Shown here: positions 1 through 64,000 of the stretch, piece by piece
Position numbering within the stretch: the stretch's first letter is position 1
How the letters are laid out: the number at the start of each line of letters is the position of its first letter
Assembly (NCBI GenBank): GCA_921293015.1
Contig: OV121086.1
Span: 43,851,402 to 43,915,401 of the forward strand
Direction: 5' to 3'
Length of the DNA stretch: 64,000 nucleotides
Origin: Phorcus lineatus
Lineage: Eukaryota; Mollusca; Gastropoda; Trochida; Trochidae
Position numbers and translations under genes: made by a program
The notes under the pieces: model-generated
Database searches by the model: none
Seen by the model: the letters and a program-made list of their open reading frames with translations, nothing else
What the model was told of the DNA's origin: nothing

Positions 1-8
1 ATAAAGCA

Positions 9-21
9 ATTTCGACGAAAT
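9..21. other. Conserved 13-bp dyad in each monomer
   Basis: ATTTCGACGAAAT is a perfect inverted repeat with 6-bp arms around one central A, and it contains two CpGs. It recurs in most monomers. The commonest change, TTCG to TTTG, breaks one arm. The transposon target duplication TTC (phase 11-13) lies in its left arm. A dyad this size could be a protein binding site, but no factor is implied by the sequence alone. Confidence 0.85.
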
Positions 22-36
22 CTTTTTCCTTAGATA

Positions 37-52
37 TGACCTTTGGTTGACC
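37..52. other. Paired TGACC half-sites in each monomer
   Basis: TGACCTTTGGTTGACC contains two TGACC words with 6 bp between them. Read on the minus strand it gives GGTCA and CCAAAGGTCA, which resemble the AGGTCA half-site bound by nuclear receptors such as HNF4, ERR and ROR. The second half-site is nearly invariant. The first is broken in scattered monomers where TGACC is TGACA. Binding is inference only. Confidence 0.5.
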
Positions 53-91
53 GCAGTAGTCAAAAGAACATATACATAGGTCTCGCGCCCA

Positions 92-159
92 ATTTTGACG
101 CCTTTGATTTTCAAGCGTCGAGGGTTATGCCCCTTTGAAAATGGCGATTACGTCAAAAT
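92..159. other. Long-spaced inverted repeat in each monomer
   Basis: ATTTTGACG (92-100) and CGTCAAAAT (151-159) are perfect 9-bp complements 50 bp apart, straddling the chosen monomer boundary. In monomers with the AATTAAGC variant the arms extend to 10 bp. The left arm overlaps the hairpin at 97-119, so the two pairings are mutually exclusive. Confidence 0.75.
97..119. other. Conserved hairpin in each monomer
   Basis: GACGC (97-101) pairs with GCGTC (115-119), and after a CT bulge TTGA (104-107) pairs with TCAA (111-114) around a TTT loop. Monomers with GAAGCC, GATTCC, AAGTGTCG or GCGTTGAG lose one pair, and I saw no compensating change. The structure is therefore present but not evidently under selection. 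Confidence 0.6.
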
Positions 160-3100
160 AAAGCAATTTCGACGAAATCTTTTTCCTTAGATATGACCTT
201 TGGTTGACCGCAGTAGTCAAAAGAGCATATACATAGGTCTCGCGCTCAATTTTGACGCCTTTGATTTTCAAGCGTCGAGGGTTATGCCCCTTTGAAAATG
301 GCGATTACGTCAAAATAAAGCAATTTCGACGAAATCTTTTTCCTTAGATATGACCTTTGGTTGACCGCAGTAGTCAAAAGAGCATATACATACGTCTCGC
401 GCCCAATTTTGACGCCTTTGATTTTCAAGCGTCGAGGGTTATGCCCCTTTGAAAATGGCGATTACGTCAAAATAAAGCAATTTCGACGAAATCTTTTTCC
501 TTAAATATGACCTTTGGTTGACCGCAGTAGTCAAAAGAGCATATACATAGGTCTCGCGCCCAATTTTGACGCCTTTGATTTTCAAGCGTCGAGGGTTATG
601 CCCCTTTGAAAATGGCGATTACGTCAAAATAAAGCAATTTCGACGAAATCTTTTTCCTTAGATATGACCTTTGGTTGACCGCAGTAGTCAAAAGAGCATA
701 TACATAGGTCTCGCGCCCAATTTTGACGCCTTTGATTTTCAAGCGTCGAGGGTTATGCCCCTTTGAAAATGGCGATTACGTCAAAATAAAGCAATTTCGA
801 CGAAATCTTTTTCCTTAGATATGACCTTTGGTTGACCGCAGTAGTCAAAAGAGCATATACATAGGTCTCGCGCTCAATTTTGACGCCTTTGATTTTCAAG
901 CGTCGAGGGTTATGCCCCTTTGAAAATGGCGATTACGTCAAAATAAAGCAATTTCGACGAAATCTTTTTCCTTAGATATGACCTTTGGTTGACCGCAGTA
1001 GTCAAAAGAGCATATACATACGTCTCGCGCCCAATTTTGACGCCTTTGATTTTCAAGCGTAGAGGGTTATGCCCCTTTGAAAATGGCGATTACGTCAAAA
1101 TAAAGCAATTTCGACGAAATCTTTTTCCTTAGATATGACCTTTGGTTGACCGCAGTAGTCAAAAGAGCATATACATACGTCTCGCGCCCAATTTTGACGC
1201 CTTTGATTTTCAAGCGTCGAGGGTTATGCCCCTTTGAAAATGGCGATTACGTCAAAATAAAGCAATTTCGACGAAATCTTTTTCCTTAGATATGACCTTT
1301 GGTTGACCGCAGTAGTCAAAAGAGCATATACATAGGTCTCGTGCCCAATTTTGACGCCTTTGATTTTCAAGCGTCGAGGGTTATGCCCCTTTGAAAATGG
1401 CGATTACGTCAAAATAAAGCAATTTCGACGAAATCTTTTTCCTTAGATATGACCTTTGGTTGACCGCAGTAGTCAAAAGAGCATATACATAGGTCTCGCG
1501 CCCAATTTTGACGCCTTTGATTTTCAAGCGTCGAGGGTTGTGCCCCTTTGAAAATGGCGATTACGTCAAAATAAAGCAATTTCGACGAAATCTTTTTCCT
1601 TAGATATGACCTTTGGTTGACCGCAGTAGTCAAAAGAACATATACATAGGTCTCGCGCCCAATTTTGACGCCTTTGATTTTCAAGCGTCGAGGGTTATGC
1701 CCCTTTGAAAATGGCGATTACGTCAAAATAAAGCAATTTCGACGAAATCTTTTTCCTTAGATATGACCTTTGGTTGACCGCAGTAGTCAAAAGAGCATAT
1801 ACATAGGTCTCGCGCTCAATTTTGACGCCTTTGATTTTCAAGCGTAGAGGGTTATGCCCCTTTGAAAATGGCGATTACGTCAAAATAAAGCAATTTCGAC
1901 GAAATCTTTTTCCTTAGATATGACCTTTGGTTGACCGCAGTAGTCAAAAGAGCATATACATACGTCTCGCGCCCAATTTTGACGCCTTTGATTTTCAAGC
2001 GTCGAGGGTTATGCCCCTTTGAAAATGGCGATTACGTCAAAATAAAGCAATTTCGACGAAATCTTTTTCCTTAGATATGACCTTTGGTTGACCGCAGTAG
2101 TCAAAAGAGCATATACATAGGTCTCGTGCCCAATTTTGACGCCTTTGATTTTCAAGCGTCGAGGGTTATGCCCCTTTGAAAATGGCGATTACGTCAAAAT
2201 AAAGCAATTTCGACGAAATCTTTTTCCTTAGATATGACCTTTGGTTGACCGCAGTAGTCAAAAGAGCATATACATAGGTCTCGTGCCCAATTTTGACGCC
2301 TTTGATTTTCAAGCGTCGAGGGTTATGCCCCTTTGAAAATGGCGATTACGTCAAAATAAAGCAATTTCGACGAAATCTTTTTCCTTAAATATGACCTTTG
2401 GTTGACCGCAGTAGTCAAAAGAGCATATACATACGTCTCGCGCCCAATTTTGACGCCTTTGATTTTCAAGCGTCGAGGGTTATGCCCCTTTGAAAATGGC
2501 GATTACGTCAAAATAAAGCAATTTCGACGAAATCTTTTTCCTTAGATATGACCTTTGGTTGACCGCAGTAGTCAAAAGAGCATATACATAGGTCTCGCGC
2601 CCAATTTTGACGCCTTTGATTTTCAAGCGTTGAGGGTTATGCCCCTTTGAAAATGGCGATTACGTCAAAATAAAGCAATTTCGACGAAATCTTTTTCCTT
2701 AGATATGACCTTTGGTTGACCGCAGTAGTCAAAAGAGCATATACATAGGTCTTGCGCCCAATTTTGACGCCTTTGATTTTCAAGCGTCGAGGGTTATGCC
2801 CCTTTGAAAATGGTGATTACGTCAAAATAAAGCAATTTCGACGAACTCTTTTTCCTTAGATATGACCTTTGGTTGACCGCAGTAGTCAAAAGAGCATATA
2901 CATAGGTCTCGCGCCCAATTTTGACGCCTTTGATTTTCAAGCGTCGAGGGTTATGCCCCTTTGAAAATGGCGATTACGTCAAAATAAAGCAATTTCGACG
3001 AAATCTTTTTCCTTAGATATGACCTTTGGTTGACCGCAGTAGTCAAAAGAGCATATACATAGGTCTCGCGCCCAATTTTGACGCCTTTGATTTTCAAGCG

Positions 3101-5495
3101 TCGAGGGTTATGCCCCTTTGAAAATGGCGATTACGTCAAAATAAAGCAATTTCGACGAAATCTTTTTCCTTAGATATGACCTTTGGTTGACCGCAGTAGT
3201 CAAAAGAGCATATACATAGGTCTCGCGCCCAATTTTGACGCCTTTGATTTTCAAGCGTCGAGGGTTATGCCCCTTTGAAAATGGCGATTACGTCAAAATA
3301 AAGCAATTTCGACGAAATCTTTTTCCTTAGATATGACCTTTGGTTGACCGCAGTAGTCAAAAGAGCATATACATAGGTCTCGCGCCCAATTTTGACGCCT
3401 TTGATTTTCAAGCGTCGAGGGTTATGCCCCTTTGAAAATGGCGATTACGTCAAAATAAAGCAATTTCGACGAAATCTTTTTCCTTAGATATGACCTTTGG
3501 TTGACCGCAGTAGTCAAAAGAGCATATACATAGGTCTCGCGCCCAATTTTGACGCCTTTGATTTTCAAGCGTCGAGGGTTATGCCCCTTTGAAAATGGCG
3601 ATTACGTCAAAATAAAGCAATTTCGACGATATCTTTTTCCTTAGATATGACCTTTGGTTGACCGCAGTAGTCAAAAGAGCATATACATAGGTCTCGCGCC
3701 CAATTTTGACGCCTTTGATTTTCAAGCGTCGAGGGTTATGCCCCTTTGAAAATAGCGATTACGTCAAAATAAAGCAATTTCGACGAAATCTTTTTCCTTA
3801 GATATGACCTTTGGTTGACCGCAGTAGTCAAAAGAGCATATACATAGGTCTCGCGCCCAATTTTGACGCCTTTGATTTTCAAGCGTCGAGGGTTATGCCC
3901 CTTTGAAAATGGCGATTACGTCAAAATAAAGCAATTTCGACGAAATCTTTTTCCTTAGATATGACCTTTGGTTGACCGCAGTAGTCAAAAGAGCATATAC
4001 ATAGGTCTCGCGCCCAACTTTAACGCCTTTGATTTTCAAGCGTCGAGGGTTATGCCCCTTTGAAAATGGCGATTACGTCAAAATAAAGCAATTTCGACGA
4101 AATCTTTTTCCTTAGATATGACCTTTGGTTGACCGCAGTAGTCAAAAGAGCATATACATAGGTCTCGCGCCCAATTTTGACGCCTTTGATTTTCAAGCGT
4201 CGAGGGTTATGCCCCTTTGAAAATGGCGATTACGTCAAAATAAAGCAATTTCGACGAAATCTTTTTCCTTAGATATGACCTTTGGTTGACCGCAGTAGTC
4301 AAAAGAGCATATACATAGGTCTCGCGCCCAATTTTGACGCCTTTGATTTTCAAGCGTCGAGGGTTGTGCCCCTTTGAAAATGGCGATTACGTCAAAATAA
4401 AGCAATTTCGACGAAATCTTTTTCCTTAGATATGACCTTTGGTTGACCGCAGTAGTCAAAAGAACATATACATAGGTCTCGCGCCCAATTTTGACGCCTT
4501 TGATTTTCAAGCGTCGAGGGTTGTGCCCCTTTGAAAATGGCGATTACGTCAAAATAAAGCAATTTCGACGAAATCTTTTTCCTTAGATATGACCTTTGGT
4601 TGACCGCAGTAGTCAAAAGAGCATATACATAGGTCTCGCGCTCAATTTTGACGCCTTTGATTTTCAAGCGTCGAGGGTTATGCCCCTTTGAAAATGGCGA
4701 TTACGTCAAAATAAAGCAATTTCGACGAAATCTTTTTCCTTAGATATGACCTTTGGTTGACCGCAGTAGTCAAAAGAGCATATACATACGTCTCGCGCCC
4801 AATTTTGACGCCTTTGATTTTCAAGCGTCGAGGGTTATGCCCCTTTGAAAATGGCGATTACGTCAAAATAAAGCAATTTCGACGAAATCTTTTTCCTTAG
4901 ATATGACCTTTGGTTGACCGCAGTAGTCAAAAGAGCATATACATAGGTCTCGTGCCCAATTTTGACGCCTTTGATTTTCAAGCGTCGAGGGTTATGCCCC
5001 TTTGAAAATGGCGATTACGTCAAAATAAAGCAATTTCGACGAAATCTTTTTCCTTAGATATGACCTTTGGTTGACCGCAGTAGTCAAAAGAGCATATACA
5101 TAGGTCTCGCGCTCAATTTTGACGCCTTTGATTTTCAAGCGTCGAGGGTTATGCCCCTTTGAAAATGGCGATTACGTCAAAATAAAGCAATTTCGACGAA
5201 ATCTTTTTCCTTAGATATGACCTTTGGTTGACCGCAGTAGTCAAAAGAGCATATACATACGTCTCGCGCCCAATTTTGACGCCTTTGATTTTCAAGCGTC
5301 GAGGGTTATGCCCCTTTGAAAATGGCGATTACGTCAAAATAAAGCAATTTCGACGAAATCTTTTTCCTTAGATATGACCTTTGGTTGACCGCAGTAGTCA
5401 AAAGAGCATATACATAGGTCTTGCGCCCAATTTTGACGCCTTTGATTTTCAAGCGTCGAGGGTTATGCCCCTTTGAAAATGGTGATTACGTCAAA

Positions 5496-5628
5496 ATAAA
5501 GCAATTTCGACGAACTCTTTTTCCTTAGAGTCAAAAGAGCATATACATAGGTCTCGCGCCCAATTTTGACGCCTTTGATTTTCAAGCGTCGAGGGTTATG
5601 CCCCTTTGAAAATGGCGATTACGTCAAA
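5496..5628. repeat. Truncated satellite monomer (133 bp)
   Basis: A 24-bp deletion at 5,529/5,530 joins CCTTAGA directly to GTCAAAAG and removes the whole TGACC half-site region. Only a 1-bp overlap is shared at the breakpoints, consistent with end joining or slippage. The homologous monomer 17 repeats upstream (GAACTC at 2,843) is intact, so the loss happened after that duplication. Confidence 0.95.
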
Positions 5629-8600
5629 ATAAAGCAATTTCGACGAAATCTTTTTCCTTAGATATGACCTTTGGTTGACCGCAGTAGTCAAAAGAGCATA
5701 TACATAGGTCTCGCGCCCAATTTTGACGCCTTTGATTTTCAAGCGTCGAGGGTTATGCCCCTTTGAAAATGGCGATTACGTCAAAATAAAGCAATTTCGA
5801 CGAAATCTTTTTCCTTAGATATGACCTTTGGTTGACCGCAGTAGTCAAAAGAGCATATACATAGGTCTCGCGCCCAATTTTGACGCCTTTGATTTTCAAG
5901 CGTCGAGGGTCATGCCCCTTTGAAAATGGCGATTACGTCAAAATAAAGCAATTTCGACGAAATCTTTTTCCTTAGATATGACCTTTGGTTGACCGCAGAA
6001 GTCAAAAGAGCATATACATAGGTCTCGCGCCCAATTTTGACGCCTTTGATTTTCAAGCGTCGAGGGTTATGCCCCTTTGAAAATGGCGATTACGTCAAAA
6101 TAAAGCAATTTCGACGAAATCTTTTTCCTTAGATATGACCTTTGGTTGACCGCAGTAGTCAAAAGAGCATATACATAGGTCTCGCGCCCAATTTTGACGC
6201 CTTTGATTTTCAAGCGTCGAGGGTTATGCCCCTTTGAAAATGGCGATTACGTCAAAATAAAGCAATTTTGACGAAATCTTTTTCCTTAGATATGACCTTT
6301 GGTTGATCGCAGTAGTCAAAAGAGCATATACATAGGTCTCGCGCCCAATTTTGACACCTTTGATTTTCAAGCGTCGAGGGTCATGCCCCTTTGAAAATGG
6401 CGATTACGTCAAAATAAAGCAATTTCGACGAAATCTTTTTCCTTAGATATGACCTTTGGTTGACCGCAGTAGTCAAAAGAGCATATACATAGGTCTCGCG
6501 CCCAATTTTGACGCCTTTGATTTTCAAGCGTCGAGGGTTATGCCCCTTTGAAAATGGCGATTACGTCAAAATAAAGCAATTTCGACGAAATATTTTTCCT
6601 TAGATATGACCTTTGGTTGACCGCAGTAGTCAAAAGAGCATATACATAGGTCTCGCGCCCAATTTTGACGCCTTTGATTTTCAAGCGTCGAGGGTTATGC
6701 CCCTTTGAAAATAGCGATTACGTCAAAATAAAGCAATTTCGACGAAATCTTTTTCCTTAGATATGACCTTTGGTTGACCGCAGTAGTCAAAAGAGCATAT
6801 ACATAGGTCTCGCGCCCAATTTTGACGCCTTTGATTTTCAAGCGTCGAGGGTTATGCCCCTTTGAAAATGGCGATTACGTCAAAATTAAGCAATTTCGAC
6901 GAAATCTTTTTCCTTAGATATGACCTTTGGTTGACCGCAGTAGTCAAAAGAGCATATACATAGGTCTCGCGCCCAATTTTGACGCCTTTGATTTTCAAGC
7001 GTCGAGGGTTATGCCCCTTTGAAAATGGCGATTACGTCAAAATAAAGCAATTTTGAAGAAATCTTTTTCCTTAGATATGACCTTTGGTTGATCGCAGTAG
7101 TCAAAAGAGCATATACATAGGTCTCGCGCCCAATTTTGACACCTTTGATTTTCAAGCGTCGAGGGTCATGCCCCTTTGAAAATGGCGATTACGTCAAAAT
7201 AAAGCAATTTCGACGAAATCTTTTTCCTTAGATATGACCTTTGGTTGACCGCAGTAGTCAAAAGAGCATATACATAGGTCTCGCGCCCAATTTTGACGCC
7301 TTTGATTTTTAAGCGTCGAGGGTTATGCCCCTTTGAAAATGGCGATTACGTCAAAATAAAGCAATTTCGACGAAATCATTTTCCTTAGATATGACCTTTG
7401 GTTGACCGCAGTAGTCAAAAGAGCATATACATAGGTCTCGCGCCCAATTTTGAAGCCTTTGATTTTCAAGCGTCGAGGGTTATGCCCCTTTGAAAATGGC
7501 GATTACGTCAAAATAAAGCAATTTCGACGAAATCTTTTTCCTTAGATATGACATTTGGTTGACCGCAGTAGTCAAAAGAGCATATACATAGGTCTCGCGC
7601 CCAATTTTGACGCCTTTGATTTTCAAGCGTCGAGGGTTATGCCCCTTTGAAAATGGCGATTACGTCAAAATAAAGCAATTTCGACGAAATCTTTTTCCTT
7701 AGATATGACCTTTGGTTGACCGCAGTAGTCAAAAGAGCATATACATAGGTCTCGCGCCCAATTTTGACGCCTTTGATTTTCAAGCGTCGAGGGTCATGCC
7801 CCTTTGAAAATGGCGATTACGTCAAAATAAAGCAATTTCGACGAAATCTTTTTCCTTAGATATGACCTTTGGTTGACCGCAGTAGTCAAAAGAGCATATA
7901 CATAGGTCTCGCGCCCAATTTTGACGCCTTTGATTTTCAAGCGTCGAGGGTTATGCCCCTTTGAAAATGGCGATTACGTCAAAATAAAGCAATTTCGACG
8001 AAATCTTTTTCCTTAGATATGACCTTTGGTTGACCGCAGTAGTCAAAAGAGCATATACATAGGTCTCGCGCCCAATTTTGACGCCTTTGATTTTCAAGCG
8101 TCGAGGGTTATGCCCCTTTGAAAATGGCGATTACGTCAAAATAAAGCAATTTCGACGAAATCTTTTTCCTTAGATATGACCTTTGGTTGACCGCAGTAGT
8201 CAAAAGAGCATATACATAGGTCTCGCGCCCAATTTTGACGCCTTTGATTTTCAAGCGTCGAGGGTTATGCCCCTTTGAAAATGGCGATTACGTCAAAATA
8301 AAGCAATTTCGACGAAATCTTTTTCGTTAGATATGACCTTTGGTTGACCGCAGTAGTCAAAAGAGCATATACATAGGTCTCGCGCCCAATTTTGACGCCT
8401 TTGATTTTCAAGCGTCGAGGGTTATGCCCCTTTGAAAATGGCGATTACGTCAAAATAAAGCAATTTCGACGAAATCTTTTTCCTTAGATATGACCTTTGG
8501 TTGACAGCAGTAGTCAAAAGAGCATATACATAGGTCTCGCGCCCAATTTTGACGCCTTTGATTTTCAAGCGTCGAGGGTTATGCCCCTTTGAAAATGGCG

Positions 8601-9000
8601 ATTACGTCAAAATAAAGCAATTTCGACGAAATCTTTTTCCTTAGATATGACCTTTGGTTGACCGCAGTAGTCAAAAGAGCATATACATAGGTCTCGCGCC
8701 CAATTTTGACGCCTTTGATTTTCAAGCGTCGAGGGTTATGCCCCTTTGAAAATGGCGATTACGTCAAAATAAAGCAATTTCGACGAAATCTTTTTCCTTA
8801 GATATGACCTTTGGTTGACCGCAGTAGTCAAAAGAGCATATACATAGGTCTCGCGCCCAATTTTGATGCCTTTGATTTTCAAGCGTCGAGGGTTATGCCC
8901 CTTTGAAAATGGCGATTACGTCAAAATAAAGCAATTTCGACGAAATCTTTTTCCTTAGATATGACCTTTGGTTGACCGCAGTAGTCAAAAGAGCATATAC
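5629..9000. repeat. Array zone B: near-consensus monomers
   Basis: Mostly consensus monomers with scattered GGTCATG, TTTGAAGCC and TTGAAG variants and few diagnostic blocks. No indel and no non-satellite sequence was seen. Confidence 0.7.
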
Positions 9001-12000
9001 ATAGGTCTCGCGCCCAATTTTGACGCCTTTGATTTTCAAGCGTCGAGGGTTGTGCCCCTTTGAAAATGGCGATTACGTCAAAATAAAACAATTTCGACGA
9101 AATCTTTTTCCTTAGATATGACCTTTGGTTGACCGCAGTAGTCAAAAGAGCATATACATAGGTCTCGCGCCCAATTTTGACGCCTTTGATTTTCAAGCGT
9201 CGAGGGTTATGCCCCTTTGAAAATGGCGATTACGTCAAAATAAAGCAATTTCGACGAAATCATTTTCCTTAGATATGACCTTTGGTTGACCGCAGTAGTC
9301 AAAAGAGCATATACATAGGTCTCGCGCCCAATTTTGAAGCCTTTGATTTTCAAGCGTCGAGGGTTATGCCCCTTTGAAAATGGCGATTACGTCAAAATAA
9401 AGCAATTTCGACGAAATCTTTTTCCTTAGATATGACATTTGGTTGACCGCAGTAGTCAAAAGAGCATATACATAGGTCTCGCGCCCAATTTTGACGCCTT
9501 TGATTTTCAAGCGTCGAGGGTTATGCCCCTTTGAAAATGGCGATTACGTCAAAATAAAGCAATTTCGACGAAATCTTTTTCCTTAGATATGACCTTTGGT
9601 TGACCGCAGTAGTCAAAAGAGCATATACATAGGTCTCGCGCCCAATTTTGACGCCTTTGATTTTCAAGCGTCGAGGGTCATGCCCCTTTGAAAATGGCGA
9701 TTACGTCAAAATAAAGCAATTTCGACGAAATCTTTTTCCTTAGATATGACATTTGGTTGACCGCAGTAGTCAAAAGAGCATATACATAGGTCTCGCGCCC
9801 AATTTTGACGCCTTTGATTTTCAAGCGTCGAGGGTTATGCCCCTTTGAAAATGGCGATTACGTCAAAATAAAGCAATTTCGACGAAATCTTTTTCGTTAG
9901 ATATGACCTTTGGTTGACCGCAGTAGTCAAAAGAGCATATACATAGGTCTCGCGCCCAATTTTGACGCCTTTGATTTTCAAGCGTCGAGGGTTATGCCCC
10001 TTTGAAAATGGCGATTACGTCAAAATAAAGCAATTTCGACGAAATCTTTTTCCTTAGATATGACATTTGGTTGACAGCAGTAGTCAAAAGAGCATATACA
10101 TAGGTCTCGCGCCCAATTTTGACGCCTTTGATTTTCAAGCGTCGAGGGTTGTGCCCCTTTGAAAATGGCGATTACGTCAAAATAAAACAATTTTGACGAA
10201 ATCTTTTTCCTTAGATATGACCTTTGGTTGACCGCAGTAGTCAAAAGAGCATATACATAGGTCTCGCGCCCAATTTTGACGCCTTTGATTTTCAAGCGTC
10301 GAGGGTTATGCCCCTTTGAAAATGGCGATTACGTCAAAATAAAGCAATTTCGACGAAATCTTTTTCCTTAGATATGACCTTTGGTTGACCGCAGTAGTCA
10401 AAAGAGCATATACATAGGTCTCGCGCCCAATTTTGACGCCTTTGATTTTCAAGTGTCGAGGTTTATGCCCCTTTGAAAATGGCGATTACGTCAAAATAAA
10501 GCAATTTCGACGAAATCTTTTTCCTTAGATATGACCTTTGGTTGACCGCAGTAGTCAAAAGAGCATATACATAGGTCTCGCGCCCAATTTTGACGCCTTT
10601 GATTTTCAAGCGTCGAGGGTTGTGCCCCTTTGAAAATGGCGATTACGTCAAAATAAAGCAATTTCGACGAAATCTTTTTCCTTAGATATGACATTTGGTT
10701 GACCGCAGTAGTCAAAAGAGCATATACATAGGTCTCGCGCCCAATTTTGACGCCTTTGATTTTCAAGCGTCGAGGGTTATGCCCCTTTGAAAATGGCGAT
10801 TACGTCAAAATAAAGCAATTTCGACGAAATCTTTTTCCTTAGATATGACCTTTGGTTGACCGCAGTAGTCAAAAGAGCATATACATAGGTCTCGCGCCCA
10901 ATTTTGACGCCTTTGATTTTCAAGCGTCGAGGGTTATGCCCCTTTGAAAATGGCGATTACGTCAAAATAAAGCAATTTCGACGAAATCTTTTTCCTTAGA
11001 TATGACCTTTGGTTGACCGCAGTAGTCAAAAGAGCATATACATAGGTCTCGCGCCCAATTTTGACGCCTTTGATTTTCAAGCGTCGAGGGTTGTGCCCCT
11101 TTGAAAATGGCGATTACGTCAAAATAAAACAATTTTGACGAAATCTTTTTCCTTAGATATGACCTTTGGTTGACCGCAGTAGTCAAAAGAGCATATACAT
11201 AGGTCTCGCGCCCAATTTTGACGCCTTTGATTTTCAAGCGTCGAGGGTTATGCCCCTTTGAAAATGGCGATTACGTCAAAATAAAGCAATTTCGACGAAA
11301 TCTTTTTCCTTAGATATGACCTTTGGTTGACCGCAGTAGTCAAAAGAGCATATACATAGGTCTCGCGCCCAATTTTGACGCCTTTGATTTTCAAGCGTCG
11401 AGGGTTGTGCCCCTTTGAAAATGGCGATTACGTCAAAATAAAGCAATTTCGACGAAATCTTTTTCCTTAGATATGACCTTTGGTTGACCGCAGTAGTCAA
11501 AAGAGCATATACATAGGTCTCGCGCCCAATTTTGACGCCTTTGATTTTCAAGCGTCGAGGGTTATGCCCCTTTGAAAATGGCGATTACGTCAAAATAAAG
11601 CAATTTCGACGAAATCTTTTTCCTTAGATATGACATTTGGTTGACCGCAGTAGTCAAAAGAGCATATACATAGGTCTCGCGCCCAATTTTGACGCCTTTG
11701 ATTTTCAAGCGTCGAGGGTTATGCCCCTTTGAAAATGGCGATTACGTCAAAATAAAGCAATTTCGACGAACTCTTTTTCCTTAGATATGACCTTTGGTTG
11801 ACCGCAGTAGTCAAAAGAGCATATACATAGGTCTCGCGCCCAATTTTGACGCCTTTGATTTTCAAGCGTCGAGGGTTGTGCCCCTTTGAAAATGGCGATT
11901 ACGTCAAAATTAAGCAATTTCGACGAAATCTTTTTCCTTAGATATGACCTTTGGTTGACCGCAGTAGTCAAAAGAGCATATACATAGGTCTCGCGCCCAA

Positions 12001-15000
12001 TTTTGACGCCTTTGATTTTCAAGCGTCGAGGGTTATGCCCCTTTGAAAATGGCGATTACGTCAAAGTAAAGCAATTTCGACGAAATCATTTTCCTTAGAT
12101 ATGACCTTTGGTTGACCGCAGTAGTCAAAAGAGCATATACATAGGTCTTGCGCCCAATTTTGACGCCTTTGATTTTCAAGCGTCGAGGGTTATGCCCCTT
12201 TGAAAATGGCGATTACGTCAAAATAAAGCAATTTCGACGAAATCATTTTCCTTAGATATGACATTTGGTTGACCGCAGTAGTCAAAAGAGCATATACATA
12301 GGTCTCGCGCCCAATTTTGACGCCTTTGATTTTCAAGCGTCGAGGGTTATGCCCCTTTGAAAATGGCGATTACGTCAAAATAAAGCAATTTCGACGAAAT
12401 CTTTTTCCTTAGATATGACCTTTGGTTGACCGCAGTAGTCAAAAGAGCATATACATAGGTCTCGCGCCCAATTTTGACGCCTTTGATTTTCAAGCGTCGA
12501 GGGTTGTGCCCCTTTGAAAATGGCGATTACGTCAAAATAAAGCAATTTCGACGAAATCTTTTTCCTTAGATATGACCTTTGGTTGACCGCAGTAGTCAAA
12601 AGAGCATATACATAGGTCTCGCGCCCAATTTTGACGCCTTTGATTTTCAAGTGTCGAGGGTTATGCCCCTTTGAAAATGGCGATTACGTCAAAATAAAGT
12701 AATTTCGACGAAATCTTTTTCCTTAGATATGACCTTTGGTTGACCGCAGTAGTCAAAAGAGCATATACATAGGTCTCGCGCCCAATTTTGACGCCTTTGA
12801 TTTTCAAGCGTCGAGGGTTATGCCCCTTTGAAAATGGCGATTACGTCAAAATAAAGCAATTTCGACGAACTCTTTTTCCTTAGATATGACCTTTGGTTGA
12901 CCGCAGTAGTCAAAAGAGCATATACATAGGTCTCGCGCCCAATTTTGACGCCTTTGATTTTCAAGCGTCGAGGGTTGTGCCCCTTTGAAAATGGCGATTA
13001 CGTCAAAATTAAGCAATTTCGACGAAATCTTTTTCCTTAGATATGACCTTTGGTTGACCGCAGTAGTCAAAAGAGCATATACATAGGTCTCGCGCCCAAT
13101 TTTGACGCCTTTGATTTTCAAGCGTCGAGGGTTATGCCCCTTTGAAAATGGCGATTACGTCAAAGTAAAGCAATTTCGACGAAATCATTTTCCTTAGATA
13201 TGACCTTTGGTTGACCGCAGTAGTCAAAAGAGCATATACATAGGTCTTGCGCCCAATTTTGACGCCTTTGATTTTCAAGCGTCGAGGGTTATGCCCCTTT
13301 GAAAATGGCGATTACGTCAAAATAAAGCAATTTCGACGAAATCATTTTCCTTAGATATGACCTTTGGTTGACCGCAGTAGTCAAAAGAGCATATACATAG
13401 GTCTCGCGCCCAATTTTGACGCCTTTGATTTTCAAGCGTCGAGGGTTATGCCCCTTTGAAAATGGCGATTACGTCAAAATAAAGCAATTTCGACGAAATC
13501 TTTTTCCTTAGATATGACCTTTGGTTGACCGCAGTAGTCAAAAGAGCATATACATAGGTCTCGCGCCCAATTTTGACGCCTTTGATTTTCAAGTGTCGAG
13601 GGTTATGCCCCTTTGAAAATGGCGATTACGTCAAAATAAAGTAATTTCGACGAAATCTTTTTCCTTAGATATGACCTTTGGTTGACCGCAGTAGTCAAAA
13701 GAGCATATACATAGGTCTCGCGCCCAATTTTGACGCCTTTGATTTTCAAGCGTCGAGGGTTGTGCCCCTTTGAAAATGGCGATTACGTCAAAATAAACAA
13801 TTTCGACGAAATCTTTTTCCTTAGATATGACCTTTGGTTGACCGCAGTAGTCAAAAGAGCATATACATAGGTCTCGCGCCCAATTTTGACGCCTTTGATT
13901 TTCAAGCGTCGAGGGTTATGCCCCTTTGAAAATGGCGATTACGTCAAAATAAAGCAATTTCGACGAAATCTTTTTCCTTAGATATGACCTTTGGTTGACC
14001 GCAGTAGTCAAAAGAGCATATACATAGGTCTCGCGCCCAATTTTGACGCCTTTGATTTTCAAGCGTCGAGGGTTATGCCCCTTTGAAAATGGCGATTACG
14101 TCAAAATAAAGCAATTTCGACGAAATCTTTTTCCTTAGATATGACCTTTGGTTGACCGCAGTAGTCAAAAGAGCATATACATAGGTCTCGCGCCCAATTT
14201 TGACGCCTTTGATTTTCAAGCGTCGAGGGTTGTGCCCCTTTGAAAATGGCGATTACGTCAAAATAAAACAATTTTGACGGAATCTTTTTCCTTAGATATG
14301 ACCTTTGGTTGACCGCAGTAGTCAAAAGAGCATATACATAGGTCTCGCGCCCAATTTTGACGCCTTTGATTTTCAAGCGTCGAGGGTTATGCCCCTTTGA
14401 AAATGGCGATTACGTCAAAATAAAGCAATTTCGACGAAATCTTTTTCCTTAGATATGACCTTTGGTTGACCGCAGTAGTCAAAAGAGCATATACATAGGT
14501 CTCGCGCCCAATTTTGACGCCTTTGATTTTCAAGCGTCGAGGGTTGTGCCCCTTTGAAAATGGCGATTACGTCAAAATAAAACAATTTCGACGAAATCTT
14601 TTTCCTTAGATATGACCTTTGGTTGACCGCAGTAGTCAAAATAGCATATACATAGGTATCGCGCCCAATTTTGACGCCTTTGATTTTCAAGCGTCGAGGG
14701 TTATGCCCCTTTGAAAATGGCGATTACGTCAAAATAAAGCAATTTCGACGAAATCTTTTTCCTTAGATATGACCTTTGGTTGACCGCAGTAGTCAAAAGA
14801 GCATATACATAGGTCTCGCGCCCAATTTTGACGCCTTTGATTTTCAAGCGTCGAGGGTTATGCCCCTTTGAAAATGGCGATTACGTCAAAATAAAGCAAT
14901 TTCGACGAAATCTTTTTCCTTAGATATGACCTTTGGTTGACCGCAGTAGTCAAAAGAGCATATACATAGGTCTCGCGCCCAATTTTGACGCCTTTGATTT

Positions 15001-18000
15001 TCAAGCGTCGAGGGTTGTGCCCCTTTGAAAATGGCGATTACGTCAAAATAAAGCAATTTCGACGAAATCTTTTTCCTTAGATATGACCTTTGGTTGACCG
15101 CAGTAGTCAAAAGAGCATATACATAGGTCTCGCGCCCAATTTTGACGCCTTTGATTTTCAAGCGTCGAGGGTTATGCCCCTTTGAAAATGGCGATTACGT
15201 CAAAATAAAGCAATTTCGACGAAATCTTTTTCCTTAGATATGACCTTTGGTTGACGGCAGTAGTCAAAAGAGCATATACATAGGTCTCGCGCCCAATTTT
15301 GACGCCTTTGATTTTCAAGCGTCGAGGGTTGTGCCCCTTTGAAAATGGCGATTACGTCAAAATAAAGCAATTTCGACGAAATCTTTTTCCTTAGATATGA
15401 CCTTTGGTTGACCGCAGTAGTCAAAAGAGCATATACATAGGTCTCGCGCCCAATTTTGACGCCTTTGATTTTCAAGCGTCGAGGGTTATGCCCCTTTGAA
15501 AATGGCGATTACGTCAAAATAAAGCAATTTTGACGAAATCTTTTTCCTTAGATATGACCTTTGGTTGACCGCAGTAGTCAAAAGAGCATATACATAGGTC
15601 TCGCGCCCAATTTTGACGCCTTTGATTTTCAAGCGTCGAGGGTTATGCCCCTTTGAAAATGGCGATTACGTCAAAATAAAGCAATTTCGACGAAATCTTT
15701 TTCCTTAGATATGACCTTTGGTTGACCGCAGTAGTCAAAAGAGCATATACATAGGTCTCGCGCCCAATTTTGACGCCTTTGATTTTCAAGCGTCGAGGGT
15801 TGTGCCCCTTTGAAAATGGCGATTACGTCAAAATAAAACAATTTTGACGAAATCTTTTTCCTTAGATATGACCTTTGGTTGACCGCAGTAGTCAAAAGAG
15901 CATATACATAGGTCTCGCGCCCAATTTTGACGCCTTTGATTTTCAAGCGTCGAGGGTTATGCCCCTTTGAAAATGGCGATTACGTCAAAATAAAGCAATT
16001 TCGACGAAATCTTTTTCCTTAGATATGACCTTTGGTTGACCGCAGTAGTCAAAAGAGCATATACATAGGTCTCGCGCTCAATTTTGACGCCTTTGATTTT
16101 CAAGCGTCGAGGGTTGTGTCCCTTTGAAAATGGCGATTACGTCAAAATTAAGCAATTTCGACGAAATCTTTTTCCTTAGATATGACCTTTGGTTGACCGC
16201 AGTAGTCAAAAGAGCATATACATAGGTCTCGCGCCCAATTTTGACGCCTTTGATTTTCAAGCGTCGAGGGTTATGCCCCTTTGAAAATGGCGATTACGTC
16301 AAAGTAAAGCAATTTCGACGAAATCATTTTCCTTAGATATGACCTTTGGTTGACCGCAGTAGTCAAAAGAGCATATACATAGGTCTTGCGCCCAATTTTG
16401 ACGCCTTTGATTTTCAAGCGTCGAGGGTTATGCCCCTTTGAAAATGGCGATTACGTCAAAATAAAGCAATTTCGACGAAATCATTTTCCTTAGATATGAC
16501 CTTTGGTTGACCGCAGTAGTCAAAAGAGCATATACATAGGTCTCGCGCCCAATTTTGACGCCTTTGATTTTCAAGCGTCGAGGGTTATGCCCCTTTGAAA
16601 ATGGCGATTACGTCAAAATAAAGCAATTTCGACGAAATCTTTTTCCTTAGATATGACCTTTGGTTGACCGCAGTAGTCAAAAGAGCATATACATAGGTCT
16701 CGCGCCCAATTTTGACGCCTTTGATTTTCAAGTGTCGAGGGTTATGCCCCTTTGAAAATGGCGATTACGTCAAAATAAAGCAATTTCGACGAAATCTTTT
16801 TCCTTAGATATGACCTTTGGTTGACCGCAGTAGTCAAAAGAGCATATACATAGGTCTCGCGCCCAATTTTGACGCCTTTGATTTTCAAGCGTCGAGGGTT
16901 GTGCCCCTTTGAAAATGGCGATTACGTCAAAATAAAACAATTTTGACGTAATCTTTTTCCTTAGATATGACCTTTGGTTGACCGCAGTAGTCAAAAGAGC
17001 ATATACATAGGTCTCGCGCCCAATTTTGACGCCTTTGATTTTCAAGCGTCGAGGGTTATGCCCCTTTGAAAATGGCGATTACGTCAAAATAAAGCAATTT
17101 CGACGAAATCTTTTTCCTTAGATATGACCTTTGGTTGACCGCAGTAGTCAAAAGAGCATATACATAGGTCTCGCGCCCAATTTTGACGCCTTTGATTTTC
17201 AAGCGTCGAGGGTTGTGCCCCTTTGAAAATGGCGATTACGTCAAAATAAAACAATTTCGACGAAATCTTTTTCCTTAGATATGACCTTTGGTTGACCGCA
17301 GTAGTCAAAAGAGCATATACATAGGTCTCGCGCCCAATTTTGACGCCTTTGATTTTCAAGCGTCGAGGGTTATGCCCCTTTGAAAATGGCGATTACGTCA
17401 AAATAAAGCAATTTCGACGAAATCTTTTTCCTTAGATATGACCTTTGGTTGACCGCAGTAGTCAAAAGAGCATATACATAGGTCTCGCGCCCAATTTTGA
17501 CGCCTTTGATTTTCAAGCGTCGAGGGTTATGCCCCTTTGAAAATGGCAATTACGTCAAAATAAAGCAATTTCGACGAAATCTTTTTCCTTAGATATGACC
17601 TTTGGTTGACCGCAGTAGTCAAAAGAGCATATACATAGGTCTCGCGCCCAATTTTGACGCCTTTGATTTTCAAGCGTCGAGGGTTATGCCCCTTTGAAAA
17701 TGGCGATTACGTCAAAATAAAGCAATTTCGACGAAATCTTTTTCCTTAGATATGACCTTTGGTTGACCGCAGTAGTCAAAAGAGCATATACATAGGTCTC
17801 GCGCCCAATTTTGACGCCTTTGATTTTCAAGCGTCGAGGGTTGTGCCCCTTTGAAAATGGCGATTACGTCAAAATTAAGCAATTTCGACGAAATCTTTTT
17901 CCTTAGATATGACCTTTGGTTGACCGCAGTAGTCAAAAGAGCATATACATAGGTCTCGCGCCCAATTTTGACGCCTTTGATTTTCAAGCGTCGAGGGTTA

Positions 18001-18300
18001 TGCCCCTTTGAAAATGGCGATTACGTCAAAGTAAAGCAATTTCGACGAAATCATTTTCCTTAGATATGACCTTTGGTTGACCGCAGTAGTCAAAAGAGCA
18101 TATACATAGGTCTTGCGCCCAATTTTGACGCCTTTGATTTTCAAGCGTCGAGGGTTATGCCCCTTTGAAAATGGCGATTACGTCAAAATAAAGCAATTTC
18201 GACGAAATCATTTTCCTTAGATATGACCTTTGGTTGACCGCAGTAGTCAAAAGAGCATATACATAGGTCTCGCGCCCAATTTTGACGCCTTTGATTTTCA
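8921..18300. repeat. Array zone C: GTTGTG monomers and a 5-monomer marker block
   Basis: GTTGTG replaces GTTATG every two to four monomers. Many of these are followed by AAAACAATTTT in the next repeat. A distinctive block in the order GTTGTG, AATTAAGC, GTAAAGC with CATTTTCC, CTTGCGCCC, CATTTTCC occurs with its GTTGTG at 11,875, 12,974, 16,113 and 17,840. The spacings are 7, 20 (minus one deleted base) and 11 monomers, so the block was copied several times as a unit. Confidence 0.8.
13797..13798. other. Single-base deletion in the array
   Basis: AAATAAACAA replaces AAATAAAGCAA, so a G is missing. It is one of only two length changes in the 35-kb left array. Confidence 0.85.
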
Positions 18301-21300
18301 AGCGTCGAGGGTTATGCCCCTTTGAAAATGGCGATTACGTCAAAATAAAGCAATTTCGACGAAATCTTTTTCCTTAGATATGACCTTTGGTTGACCGCAG
18401 TAGTCAAAAGAGCATATACATAGGTCTCGCGCCCAATTTTGACGCCTTTGATTTTCAAGCGTCGAGGGTCATGCCCCTTTAAAAATGGCGATTACGTCAA
18501 AATAAAGCAATTTCGACGAAATCTTTTTCCTTAGATATGACCTTTGGTTGACCGCAGAAGTCAAAAGAGCATATACATAGGTCTCGCGCTCAATTTTGAC
18601 GCCTTTGATTTTCAAGCGTCGAGGGTTATGCCCCTTTGAAAATGGCGATTACGTCAAAATAAAGCAATTTCGACGAAATCTTTTTCCTTAGATATGACCT
18701 TTGGTTGACCGCAGTAGTCAAAAGAGCATATACATAGGTCTCGCGCCCAATTTTGACGCCTTTGATTTTCAAGCGTCGAGGGTTATGCCCCTTTGAAAAT
18801 GGCGATTACGTCAAAATAAAGCAATTTTGAAGAAATCTTTTTCCTTAGATATGACCTTTGGTTGACCGCAGTAGTCAAAAGAGCATATACATAGGTCTCG
18901 CGCCCAATTTTGACGCCTTTGATTTTCAAGCGTCGAGGGTCATGCCCCTTTGAAAATGGCGATTACGTCAAAATAAAGCAATTTCGACGAAATCTTTTTC
19001 CTTAGATATGACCTTTGGTTGACCGCAGTAGTCAAAAGAGCATATACATAGGTCTCGCGCTCAATTTTGACGCCTTTGATTTTCAAGCGTCGAGGGTCAT
19101 GCCCCTTTGAAAATGGCGATTACGTCAAAATAAAGCAATTTCGACGAAATCTTTTTCCTTAGATATGACCTTTGGTTGACCGCAGTAGTCAAAAGAGCAT
19201 ATACATAGGTCTCGCGCCCAATTTTGACGCCTTTGATTTTCAAGCGTCGAGGGTTATGCCCCTTTGAAAATGGCGATTACGTCAAAATAAAGCAATTTCG
19301 ACGAAATCTTTTTCCTTAGATATGACCTTTGGTTGACCGCAGTAGTCAAAAGAGCATATACATAGGTCTCGCGCCCTATTTTGACGCCTTTGATTTTCAA
19401 GCGTCGAGGGTTATGCCCCTTTGAAAATGGCGATTACGTCAAAATAAAGCAATTTCGACGAAATCTTTTTCCTTAGATATGACCTTTGGTTGACCGCAGT
19501 AGTCAAAAGAGCATATACATAGGTCTCGCGCCCAATTTTGACGCCTTTGATTTTCAAGCGTCGAGGGTCATGCCCCTTTGAAAATGGCGATTACGTCAAA
19601 ATAAAGCAATTTCGACGAAATCTTTTTCCTTAGATATGACCTTTGGTTGACCGCAGTAGTCAAAAGAGCATATACATAGGTCTCGCGCCCAATTTTGACG
19701 CCTTTGATTTTCAAGCGTCGAGGGTCATGCCCCTTTGAAAATGGCGATTACGTCAAAATAAAGCAATTTCGACGAAATCTTTTTCCTTAGATATGACCTT
19801 TGGTTGACCGCAGAAGTCAAAAGAGCATATACATAGTTCTCGCGCTCAATTTTGACGCCTTTGATTTTCAAGCGTCGAGGGTTATGCCCCTTTGAAAATG
19901 GCGATTACGTCAAAATAAAGCAATTTCGACGAAATCTTTTTCCTTAGATATGACCTTTGGTTGACCGCAGTAGTCAAAAGAGCATATACATAGGTCTCGC
20001 GCCCAATTTTGACGCCTTTGATTTTCAAGCGTCGAGGGTTATGCCCCTTTGAAAATGGCGATTACGTCAAAATAAAGGAATTTCGACGAAATCTTTTTCC
20101 TTAGATATGACCTTTGGTTGACCGCAGTAGTCAAAAGAGCATATACATAGGTCTCGCGCCCAATTTTGACGCCTTTGATTTTCAAGCGTCGAGGGTTATG
20201 CCCCTTTGAAAATGGCGATTACGTCAAAATAAAGCAATTTCGACGAAATCTTTTTCCTTAGATATGACCTTTGGTTGACCGCAGTAGTCAAAAGAGCATA
20301 TACATAGGTCTCGCGCCCAATTTTGACGCCTTTGATTTTCAAGCGTCGAGGGTCATGCCCCTTTGAAAATGGCGATTACGTCAAAATAAAGCAATTTCGA
20401 CGAAATCTTTTTCCTTAGATATGACCTTTGGTTGACCGCAGTAGTCAAAAGAGCATATACATAGGTCTCGCGCCCAATTTTGACGCCTTTGATTTTCAAG
20501 CGTCGAGGGTTATGCCCCTTTGAAAATAGCGATTACGTCAAAATAAAGCAATTTCGACGAAATCTTTTTCCTTAGATATGACCTTTGGTTGACCGCAGTA
20601 GTCAAAAGAGCATATACATAGGTCTCGCGCCCAATTTTGACGCCTTTGATTTTCAAGCGTCGAGGGTTGTGCCCCTTTGAAAATGGCGATTACGTCAAAA
20701 TTAAGCAATTTCGACGAAATCTTTTTCCTTAGATATGACCTTTGGTTGACCGCAGTAGTCAAAAGAGCATATACATAGGTCTCGCGCCCAATTTTGACGC
20801 CTTTGATTTTCAAGCGTCGAGGGTTATGCCCCTTTGAAAATGGCGATTACGTCAAAATAAAGCAATTTCGACGAAATCATTTTCCTTAGATATGACCTTT
20901 GGTTGACCGCAGTAGTCAAAAGAGCATATACATAGGTCTCGCGCCCAATTTTGAAGCCTTTGATTTTCAAGCGTCGAGGGTCATGCCCCTTTGAAAATGG
21001 CGATTACGTCAAAATAAAGCAATTTCGACGAAATCTTTTTCCTTAGATATGACCTTTGGTTGACCGCAGTAGTCAAAAGAGCATATACATAGGTCTCGCG
21101 CCCAATTTTGACGCCTTTGATTTTCAAGCGTCGAGGGTCATGCCCCTTTGAAAATGGCGATTACGTCAAAATAAAGCAATTTCGACGAAATCTTTTTCCT
21201 TAGATATGACCTTTGGTTGACCGCAGTAGTCAAAAGAGCATATACATAGTTCTCGCGCTCAATTTTGACGCCTTTGATTTTCAAGCGTCGAGGGTCATGC

Positions 21301-24300
21301 CCCTTTGAAAATGGCGATTACGTCAAAATAAAGCAATTTCGACGAAATCTTTTTCCTTAGATATGACCTTTGGTTGACCGCAGTAGTCAAAAGAGCATAT
21401 ACATAGGTCTCGCGCCCAATTTTGACGCCTTTGATTTTCAAGCGTCGAGGGTTATGCCCCTTTGAAAATGGCGATTACGTCAAAATAAAGCAATTTTGAA
21501 GAAATCTTTTTCCTTAGATATGACCTTTGGTTGACCGCAGTAGTCAAAAGAGCATATACATAGGTCTCGCGCCCAATTTTGACGCCTTTGATTTTCAAGC
21601 GTCGAGGGTTATGCCCCTTTGAAAATGGCGATTACGTCAAAATAAAGCAATTTCGACGAAATCTTTTTCCTTAGATATGACCTTTGGTTGACCGCAGTAG
21701 TCAAAAGAGCATATACATAGGTCTCGCGCCCAATTTTGACGCCTTTGATTTTCAAGCGTCGAGGGTTGTGCCCCTTTGAAAATGGCGATTACGTCAAAAT
21801 TAAGCAATTTCGACGAAATCTTTTTCCTTAGATATGACCTTTGGTTGACCGCAGTAGTCAAAAGAGCATATACATAGGTCTCGCGCCCAATTTTGACGCC
21901 TTTGATTTTCAAGCGTCGAGGGTTATGCCCCTTTGAAAATGGCGATTACGTCAAAATAAAGCAATTTCGACGAAATCATTTTCCTTAGATATGACCTTTG
22001 GTTGACCGCAGTAGTCAAAAGAGCATATACATAGGTCTCGCGCCCAATTTTGAAGCCTTTGATTTTCAAGCGTCGAGGGTTATGCCCCTTTGAAAATGGC
22101 GATTACGTCAAAATAAAGCAATTTCGACGAAATCTTTTTCCTTAGATATGACCTTTGGTTGACCGCAGTAGTCAAAAGAGCATATACATAGGTCTCGCGC
22201 CCAATTTTGAAGCCTTTGATTTTCAAGCGTCGAGGGTTATGCCCCTTTGAAAATGGCGATTACGTCAAAATAAAGCAATTTCGACGAAATCATTTTCCTT
22301 AGATATGACCTTTGGTTGACCGCAGTAGTCAAAAGAGCATATACATAGGTCTCGCGCCCAATTTTGACGCCTTTGATTTTCAAGCGTCGAGGGTTATGCC
22401 CCTTTGAAAATGGCGATTACGTCAAAATAAAGCAATTTCGACGAAATCTTTTTCCTTAGATATGACCTTTGGTTGACCGCAGAAGTCAAAAGAGCATATA
22501 CATAGGTCTCGCGCTCAATTTTGACGCCTTTGATTTTCAAGCGTCGAGGGTTATGCCCCTTTGAAAATGGCGATTACGTCAAAATAAAGCAATTTCGACG
22601 AAATCTTTTTCCTTAGATATGACCTTTGGTTGACCGCAGTAGTCAAAAGAGCATATACATAGGTCTCGCGCCCAATTTTGACGCCTTTGATTTTCAAGCG
22701 TCGAGGGTTATGCCCCTTTGAAAATGGCGATTACGTCAAAATAAAGCAATTTTGAAGAAATCTTTTTCCTTAGATATGACCTTTGGTTGACCGCAGTAGT
22801 CAAAAGAGCATATACATAGGTCTCGCGCCCAATTTTGACGCCTTTGATTTTCAAGCGTCGAGGGTCATGCCCCTTTGAAAATGGCGATTACGTCAAAATA
22901 AAGCAATTTCGACGAAATCTTTTTCCTTAGATATGACCTTTGGTTGACCGCAGTAGTCAAAAGAGCATATACATAGGTCTCGCGCCCAATTTTGACGCCT
23001 TTGATTTTCAAGCGTCGAGGGTCATGCCCCTTTGAAAATGGCGATTACGTCAAAATAAAGCAATTTCGACGAAATCTTTTTCCTTAGATATGACCTTTGG
23101 TTGACCGCAGTAGTCAAAAGAGCATATACATAGGTCTCGCGCCCAATTTTGACGCCTTTGATTTTCAAGCGTCGAGGGTTATGCCCCTTTGAAAATAGCG
23201 ATAACGTCAAAATAAAGCAATTTCGACGAAATCTTTTTCCTTAGATATGACCTTTGGTTGACCGCAGTAGTCAAAAGAGCATATACATAGGTCTCGCGCC
23301 CAATTTTGACGCCTTTGATTTTCAAGCGTCGAGGGTTGTGCCCCTTTGAAAATGGCGATTACGTCAAAATTAAGCAATTTCGACGAAATCTTTTTCCTTA
23401 GATATGACCTTTGGTTGACCGCAGTAGTCAAAAGAGCATATACATAGGTCTCGCGCCCAATTTTGACGCCTTTGATTTTCAAGCGTCGAGGGTTATGCCC
23501 CTTTGAAAATGGCGATTATGTCAAAATAAAGCAATTTCGACGAAATCATTTTCCTTAGATATGACCTTTGGTTGACCGCAGTAGTCAAAAGAGCATATAC
23601 ATAGGTCTCGCGCCCAATTTTGAAGCCTTTGATTTTCAAGCGTCGAGGGTTATGCCCCTTTGAAAATGGCGATTACGTCAAAATAAAGCAATTTCGACGA
23701 AATCATTTTCCTTAGATATGACCTTTGGTTGACCGCAGTAGTCAAAAGAGCATATACATAGGTCTCGCGCCCAATTTTGACGCCTTTGATTTTCAAGCGT
23801 CGAGGGTTATGCCCCTTTGAAAATGGCGATTACGTCAAAATAAAGCAATTTCGACGAAATCTTTTTCCTTAGATATGACCTTTGGTTGACCGCAGTAGTC
23901 AAAAGAGCATATACATAGGTCTCGCGCCCAATTTTGACGCCTTTGATTTTCAAGCGTCGAGGGTCATGCCCCTTTGAAAATGGCGATTACGTCAAAATAA
24001 AGCAATTTCGACGAAATCTTTTTCCTTAGATATGACCTTTGGTTGACCGCAGTAGTCAAAAGAGCATATACATAGGTCTCGCGCCCAATTTTGACGCCTT
24101 TGATTTTCAAGCGTCGAGGGTCATGCCCCTTTGAAAATGGCGATTACGTCAAAATAAAGCAATTTCGACGAAATCTTTTTCCTTAGATATGACCTTTGGT
24201 TGACGGCAGAAGTCAAAAGAGCATATACATAGGTCTCGCGCTCAATTTTGACGCCTTTGATTTTCAAGCGTCGAGGGTTATGCCCCTTTGAAAATGGCGA

Positions 24301-27300
24301 TTACGTCAAAATAAAGCAATTTCGACGAAATCTTTTTCCTTAGATATGACCTTTGGTTGACCGCAGTAGTCAAATGAGCATATACATAGGTCTCGCGCCC
24401 AATTTTGACGCCTTTGATTTTCAAGCGTCGAGGGTTATGCCCCTTTGAAAATGGCGATTACGTCAAAATAAAGCAATTTTGAAGAAATCTTTTTCCTTAG
24501 ATATGACCTTTGGTTGACCGCAGTAGTCAAAAGAGCATATACATAGGTCTCGCGCCCAATTTTGACGCCTTTGATTTTCAAGCGTCGAGGGTCATGCCCC
24601 TTTGAAAATGGCGATTACGTCAAAATAAAGCAATTTCGACGAAATCTTTTTCCTTAGATATGACCTTTGGTTGACCGCAGTAGTCAAAAGAGCATATACA
24701 TAGGTCTCGCGCCCAATTTTGACGCCTTTGATTTTCAAGCGTCGAGGGTCATGCCCCTTTGAAAATGGCGATTACGTCAAAATAAAGGAATTTCGACGAA
24801 ATCTTTTTCCTTAGATATGACCTTTGGTTGACCGCAGTAGTCAAAAGAGCATATACATAGGTCTCGCGCCCAATTTTGACGCCTTTGATTTTCAAGCGTC
24901 GAGGGTCATGCCCCTTTGAAAATGGCGATTACGTCAAAATAAAGCAATTTCGACGAAATCTTTTTCCTTAGATATGACCTTTGGTTGACCGCAGTAGTCA
25001 AAAGAGCATATACATAGGTCACGCGCCCAATTTTGACGCCTTTGATTTTCAAGCGTCGAGGGTCATGCCCCTTTGAAAATGGCGATTACGTCAAAATAAA
25101 GCAATTTCGACGAAATCTTTTTCCTTAGATATGACCTTTGGTTGACCGCAGAAGTCAAAAGAGCATATACATAGGTCTCGCGCCCAATTTTGACGCCTTT
25201 GATTTTCAAGCGTCGAGGGTTATGCCCCTTTGAAAATGGCGATTACGTCAAAATAAAGCAATTTCGACGAAATCATTTTCCTTAGATATGACCTTTGGTT
25301 GACCGCAGTAGTCAAAAGAGCATATACATAGGTCTCGCGCCCAATTTTGACGCCTTTGATTTTCAAGCGTCGAGGGTTGTGCCCCTTTGAAAATGGCGAT
25401 TACGTCAAAATTAAGCAATTTCGACGAAATCTTTTTCCTTAGATATGACCTTTGGTTGACCGCAGTAGTCAAAAGAGCATATACATAGGTCTCGCGCCCA
25501 ATTTTGACGCCTTTGATTTTCAAGCGTCGAGGGTTATGCCCCTTTGAAAATGGCGATTATGTCAAAATAAAGCAATTTCGACGAAATCATTTTCCTTAGA
25601 TATGACCTTTGGTTGACCGCAGTAGTCAAAAGAGCATATACATAGGTCTCGCGCCCAATTTTGAAGCCTTTGATTTTCAAGCGTCGAGGGTTATGCCCCT
25701 TTGAAAATGGCGATTACGTCAAAATAAAGCAATTTCGACGAAATCATTTTCCTTAGATATGACCTTTGGTTGACCGCAGTAGTCAAAAGAGCATATACAT
25801 AGGTCTCGCGCCCAATTTTGACGCCTTTGATTTTCAAGCGTCGAGGGTTATGCCCCTTTGAAAATGGCGATTACGTCAAAATAAAGCAATTTCGACGAAA
25901 TCTTTTTCCTTAGATATGACATTTGGTTGACCGCAGTAGTCAAAAGAGCATATACATAGGTCTCGCGCCCAATTTTGACGCCTTTGATTTTCAAGCGTCG
26001 AGGGTCATGCCCCTTTGAAAATGGCGATTACGTCAAAATAAAGCAATTTCGACGAAATCTTTTTCCTTAGATATGACCTTTGGTTGACCGCAGTAGTCAA
26101 AAGAGCATATACATAGGTCTCGCGCCCAATTTTGACGCCTTTGATTTTCAAGCGTCGAGGGTCATGCCCCTTTGAAAATGGCGATTACGTCAAAATAAAG
26201 CAATTTCGACGAAATCTTTTTCCTTAGATATGACCTTTGGTTGACCGCAGTAGTCAAATGAGCATATACATAGGTCTCGCGCCCAATTTTGACGCCTTTG
26301 ATTTTCAAGCGTCGAGGGTTATGCCCCTTTGAAAATGGCGATTACGTCAAAATAAAGCAATTTTGAAGAAATCTTTTTCCTTAGATATGACCTTTGGTTG
26401 ACCGCAGTAGTCAAAAGAGCATATACATAGGTCTCGCGCCCAATTTTGACGCCTTTGATTTTCAAGCGTCGAGGGTCATGCCCCCTTGAAAATGGCGATT
26501 ACGTCAAAATAAAGCAATTTCGACGAAATCTTTTTCCTTAGATATGACCTTTGGTTGACCGCAGTAGTCAAAAGAGCATATACATAGGTCTCGCGCCCAA
26601 TTTTGACGCCTTTGATTTTCAAGCGTCGAGGGTCATGCCCCTTTGAAAATGGCGATTACGTCAAAATAAAGGAATTTCGACGAAATCTTTTTCCTTAGAT
26701 ATGACCTTTGGTTGACCGCAGTAGTCAAAAGAGCATATACATAGGTCTCGCGCCCAATTTTGACGCCTTTGATTTTCAAGCGTCGAGGGTCATGCCCCTT
26801 TGAAAATGGCGATTACGTCAAAATAAAGCAATTTCGACGAAATCTTTTTCCTTAGATATGACCTTTGGTTGACCGCAGTAGTCAAAAGAGCATATACATA
26901 GGTCTCGCGCCCAATTTTGACGCCTTTGATTTTCAAGCGTCGAGGGTCATGCCCCTTTGAAAATGGCGATTACGTCAAAATAAAGCAATTTCGACGAAAT
27001 CTTTTTCCTTAGATATGACCTTTGGTTGACCGCAGAAGTCAAAAGAGCATATACATAGGTCTCGCGCTCAATTTTGACGCCTTTGATTTTCAAGCGTCGA
27101 GGGTTATGCCCCTTTGAAAATGGCGATTACGTCAAAATAAAGCAATTTCGACGAAATCTTTTTCCTTAGATATGACCTTTGGTTGACCGCAGTAGTCAAA
27201 TGAGCATATACATAGGTCTCGCGCCCAATTTTGACGCCTTTGATTTTCAAGCGTCGAGGGTTATGCCCCTTTGAAAATGGCGATTACGTCAAAATAAAGC

Positions 27301-30300
27301 AATTTTGAAGAAATCTTTTTCCTTAGATATGACCTTTGGTTGACCGCAGTAGTCAAAAGAGCATATACATAGGTCTCGCGCCCAATTTTGACGCCTTTGA
27401 TTTTCAAGCGTCGAGGGTCATGCCCCTTTGAAAATGGCGATTACGTCAAAATAAAGCAATTTCGACGAAATCTTTTTCCTTAGATATGACCTTTGGTTGA
27501 CCGCAGTAGTCAAAAGAGCATATACATAGGTCTCGCGCCCAATTTTGACGCCTTTGATTTTCAAGCGTCGAGGGTCATGCCCCTTTGAAAATGGCGATTA
27601 CGTCAAAATAAAGGAATTTCGACGAAATCTTTTTCCTTAGATATGACCTTTGGTTGACCGCAGTAGTCAAAAGAGCATATACATAGGTCTCGCGCCCAAT
27701 TTTGACGCCTTTGATTTTCAAGCGTCGAGGGTTATGCCCCTTTGAAAATAGCGATTACGTCAAAATAAAGCAATTTCGACGAAATCTTTTTCCTTAGATA
27801 TGACCTTTGGTTGACCGCAGTAGTCAAAAGAGCATATACATAGGTCTCGCGCCCAATTTTGACGCCTTTGATTTTCAAGCGTCGAGGGTTGTGCCCCTTT
27901 GAAAATGGCGATTACGTCAAAATTAAGCAATTTCGACGAAATCTTTTTCCTTAGATATGACCTTTGGTTGACCGCAGTAGTCAAAAGAGCATATACATAG
28001 GTCTCGCGCCCAATTTTGACGCCTTTGATTTTCAAGCGTCGAGGGTTATGCCCCTTTGAAAATGGCGATTACGTCAAAATAAAGCAATTTCGACGAAATC
28101 ATTTTCCTTAGATATGACCTTTGGTTGACCGCAGTAGTCAAAAGAGCATATACATAGGTCTCGCGCCCAATTTTGAAGCCTTTGATTTTCAAGCGTCGAG
28201 GGTTATGCCCCTTTGAAAATGGCGATTACGTCAAAATAAAGCAATTTTGACGAAATCTTTTTCCTTAGATATGACCTTTGGTTGACCGCAGTAGTCAAAA
28301 GAGCATATACATAGGTCTCGCGCCCAATTTTGACGCCTTTGATTTTCAAGCGTCGAGGGTTATGCCCCTTTGAAAATAGCGATTACGTCAAAATAAAGCA
28401 ATTTCGACGAAATCTTTTTCCTTAGATATGACCTTTGGTTGACCGCAGTAGTCAAAAGAGCATATACATAGGTCTCGCGCCCAATTTTGACGCCTTTGAT
28501 TTTCAAGCGTCGAGGGTTATGCCCCTTTGAAAATGGCGATTACGTCAAAATAAAGCAATTTCGACGAAATCATTTTCCTTAGATATGACCTTTGGTTGAC
28601 CGCAGTAGTCAAAAGAGCATATACATAGGTCTCGCGCCCAATTTTGACGCCTTTGATTTTCAAGCGTCGAGGGTTATGCCCCTTTGAAAATGGCGACTAC
28701 GTCAAAATAAAGCAATTTCGACGAAATCTTTTTCCTTAGATATGACCTTTGGTTGACCGCAGTAGTCAAAATAGCATATACATAGGTCTCGCGCCCAATT
28801 TTGACGCCTTTGATTTTCAAGCGTCGAGGGTCATGCCCCTTTGAAAATGGCGATTACGTCAAAATAAAGCAATTTCGACGAAATCTTTTTCCTTAGATAT
28901 GACCTTTGGTTGACCGCAGTAGTCAAAAGAGCATATACATAGGTCTCGCGCCCAATTTTGACGCCTTTGATTTTCAAGCGTCGAGGGTTATGCCCCTTTG
29001 AAAATGGCGATTACGTCAAAATAAAGCAATTTCGACGAAATCTTTTTCCTTAGATATGACCTTTGGTTGACCGCAGTAGTCAAAAGAGCATATATATAGG
29101 TCTCGCGCCCAATTTTGACGCCTTTGATTTTCAAGCGTCGAGGGTTATGCCCCTTTGAAAATAGCGATTACGTCAAAATAAAGCAATTTCGACGAAATCT
29201 TTTTCCTTAGATATGACCTTTGGTTGACCGCAGTAGTCAAAAGAGCATATACATAGGTCTCGCGCTCAATTTTGACGCCTTTGATTTTCAAGCGTCGAGG
29301 GTCATGCCCCTTTGAAAATGGCGATTACGTCAAAATAAAGCAATTTCGACGAAATCATTTTCCTTAGATATGACCTTTGGTTGACCGCAGTAGTCAAAAG
29401 AGCATATACATAGGTCTCGCGCCCAATTTTGACGCCTTTGATTTTCAAGCGTCGAGGGTTATGCCCCTTTGAAAATGGCGATTACGTCAAAATAAAGCAA
29501 TTTCGACGAAATCATTTTCCTTAGATATGACCTTTGGTTGACCGCAGTAGTCAAAAGAGCATATACATAGGTCTCGCGCCCAATTTTGACGCCTTTGATT
29601 TTCAAGCGTCGAGGGTTATGCCCCTTTGAAAATGGCGATTACGTCAAAATAAAGCAATTTCGACGAAATCTTTTTCCTTAGATATGACCTTTGGTTGACC
29701 GCAGTAGTCAAAAGAGCATATACATAGGTCTCGCGCCCAATTTTGACGCCTTTGATTTTCAAGCGTCGAGGGTCATGCCCCTTTGAAAATGGCGATTACG
29801 TCAAAATTAAGCAATTTCGACGAAATCTTTTTCCTTAGATATGACCTTTGGTTGACCGCAGTAGTCAAAAGAGCATATACATAGGTCTCGCGCCCAATTT
29901 TGACGCCTTTGATTTTCAAGCGTCGAGGGTTATGCCCCTTTGAAAATGGCGATTACGTCAAAATAAAGCAATTTTGACGAAATCTTTTTCCTTAGATATG
30001 ACCTTTGGTTGACCGCAGTAGTCAAAAGAGCATGTACATAGGTCTCGCGCCCAATTTTGACGCCTTTGATTTTCAAGCGTCGAGGGTTATGCCCCTTTGA
30101 AAATGGCGATTACGTCAAAATAAAGCAATTTCGACGAAATCTTTTTCCTTAGATATGACCTTTGGTTGACCGCAGTAGTCAAAAGAGCATATAAATAGGT
30201 CTCGCGCCCAATTTTGACGCCTTTGATTTTCAAGCGTCGAGGGTTATGCCCCTTTGAAAATGGCGATTACGTCAAAATAAAGCAATTTCGACGAAATCTT

Positions 30301-30600
30301 TTTCCTTAGATATGACATTTGGTTGACCGCAGTAGTCAAAAGAGCATATACATAGGTCTCGCGCCCAATTTTGACGCCTTTGATTTTCAAGCGTCGAGGG
30401 TTATGCCCCTTTGAAAATGGCGATTACGTCAAAATAAAGCAATTTCGACGAAATCTTTTTCCTTAGATATGACATTTGGTTGACCGCAGTAGTCAAAAGA
30501 GCATATACATAGGTCTCGCGCCCAATTTTGACGCCTTTGATTTTCAAGCGTCGAGGGTTATGCCCCTTTGAAAATGGCGATTACGTCAAAATAAAGCAAT
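18300..30600. repeat. Array zone D: GGTCATG-rich, TTTGAAG subtype
   Basis: GGTCATG is frequent here, with AGAAGTCAAAAG, CTCAATTTT and CATTTTCC. The TTTGAAGAAATC subtype occurs with AATTTT at 18,823, 21,492, 22,748, 24,475, 26,359 and 27,301. The intervals are 17, 8, 11, 12 and 6 monomers with no length error. The GTTGTG plus AATTAAGC pair recurs near 20,670, 21,770, 23,335, 25,380 and 27,890. I found no indel in this 12-kb zone, so it is well homogenised. Confidence 0.75.
24374..27620. repeat. Three copies of a 6-monomer-spaced module
   Basis: The ordered markers CAAATGAGC, TTTGAAG and AAAGGAATTT occur three times, at 24,374/24,475/24,787, 26,258/26,359/26,671 and 27,200/27,301/27,613. Internal spacings are identical each time (101 and 413 bp). 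Copies are 1,884 bp (12 monomers) and 942 bp (6 monomers) apart, so this is a young local amplification of the higher-order-repeat kind. Confidence 0.85.
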
Positions 30601-33600
30601 TTCGACGAAATCTTTTTCCTTAGATATGTCCTTTGGTTGACCGCAGTAGTCAAAAGAGCATATACATAGGTCTCGCGCCCAATTTTGACGCCTTTGATTT
30701 TCAAGCGTCGAGGGTTATGCCCCTTTGAAAATGGCGATTACGTCAAAATAAAGCAATTTCGACGGAATCTTTTTCCTTAGATATGACCTTTGGTTGACCG
30801 CAGTAGTCAAAAGAGCATATACATAGGTCTCACGCCCAATTTTGACGCCTTTGGTTTTCAAGCGTCGAGGGTTATGCCCCTTTGAAAATGGCACATACGT
30901 CAAAATAAAGCAATTTCGACGAAATCTTTTTCCTTAGATATGACCTTTGGTTGACCGCAGTAGTCAAAAGAGCATATACATAGGTCTCGCGCCCAATTTT
31001 GACGCCTTTGATTTTCAAGCGTCGAGGGTTGTGCCCCTTTGAAAATGGTGATTACGTCAAAATAAAGCAATTTCGACGAAATCTTTTTCCTTAGATATGA
31101 CCTTTGGTTGACCGCAGTAGTCAAAAGAGCATATACATAGGTCTCGCGCCCAATTTTGACGCCTTTGATTTTCAAGCGTCGAGGGTTATGCCCCTTTGAA
31201 AATGGCGATTACGTCAAAATAAAGCAATTTCGACGAAATCTTTTTCCTTAGATATGACCTTTGGTTGACCGCAGTAGTCAAAAGAGCATATACATAGGTC
31301 TCGCGCCCAATTTTGACGCCTTTGATTTTCAAGCGTCGAGGGTCATGCCCCTTTGAAAATGGCGATTACGTCAAAATAAAGCAATTTCGACGAACTCTTT
31401 TTCCTTAGATATGACCTTTGGTTGACCGCAGTAGTCAAAAGAGCATATAAATAGGTCTCGCGCCCAATTTTGACGCCTTTGATTTTCAAGCGTCGAGGGT
31501 TATGCCCCTTTGAAAATGGCGATTACGTCAAAATAAAGCAATTTCGACGAAATCTTTTTCCTTAGATATGACCTTTGGTTGACCGCAGTAGTCAAAAGAG
31601 CATATACATAGGTCTCGCGCCCAATTTTGACGCCTTTGATTTTCAAGCGTCGAGGGTCATGCCCCTTTGAAAATGGCGATTACGTCAAAATAAAGCAATT
31701 TCGACGAAATCTTTTTCCTTAGATATGACCTTTGGTTGACCGCAGTAGTCAAAAGAGCATATACATAGGTCTCGCGCCCAATTTTGACGCCTTTGATTTT
31801 CAAGCGTCGAGGGTTATGCCCCTTTGAAAATGGCGATTACGTCAAAATAAAGCAATTTCGACGAAATCTTTTTCCTTAGATATGTCCTTTGGTTGACCGC
31901 AGTAGTCAAAAGAGCATATACATAGGTCTCGCGCCCAATTTTGACGCCTTTGATTTTCAAGCGTCGAGGGTTATGCCCCTTTGAAAATGGCGATTACGTC
32001 AAAATAAAGCAATTTCGACGGAATCTTTTTCCTTAGATATGACCTTTGGTTGACCGCAGTAGTCAAAAGAGCATATACATAGGTCTCGCGCCCAATTTTG
32101 ACGCCTTTGATTTTCAAGCGTCGAGGGTTATGCCCCTTTGAAAATGGCGATTACGTCAAAATAAAGCAATTTCGACGGAATCTTTTTCCTTAGATATGAC
32201 CTTTGGTTGACCGCAGTAGTCAAAAGAGCATATACATAGGTCTCGCGCCCAATTTTGACGCCTTTGATTTTCAAGCGTCGAGGGTTATGCCCCTTTGAAA
32301 ATGGCGATTACGTCAAAATAAAGCAATTTCGACGAAATCTTTTTCCTTAGATATGACCTTTGGTTGACCGCAGTAGTCAAAAGAGCATATACATAGGTCT
32401 CGCGCCCAATTTTGACGCCTTTGATTTTCAAGCGTCGAGGGTTGTGCCCCTTTGAAAATGGTGATTACGTCAAAATAAAGCAATTTCGACGAAATCTTTT
32501 TCCTTAGATATGACCTTTGGTTGACCGCAGTAGTCAAAAGAGCATATACATAGGTCTCACGCCCAATTTTGACGCCTTTGATTTTCAAGCGTCGAGGGTT
32601 GTGCCCCTTTGAAAATGGTGATTACGTCAAAATAAAGCAATTTCGACGAAATCTTTTTCCTTAGATATGACCTTTGGTTGACCGCAGTAGTCAAAAGAGC
32701 ATATACATAGGTCTCGCGCCCAATTTTGACGCCTTTGATTTTCAAGCGTCGAGGGTTATGCCCCTTTGAAAATGGCGATTACGTCAAAATAAAGCAATTT
32801 CGACGAAATCTTTTTCCTTAGATATGACCTTTGGTTGACCGCAGTAGTCAAAAGAGCATATACATAGGTCTCGCGCCCAATTTTGACGCCTTTGATTTTC
32901 AAGCGTCGAGGGTCATGCCCCTTTGAAAATGGCGATTACGTCAAAATAAAGCAATTTCGACGAACTCTTTTTCCTTAGATATGACCTTTGGTTGACCGCA
33001 GTAGTCAAAAGAGCATATAAATAGGTCTCGCGCCCAATTTTGACGCCTTTGATTTTCAAGCGTCGAGGGTTATGCCCCTTTGAAAATGGCGATTACGTCA
33101 AAATAAAGCAATTTCGACGAAATCTTTTTCCTTAGATATGACCTTTGGTTGACCGCAGTAGTCAAAAGAGCATATACATAGGTCTCGCGCCCAATTTTGA
33201 CGCCTTTGATTTTCAAGCGTCGAGGGTTATGCCCCTTTGAAAATGGCGATTACGTCAAAATAAAGCAATTTCGACGAAATCTTTTTCCTTAGATATGACC
33301 TTTGGTTGACCGCAGTAGTCAAAAGAGCATATACATAGGTCTCGCGCCCAATTTTGACGCCTTTGATTTTCAAGCGTCGAGGGTTATGCCCCTTTGAAAA
33401 TGGCGATTACGTCAAAATAAAGCAATTTCGACGAAATCTTTTTCCTTAGATATGTCCTTTGGTTGACCGCAGTAGTCAAAAGAGCATATACATAGGTCTC
33501 GCGCCCAATTTTGACGCCTTTGATTTTCAAGCGTCGAGGGTTATGCCCCTTTGAAAATGGCGATTACGTCAAAATAAAGCAATTTCGACGGAATCTTTTT

Positions 33601-34260
33601 CCTTAGATATGACCTTTGGTTGACCGCAGTAGTCAAAAGAGCATATACATAGGTCTCACGCCCAATTTTGACGCCTTTGATTTTCAAGCGTCGAGGGTTA
33701 TGCCCCTTTGAAAATGGCGATTACGTCAAAATAAAGCAATTTCGACGAAATCTTTTTCCTTAGATATGACATTTGGTTGACCGCAGTAGTCAAAAGAGCA
33801 TATACATAGGTCTCGCGCCCAATTTTGACGCCTTTGATTTTCAAGCGTCGAGGGTTGTGCCCCTTTGAAAATGGTGATTACGTCAAAATAAAGCAATTTC
33901 GACGAAATCTTTTTCCTTAGATATGACCTTTGGTTGACCGCAGTAGTCAAAAGAGCATATACATAGGTCTCGCGCCCAATTTTGACGCCTTTGATTTTCA
34001 AGCGTCGAGGGTTATGCCCCTTTGAAAATGGCGATTACGTCAAAATAAAGCAATTTCGACGAAATCTTTTTCCTTAGATATGACCTTTGGTTGACCGCAG
34101 TAGTCAAAAGAGCATATACATAGGTCTCGCGCCCAATTTTGACGCCTTTGATTTTCAAGCGTCGAGGGTCATGCCCCTTTGAAAATGGCGATTACGTCAA
34201 AATAAAGCAATTTCGACGAACTCTTTTTCCTTAGATATGACCTTTGGTTGACCGCAGTAG
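30600..34260. repeat. Array zone E: 8-monomer module, three copies
   Basis: Marker order TATGTCC, CGGAATC, CTCACG, GTTGTG with GGTGATT, GGTCATG, GAACTC, ATAAATAGG. TATGTCC lies at 30,625, 31,881 and 33,451. The first interval is 8 monomers. The second is 10, because one extra CGGAATC monomer and one extra GTTGTG monomer were inserted. The GTTGTG to GAACTC distance is about 364 bp in all three copies, and GAACTC to the next TATGTCC is 489 bp in both cases. The third copy lacks ATAAATAGG. Confidence 0.85.
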
Positions 34261-34996
34261 TCAAAAGAGCATATACATAGGTCTCGCGCCCAATTTTGAC
34301 GCCTTTGATTTTCAAGCGTCGAGGGTTATGCCCTTTTGAAAATGGCGATTACGTCAAAATAAAGCAATTTCGACGAAATCTTTTTCCTTAGATATGACCT
34401 TTGGTTGACCGCAGTAGTCAAAAGAGCATATACATAGGTCTCGCGCCCAATTTTGACGCCTTTGATTTTCAAGCGTCGAGGGTTATGCCCCTTTGAAAAT
34501 GGCGATTAGGTCAAAATGAAGTAATTTCGACGAAATCTTTTTCCTTAGATATGACCTTTGGTTGACCGCAGTAGTCAAAAGAGCATATACATAGGTCTCG
34601 CGCCCAATTTTGACGCCTTTGATTTTCAAGCGTCGAGGGTTATGCCCCTTTGAAATTGGCGATTACGTCAAAATAAAGCAATTTCGACGAAATCTTTTTC
34701 CTTAGATATGACCTTTGGTTGACCGCAGTAGTCAAAAGAGCATATACATAGGTCTCGCGCCCAATTTTGACGCCTTTGATTTTCAAGCGTCGAGGGTTAT
34801 GCCCCTTTGAAAATGGCGATTACGTCAAAATAAAGCAATTTCGACGAAATCTTTTTCCTTAGATATGACCTTTGGTTGACCGCAGTAGTCAAAAGAGCAT
34901 ATACATAGGTCTCGCGCCCAATTTTGACGCCTTTGATTTTCAAGCGTCGAGGGTTATGCCCCTTTGAAAATGGCGATTACGTCAAAATAAAGCAAT

Positions 34997-34999
34997 TTC
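34997..34999. other. Left target-site duplication, TTC
   Basis: The satellite reads AAAGCAATTTC up to the transposon, and TTC is repeated at 41,633-41,635 on the other side before the satellite resumes as GACGAAATC. The uninterrupted copy at 50,736-50,738 has a single TTC, which confirms the 3-bp length. Confidence 0.92.
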
Positions 35000-35025
35000 C
35001 ACTGGAGTAACGAGCGTTCATTCCA
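35000..35025 (+). repeat. Left terminal inverted repeat, 26 bp
   Basis: Reads CACTGGAGTAACG, then A, then GCGTTCATTCCA. It matches the reverse complement of 41,607-41,632 at 25 of 26 positions, the only difference being A here against C there at position 14. Identity stops abruptly after the final A. Confidence 0.95.
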
Positions 35026-35195
35026 AAAGCTTAAAGGCGTCCTTTCCAAGAGGAAAGAGGCACCCTTCCACACCTTTCCATAAAGGAAAGAGGCACCCTT
35101 CCACACCTTTCCATAGGCTTAAAGAACGCCCTTTCCAAAGCCTCTTTGGAAAGAACGCACGGCAAGGTGACCTTTCCACAGCCTTTAAAACTAAT
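35026..35195. repeat. Left subterminal repeat region
   Basis: CTTTCC or its complement GGAAAG occurs about eight to ten times in 170 bp, in both orientations. One 16-bp stretch, AAAGGCGTCCTTTCCA at 35,033-35,048, also occurs inverted at 41,551-41,566 near the other end. In plant CACTA elements such short subterminal motifs are binding sites for element-encoded proteins. That role here is inference. Confidence 0.8.
35051..35115. repeat. Tandem duplication of a 32-bp subterminal unit
   Basis: The unit beginning AGGAAAGAGGCACCC and ending CACCTTTCCATA is present twice (35,051-35,082 and 35,084-35,115) with a 33-bp period and no difference that I can see. Each copy carries one GGAAAG and one CTTTCC, so the duplication raises the number of putative binding motifs at the left end only. 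Confidence 0.92.
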
Positions 35196-35660
35196 TAGCA
35201 CCTTACCTGTCTGACCAAGAGTTATGTCCCTTTATTCTGTAGTCAAATTCGTCATGTTATTGAATACCTTTAGAAGTTTTTGATTAAGTTAACCTATAGT
35301 TATTTTTACATTTTGAAAATCTTTATTTTGTTTGAAAGATTGATTCTTAAAAGACATGAAATTTAATTTACCTTTGAAAAAAATTTTAAATGTTTTTCAT
35401 CGTAATTTTTTAACAAAAGAAGACTTTGTTTTTAAATGATGAATCAAATCCTTCAAATTAGTTTATTGCAGAAATTAAATAAATCATTTTACTATTTAAG
35501 GAGTGACTTAAACACATGAAATGAATAAGAGATATAGAGTTTGAAAATTGCATCATTTAAAATTAAAAGATATTTAGAAAATTGTATGAATTTAATCATG
35601 GAAAATGTTAATAAACAATTTTTGGCAATGATTATCATTTGTTCGCAATAATTTTTTGAT
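35196..35660. other. AT-rich interior, nothing recognised
   Basis: No open frame or structured element seen. At 35,217 it contains AAGAGTTATGTCCCTTT, close to the satellite word GGGTTATGCCCCTTT. A shorter version (AAGAGTTATGTC) recurs near 35,959. Confidence 0.5.
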
Positions 35661-35661
35661 T

Positions 35662-35868
35662 TCAAAGGTAAATGGTGACCTTTTTGAAAGTGAAGTTTGA
35701 AATATTATCAATGACAAAGTACATACCCGTTTCAATCGTCAGAAAAAGTAATCCGTGAATTGTTTGCAACTTGATCGACTTCCTGAATAATCCTATTAAA
35801 TTTGGGTACCTTTCCAAATGATCTACTTTTTTCAAGTGACTGTAAGCATCGATAGCATTGCCGAACAT
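35662..35868 (-). other. Exon-like open frame of 68 codons, unrecognised
   Basis: The longest ATG-initiated frame in the transposon. It begins MFGNAIDAYSHLKKV and has mixed composition unlike the AT-driven frames around it. A GTATGT at 35,721-35,726 (complement ACATAC) could be a splice donor ending a coding exon of 142 nt (35,727-35,868). The start context is AGAAAATG, preceded by a CCAAT sequence. I recognise no domain. A frame of this length is not rare by chance in 6.6 kb of AT-rich DNA. It could be an exon of a captured gene or of a decayed transposase, but neither is shown. Confidence 0.15.
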
Positions 35869-35869
35869 T

Positions 35870-36946
35870 TTCTTCTCATTGGTTGAACGTATATTCTACA
35901 AGTTCATTGGTTTATAACGTTTGTCGTTGTTAAGATGTACTAATTAGCTGTGTAATGCCAAGAGTTATGTCAGTATGAACGGATGTTGACATAAGCCGCC
36001 ATTTACCAAAGGGTCCAAAGCACATGTGTGGGCCTGCTATTTGAGACAAATAATCTGACAATGAAATTTGACAGGAAATAGATTACATAATAGGCACCTG
36101 TTAATTATGACAACATTAGGACCCAACTATGGACAGTATGCATTGAATCTGAGCAGTGTCTTGTGATGTGCAATTGCGTCGCCACATTCTAAACTCAGCA
36201 TGAAGTACATAATTCACAAAACCAGTTTCATAAATAAATATCAAAACTAAAAAAGTGTTTTATTTTTTTTTTAAATTCCAAGCTTCATAGGTTCAAAATT
36301 TAATTGGATCAGGTAAAAACTATTATTCATACAAGAATTTATGAATGAGTTTTTAAAAAGAATATAGAATGTTGATGTAATAAGAGCATTGTGAAGATGA
36401 CAATATCCCTTGTCAATCGTTAAATTTTATATAAAACAACTAAATACAGGATCATATAACGAATATTTGTACTTAAATGTATGACTACATTGATCATGCA
36501 TGTTTATGATTGTTCGATATGTATTTCGAAAAGATATATATGTCTCATAAATTATCATTACAGGAAAGTAAATTCTAAGGCAACAGCTAGTTCGCCGATC
36601 CGTTCGTTGTCCAAATTAAGGAAACATTTAGATATGTGTATGTAAATTGCAACTTACAATGTCATGTATAATTATGGTAAAACTTATGATATCAACAACA
36701 AAGCGTTGATCTAATATTAATTCATTGTTCATGAGCTTAACATAATAAAGAACATCTTAGAAATAGAATTTAGAAACATACAATCTAATGCTATTGTTTG
36801 ATAATAACAAGCAAAACAGAAAAATCTTATAAAACAGATCCACAAAAATATTTTATTGAATCTTACATATCCCCTATTTCAAATAATGCACCTTAGGCTT
36901 TCTGTGAGAAGAATCGCTCATTATAAACAATATACATCTTGTTAAT
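35870..36946. other. AT-rich interior, nothing recognised
   Basis: No frame above about 50 codons and no hairpin or repeat that I could support. It includes a run of nine or more T near 36,260. The segment around 36,000-36,190 is somewhat richer in G+C but has no recognisable content. Confidence 0.4.
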
Positions 36947-37060
36947 TTGTCTAGCCGACAATCAAGAGTGCCTCTTTGATCTCATAGTGGTAATTAACTG
37001 GATGCGTTTAGTGTAGAGGCTGGACCAGAAAGGGGGAGGGGGCGTGAGGGGTGGGGCGTC
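36947..37060. repeat. Diverged direct repeat 1, copy a
   Basis: Begins with TTGTCTAGCCGACAATCAAG, identical over 20 bp to 38,655-38,674. Similarity then decays but continues through a shared TCTTTGA/TCTGTGA region into a purine-rich stretch. It may be a fragment of an older dispersed repeat present twice in the element. Confidence 0.65.
37032..37056 (+). other. G-quadruplex motif
   Basis: Four G-runs of 5, 5, 4 and 4 at 37,032-37,036, 37,038-37,042, 37,048-37,051 and 37,053-37,056, with loops of 1, 5 and 1 bases. This fits the canonical G3+N1-7 pattern well and stands out in an otherwise AT-rich interior. The diverged copy near 38,720 has lost most of the G-runs. Confidence 0.8.
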
Positions 37061-37796
37061 TGGAAGTGACACTCGCTTGGAAAGAGCGTCTGACAGGATT
37101 GCTTTCATTGCTATTTGGCGGTCTATGGTATAGTATTCCCGCTATGCCATTGCCGAGACCTGGACTAACGGATTATGAATTGAGTTTCACTTGAATGTCA
37201 TATATAAAATATAGATTTAGCCAATGATCGAGTTTACAATTTATGATGAAAATATTAGGCTTTTCATTATTACATTAACAGGGCTTATTTCGGAGGTCAC
37301 GTTTTAATATATCAAACCCAGTAACCACATACTTGAACCAAACCTCTATTGTCCACAAAAGATTTTATAGAAAGCTCAATCGGCTCATACATAGCTTAAA
37401 ATATAGTTTTATGAACAATTCATTTCTGTTGATAGGTTTGCTCATTCATGAAACGGTATAAGATTGTTTTCTGACAATTCCTATGTTGTATCAATTCTTT
37501 TGAAATTAAGGAAATAATTTAAATTTCTGTATCAAGGTTAGAAACGCGGTGTAAAGTAAAATTATCAATAATATCAAGTCACAGAAACGGATGTATGAAA
37601 ACATATTAATGGATATTTATAATCAACTGACGATACTTTATACATACTGATACTACAATATGTGCACATATCCATTAAAAGTGGTAAATATTGTAAATAA
37701 AAACTTCACCTTGTGTATTAACCTCTGTCTAATAAGTAAAATTTGGACTTGCTTCCATGGTGTGCTAACAGTGAAATAAATGGATGGTTAAGACAA
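37061..37796. other. Unassigned interior
   Basis: The first 120 bp are near 50% G+C; the rest is strongly AT-rich. No coding frame, RNA gene or transposon terminus is recognisable. Confidence 0.4.
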
Positions 37797-37852
37797 TCAA
37801 CAACGGGTTTCATATCATGTTATAAGATGTCTTACATTTCTTTTATCAACTC
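37797..37852. repeat. Diverged direct repeat 2, copy a
   Basis: The segment starting TCAACAACGGGTTTCATA is repeated 100 bp downstream at 37,897 as TCAACAAACGGTTTCATA, at roughly 80% identity over about 55 bp. Both contain CATG followed by a TTACATTTC/ATACATTTC tail. Confidence 0.7.
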
Positions 37853-37896
37853 TCCATGCTCCAGATCTTGCTTTCTGTGAATGTTCTCTTTGCCGT

Positions 37897-37952
37897 TCAA
37901 CAAACGGTTTCATACCATGTGATAATGTCGCATACATTTCACATTCAAGCTC
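37897..37952. repeat. Diverged direct repeat 2, copy b
   Basis: Partner of 37,797-37,852. The unique spacer between the copies is about 44 bp. The divergence indicates an old local duplication. Confidence 0.7.
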
Positions 37953-38367
37953 TTGATTTTGTCAAATACTCGAGTGCGCCTCAAGCTCGATTGTAGTGAA
38001 TGCAAAAAATAAATAGACAAATATCGGACACGTCCAGATGTTTTTGGGGAAATTGACAAAGTATGTTACATTTTCTCTTAATTTGTCTAAAATTTTAAGA
38101 GCAAATATATTTCTATATACATGGATATGAGTTCTATACGGTAGTGACATTTTGAGCTACTTAACGAATAGAAACATCCTTAATTCAACACGTTTTATAC
38201 AAATAAGTAAACGATTTTCGTGATTTCTTCAATTACTAAGATTATTTTGAATTTAATTCACGTTTATAATCACGTGCATCAGTTGAGCAACAATTTTGAA
38301 AATTTTCGCTATGCTTTGTTATTTATAGCACAAGTTCTCACAGGTTTTTTACTTCTCTAATTCGTTG
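37953..38367. other. AT-rich interior with a chance open frame
   Basis: A 62-codon minus-strand ATG frame (37,962-38,150) lies here. Its composition follows the local base bias, it has no recognisable domain, and I treat it as chance. Confidence 0.4.
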
Positions 38368-38455
38368 TTATGTTCTGTATCCATGTATTGTTTAATTTTG
38401 TTATGTTCTGTATCCATGTATTGTTATGTTCTGTATCCATGTATTGTTTAATTTT
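38368..38455. repeat. Short tandem repeat, three 23-bp cores
   Basis: The core beginning TTATGTTCTGTATCCATG and ending TATTG occurs at 38,368, 38,401 and 38,424. The first and third copies are followed by TTTAATTTT, giving units of 33, 23 and 32 bp. Copies are identical, so this is recent replication slippage. A 63-codon minus-strand frame that reads through it simply mirrors the repeat. Confidence 0.92.
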
Positions 38456-38587
38456 GTATTGGTACGGCGTTGAAATTGGCCAAATGACTTGTTCGCCAGT
38501 CCAAATTTTGTACGAAATAAAAATATGGTTATAAACAATCTCATACAAATTGATAATACGGCTTACCTTGCTAAGTAACTACACAGG

Positions 38588-38609
38588 TCTCTCTGTCAAC
38601 TCAGAGAGA
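38588..38609. other. Perfect hairpin
   Basis: TCTCTCTG and CAGAGAGA form an 8-bp stem around a TCAACT loop. No T-run follows and no adjacent gene is seen, so no terminator or regulatory role is claimed. Confidence 0.7.
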
Positions 38610-38654
38610 GGATGTTGCACAATTTTATTACATGGTAATTAACCGTTCGTTACC

Positions 38655-38760
38655 TTGTCTAGCCGACAATCAAGGATGTCTCTGTGACCGTAACATGACA
38701 ATACACTTGATGGGCGTGTGTAAGGGGCAGGGAGAGAGTCAGCAAAAGAAGTGACGTTGT
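38655..38760. repeat. Diverged direct repeat 1, copy b
   Basis: Shares TTGTCTAGCCGACAATCAAG with 36,947-36,966, 1,708 bp away in the same orientation. The following sequence is similar but degraded, with AGGGGCAGGGAGAG where copy a has longer G-runs. Confidence 0.65.
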
Positions 38761-39678
38761 TTGACAACAAAGATTAACGAGATCAAAATAAGAAGTGAAT
38801 TAATTAATAGGGCATATCCTCCCCCAAAGTATAAAGTATACCAATGGTTTCATAAAAATATAATGATATATATACTGTTGTTAGAATTAAAAAAATATGA
38901 AATCATAAAATTACACTGTATTCTCGAATGTTGAAAAGGTTGGTTGTTTCAATGAATGTCTTTATTCAACTAGAAAAATTCATGCTTTCGGGCATCCACA
39001 TGACTACATGTATGTCATGTGAACATTATGTTGGAAAATATCTGCCTGTTAAATTTAAAAGCATGTGGACTGAATTTAGCAATTAACTTTTTTCAACTGA
39101 AAACAAGGTTTGATTACCAATAATATTGCTTTAAATCAAATCCTTTAGTATAGAAAAACATGTCTTGGCGAAAATCACAAAATAATATGAAATAATGAAG
39201 AGAGGCTTCATAATTAACGCCACAAGAACAGACTGATGTTGGATATATAAAACGTTCATTTTATATTCATTTAGGTCGCTGCATTCAAGTCGAAGAGAGC
39301 AATATATTATTTGACAAATTCTGATTCATTTGCAAGTCAAGGTGGCTGTAGATATATGTCTCGTTATTCATAATCTATGTTAGAATATCAGTGATCTATA
39401 TTTGGTAGGCATTGATCTAACGAAGAGATGTACTTTATACAACAAAATAACCTTGATTTAGACATTATTTATGTCAATCACTTACCTCAGAATGAAGATG
39501 GTCTGGCTCATTCGGGTTAGTTCCCTTCAAACTTTCTATCCAACAAATTCATAAACACATTACACTCTTGCTTCTGGAGCGTCAAAATGTACACGCCCCA
39601 TTTAAGAATACATAGTGTAATACTGATGTAGACATCCCCTACTCTTTTCTGGATTGTTCTTCTGTAAATTATTGACAA
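38761..39678. other. AT-rich interior, nothing recognised
   Basis: About 900 bp without a supportable gene, repeat or structure. Stops are frequent in all frames. Confidence 0.4.
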
Positions 39679-39780
39679 AGGGTCGTTCACAAGCATTTAG
39701 TTAACAGTAATCCTATTTAAAACAACATCAAAATTGACTTATTTATCTAGACCCAAGCTCAGTGCTACTCCGGGATTCTT
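39679..39780. repeat. Diverged direct repeat 3, copy a
   Basis: Starts GGGTCGTTCACAAGCATTTA and contains TTAACAGTAATCCTAT, AAAACAACATCAA and ATCTAGACCCAAGCTC. All have close counterparts 170 bp downstream. Confidence 0.8.
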
Positions 39781-39848
39781 CTAAAAGCTTTATTATCAAA
39801 ACAGAAATAACAGATTACACTGCATACCCACTTTACATTAAATAAAGA

Positions 39849-39943
39849 AGGGTCCTTAACAAGCATTTAGTTAACAATAATCCTATCTAAAACAACATCA
39901 AGATCCATCTAGATCCAAGCTCCCTGCTTCTGCAGGGTTCTTA
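39849..39943. repeat. Diverged direct repeat 3, copy b
   Basis: Counterpart of 39,679-39,780 with GGGTCCTTAACAAGCATTTA, TTAACAATAATCCTAT, AAAACAACATCAA and ATCTAGATCCAAGCTC. It is about 80-85% alike with a short internal deletion. The 68-bp spacer is not repeated. Confidence 0.8.
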
Positions 39944-40541
39944 ATTTCAAACTTGTTTTCTTATATTAATGGCTATATAGAGCATATGACAAAAGTTTAT
40001 CATATCAACTGTTTATATATGAAAATAACTTTATGCCTTTTACTTAAAGTGGCTTTATTCTAAGTTAAATTGTTTATTTTATGAAAAGTGGTACCTCATC
40101 CAAATTCCTCTACCTTAAAACATAGGTTTCTATGTTCATTAATATGTTTTGACTTGATGCCTCAAGCAAAATATAGAAAAAACAGCATGTTGTGATAAAC
40201 TCATGGTAAAATTCCGAATATCACTAAATATTTTAGTATCAGAGGAAATCATATGAGATGTGTGTGCTGGTCTTTTTGTTATTATTATTTATTTATTAAG
40301 ATGTATGTTCATCCTTTTTCGTGCCTCTATGCAAAATGATTTTGTGTGGTCATTCTCTTTCATCTATGTCATCCAGCATTCAATATTATTTTTTACAGTA
40401 AGTGACTTATTTTCTGAGATCCGCATGGGCAAATTTAGATTTTATTATTGTTATGTTGTTCTGATTTAAGAAAAATTAACAAATGTTACTAAAACAACGA
40501 GTTAGCGTCAGATAATACCATTTAGCTTCTCAGACCAATAA
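39944..40541. other. AT-rich interior with a chance open frame
   Basis: A 69-codon plus-strand ATG frame (40,260-40,469) is made mostly of I, F, Y, L and V codons. This is what T-rich DNA gives by chance, and it has no recognisable motif. Confidence 0.4.
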
Positions 40542-40724
40542 AACCTATCAGACTATGACCAGTTGTCAGCTTCAGGTATTGAGCAGGTGTCAAACGTGCT
40601 GTACAAACACATGCAGGTGGCTTGTAGACAAGTGACCATGTATCAGTCTGTTTTGTCAGGACGGTGTCTCTCGTGTCTTGAACCAACAGGATACACTGCT
40701 TTACCGCATCCTGTTATCCAATGA
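40542..40724 (+). other. G+C-richer open segment, possible exon remnant
   Basis: One frame stays open for 60 codons between a TAA at 40,539-40,541 and a TGA at 40,722-40,724, across DNA clearly richer in G+C than its surroundings. The translation has a balanced composition (it includes SASGIEQVSNVLYKHM and ends LEPTGYTALPHPVIQ). A pyrimidine-containing TTAGCTTCTCAG just upstream could be a splice acceptor. I recognise no protein family, and an opening of this length can arise by chance. If it is coding, it would be a terminal exon of a captured or decayed gene. Confidence 0.15.
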
Positions 40725-40856
40725 AATCTGAGAGGTTAGATAAGAAATTAAGAAAATCAAACTAATTTTGCATCGGCTTTCTTTTTCTCATCTGGTCGCC
40801 ATTATTGTTTGAATGTGATAGCTGGATGTAGAGATTGTGTCGTTTATCTTTTTAGC

Positions 40857-40868
40857 CACTGATCAGTG
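40857..40868. other. 12-bp perfect palindrome
   Basis: CACTGATCAGTG is fully self-complementary and shares the CACTG word with the element termini. No function can be assigned, and it may be coincidence. Confidence 0.5.
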
Positions 40869-41509
40869 ATGGGTTTTTGTTCTGTTCTTAAGCTAAAAAG
40901 GACTTGGATATTTATGTTATTGTGGATACATTCACTGAAAAGGTACGTTCCACATGTTTAACTGATCAACTAACACATGCTTTATTGATTTATGAAAGAA
41001 GTATATGCGGCAGCTTTTCATTTTTACCTAACTTAATTTAGCGCTTTGCAAATTCGTTACCTTCAGAGTAATGCACTTTAAGCATGTATTAGTGCGTGGA
41101 AAAGTGCCATATAACTATCCATAAAATTATTATAACAATCACGTTATACGTTAAATAACTATAAAGTAAATCCCTTTGATGACCTTTATAGATATGTGAA
41201 CTATGTTATCCAATTAAATATGATACTGTTTCCTTATATATGCCACTCAACCACTCGATTTAATACATGTTGAACTACTAACTTAATTCAAAATGACTTC
41301 TTAACAGCTTTTCATTTCACTTTTCTCCTAGTTAATAATTTTAAAATAATCGTTCCACGTCCATGATTAACACAGTTTCATGATCTCGTAATTTCATGAA
41401 ATCAAATGCATGTTTCAAATAAGAAATAAAAAACCCTTTTCAACCATACTGCTTAGAATTGAGAAAAACATATAGTGCGATTTTATGCGCGCTTCATTGA
41501 CTTAATCGA
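40869..41509. other. AT-rich interior, nothing recognised
   Basis: No frame, repeat or structure supportable. Sequence is 30-35% G+C by eye, as in most of the element. Confidence 0.4.
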
Positions 41510-41606
41510 TTTGGAAAGATAGGCAACGGAAAGGCGACCTTTCCTTAGTGTGGAAAGGACGCCTTTCAGTTTTTGGCAAGACCGCCCTGCCAAATTTGGA
41601 AAGTTA
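41510..41606. repeat. Right subterminal repeat region
   Basis: Five or six GGAAAG/CTTTCC motifs in both orientations within 100 bp, including TGGAAAGGACGCCTTT (41,551-41,566), the inverse of the 16-bp block at 35,033-35,048. The block lies 41 bp further from its own end than its left counterpart does, so the two ends are not simple mirror images beyond the 26-bp termini. Confidence 0.8.
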
Positions 41607-41632
41607 TGGAATGAACGCGCGTTACTCCAGTG
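41607..41632 (-). repeat. Right terminal inverted repeat, 26 bp
   Basis: Reverse complement reads CACTGGAGTAACG, then C, then GCGTTCATTCCA. It ends in CCAGTG, immediately followed by the TTC target duplication and resumed satellite. Confidence 0.95.
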
Positions 41633-41635
41633 TTC
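41633..41635. other. Right target-site duplication, TTC
   Basis: Second copy of the TTC found at 34,997-34,999. The satellite resumes in exact phase (GACGAAATC), so no satellite bases were lost on insertion. Confidence 0.92.
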
Positions 41636-42318
41636 GACGAAATCTTTTTCCTTAGATATGACCTTTGGTTGACCGCAGTAGTCAAAAGAGCATATACATA
41701 GGTCTCGCGCCCAATTTTGACGCCTTTGATTTTCAAGCGTCGAGGGTTATGCCCCTTTGAAAATGGCGATTACGTCAAAATAAAGCAATTTCGACGAAAT
41801 CTTTTTCCTTAGATATGACCTTTGGTTGACCGCAGTAGTCAAAAGAGCATATACATAGGTCTCGCGCCCAATTTTGACGCCTTTGATTTTCAAGCGTCGA
41901 GGGTTATGCCTCTTTGAAAATGGCGATTACGTCAAAATAAAGCAATTTCGACGAAATCTTTTTCCTTAGATATGACCTTTGGTTGACCGCAGTAGTCAAA
42001 AGAGCATATACATAGGTCTCGCGCCCAATTTTGACGCCTTTGATTTTCAAGCGTCGAGGGTTATGCCCCTTTGAAAATGGCGATTACGTCAAAATTAAGC
42101 AATTTCGACGAAATCTTTTTCCTTAGATATGACCTTTGGTTGACCGCAGTAGTCTAAAGAGCATATACATAGGTCTCGCGCCCAATTTTGACGCCTTTGA
42201 TTTTCAAGCGTCGAGGGTCATGCCCCTTTGAAAATGGCGATTACGTCAAAATAAAGCAATTTCGACGAAATCTTTTTCCTTAGATATGACCTTTGGTTGA
42301 CCGCAGTAGTCAAAAGAG

Positions 42319-42433
42319 CATGTACATAGGTCTCGCGCCCAAATTTGACGCCTTTGGTTTTCAAGCGTCGAGGGTTATGCCCCTTTGAAAATGGTTATTA
42401 CGTCAAAATAAAGCAATTTTAAAGAAATATTTT
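42319..42433. repeat. Divergent satellite subtype, first copy
   Basis: Monomer with CATGTACAT, TTTGGTTTTC, GGTTATTACG and AATTTTAAAGAAATATTTT, at least six linked changes from consensus. It is the most diverged monomer type in the window and is absent from the left array. Confidence 0.9.
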
Positions 42434-42759
42434 TCCTTAGATATGACCTTTGGTTGACCGCAGTAGTCAAAAGAGCATATACATAGGTCTCGCGCCCAAT
42501 TTTGACGCCTTTGATTTTCAAGCGTCGAGGGTTATGCCCCTTTGAAAATGGCGATTACGTCAAAATAAAGCAATTTCGACGAAATCTTTTTCCTTAGATA
42601 TGACCTTTGGTTGACCGCAGTAGTCAAAAGAGCATATACATAGGTCTCGCGCCCAATTTTGACGCCTTTGATTTTCAAGCGTCGAGGGTTATGCCCCTTT
42701 GAAAATGGCGATTACGTCAAAATAAAGCAATTTCGACGAAATCTTTTTCCTTAGATATG

Positions 42760-45700
42760 ACATTTGGTTGACCGCAGTAGTCTAAAGAGCATATACATAG
42801 GTCTCGCGCCCAATTTTGACGCCTTTGATTTTCAAGCGTCGAGGGTTATGCCCCTTTGAAAATGGCGATTACGTCAAAATAAAGCAATTTCGACGAAATC
42901 TTTTTCCTTAGATATGACATTTGGTTGACCGCAGTAGTCAAAAGAGCATATACATAGGTATCGCGCCCAATTTTGACGCCTTTGATTTTCAAGCGTCGAG
43001 GGTTATGCCCCTTTGAAAATGGCGATTACGTCAAAATAAAGCAATTTCGACGAAATCTTTTTCCTTAGATATGACCTTTGGTTGACCGCAGTAGTCAAAA
43101 GAGCATATACATAGGTCTCGCGCCCAATTTTGACGCCTTTGATTTTCAAGCGTCGAGGGTTATGCCCCTTTGAAAATGGCGATTACGTCAAAATAAAGCA
43201 ATTTCGACGAAATCTTTTTCCTTAGCTTTGACCTTTGGTTGACCGCAGTAGTCAAAAGAGCATATACATAGGTCTCGCGCCCAATTTTGACGCCTTTGAT
43301 TTTCAAGCGTCGAGGGTTATGCCCCTTTGAAAATGGCGATTACGTCAAAATAAAGCAATTTCGACGAAATCTTTTTCCTTAGATATGACCTTTGGTTGAC
43401 CGCAGTAGTCAAAAGAGCATATACATAGGTCTCGCGCCCAATTTTGACGCCTTTGATTTTCAAGCGTCGAGGGTTATGCCCCTTTGAAAATGGCGATTAC
43501 GTCAAAATAAAGCAATTTCGACGAAATCATTTTCCTTAGATATGACCTTTGGTTGACCGCAGTAGTCAAAAGAGCATATACATAGGTCTCGCGCCCAATT
43601 TTGACGCCTTTGATTTTCAAGCGTCGAGGGTTATGCCCCTTTGAAAATGGCGATTACGTCAAAATAAAGCAATTTCGACGAATTCATTTTCCTTAGATAT
43701 GACCTTTGGTTGACCGCAGTAGTCAAAAGAGCATATACATAGGTCTCGCGCCCAATTTTGACGCCTTTGATTTTCAAGCGTCGAGGGTTATGCCCCTTTG
43801 AAAATGGCGATTACGTCAAAATAAAGCAATTTCGACGAAATCTTTTTCCTTAGATATGACCTTTGGTTGACCGCAGTAGTCAAAAGAGCATATACATAGG
43901 TCTCGCGCCCAATTTTGACGCCTTTGATTTTCAAGCGTCGAGGGTCATGCCCCTTTGAAAATGGCGATTACGTCAAAATTAAGCAATTTCGACGAAATCT
44001 TTTTCCTTAGATATGACCTTTGGTTGACCGCAGTAGTCAAAAGAGCATATACATAGGTCTCGCGCCCAATTTTGACGCCTTTGATTTTCAAGCGTCGAGG
44101 GTTATGCCCCTTTGAAAATGGCGATTACGTCAAAATAAAGCAATTTCGACGAAATCTTTTTCCTTAGATATGACCTTTGGTTGACCGCAGTAGTCAAAAG
44201 AGCATGTACATAGGTCTCGCGCCCAATTTTGACGCCTTTGATTTTCAAGCGTCGAGGGTTATGCCCCTTTGAAAATGGCGATTACGTCAAAATAAAGCAA
44301 TTTCGACGAAATCTTTTTCCTTAGATATGACCTTTGGTTGACCGCAGTAGTCAAAAGAGCATATACATAGGTCTCGCGCCCAATTTTGACGCCTTTGATT
44401 TTCAAACGTCGAGGGTTATGCCCCTTTGAAAATGGCGATTACGTCAAAATAAAGCAATTTCGACGAAATCTTTTTCCTTAGATATGACCTTTGGTTGACC
44501 GCAGTAGTCTAAAGAGCATATACATAGGTCTCGCGCCCAATTTTGACGCCTTTGATTTTCAAGCGTCGAGGGTCATGCCCCTTTGAAAATGGCGATTACG
44601 TCAAAATAAAGCAATTTCGACGAAATCTTTTTCCTTAGATATGACCTTTGGTTGACCGCAGTAGTCTAAAGAGCATATACATAGGTATCGCGCCCAATTT
44701 TGACGCCTTTGATTTTCAAGCGTCGAGGGTTATGCCCCTTTGAAAATGGCGATTACGTCAAAATAAAGCAATTTCGACGAAATCTTTTTCCTTAGATATG
44801 ACCTTTGGTTGACCGCAGTAGTCAAAAGAGCATATACATAGGTCTCGCGCCCAATTTTGACGCCTTTGATTTTCAAGCGTCGAGGGTTATGCCCCTTTGA
44901 AAATGGCGATTACGTCAAAATAAAGCAATTTCGACGAAATCTTTTTCCTTAGCTTTGACCTTTGGTTGACCGCAGTAGTCAAAAGAGCATATACATAGGT
45001 CTCGCGCCCAATTTTGACGCCTTTGATTTTCAAGCGTCGAGGGTTATGCCCCTTTGAAAATGGCGATTACGTCAAAATAAAGCAATTTTGACGAAATCTT
45101 TTTCCTTAGATATGACCTTTGGTTGACCGCAGTAGTCAAAAGAGCATATACATAGGTCTCGCGCCCAATTTTGACGCCTTTGATTTTCAAGCGTCGAGGG
45201 TTATGCCCCTTTGAAAATGGCGATTACGTCAAAATAAAGCAATTTCGACGAAATCATTTTCCTTAGATATGACCTTTGGTTGACCGCAGTAGTCAAAAGA
45301 GCATATACATAGGTCTCGCGCCCAATTTTGACGCCTTTGATTTTCAAGCGTCGAGGGTTATGCCCCTTTGAAAATGGCGATTACGTCAAAATAAAGCAAT
45401 TTCGACGAAATCATTTTCCTTAGATATGACCTTTGGTTGACCGCAGTAGTCAAAAGAGCATATACATAGGTCTCGCGCCCAATTTTGACGCCTTTGATTT
45501 TCAAGCGTCGAGGGTTATGCCCCTTTGAAAATGGCGATTACGTCAAAATAAAGCAATTTCGACGAAATCTTTTTCCTTAGATATGACCTTTGGTTGACCG
45601 CAGTAGTCAAAAGAGCATATACATAGGTCTCGCGCCCAATTTTGACGCCTTTGATTTTCAAGCGTCGAGGGTCATGCCCCTTTGAAAATGGCGATTACGT
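42760..45700. repeat. Direct duplication of an 11-monomer block
   Basis: Markers GGTATCG (42,958/44,685), TTAGCTTTG (43,224/44,951), CATTTT (43,528/45,255 and 43,685/45,412) and GGTCATG with AATTAAGC (43,942/45,669) all repeat at 1,727 bp, which is 11 monomers. A further copy of the two CATTTT markers follows 2,669 bp (17 monomers) later at 47,924. Confidence 0.85.
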
Positions 45701-46366
45701 CAAAATTAAGCAATTTCGACGAAATCTTTTTCCTTAGATATGACCTTTGGTTGACCGCAGTAGTCAAAAGAGCATATACATAGGTCTCGCGCCCAATTTT
45801 GACGCCTTTGATTTTCAAGCGTCGAGGGTTATGCCCCTTTGAAAATGGCGATTACGTCAAAATAAAGCAATTTCGACAAAATCTTTTTCCTTAGATATGA
45901 CCTTTGGTTGACCGCAGTAGTCAAAAGAGCATATAAATAGGTCTCGCGCCCAATTTTGACGCCTTTGATTTTCAAGCGTCGAGGGTTATGCCCCTTTGAA
46001 AATGGCGATTACGTCAAAATAAAGCAATTTCGACGAAATCTTTTTCCTTAGATATGACATTTGGTTGACCGCAGTAGTCAAAAGAGCATATACATAGGTC
46101 TCGCGCCCAATTTTGACGCCTTTGATTTTCAAGCGTCGAGGGTTATGCCCCTTTGAAAATGGCGATTACGTCAAAATAAAGCAATTTCGACAAAATCTTT
46201 TTCCTTAGATATGACCTTTGGTTGACCGCAGTAGTCAAAAGAGCATATACATAGGTCTCGCGCCCAATTTTGACGCCTTTGATTTTCAAGCGTCGAGGGT
46301 TATGCCCCTTTGAAAATGGCGATTACGTCAAAATAAAGCAATTTCGACGAAATCTTTTTCCTTAGA

Positions 46367-49300
46367 TATGTCCTTTGGTTGACCGCAGTAGTCAAAAGAG
46401 CATATACATAGGTCTCGCGCCCAATTTTGACGCCTTTGATTTTCAAGCGTCGAGGGTTATGCCCCTTTGAAAATGGCGATTACGTCAAAATAAAGCAATT
46501 TCGACGGAATCTTTTTCCTTAGATATGACCTTTGGTTGACCGCAGTAGTCAAAAGAGCATATACATAGGTCTCACGCCCAATTTTGACGCCTTTGATTTT
46601 CAAGCGTCGAGGGTTATGCCCCTTTGAAAATGGCGATTACGTCAAAATAAAGCAATTTCGACGAAATCTTTTTCCTTAGATATGACCTTTGGTTGACCGC
46701 AGTAGTCAAAAGAGCATATAAATAGGTCTCGCGCCCAATTTTGACGCCTTTGATTTTCAAGCGTCGAGGGTTATGCCCCTTTGAAAATGGCGATTACGTC
46801 AAAATAAAGCAATTTCGACGAAATCTTTTTCCTTAGATATGACCTTTGGTTGACCGCAGTAGTCAAAAGAGCATATACATAGGTCTCGCGCCCAATTTTG
46901 ACGCCTTTGATTTTCAAGCGTCGAGGGTTATGCCCCTTTGAAAATGGCGATTACGTCAAAATAAAGCAATTTCGACAAAATCTTTTTCCTTAGATATGAC
47001 CTTTGGTTGACCGCAGTAGTCAAAAGAGCATATACATAGGTCTCGCGCCCAATTTTGACGCCTTTGATTTTCAAGCGTCGAGGGTTATGCCCCTTTGAAA
47101 ATGGCGATTACGTCAAAATAAAGCAATTTCGACGAAATCTTTTTCCTTAGATATGTCCTTTGGTTGACCGCAGTAGTCAAAAGAGCATATACATAGGTCT
47201 CGCGCCCAATTTTGACGCCTTTGATTTTCAAGCGTCGAGGGTTATGCCCCTTTGAAAATGGCGATTACGTCAAAATAAAGCAATTTCGACGGAATCTTTT
47301 TCCTTAGATATGACCTTTGGTTGACCGCAGTAGTCAAAAGAGCATATACATAGGTCTCACGCCCAATTTTGACGCCTTTGATTTTCAAGCGTCGAGGGTT
47401 ATGCCCCTTTGAAAATGGCGATTACGTCAAAATAAAGCAATTTCGACGAAATCTTTTTCCTTAGATATGACCTTTGGTTGACCGCAGTAGTCAAAAGAGC
47501 ATATACATAGGTCTCGCGCCCAATTTTGACGCCTTTGATTTTCAAGCGTCGAGGGTTGTGCCCCTTTGAAAATGGTGATTACGTCAAAATAAAGCAATTT
47601 CGACGAAATCTTTTTCCTTAGATATGACCTTTGGTTGACCGCAGTAGTCAAAAGAGCATATACATAGGTCTCGCGCCCAATTTTGACGCCTTTGATTTTC
47701 AAGCGTCGAGGGTTATGCCCCTTTGAAAATGGCGATTACGTCAAAATAAAGCAATTTTGACGAAATCTTTTTCCTTAGATATGACCTTTGGTTGACCGCA
47801 GTAGTCAAAAGAGCATATACATAGGTCTCGCGCCCAATTTTGACGCCTTTGATTTTCAAGCGTCGAGGGTTATGCCCCTTTGAAAATGGCGATTACGTCA
47901 AAATAAAGCAATTTCGACGAAATCATTTTCCTTAGATATGACCTTTGGTTGACCGCAGTAGTCAAAAGAGCATATACATAGGTCTCGCGCCCAATTTTGA
48001 CGCCTTTGATTTTCAAGCGTCGAGGGTTATGCCCCTTTGAAAATGGCGATTACGTCAAAATAAAGCAATTTCGACGAAATCATTTTCCTTAGATATGACC
48101 TTTGGTTGACCGCAGTAGTCAAAAGAGCATATACATAGGTCTCGCGCCCAATTTTGACGCCTTTGATTTTCAAGCGTCGAGGGTTATGCCCCTTTGAAAA
48201 TGGCGATTACGTCAAAATAAAGCAATTTCGACGAAATCTTTTTCCTTAGATATGACCTTTGGTTGACCGCAGTAGTCAAAAGAGCATATACATAGGTCTC
48301 GCGCCCAATTTTGACGCCTTTGATTTTCAAGCGTCGAGGGTCATGCCCCTTTGAAAATGGCGATTACGTCAAAATTAAGCAATTTCGACGAAATCTTTTT
48401 CCTTAGATATGACCTTTGGTTGACCGCAGTAGTCAAAAGAGCATATACATAGGTCTCGCGCCCAATTTTGACGCCTTTGATTTTCAAGCGTCGAGGGTTA
48501 TGCCCCTTTGAAAATGGCGATTACGTCAAAATAAAGCAATTTTGACGAAATCTTTTTCCTTAGATATGACCTTTGGTTGACCGCAGTAGTCAAAAGAGCA
48601 TGTACATAGGTCTCGCGCCCAATTTTGACGCCTTTGATTTTCAAGCGTCGAGGGTTATGCCCCTTTGAAAATGGCGATTACGTCAAAATAAAGCAATTTC
48701 GACAAAATCTTTTTCCTTAGATATGACCTTTGGTTGACCGCAGTAGTCAAAAGAGCATATAAATAGGTCTCGCGCCCAATTTTGACGCCTTTGATTTTCA
48801 AGCGTCGAGGGTTATGCCCCTTTGAAAATGGCGATTACGTCAAAATAAAGCAATTTCGACGAAATCTTTTTCCTTAGATATGACCTTTGGTTGACCGCAG
48901 TAGTCAAAAGAGCATATACATAGGTCTTGCGCCCAATTTTGACGCCTTTGATTTTCAAGCGTCGAGGGTTATGCCCCTTTGAAAATGGCGATTACGTCAA
49001 AATAAAGCAATTTCGACGAAATCTTTTTCCTTAGATATGACCTTTGGTTGACCGCAGTAGTCAAAAGAGCATGTACATAGGTCCGCCCAATTTTGACGCC
49101 TTTGATTTTCAAGCGTCGAGGGTTATGCCCCTTTGAAAATGGCGATTACGTCAAAATAAAGCAATTTCGACAAAATCTTTTTCCTTAGATATGACCTTTG
49201 GTTGACCGCAGTAGTCAAAAGAGCATATACATAGGTCTCGCGCCCAATTTTGACGCCTTTGATTTTCAAGCGTCGAGGGTTATGCCCCTTTGAAAATGGC

Positions 49301-49900
49301 GATTACGTCAAAATAAAGCAATTTCGACGAAATCTTTTTCCTTAGATATGTCCTTTGGTTGACCGCAGTAGTCAAAAGAGCATATACATAGGTCTCGCGC
49401 CCAATTTTGACGCCTTTGATTTTCAAGCGTCGAGGGTTATGCCCCTTTGAAAATGGCGATTACGTCAAAATAAAGCAATTTCGACGGAATCTTTTTCCTT
49501 AGATATGACATTTGGTTGACCGCAGTAGTCAAAAGAGCATATACATAGGTCTCACGCCCAATTTTGACGCCTTTGATTTTCAAGCGTCGAGGGTTATGCC
49601 CCTTTGAAAATGGCGATTACGTCAAAATAAAGCAATTTCGACGAAATCTTTTTCCTTAGATATGACCTTTGGTTGACCGCAGTAGTCAAAAGAGCATATA
49701 CATAGGTCTCGCGCCCAATTTTGACGCCTTTGATTTTCAAGCGTCGAGGGTTGTGCCCCTTTGAAAATGGTGATTACGTCAAAATAAAGCAATTTCGACG
49801 AAATCTTTTTCCTTAGATATGACCTTTGGTTGACCGCAGTAGTCAAAAGAGCATATACATAGGTCTCGCGCCCAATTTTGACGCCTTTGATTTTCAAGCG
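46367..49900. repeat. Array zone G: copies of the zone E module
   Basis: TATGTCC, CGGAATC and CTCACG recur with TATGTCC at 46,367, 47,152 and 49,347. The first interval is 5 monomers and the first copy lacks the GTTGTG/GGTGATT member. The second interval is 14 monomers less 3 bp, explained by a 3-bp loss at 49,083. This ties the arrays on the two sides of the transposon together as products of the same amplification. Confidence 0.8.
49083..49085. other. 3-bp deletion in the array
   Basis: GGTCCGCCCAA replaces GGTCTCGCGCCCAA, removing one CpG. It lies between well-homogenised monomers and was not seen elsewhere. Confidence 0.9.
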
Positions 49901-49914
49901 TCGAGGGTTATGCC

Positions 49915-52430
49915 CCTTTGAAAATGGCGATTACGTCAAAATAAAGCAATTTCTACGAACTCTTTTTCCTTAGATATGACCTTTGGTTGACCGCAGTAGT
50001 CAAAAGAGCATATACATAGGTCTCGCGCCCAATTTTGACGCCTTTGATTTTCAAGCGTCGAGGGTTATGCCCCTTTGAAAATGGCGATTACGTCAAAATA
50101 AAGCAATTTCGACGAAATCTTTTTCCTTAGATATGACCTTTGGTTGACCGCAGTAGTCAAAAGAGCATATACATAGGTCTCGCGCCCAATTTTGACGCCT
50201 TTGATTTTCAAGCGTCGAGGGTTATGCCCCTTTGAAAATTGCGATTAGGTCAAAATAAAGTAATTTCGACGAAATCTTTTTCCTTAGATATGACCTTTGG
50301 TTGACCGCAGTAGTCAAAAGAGCATATACATAGGTCTCGCGCCCAATTTTGACGCCTTTGATTTTCAAGCGTCGAGGGTTATGCCCCTTTGAAAATGGCG
50401 ATTACGTCAAAATAAAGCAATTTCGACGAAATCTTTTTCCTTAGATATGACCTTTGGTTGACCGCAGTAGTCAAAAGAGCATATACATAGGTCTCGCGCC
50501 CAATTTTGACGCCTTTGATTTTCAAGCGTCGAGGGTTATGCCCCTTTGAAAATGGCGATTACGTCAAAATAAAGCAATTTCGACGAAATCTTTTTCCTTA
50601 GATATGACCTTTGGTTGACCGCAGTAGTCAAAAGAGCATATACATAGGTCTCGCGCCCATTTTTGACGCCTTTGATTTTCAAGCGTCGAGGGTTATGCCC
50701 CTTTGAAAATGGCGATTACGTCAAAATAAAGCAATTTCGACGAAATCTTTTTCCTTAGATATGACCTTTGGTTGACCGCAGTAGTCAAAAGAGCATATAC
50801 ATAGGTCTCGCGCCCAATTTTGACGCCTTTGATTTTCAAGCGTCGAGGGTTATGCCCCTTTGAAAATGGCGATTACGTCAAAATAAAGCAATTTCGACGA
50901 AATCTTTTTCCTTAGATATGACATTTGGTTGACCGCAGTAGTCAAAAGAGCATATACATAGGTCTCGCGCCCAATTTTGACGCCTTTGATTTTCAAGCGT
51001 CGAGGGTTATGCCTCTTTGAAAATGGCGATTACGTCAAAATAAAGCAATTTCGACGAAATCTTTTTCCTTAGATATGACCTTTGGTTGACCGCAGTAGTC
51101 AAAAGAGCATATACATAGGTCTCGCGCCCAATTTTGACGCCTTTGATTTTCAAGCGTCGAGGGTTATGCCCCTTTGAAAATGGCGATTACGTCAAAATAA
51201 AGCAATTTCGACGAAATCTTTTTCCTTAGATATGACCTTTGGTTGACCGCAGTAGTCTAAAGAGCATATACATAGGTCTCGCGCCCAATTTTGACGCCTT
51301 TGATTTTCAAGCGTCGAGGGTCATGCCCCTTTGAAAATGGCGATTACGTCAAAATAAAGCAATTTCGACGAAATCTTTTTCCTTAGATATGACCTTTGGT
51401 TGACCGCAGTAGTCAAAAGAGCATGTACATAGGTCTCGCGCCCAATTTTGACGCCTTTGGTTTTCAAGCGTCGAGGGTTATGCCCCTTTGAAAATGGTTA
51501 TTACGTCAAAATAAAGCAATTTTAAAGAAATATTTTTCCTTAGATATGACCTTTGGTTGACCGCAGTAGTCAAAAGAGCATATACATAGGTCTCGCGCCC
51601 AATTTTGACGCCTTTGATTTTCAAGCGTCGAGGGTTATGCCCCTTTGAAAATGGCGATTACGTCAAAATAAAGCAATTTCGACGAAATCTTTTTCCTTAG
51701 ATATGACCTTTGGTTGACCGCAGTAGTCAAAAGAGCATATACATAGGTCTCGCGCCCAATTTTGACGCCTTTGATTTTCAAGCGTCGAGGGTTATGCCCC
51801 TTTGAAAATGGCGATTACGTCAAAATAAAGCAATTTCGACGAAATCTTTTTCCTTAGATATGACCTTTGGTTGACCGCAGTAGTCTAAAGAGCATATACA
51901 TAGGTCTCGCGCCCAATTTTGACGCCTTTGATTTTCAAGCGTCGAGGGTCATGCCCCTTTGAAAATGGCGATTACGTCAAAATAAAGCAATTTCGACGAA
52001 ATCTTTTTCCTTAGATATGACCTTTGGTTGACCGCAGTAGTCAAAAGAGCATATACATAGGTATCGCGCCCAATTTTGACGCCTTTGATTTTCAAGCGTC
52101 GAGGGTTATGCCCCTTTGAAAATGGCGATTACGTCAAAATAAAGCAATTTCGACGAAATCTTTTTCCTTAGATATGACCTTTGGTTGACCGCAGTAGTCA
52201 AAAGAGCATATACATAGGTCTCGCGCCCAATTTTGACGCCTTTGATTTTCAAGCGTCGAGGGTTATGCCCCTTTGAAAATGGCGATTACGTCAAAATAAA
52301 GCAATTTCGACGAAATCTTTTTCCTTAGCTTTGACCTTTGGTTGACCGCAGTAGTCAAAAGAGCATATACATAGGTCTCGCGCCCAATTTTGACGCCTTT
52401 GATTTTCAAGCGTCGAGGGTTATGCCCCTT
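49915..52430. repeat. Empty-site paralog of the transposon insertion locus
   Basis: From 49,915 to 50,738 this block aligns without gaps to 34,176-34,999 (offset 15,739; shared GAACTC at 34,218/49,957 and GATTAGG plus AAGTAATTTCG at 34,504/50,243). From 50,736 onward it aligns to 41,633-43,300 (offset 9,103). The two alignments meet exactly at a single TTC at 50,736-50,738. I count about six differences in the 824-bp left part. Further left, the flank continues with a one-monomer difference (TATGTCC 33,451/49,347). Confidence 0.88.
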
Positions 52431-55400
52431 TGAAAATGGCGATTACGTCAAAATAAAGCAATTTCGACGAAATCTTTTTCCTTAGATATGACCTTTGGTT
52501 GACCGCAGTAGTCAAAAGAGCATATACATAGGTCTCGCGCCCAATTTTGACGCCTTTGATTTTCAAGCGTCGAGGGTTATGCCCCTTTGAAAATGGCGAT
52601 TACGTCAAAATAAAGCAATTTCGACGAAATCTTTTTCCTTAGATATGACCTTTGGTTGACCGCAGTAGTCAAAAGAGCATATACATAGGTCTCGCGCCCA
52701 ATTTTGACGCCTTTGATTTTCAAGCGTCGAGGGTCATGCCCCTTTGAAAATCGCGATTACGTCAAAATAAAGCAATTTCGACGAAATCTTTTTCCTTAGA
52801 TATGACCTTTGGTTGACCGCAGTAGTCAAAAGAGCATGTACATAGGTCTCGCGCCCAATTTTGACGCCTTTGGTTTTCAAGCGTCGAGGGTTATGCCCCT
52901 TTGAAAATGGTGATTACGTCAAAATAAAGCAATTTTAAAGAAATATTTTTCCTTAGATATGACCTTTGGTTGACCGCAGTAGTCAAAAGAGCATATACAT
53001 AGGTCTCGCGCCCAATTTTGACGCCTTTGATTTTCAAGCGTCGAGGGTTATGCCCCTTTGAAAATGGCGATTACGTCAAAATAAAGCAATTTCGACGAAA
53101 TCTTTTTCCTTAGATATGACAGTTGGTTGACCGCAGTAGTCAAAAGAGCATATACATAGGTCTCGCGCCCAATTTTGACGCCTTTGATTTTCAAGCGTCG
53201 AGGGTCATGCCCCTTTGAAAATGGCGATTACGTCAAAATAAAGCAATTTCGACGAAATCTTTTTCCTTAGATATGACCTTTGGTTGACCGCAGTAGTCAA
53301 AAGAGCATATACATAGGTATCGCGCCCAATTTTGACGCCTTTGATTTTCAAGCGTCGAGGGTTATGCCCCTTTGAAAATGGCGATTACGTCAAAATAAAG
53401 CAATTTCGACGAAATCTTTTTCCTTAGATATGACATTTGGTTGACCGCAGTAGTCAAAAGAGCATATACATAGGTCTCGCGCCCAATTTTGACGCCTTTG
53501 ATTTTCAAGCGTCGAGGGTTATGCCCCTTTGAAAATGGCGATTACGTCAAAATAAAGCAATTTCGACTAAATCTTTTTCCTTAGCTTTGACATTTGGTTG
53601 ACCGCAGTAGTCAAAAGAGCATATACATAGGTCTCGCGCCCAATTTTGACGCCTTTGATTTTCAAGCGTCGAGGGTTATGCCCCTTTGAAAATGGCGATT
53701 ACGTCAAAATAAAGCAATTTCGACGAAATCTTTTTCCTTAGATATGACCTTTGGTTGACCGCAGTAGTCAAAAGAGCATGTACATAGGTCTCGCGCCCAA
53801 TTTTGACGCCTTTGGTTTTCAAGCGTCGAGGGTTATGCCCCTTTGAAAATGGTTATTACGTCAAAATAAAGCAATTTTAAAGAAATATTTTTCCTTAGAT
53901 ATGACCTTTGGTTGACCGCAGTAGTCAAAAGAGCATATACATAGGTCTCGCGCCCAATTTTGACGCCTTTGATTTTCAAGCGTCGAGGGTTATGCCCCTT
54001 TGAAAATGGCGATTACGTCAAAATAAAGCAATTTCGACGAAATCTTTTTCCTTAGATATGACCTTTGGTTGACCGCAGTAGTCAAAAGAGCATATACATA
54101 GGTCTCGCGCCCAATTTTGACGCCTTTGATTTTCAAGCGTCGAGGGTTATGCCCCTTTGAAAATGGCGATTACGTCAAAATAAAGCAATTTCGACGAAAT
54201 CTTTTTCCTTAGATATGACCTTTGGTTGACCGCAGTAGTCAAAAGAGCATATACATAGGTCTCGCGCCCAATTTAGACGCCTTTGATTTTCAAGCGTCGA
54301 GGGTTGTGCCCCTTTGAAAATGGCGATTACTTTAAAATAAAGCAATTTCGACGAAATCTTTTTCCTTAGATATGACCTTTGGTTGACCGCAGTAGTCAAA
54401 AGAGCATATACATAGGTCTCGCGCCCAATTTTGACGCCTTTGATTTTCAAGCGTCGAGGGTTATGCCCCTTTGAAAATGGCGATTACGTCAAAATAAAGC
54501 AATTTCGACGAAATCTTTTTCCTTAGATATGACCTTTGGTTGACCGCAGTAGTCAAAAGAGCATATACATAGGTCTCGCGCCCAATTTTGACGCCTTTGA
54601 TTTTCAAGCGTCGAGGGTTATGCCCCTTTGAAAATGGCGATTACGTCAAAATAAAGCAATTTCGACGAAATCTTTTTCCTTAGCTTTGACCTTTGGTTGA
54701 CCGCAGTAGTCTAAAGAGCATATACATAGGTCTCGCGCCCAATTTTGACGCCTTTGATTTTCAAGCGTCGAGGGTTGTGCCCCTTTGAAAATGGCGTTAC
54801 TTAAAAATAAAGAAATTTCGACGAAATCTTTTTCCTTAGATATGACCTTTGGTTGACCGCAGTAGTCAAAAGAGCATATACATAGGTCTCGCGCCCAATT
54901 TTGACGCCTTTGATTTTCAAGCGTCGAGGGTTATGCCCCTTTGAAAATGGCGATTACGTCAAAATAAAGCAATTTCGACGAAATCTTTTTCCTTAGCTAT
55001 GTCCTTTGGTTGACCGCAGTAGTCAAAAAGAGCATATACATAGGTCTCGCGCCCAATTTTGACGCCTTTGATTTTCAAGCGTCGAGGGTTATGCCCCTTT
55101 GAAAATGGCGATTACGTCAAAATAAAGCAATTTCGACGAAATCTTTTTCCTTAGATATGACCTTTGGTTGACCGCAGTAGTCAAAAGAGCATATACATAG
55201 GTCTCGCGCCCAATTTTGACGCCTTTGATTTTCAAGCGTCGAGGGTTATGCCCCTTTGAAAATGGCGATTACGTCAAAATAAAGCAATTTCGACGAAATC
55301 TTTTTCCTTAGCTTTGACCTTTGGTTGACCGCAGTAGTCTAAAGAGCATATACATAGGTCTCGCGCCCAATTTTGACGCCTTTGATTTTCAAGCGTCGAG

Positions 55401-58400
55401 GGTTGTGCCCCTTTGAAAATGGCGATTACTTTAAAATAAAGCAATTTCGACGAAATCTTTTTCCTTAGATATGACCTTTGGTTGACCGCAGTAGTCAAAA
55501 GAGCATATACATAGGTCTCGCGCCCAATTTTGACGCCTTTGATTTTCAAGCGTCGAGGGTTATGCCCCTTTGAAAATGGCGATTACGTCAAAATAAAGCA
55601 ATTTCGACGAAATCTTTTTCCTTAGATATGACCTTTGGTTGACCGCAGTAGTCAAAAGAGCATATACATAGGTCTCGCGCCCAATTTTGACGCCTTTGAT
55701 TTTCAAGCGTCGAGGGTTATGCCCCTTTGAAAATGGCGATTACGTCAAAATAAAGCAATTTCGACGAAATCTTTTTCCTTAGCTTTGACCTTTGGTTGAC
55801 CGCAGTAGTCAAAAGAGCATATACATAGGTCTCGCGCCCAATTTTGACGCCTTTGGTTTTCAAGCGTTGAGGGTTATGCCCCTTTGAAAATGGCGATTAC
55901 GTCAAAATAAAGCAATTTCGACGAAATCTTTTTCCTTAGATATGACCTTTGGTTGACCGCAGTAGTCAAATGAGCATATACATAGGTCTCGCGCCCAATT
56001 TTGACGCCTTTGATTTTCAAGCGTCGAGGGTTATGCCCCTTTGAAAATGGCGATTACGTCAAAATAAAGCAATTTCGACGAAATCTTTTTCCTTAGATAT
56101 GACCTTTGGTTGACCGCAGTAGTCAAAAGAGCATATACATAGGTCTCGCGCCCAATTTTGACGCCTTTGATTTTCAAGCGTCGAGGGTCATGCCCCTTTG
56201 AAAATCGCGATTACGTCAAAATAAAGCAATTTCGACGAAATCTTTTTCCTTAGATATGACCTTTGGTTGACCGCAGTAGTCAAAAGAGCATGTACATAGG
56301 TCTCGCGCCCAATTTTGACGCCTTTGGTTTTCAAGCGTCGAGGGTTATGCCCCTTTGAAAATGGTTATTACGTCAAAATAAAGCAATTTTAAAGAAATAT
56401 TTTTCCTTAGATATGACCTTTGGTTGACCGCAGTAGTCAAAAGAGCATATACATAGGTCTCGCGCCCAATTTTGACGCCTTTGATTTTCAAGCGTCGAGG
56501 GTTATGCCCCTTTGAAAATGGCGATTACGTCAAAATAAAGCAATTTCGACGAAATCTTTTTCCTTAGATATGACCTTTGGTTGACCGCAGTAGTCAAAAG
56601 AGCATATACATAGGTCTCGCGCCCAATTTTGACGCCTTTGATTTTCAAGCGTCGAGGGTCATGCCCCTTTGAAAATGGCGATTACGTCAAAATAAAGCAA
56701 TTTCGACGAAATCTTTTTCCTTAGATATGACCTTTGGTTGACCGCAGTAGTCTAAAGAGCATATACATAGGTATCGCGCCCAATTTTGACGCCTTTGATT
56801 TTCAAGCGTCGAGGGTTATGCCCCTTTGAAAATGGCGATTACGTCAAAATAAAGCAATTTCGACGAAATCTTTTTCCTTAGATATGACATTTGGTTGACC
56901 GCAGTAGTCAAAAGAGCATATACATAGGTCTCGCGCCCAATTTTGACGCCTTTGATTTTCAAGCGTCGAGGGTTATGCCCCTTTGAAAATGGCGATTACG
57001 TCAAAATAAAGCAATTTCGACGAAATCTTTTTCCTTAGATATGACCTTTGGTTGACCGCAGTAGTCAAAAGAGCATATACATAGGTCTCGCGCCCAATTT
57101 TGATTCCTTTGATTTTCAAGCGTCGAGGGTTATGCCCCTTTGAAAATGGCGATTACGTCAAAATAAAGCAATTTCGACGAAATCTTTTTCCTTAGATATG
57201 ACATTTGGTTGACCGCAGTAGTCAAAAGAGCATATACATAGGTCTCGCGCCCAATTTTGACGCCTTTGATTTTCAAGCGTCGAGGGTCATGCCCCTTTGA
57301 AAATCGCGATTACGTCAAAATAAAGCAATTTCGACGAAATCTTTTTCCTTAGATATGACCTTTGGTTGACCGCAGTAGTCAAAAGAGCATGTACATAGGT
57401 CTCGCGCCCAATTTTGACGCCTTTGGTTTTCAAGCGTCGAGGGTTATGCCCCTTTGAAAATGGTTATTACGTCAAAATAAAGCAATTTTAAAGAAATATT
57501 TTTCCTTAGATATGACCTTTGGTTGACCGCAGTAGTCAAAAGAGCATATACATAGGTCTCGCGCCCAATTTTGACGCCTTTGATTTTCAAGCGTCGAGGG
57601 TTATGCCCCTTTGAAAATGGCGATTACGTCAAAATAAAGCAATTTCGACGAAATCTTTTTCCTTAGATATGACCTTTGGTTGACCGCAGTAGTCAAAAGA
57701 GCATATACATAGGTCTCGCGCCCAATTTTGACGCCTTTGATTTTCAAGCGTCGAGGGTTATGCCCCTTTGAAAATGGCGATTACGTCAAAATAAAGCAAT
57801 TTCGACGAAATCTTTTTCCTTAGATATGACCTTTGGTTGACCGCAGTAGTCTAAAGAGCATATACATAGGTCTCGCGCCCAATTTTGACGCCTTTGATTT
57901 CAAGCATCGAGGGTCATGCCCCTTTGAAAATGGCGATTACGTCAAAATAAAGCAATTTCGACGAAATCTTTTTCCTTAGATATGACCTTTGGTTGACCGC
58001 AGTAGTCAAAAGGGCATGTACATAGGTCTCGCGCCCAATTTTGACGCCTTTGGTTTTCAAGCGTCGAGGGTTATGCCCCTTTGAAAATGGTTATTACGTC
58101 AAAATAAAGCAATTTTAAAGAAATATTTTTCCTTAGATATGACCTTTGGTTGACCGCAGTAGTCAAAAGAGCATATACATAGGTCTCGCGCCCAATTTTG
58201 ACGCCTTTGATTTTCAAGCGTCGAGGGTTATGCCCCTTTGAAAATGGCGATTACGTCAAAATAAAGCAATTTCGACGAAATCTTTTTCCTTAGATATGAC
58301 CTTTGGTTGACCGCAGTAGTCAAAAGAGCATATACATAGGTCTCGCGCCCAATTTTGACGCCTTTGATTTTCAAGCGTCGAGGGTTATGCCCCTTTGAAA

Positions 58401-60483
58401 ATGGCGATTACGTCAAAATAAAGCAATTTCGACGAAATCTTTTTCCTTAGATATGACCTTTGGTTGACCGCAGTAGTCAAAAGAGCATATACATAGGTCT
58501 CGCGCCCAATTTTGACGCCTTTGATTTTCAAGCGTCGAGGGTTATGCCCCTTTGAAAATGGCGATTACGTCAAAATAAAGCAATTTCGACGAAATCTTTT
58601 TCCTTAGATATGACCTTTGGTTGACCGCAGTAGTCTAAAGAGCATATACATAGGTATCGCGCCCAATTTTGACGCCTTTGATTTTCAAGCGTCGAGGGTT
58701 ATGCCCCTTTGAAAATGGCGATTACGTCAAAATAAAGCAATTTCGACGAAATCTTTTTCCTTAGATATGACCTTTGGTTGACCGCAGTAGTCAAAAGAGC
58801 ATATACATAGGTCTCGCGCCCAATTTTGACGCCTTTGATTTTCAAGCGTCGAGGGTTATGCCCCTTTGAAAATGGCGATTACGTCAAAATAAAGCAATTT
58901 CGACGAAATCTTTTTCCTTAGCTTTGACCTTTGGTTGACCGCAGTAGTCAAAAGAGCATATACATAGGTCTCGCGCCCAATTTTGACGCCTTTGATTTTC
59001 AAGCGTCGAGGGTTATGCCCCTTTGAAAATGGCGATTACGTCAAAATAAAGCAATTTCGTCGAAATCTTTTTCCTTAGATATGACCTTTGGTTGACCGCA
59101 GTAGTCAAAAGAGCATATACATAGGTCTCGCGCCCAATTTTGACGCCTTTGATTTTCAAGCGTCGAGGGTTATGCCCCTTTGAAAATGGCGATTACGTCA
59201 AAATAAAGCAATTTCGACGAAATCTTTTTCCTTAGATATGACCTTTGGTTGACCGCAGTAGTCAAAAGAGCATATACATAGGTCTCGCGCCCAATTTTGA
59301 CGCCTTTGATTTTCAAGCGTCGAGGGTCATGCCCCTTTGAAAATCGCGATTACGTCAAAATAAAGCAATTTCGACGAACTCTTTTTCCTTAGATATGACC
59401 TTTGGTTGACCGCAGTAGTCAAAAGAGCATATACATAGGTCTCGCGCCCAATTTTGACGCCTTTGATTTTCAAGCGTCGAGGGTTATGCCCTTTGAAAAT
59501 GGCGATTACGTCAAAATAAAGCAATTTCGACGAAATCTTTTTCCTTAGATATGACCTTTGGTTGACCGCAGTAGTCAAAAGAGCATATACATAGGTCTCG
59601 CGCCCAATTTTGACGCCTTTGATTTTCAAGTGTCGAGGGTTATGCCCCTTTGAAAATGGCGATTAGGTCAAAATAAAGTAATTTCGACGAAATCTTTTTC
59701 CTTAGATATGACCTTTGGTTGACCGCAGTAGTCAAAAGAGCATATACATAGGTCTCGCGCCCAATTTTGACGCCTTTGATTTTCAAGCGTCGAGGGTTAT
59801 GCCCCTTTGAAAATGGCGATTACGTCAAAATAAAGCAATTTCGACGAAATCTTTTTCCTTAGATATGACATTTGGTTGACCGCAGTAGTCAAAAGAGCAT
59901 ATACATAGGTCTCGCGCCCAATTTTGACGCCTTTGATTTTCAAGCGTCGAGGGTTATGCCCCTTTGAAAATGGCGATTACGTCAAAATAAAGCAATTTCG
60001 ACGAAATCTTTTTCCTTAGATATGACATTTGGTTGACCGCAGTAGTCAAAAGAGCATATACATAGGTCTCGCGCCCAATTTTGACGCCTTTGATTTTCAA
60101 GCGTCGAGGGTTATGCCCCTTTGAAAATGGCGATTACGTCAAAATAAAGCAATTTCGACGAAATCTTTTTCCTTAGATATGACATTTGGTTGACCGCAGT
60201 AGTCAAAAGAGCATATACATAGGTCTCGCGCCCAATTTTGACGCCTTTGATTTTCAAGCGTCGAGGGTTATGCCCCTTTGAAAATGGCGATTACGTCAAA
60301 ATAAAGCAATTTCGACGAAATCTTTTTCCTTAGATATGACCTTTGGTTGACCGCAGTAGTCAAAAGAGCATGTACATAGGTCTCGCGCCCAATTTTGACG
60401 CCTTTGGTTTTCAAGCGTCGAGGGTTATGCCCCTTTGAAAATGGTTATTACGTCAAAATAAAGCAATTTTAAAGAAATATTTT
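51422..60483. repeat. Seven further copies of the divergent subtype
   Basis: The monomer type first seen at 42,319 recurs at 51,422-51,536, 52,835-52,949, 53,777-53,891, 56,289-56,403, 57,388-57,502, 58,015-58,129 and 60,369-60,483. Intervals are 9, 6, 16, 7, 4 and 15 monomers (the last two each short by one deleted base). The copy at 52,835 has GGTGATTACG rather than GGTTATTACG, which is one step from consensus and could be the ancestral form or a partial conversion. The monomer that follows is usually consensus. Confidence 0.9.
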
Positions 60484-61600
60484 TCCTTAGATATGACCTT
60501 TGGTTGACCGCAGTAGTCAAAAGAGCATATACATAGGTCTCGCGCCCAATTTAGACGCCTTTGATTTTCAAGCGTCGAGGGTTATGCCCCTTTGAAAATG
60601 GCGATTACGTCAAAATAAAGCAATTTCGACGAAATCTTTTTCCTTAGATATGACCTTTGGTTGACCGCAGTAGTCAAAAGAGCATGTACATAGGTCTCGC
60701 GCCCAATTTTGACGCCTTTGATTTTCAAGCGTCGAGGGTTATGCCCCTTTGAAAATGGCGATTACGTCAAAATAAAGCAATTTCGACGAAATCTTTTTCC
60801 TTAGATATGACCTTTGGTTGACCGCAGTAGTCTAAAGAGCATATACATAGGTCTCGCGCCCAATTTTGACGCCTTTGATTTTCAAGCGTCGAGGGTCATG
60901 CCCCTTTGAAAATGGCGATTACGTCAAAATAAAGCAATTTCGACGAAATCTTTTTCCTTAGATATGACCTTTGGTTGACCGCAGTAGTCTAAAGAGCATA
61001 TACATAGGTATCGCGCCCAATTTTGACGCCTTTGATTTTCAAGCGTCGAGGGTTATGCCCCTTTGAAAATGGCGATTACGTCAAAATAAAGCAATTTCGA
61101 CGAAATCTTTTTCCTTAGATATGACCTTTGGTTGACCGCAGTAGTCTAAAGAGCATATACATAGGTCTCGCGCCCAATTTTGACGCCTTTGATTTTCAAG
61201 CGTCGAGGGTCATGCCCCTTTGAAAATGGCGATTACGTCAAAATAAAGCAATTTCGACGAAATCTTTTTCCTTAGATATGACCTTTGGTTGACCGCAGTA
61301 GTCTAAAGAGCATATACATAGGTATCGCGCCCAATTTTGACGCCTTTGATTTTCAAGCGTCGAGGGTTATGCCCCTTTGAAAATGACGATTACGTCAAAA
61401 TAAAGCAATTTCGACGAAATCTTTTTCCTTAGATATGACCTTTGGTTGACCGCAGTAGTCAAAAGAGCATATACATAGGTCTCGCGCCCAATTTTGACGC
61501 CTTTGATTTTTCAAGCGTCGAGGGTTATGCCCCTTTGAAAATGGCGATTACGTCAAAATAAAGCAATTTCGACGAAATCTTTTTCCTTAGCTTTGACCTT
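59376..61600. repeat. Third, rearranged copy of the insertion-locus block
   Basis: GAACTC (59,376) to GATTAGG with AAGTAATTTCG (59,661) repeats the 286-bp spacing seen at 34,218 and 49,957, minus a known 1-bp loss. TTTTAAAG (60,465), TCTAAAG and GGTATCG (61,007) follow with the same internal spacing, but about three monomers are missing between the two parts. The exact empty site is therefore not preserved. Confidence 0.7.
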
Positions 61601-62185
61601 TGGTTGACCGCAGTAGTCAAAAGAGCATATACATAGGTCTCGCGCCCAATTTTGACGCCTTTGATTTTCAAGCGTCGAGGGTTATGCCCCTTTGAAAATG
61701 GCGATTACGTCAAAATAAAGCAATTTCGACGAAATCTTTTTCCTTAGATATGACCTTTGGTTGACCGCAGTTGTCAAAAGAGCATATACATAGGTCTCGC
61801 GCCCAATTTTGACGCCTTTGATTTTCAAGCGTCGAGGGTTGTGCCCCTTTGAAAATGGCGATTACGTCAAAATAAAGCAATTTCGACGAAATCTTTTTCC
61901 TTAGATATGACCTTTGGTTGACCGCAGTTGTCAAAAGAGCATATACATAGGTCTCGCGCCCAATTTTGACGCCTTTGATTTTCAAGCGTCGAGGGTTATG
62001 CCCCTTTAAAAATGGCGATTACGTCAAAATAAAGCAATTTCGACGAAATCTTTTTCCTTAGATATGACCTTTGGTTGACCGCAGTAGTCTAAAGAGCATA
62101 TACATAGGTCTCGCGCCCAATTTAGACGCCTTTGATTTTCAAGCGTCGAGGGTTGTGCCCCTTTGAAAATGGCGATTACGTCAAA

Positions 62186-62446
62186 ATAAAGCAATTTCGA
62201 CGAAATCTTTTTCCTTAGATATGACCTTTGGTTGACCGCAGTAGTCAAAAGAGCATATACATAGGTCTCGCGCACAATTTTGATTCCTTTGATTTTCAAG
62301 CGTCGAGGGTTATGCCCCTTAGATATGACCTTTGGTTGACCGCAGTAGTCAAAAGAGCATATACATAGGTCTCGCTTCCAATTTTGACGCCTTTGATTTT
62401 CAAGCGTCGAGGGTTATGCCCCTTTGAAAATGGCGATTACGTCAAA
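62186..62446. repeat. Fused monomer pair with a 53-bp deletion
   Basis: Two monomers span 261 bp instead of 314. At 62,320/62,321 ATGCCCCTT joins AGATATGACC, removing phase 136 of one monomer through phase 31 of the next, including the dyad. CCTT is shared at both original breakpoints, a 4-bp microhomology. Confidence 0.93.
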
Positions 62447-64000
62447 ATAAAGCAATTTCGACGAAATCTTTTTCCTTAGATATGACCTTTGGTTGACCGC
62501 AGTAGTCAAAAGAGCATATACATAGGTCTCGCGCCCAATTTTGACGCCTTTGATTTTCAAGCGTCGAGGGTTGTGCCCCTTTGAAAATGGCGATTACGTC
62601 AAAATAAAGCAATTTCGACGAAATCTTTTTCCTTAGATATGACCTTTGGTTAGACCGCAGTAGTCAAAAGAGCATATACATAGGTCTCGCGCCCAATTTT
62701 GACGCCTTTGATTTTCAAGCGTCGAGGGTTATGCCCCTTTGAAAATGGCGATTACGTCAAAATAAAGCAATTTCGACGAAATCTTTTTGCTTAGATATGA
62801 CCTTTGGTTGACCGCAGTAGTCAAAAGAGCATATACATAGGTCTCGCGCCCAATTTTGACGCCTTTAATTTTTAAGCGTCGAGGGTTGTGCCCCTTTGAA
62901 AATGGCGATTACGTCAAAATAAAGCAATTTCGACGAAATCTTTTTCCTTAGATATGACCTTTGGTTGACCGCAGTAGTCAAAAGAGCATATACATAGGTC
63001 TCGCGCCCAATTTTGACGCCTTTGATTTTCAAGCGTCGAGGGTTATGCCCCTTTGAAAATGGCGATTACGTCAAAATAAAGCAATTTCGACGAACTCTTT
63101 TTCCTTAGATATGACCTTGGTTGACCGCAGTAGTCAAAAGAGCATATACATAGGTCTCGCGCCCAATTTTGACGCCTTTGATTTTCAAGCGTCGAGGGTT
63201 GTGCCCCTTTGAAAATGGCGATTACGTCAAAATAAAGCAATTTCGACGAAATCTTTTTCCTTAGATATGACCTTTGGTTGACCGCAGTAGTCAAAAGAGC
63301 ATATACATAGGTCTCGCGCCCAATTTTGACGCCTTTGATTTTCAAGCGTCGAGGGTTATGCCCCTTTGAAAATGGCGATTACGTCAAAATAAAGCAATTT
63401 CGACGAAATCTTTTTCCTTAGCTTTGACCTTTGGTTGACCGCAGTAGTCAAAAGAGCATATACATAGGTCTCGCGCCCAATTTTGACGCCTTTGATTTTC
63501 AAGCGTCGAGGGTTATGCCCCTTTGAAAATGGCGATTACGTCAAAATAAAGCAATTTCGACGAAATCTTTTTCCTTAGATATGACCTTTGGTTGACCGCA
63601 GTTGTCAAAAGAGCAAATACATAGGTCTCGCGCCAATTTTGACGCCTTTGATTTTCAAGCGTCGAGGGTTGTGCCCCTTTGAAAATGGCGATTACGTCAA
63701 AATAAAGCAATTTCGACGAAATCTTTTTCCTTAGATATGACCTTTGGTTGACCGCAGTTGTCAAAAGAGCATATACATAGGTCTCGCGCCCAATTTTGAC
63801 GCCTTTGATTTTCAAGCGTCGAGGGTTATGCCCCTTTAAAAAATGGCGATTACGTCAAAATAAAGCAATTTCGACGAAATCTTTTTCCTTAGATATGACC
63901 TTTGGTTGACCGCAGTAGTCTAAAGAGCATATACATAGGTCTCGCGCCCAATTTAGACGCCTTTGATTTTCAAGCGTCGAGGGTTGTGCCCCTTTGAAAA

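Follow-up and report, generated by a model that had tools for sequence, protein, structure and literature searches.

How did one block of satellite monomers come to stand twice in the same tandem array, once interrupted by a DNA transposon and once not? The window, meaning the whole 64-kb stretch of DNA analysed (43,851,402-43,915,401 of C11, the 58.7-Mb contig OV121086.1, in a genome of 957.8 Mb and 74 contigs), is outside the transposon a single array of 157-bp monomers in one orientation throughout. Positions below are counted from the first base of the window unless they are given on a contig. Parsing the two parts of the array in the window gave 368 pieces, which carry 1.49 variants on average; 76 of the 368 match the consensus exactly (74 of these exceed 20 bases), and the monomers are on average ~99% identical to it. 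The whole array spans ~43,824,015-44,023,022, with a short detached piece near 43,816,000. Its left half, to ~43.925 Mb (window-based ~73,600), is heterogeneous and mostly carries the variant 27C. The change to the right half is abrupt: there 27A is found in 97-100% of monomers per 5-kb bin up to the right edge of the array, and 84-100% of the monomers in a bin have no other variant (67% in one exceptional nine-monomer bin). The array ends on the right with no sign of a heterogeneous layer. The 27C word has 487 exact matches in the genome, all within the stretch of C11 that we retrieved, where 597 of the 775 genome matches of the 27A word were also located.

The insert (35000-41632, 6,633 bp) is a CACTA-like DNA transposon. 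Its terminal inverted repeats (TIRs), CACTGGAGTAACG at both ends (35000-35028 and 41604-41632), have 29-nt arms that are 93% complementary; the inverted copy terminates at 41632, and TTC stands outside each end. Searching the genome for the terminal 25 bases with up to 2 mismatches gave 227 forward and 241 reverse places, 468 in all (backwards control, 0). Eight other copies of the family, picked among the first 100 of the 468 places listed, were all flanked by a 3-bp target site duplication (TSD): TAC, ATA, AAT, TTG, CAT, AAT, ACG and GTT. Transposons of the CACTA/EnSpm (CMC) group have TIRs starting CACTA or CACTG, a 3-bp TSD without fixed sequence and repeated subterminal motifs, and their autonomous copies encode a transposase with a Transposase_21 or related DDE domain. 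The insert resembles CACTA (En/Spm, CMC) elements in its CACTG termini, its variable 3-bp TSD and its motifs crowded at both ends, with 8 of the 9 occurrences of CCTTTCC or GGAAAGG lying within 200 bp of the start or 150 bp of the end of the 6,633-bp element. PIF/Harbinger elements also make a 3-bp TSD, of the form TWA, and hAT elements one of 8 bp; we rejected the former because the TSDs of the sampled copies are not of TWA form, and the latter because the longest direct repeat at the ends was 3 bp in all eight copies.

The copy in the array differs from an autonomous CACTA element in that no transposase was recognised in it. Seventeen stop-to-stop frames of at least 60 aa overlap 34900-41700, the longest (87 aa) extending from the transposon into the satellite. 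A Pfam scan of 10 of these 17 frames gave nothing at the cut-off (7 with no match, 3 with weak sub-threshold matches), and Rfam gave no match to 34900-41700 at the gathering threshold. Transposase_21 has 10 matches genome-wide; the one locus of these ten examined as an autonomous partner was rejected, as the 15.9 kb around it held neither the TIRs of the insert nor any blastn similarity to it. Elsewhere in the genome, at C5:45337389-45356885, three copies of the family stand head to tail with two identical 48-bp spacers between them, which suggests tandem duplication of a unit of transposon plus spacer.

With the insert left out, its two flanks join into one continuous satellite sequence that is found again, free of the transposon, farther along the array (Table 1). 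The initial annotation had proposed that the flanks meet there at a single TTC, and this held when 785 bp of left flank and 1,884 bp of right flank were compared with 49954-52622: the alignment is gapless and unshifted, with 12 mismatches, and the next best start has 35 (scan of ~204 kb, 43,811,402-44,015,401; the preceding 60 kb contain no satellite word). Joined flanks of 824 and 1,668 bp likewise gave 12 mismatches against 49915-52406 and 34 in the runner-up register of the window. No other register fits both flanks equally well, and the junction needs no shift. Both flanks thus run on into each other at one transposon-free locus that has the TSD sequence once, and the left junction of satellite and transposon is unique in the 958-Mb genome, allowing up to 1 mismatch.

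Table 1. Positions in the window of the two block copies, the transposon and its target site, and a partial third paralog.
Feature	Position	Strand	Evidence
Filled block, left half, 10 monomers	33430-34999	+	Monomer alignment to 49326-50738
112C monomer in filled block, unpaired in empty block	34058-34214	+	Gap in monomer alignment
Target site duplication, left TTC	34997-34999	+	Flank comparison
CACTA-like DNA transposon copy, 6,633 bp, without recognisable transposase	35000-41632	+	TIRs and TSD
Target site duplication, right TTC	41633-41635	+	Flank comparison
Filled block, right half, 12 monomers	41636-43519	+	6 mismatches in 1,884 bp against 50739-52622
Empty block copy, 21 monomers	49326-52622	+	Monomer alignment score 75.4
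Intact single TTC target site of empty copy, no footprint	50736-50738	+	Sequence and alignment
Third partial paralog, left marker and right marker module, no transposon	59373-60627	+	Marker search

The two flanks contribute unequally to this result. Unshifted, the right flank had 6 mismatches, and moving it by one to six monomers in either direction (12 shifts) raised this to 35-43; the left flank, treated in the same way, went from 6 to 9-66. Taken alone, 824 bp of left flank fit 2801-3624 as well as the empty copy (6 mismatches each), 1,200 bp fit 30974-32173 with 9 mismatches against 12 in the ungapped register ending at 50738, and over an ungapped 2,000 bp other places fit equally well or better. 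This last ambiguity arises because of a one-monomer gap and of nearby relatives of the upstream monomers. As the left flank alone is ambiguous, the assignment depends on shared rare variants (6C; 137G+150T) together with the right flank.

The extent of the block was taken from a monomer-by-monomer alignment weighted by the rarity of variants. Its left edge had earlier been placed at 34176, but homology resumes past a one-monomer gap and reaches 33430 in the filled copy and 49326 in the empty one, so that 21 monomers are aligned and one, carrying 112C, is unpaired. The variants 25T; 4G+71A; 113G+131T; 6C; and 137G+150T are common to the left half of the filled block and the empty block. The alignment scores 75.4; when the order of the monomers was shuffled 200 times, with gaps allowed only on the side of the real gap, no score exceeded 33.9. 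The neighbouring consensus monomer at 33901-34057 could instead be the extra one. A 112C monomer also stands just before a 6C monomer at 32802-33115 and 59216-59528, and the empty copy has therefore probably lost its own. A multi-monomer block does, as had been claimed, occur twice in the array with the transposon in one copy.

Long satellite arrays are hard to assemble, and the second block might be the other haplotype or a misjoin. The array does hold a gap of 200 N (44,004,156-44,004,355), but that gap is ~100 kb beyond the right side of the empty block, and the window is free of N. The filled and empty blocks also differ in their neighbours on both sides. Moreover, ten other block pairs at various lags exceed the shuffle maximum, as a haplotype duplication would not have them do. 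We regard an assembly artefact as a very improbable source of the second block.

These ten pairs came from an all-against-all comparison of the 605 monomers of the heterogeneous half, which yielded 25 block pairs with a score of at least 22. Shuffling set a ceiling of 33.7 (100 ungapped shuffles; 33.65 in 200 fully gapped ones), which eleven of the pairs, some overlapping each other, surpass; the filled/empty pair ranks second among these, and the remaining fourteen are below the ceiling. That ten pairs besides this one exceed the shuffle maximum argues that copying of transposon-free blocks is routine in this half of the array. In ratios taken from the score table, the eleven pairs differ by 0.38-0.94 per aligned monomer and the filled/empty pair by 0.67, an ordinary divergence among the block pairs of the array. 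The top-scoring pair (61571-72032 and 63402-72659, window-based and overlapping) has 22 gaps, and within 61571-72659 groups of several monomers are repeated locally, with irregular joins between monomers at 62317 and 66149.

The filled and empty blocks differ at 14 sites over 21 monomers (3,297 bp, 0.42%). Seven of these differences involve variants that are frequent in other parts of the array, 27A in five cases, and each of the other seven occurs once among the 368 pieces of the window, as changes private to one copy. The rough relative age first drawn from six differences in 824 bp was too high; it also counts variants that appear repeatedly throughout the array. The recurrent differences would fit short conversion tracts shuttling variants between monomers, with a mutational hotspot as the alternative. 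Monomer position 27 stands out twice, since 27A accounts for 5 of the 14 block differences and is also the signature of the uniform half.

We consider it highly likely that the block was duplicated within the heterogeneous half and that a single insertion into one copy followed. Some 21-22 monomers would have been duplicated by unequal exchange or copying repair; afterwards the CACTA-like transposon, with a transposase presumably supplied from elsewhere, would have entered the TTC of one copy and duplicated it, and the other copy would have retained the uninterrupted site. Private point changes would then have gathered in each copy, 27A would have come and gone between monomers, probably by local conversion, and a monomer has probably dropped out of the empty copy. 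What the sequence itself shows is the existence of two copies, the uninterrupted site, the doubled TTC, how far the block extends and the private changes; in what order things happened and how the block was copied are inferred. The exact 3-bp duplication here and in all eight sampled siblings, together with the lack of a footprint at the empty site, supports duplication followed by insertion. A weakness of this reading is that it draws on a single assembly.

The clean target site also bears on whether both copies were once filled and the second then lost its transposon precisely, through excision repaired via TTC or through conversion from empty monomers. The 3-bp duplication offers microhomology for such a repair, and near-consensus monomers of the array could act as an empty conversion donor. 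For the mPing element, excision is reported to be repaired precisely by way of the microhomology that the target duplication provides (PMC4561436). Against these points, 50736-50738 carries no extra bases, doubled TTC or remnant of the transposon, and a conversion donor among unrelated monomers would be likely to remove the variants specific to the block, which are kept on both sides at exact spacing. We think precise loss hardly probable, and it is less likely than exchange with an empty homolog, the main alternative to duplication followed by insertion.

That alternative has the insertion older than the duplication: the template of the copied block would have been an allele without the transposon, on the homolog or the sister, through unequal exchange of a chromosome that had the insertion with one that lacked it. 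The two copies would then never both have been filled, although the transposon was inserted before they came to lie in cis. Satellite arrays are known to exchange unequally. The flanks alone cannot date the insertion, and attempting to do so through siblings of the transposon was of little help: the one compared in full, the best match by a 1-kb segment among the 40 of 415 candidates scored, differs at 72 of 6,624 sites (1.09%), too distant to order the events. Compared with the 0.42% of the block, this divergence sets no younger upper limit on the insertion and so allows one older than the duplication. An older insertion would have had to be polymorphic when the block was copied, a requirement that nothing in the window imposes, and we judge it unlikely. 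Duplication followed by insertion is thus the most economical of the orders that the annotation had thought could be read from the locus, but it is not the only possible one.

A third paralog bears on the ancestral state. The rare left marker (6C; 137G+150T) occurs three times genome-wide, always within the window, and the third occurrence is followed by the right marker module after 4 monomers, against 7 in the filled and empty blocks. This paralog may have lost the insertion site; being 3 monomers shorter, it does not firmly polarise the empty state as ancestral. Relatives of the left part of the block lie at 31-33 kb and 46-50 kb, the right part has its relatives at 51-61 kb, and within the retrieved array the right-hand module is found outside 51-61 kb only in the filled copy. 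This gives some indication, short of proof, that it was the filled block that was transplanted; we abandoned the assignment of donor and recipient because the relatives of the two parts are in different places.

The homogeneous half of the array has an insert of its own, a 9.5-kb LTR-type element at C11:43945475-43954999 (window-based ~94074-103598). Its LTRs, ~1,452 bp each, are 100% identical, and its apparent TSD is TATA; it is a very recent insertion. One might read the whole array as a two-layer recorder, in which a patchwork half that is still copying blocks adjoins a half that was homogenised recently and has taken over one end. Each layer would be marked by a transposon of its own age, the DNA transposon with its empty twin in the old half and the LTR element in the young half; the spread of 27A would trace conversion between the layers, and the order and relative age of copying, insertion and takeover could be read from one assembly. 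We offer this reading tentatively and consider it more doubtful than not.

Related satellites, 72-82% identical, were found on C13, C19, C38, C15, C25, C29, C32 and C37, with 78 of the 78 listed matches on the minus strand; because the search skips very common words, and did not list even the C11 array, these matches cannot be taken as a census. Those on C13 and C19 lie within ~12 and 29-42 kb of the right ends of their contigs, and the C11 array is interstitial. From these positions, these could possibly be chromosome-end satellites, or a fused chromosome could be involved. BIV160-type bivalve satellites come to mind by monomer length only.

The empty copy shows clearly what the site looked like before the transposon entered it, and establishes the TSD of the element. 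It also shows that rare monomer variants suffice to trace paralogous blocks in a satellite of ~99% identity, and together with the much more uniform right half it makes the locus a small test case for the turnover of satellite arrays. To our knowledge none of the separate processes is new; the case is clean and its processes ordinary, and it is instructive rather than surprising. Related-to-empty-site (RESite) evidence is an established support for transposon insertions, and the locus resembles it in that a paralogous transposon-free sequence reveals the state before insertion and confirms the TSD. It differs in that the paralog is a block of the same tandem array, recognisable only by rare monomer variants. 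The array itself is comparable to centromeric satellites evolving higher-order repeats, in which adjacent monomers are also copied as runs that later drift and gain or lose monomers, but in place of one dominant higher-order period its heterogeneous half is a patchwork of blocks at many lags.
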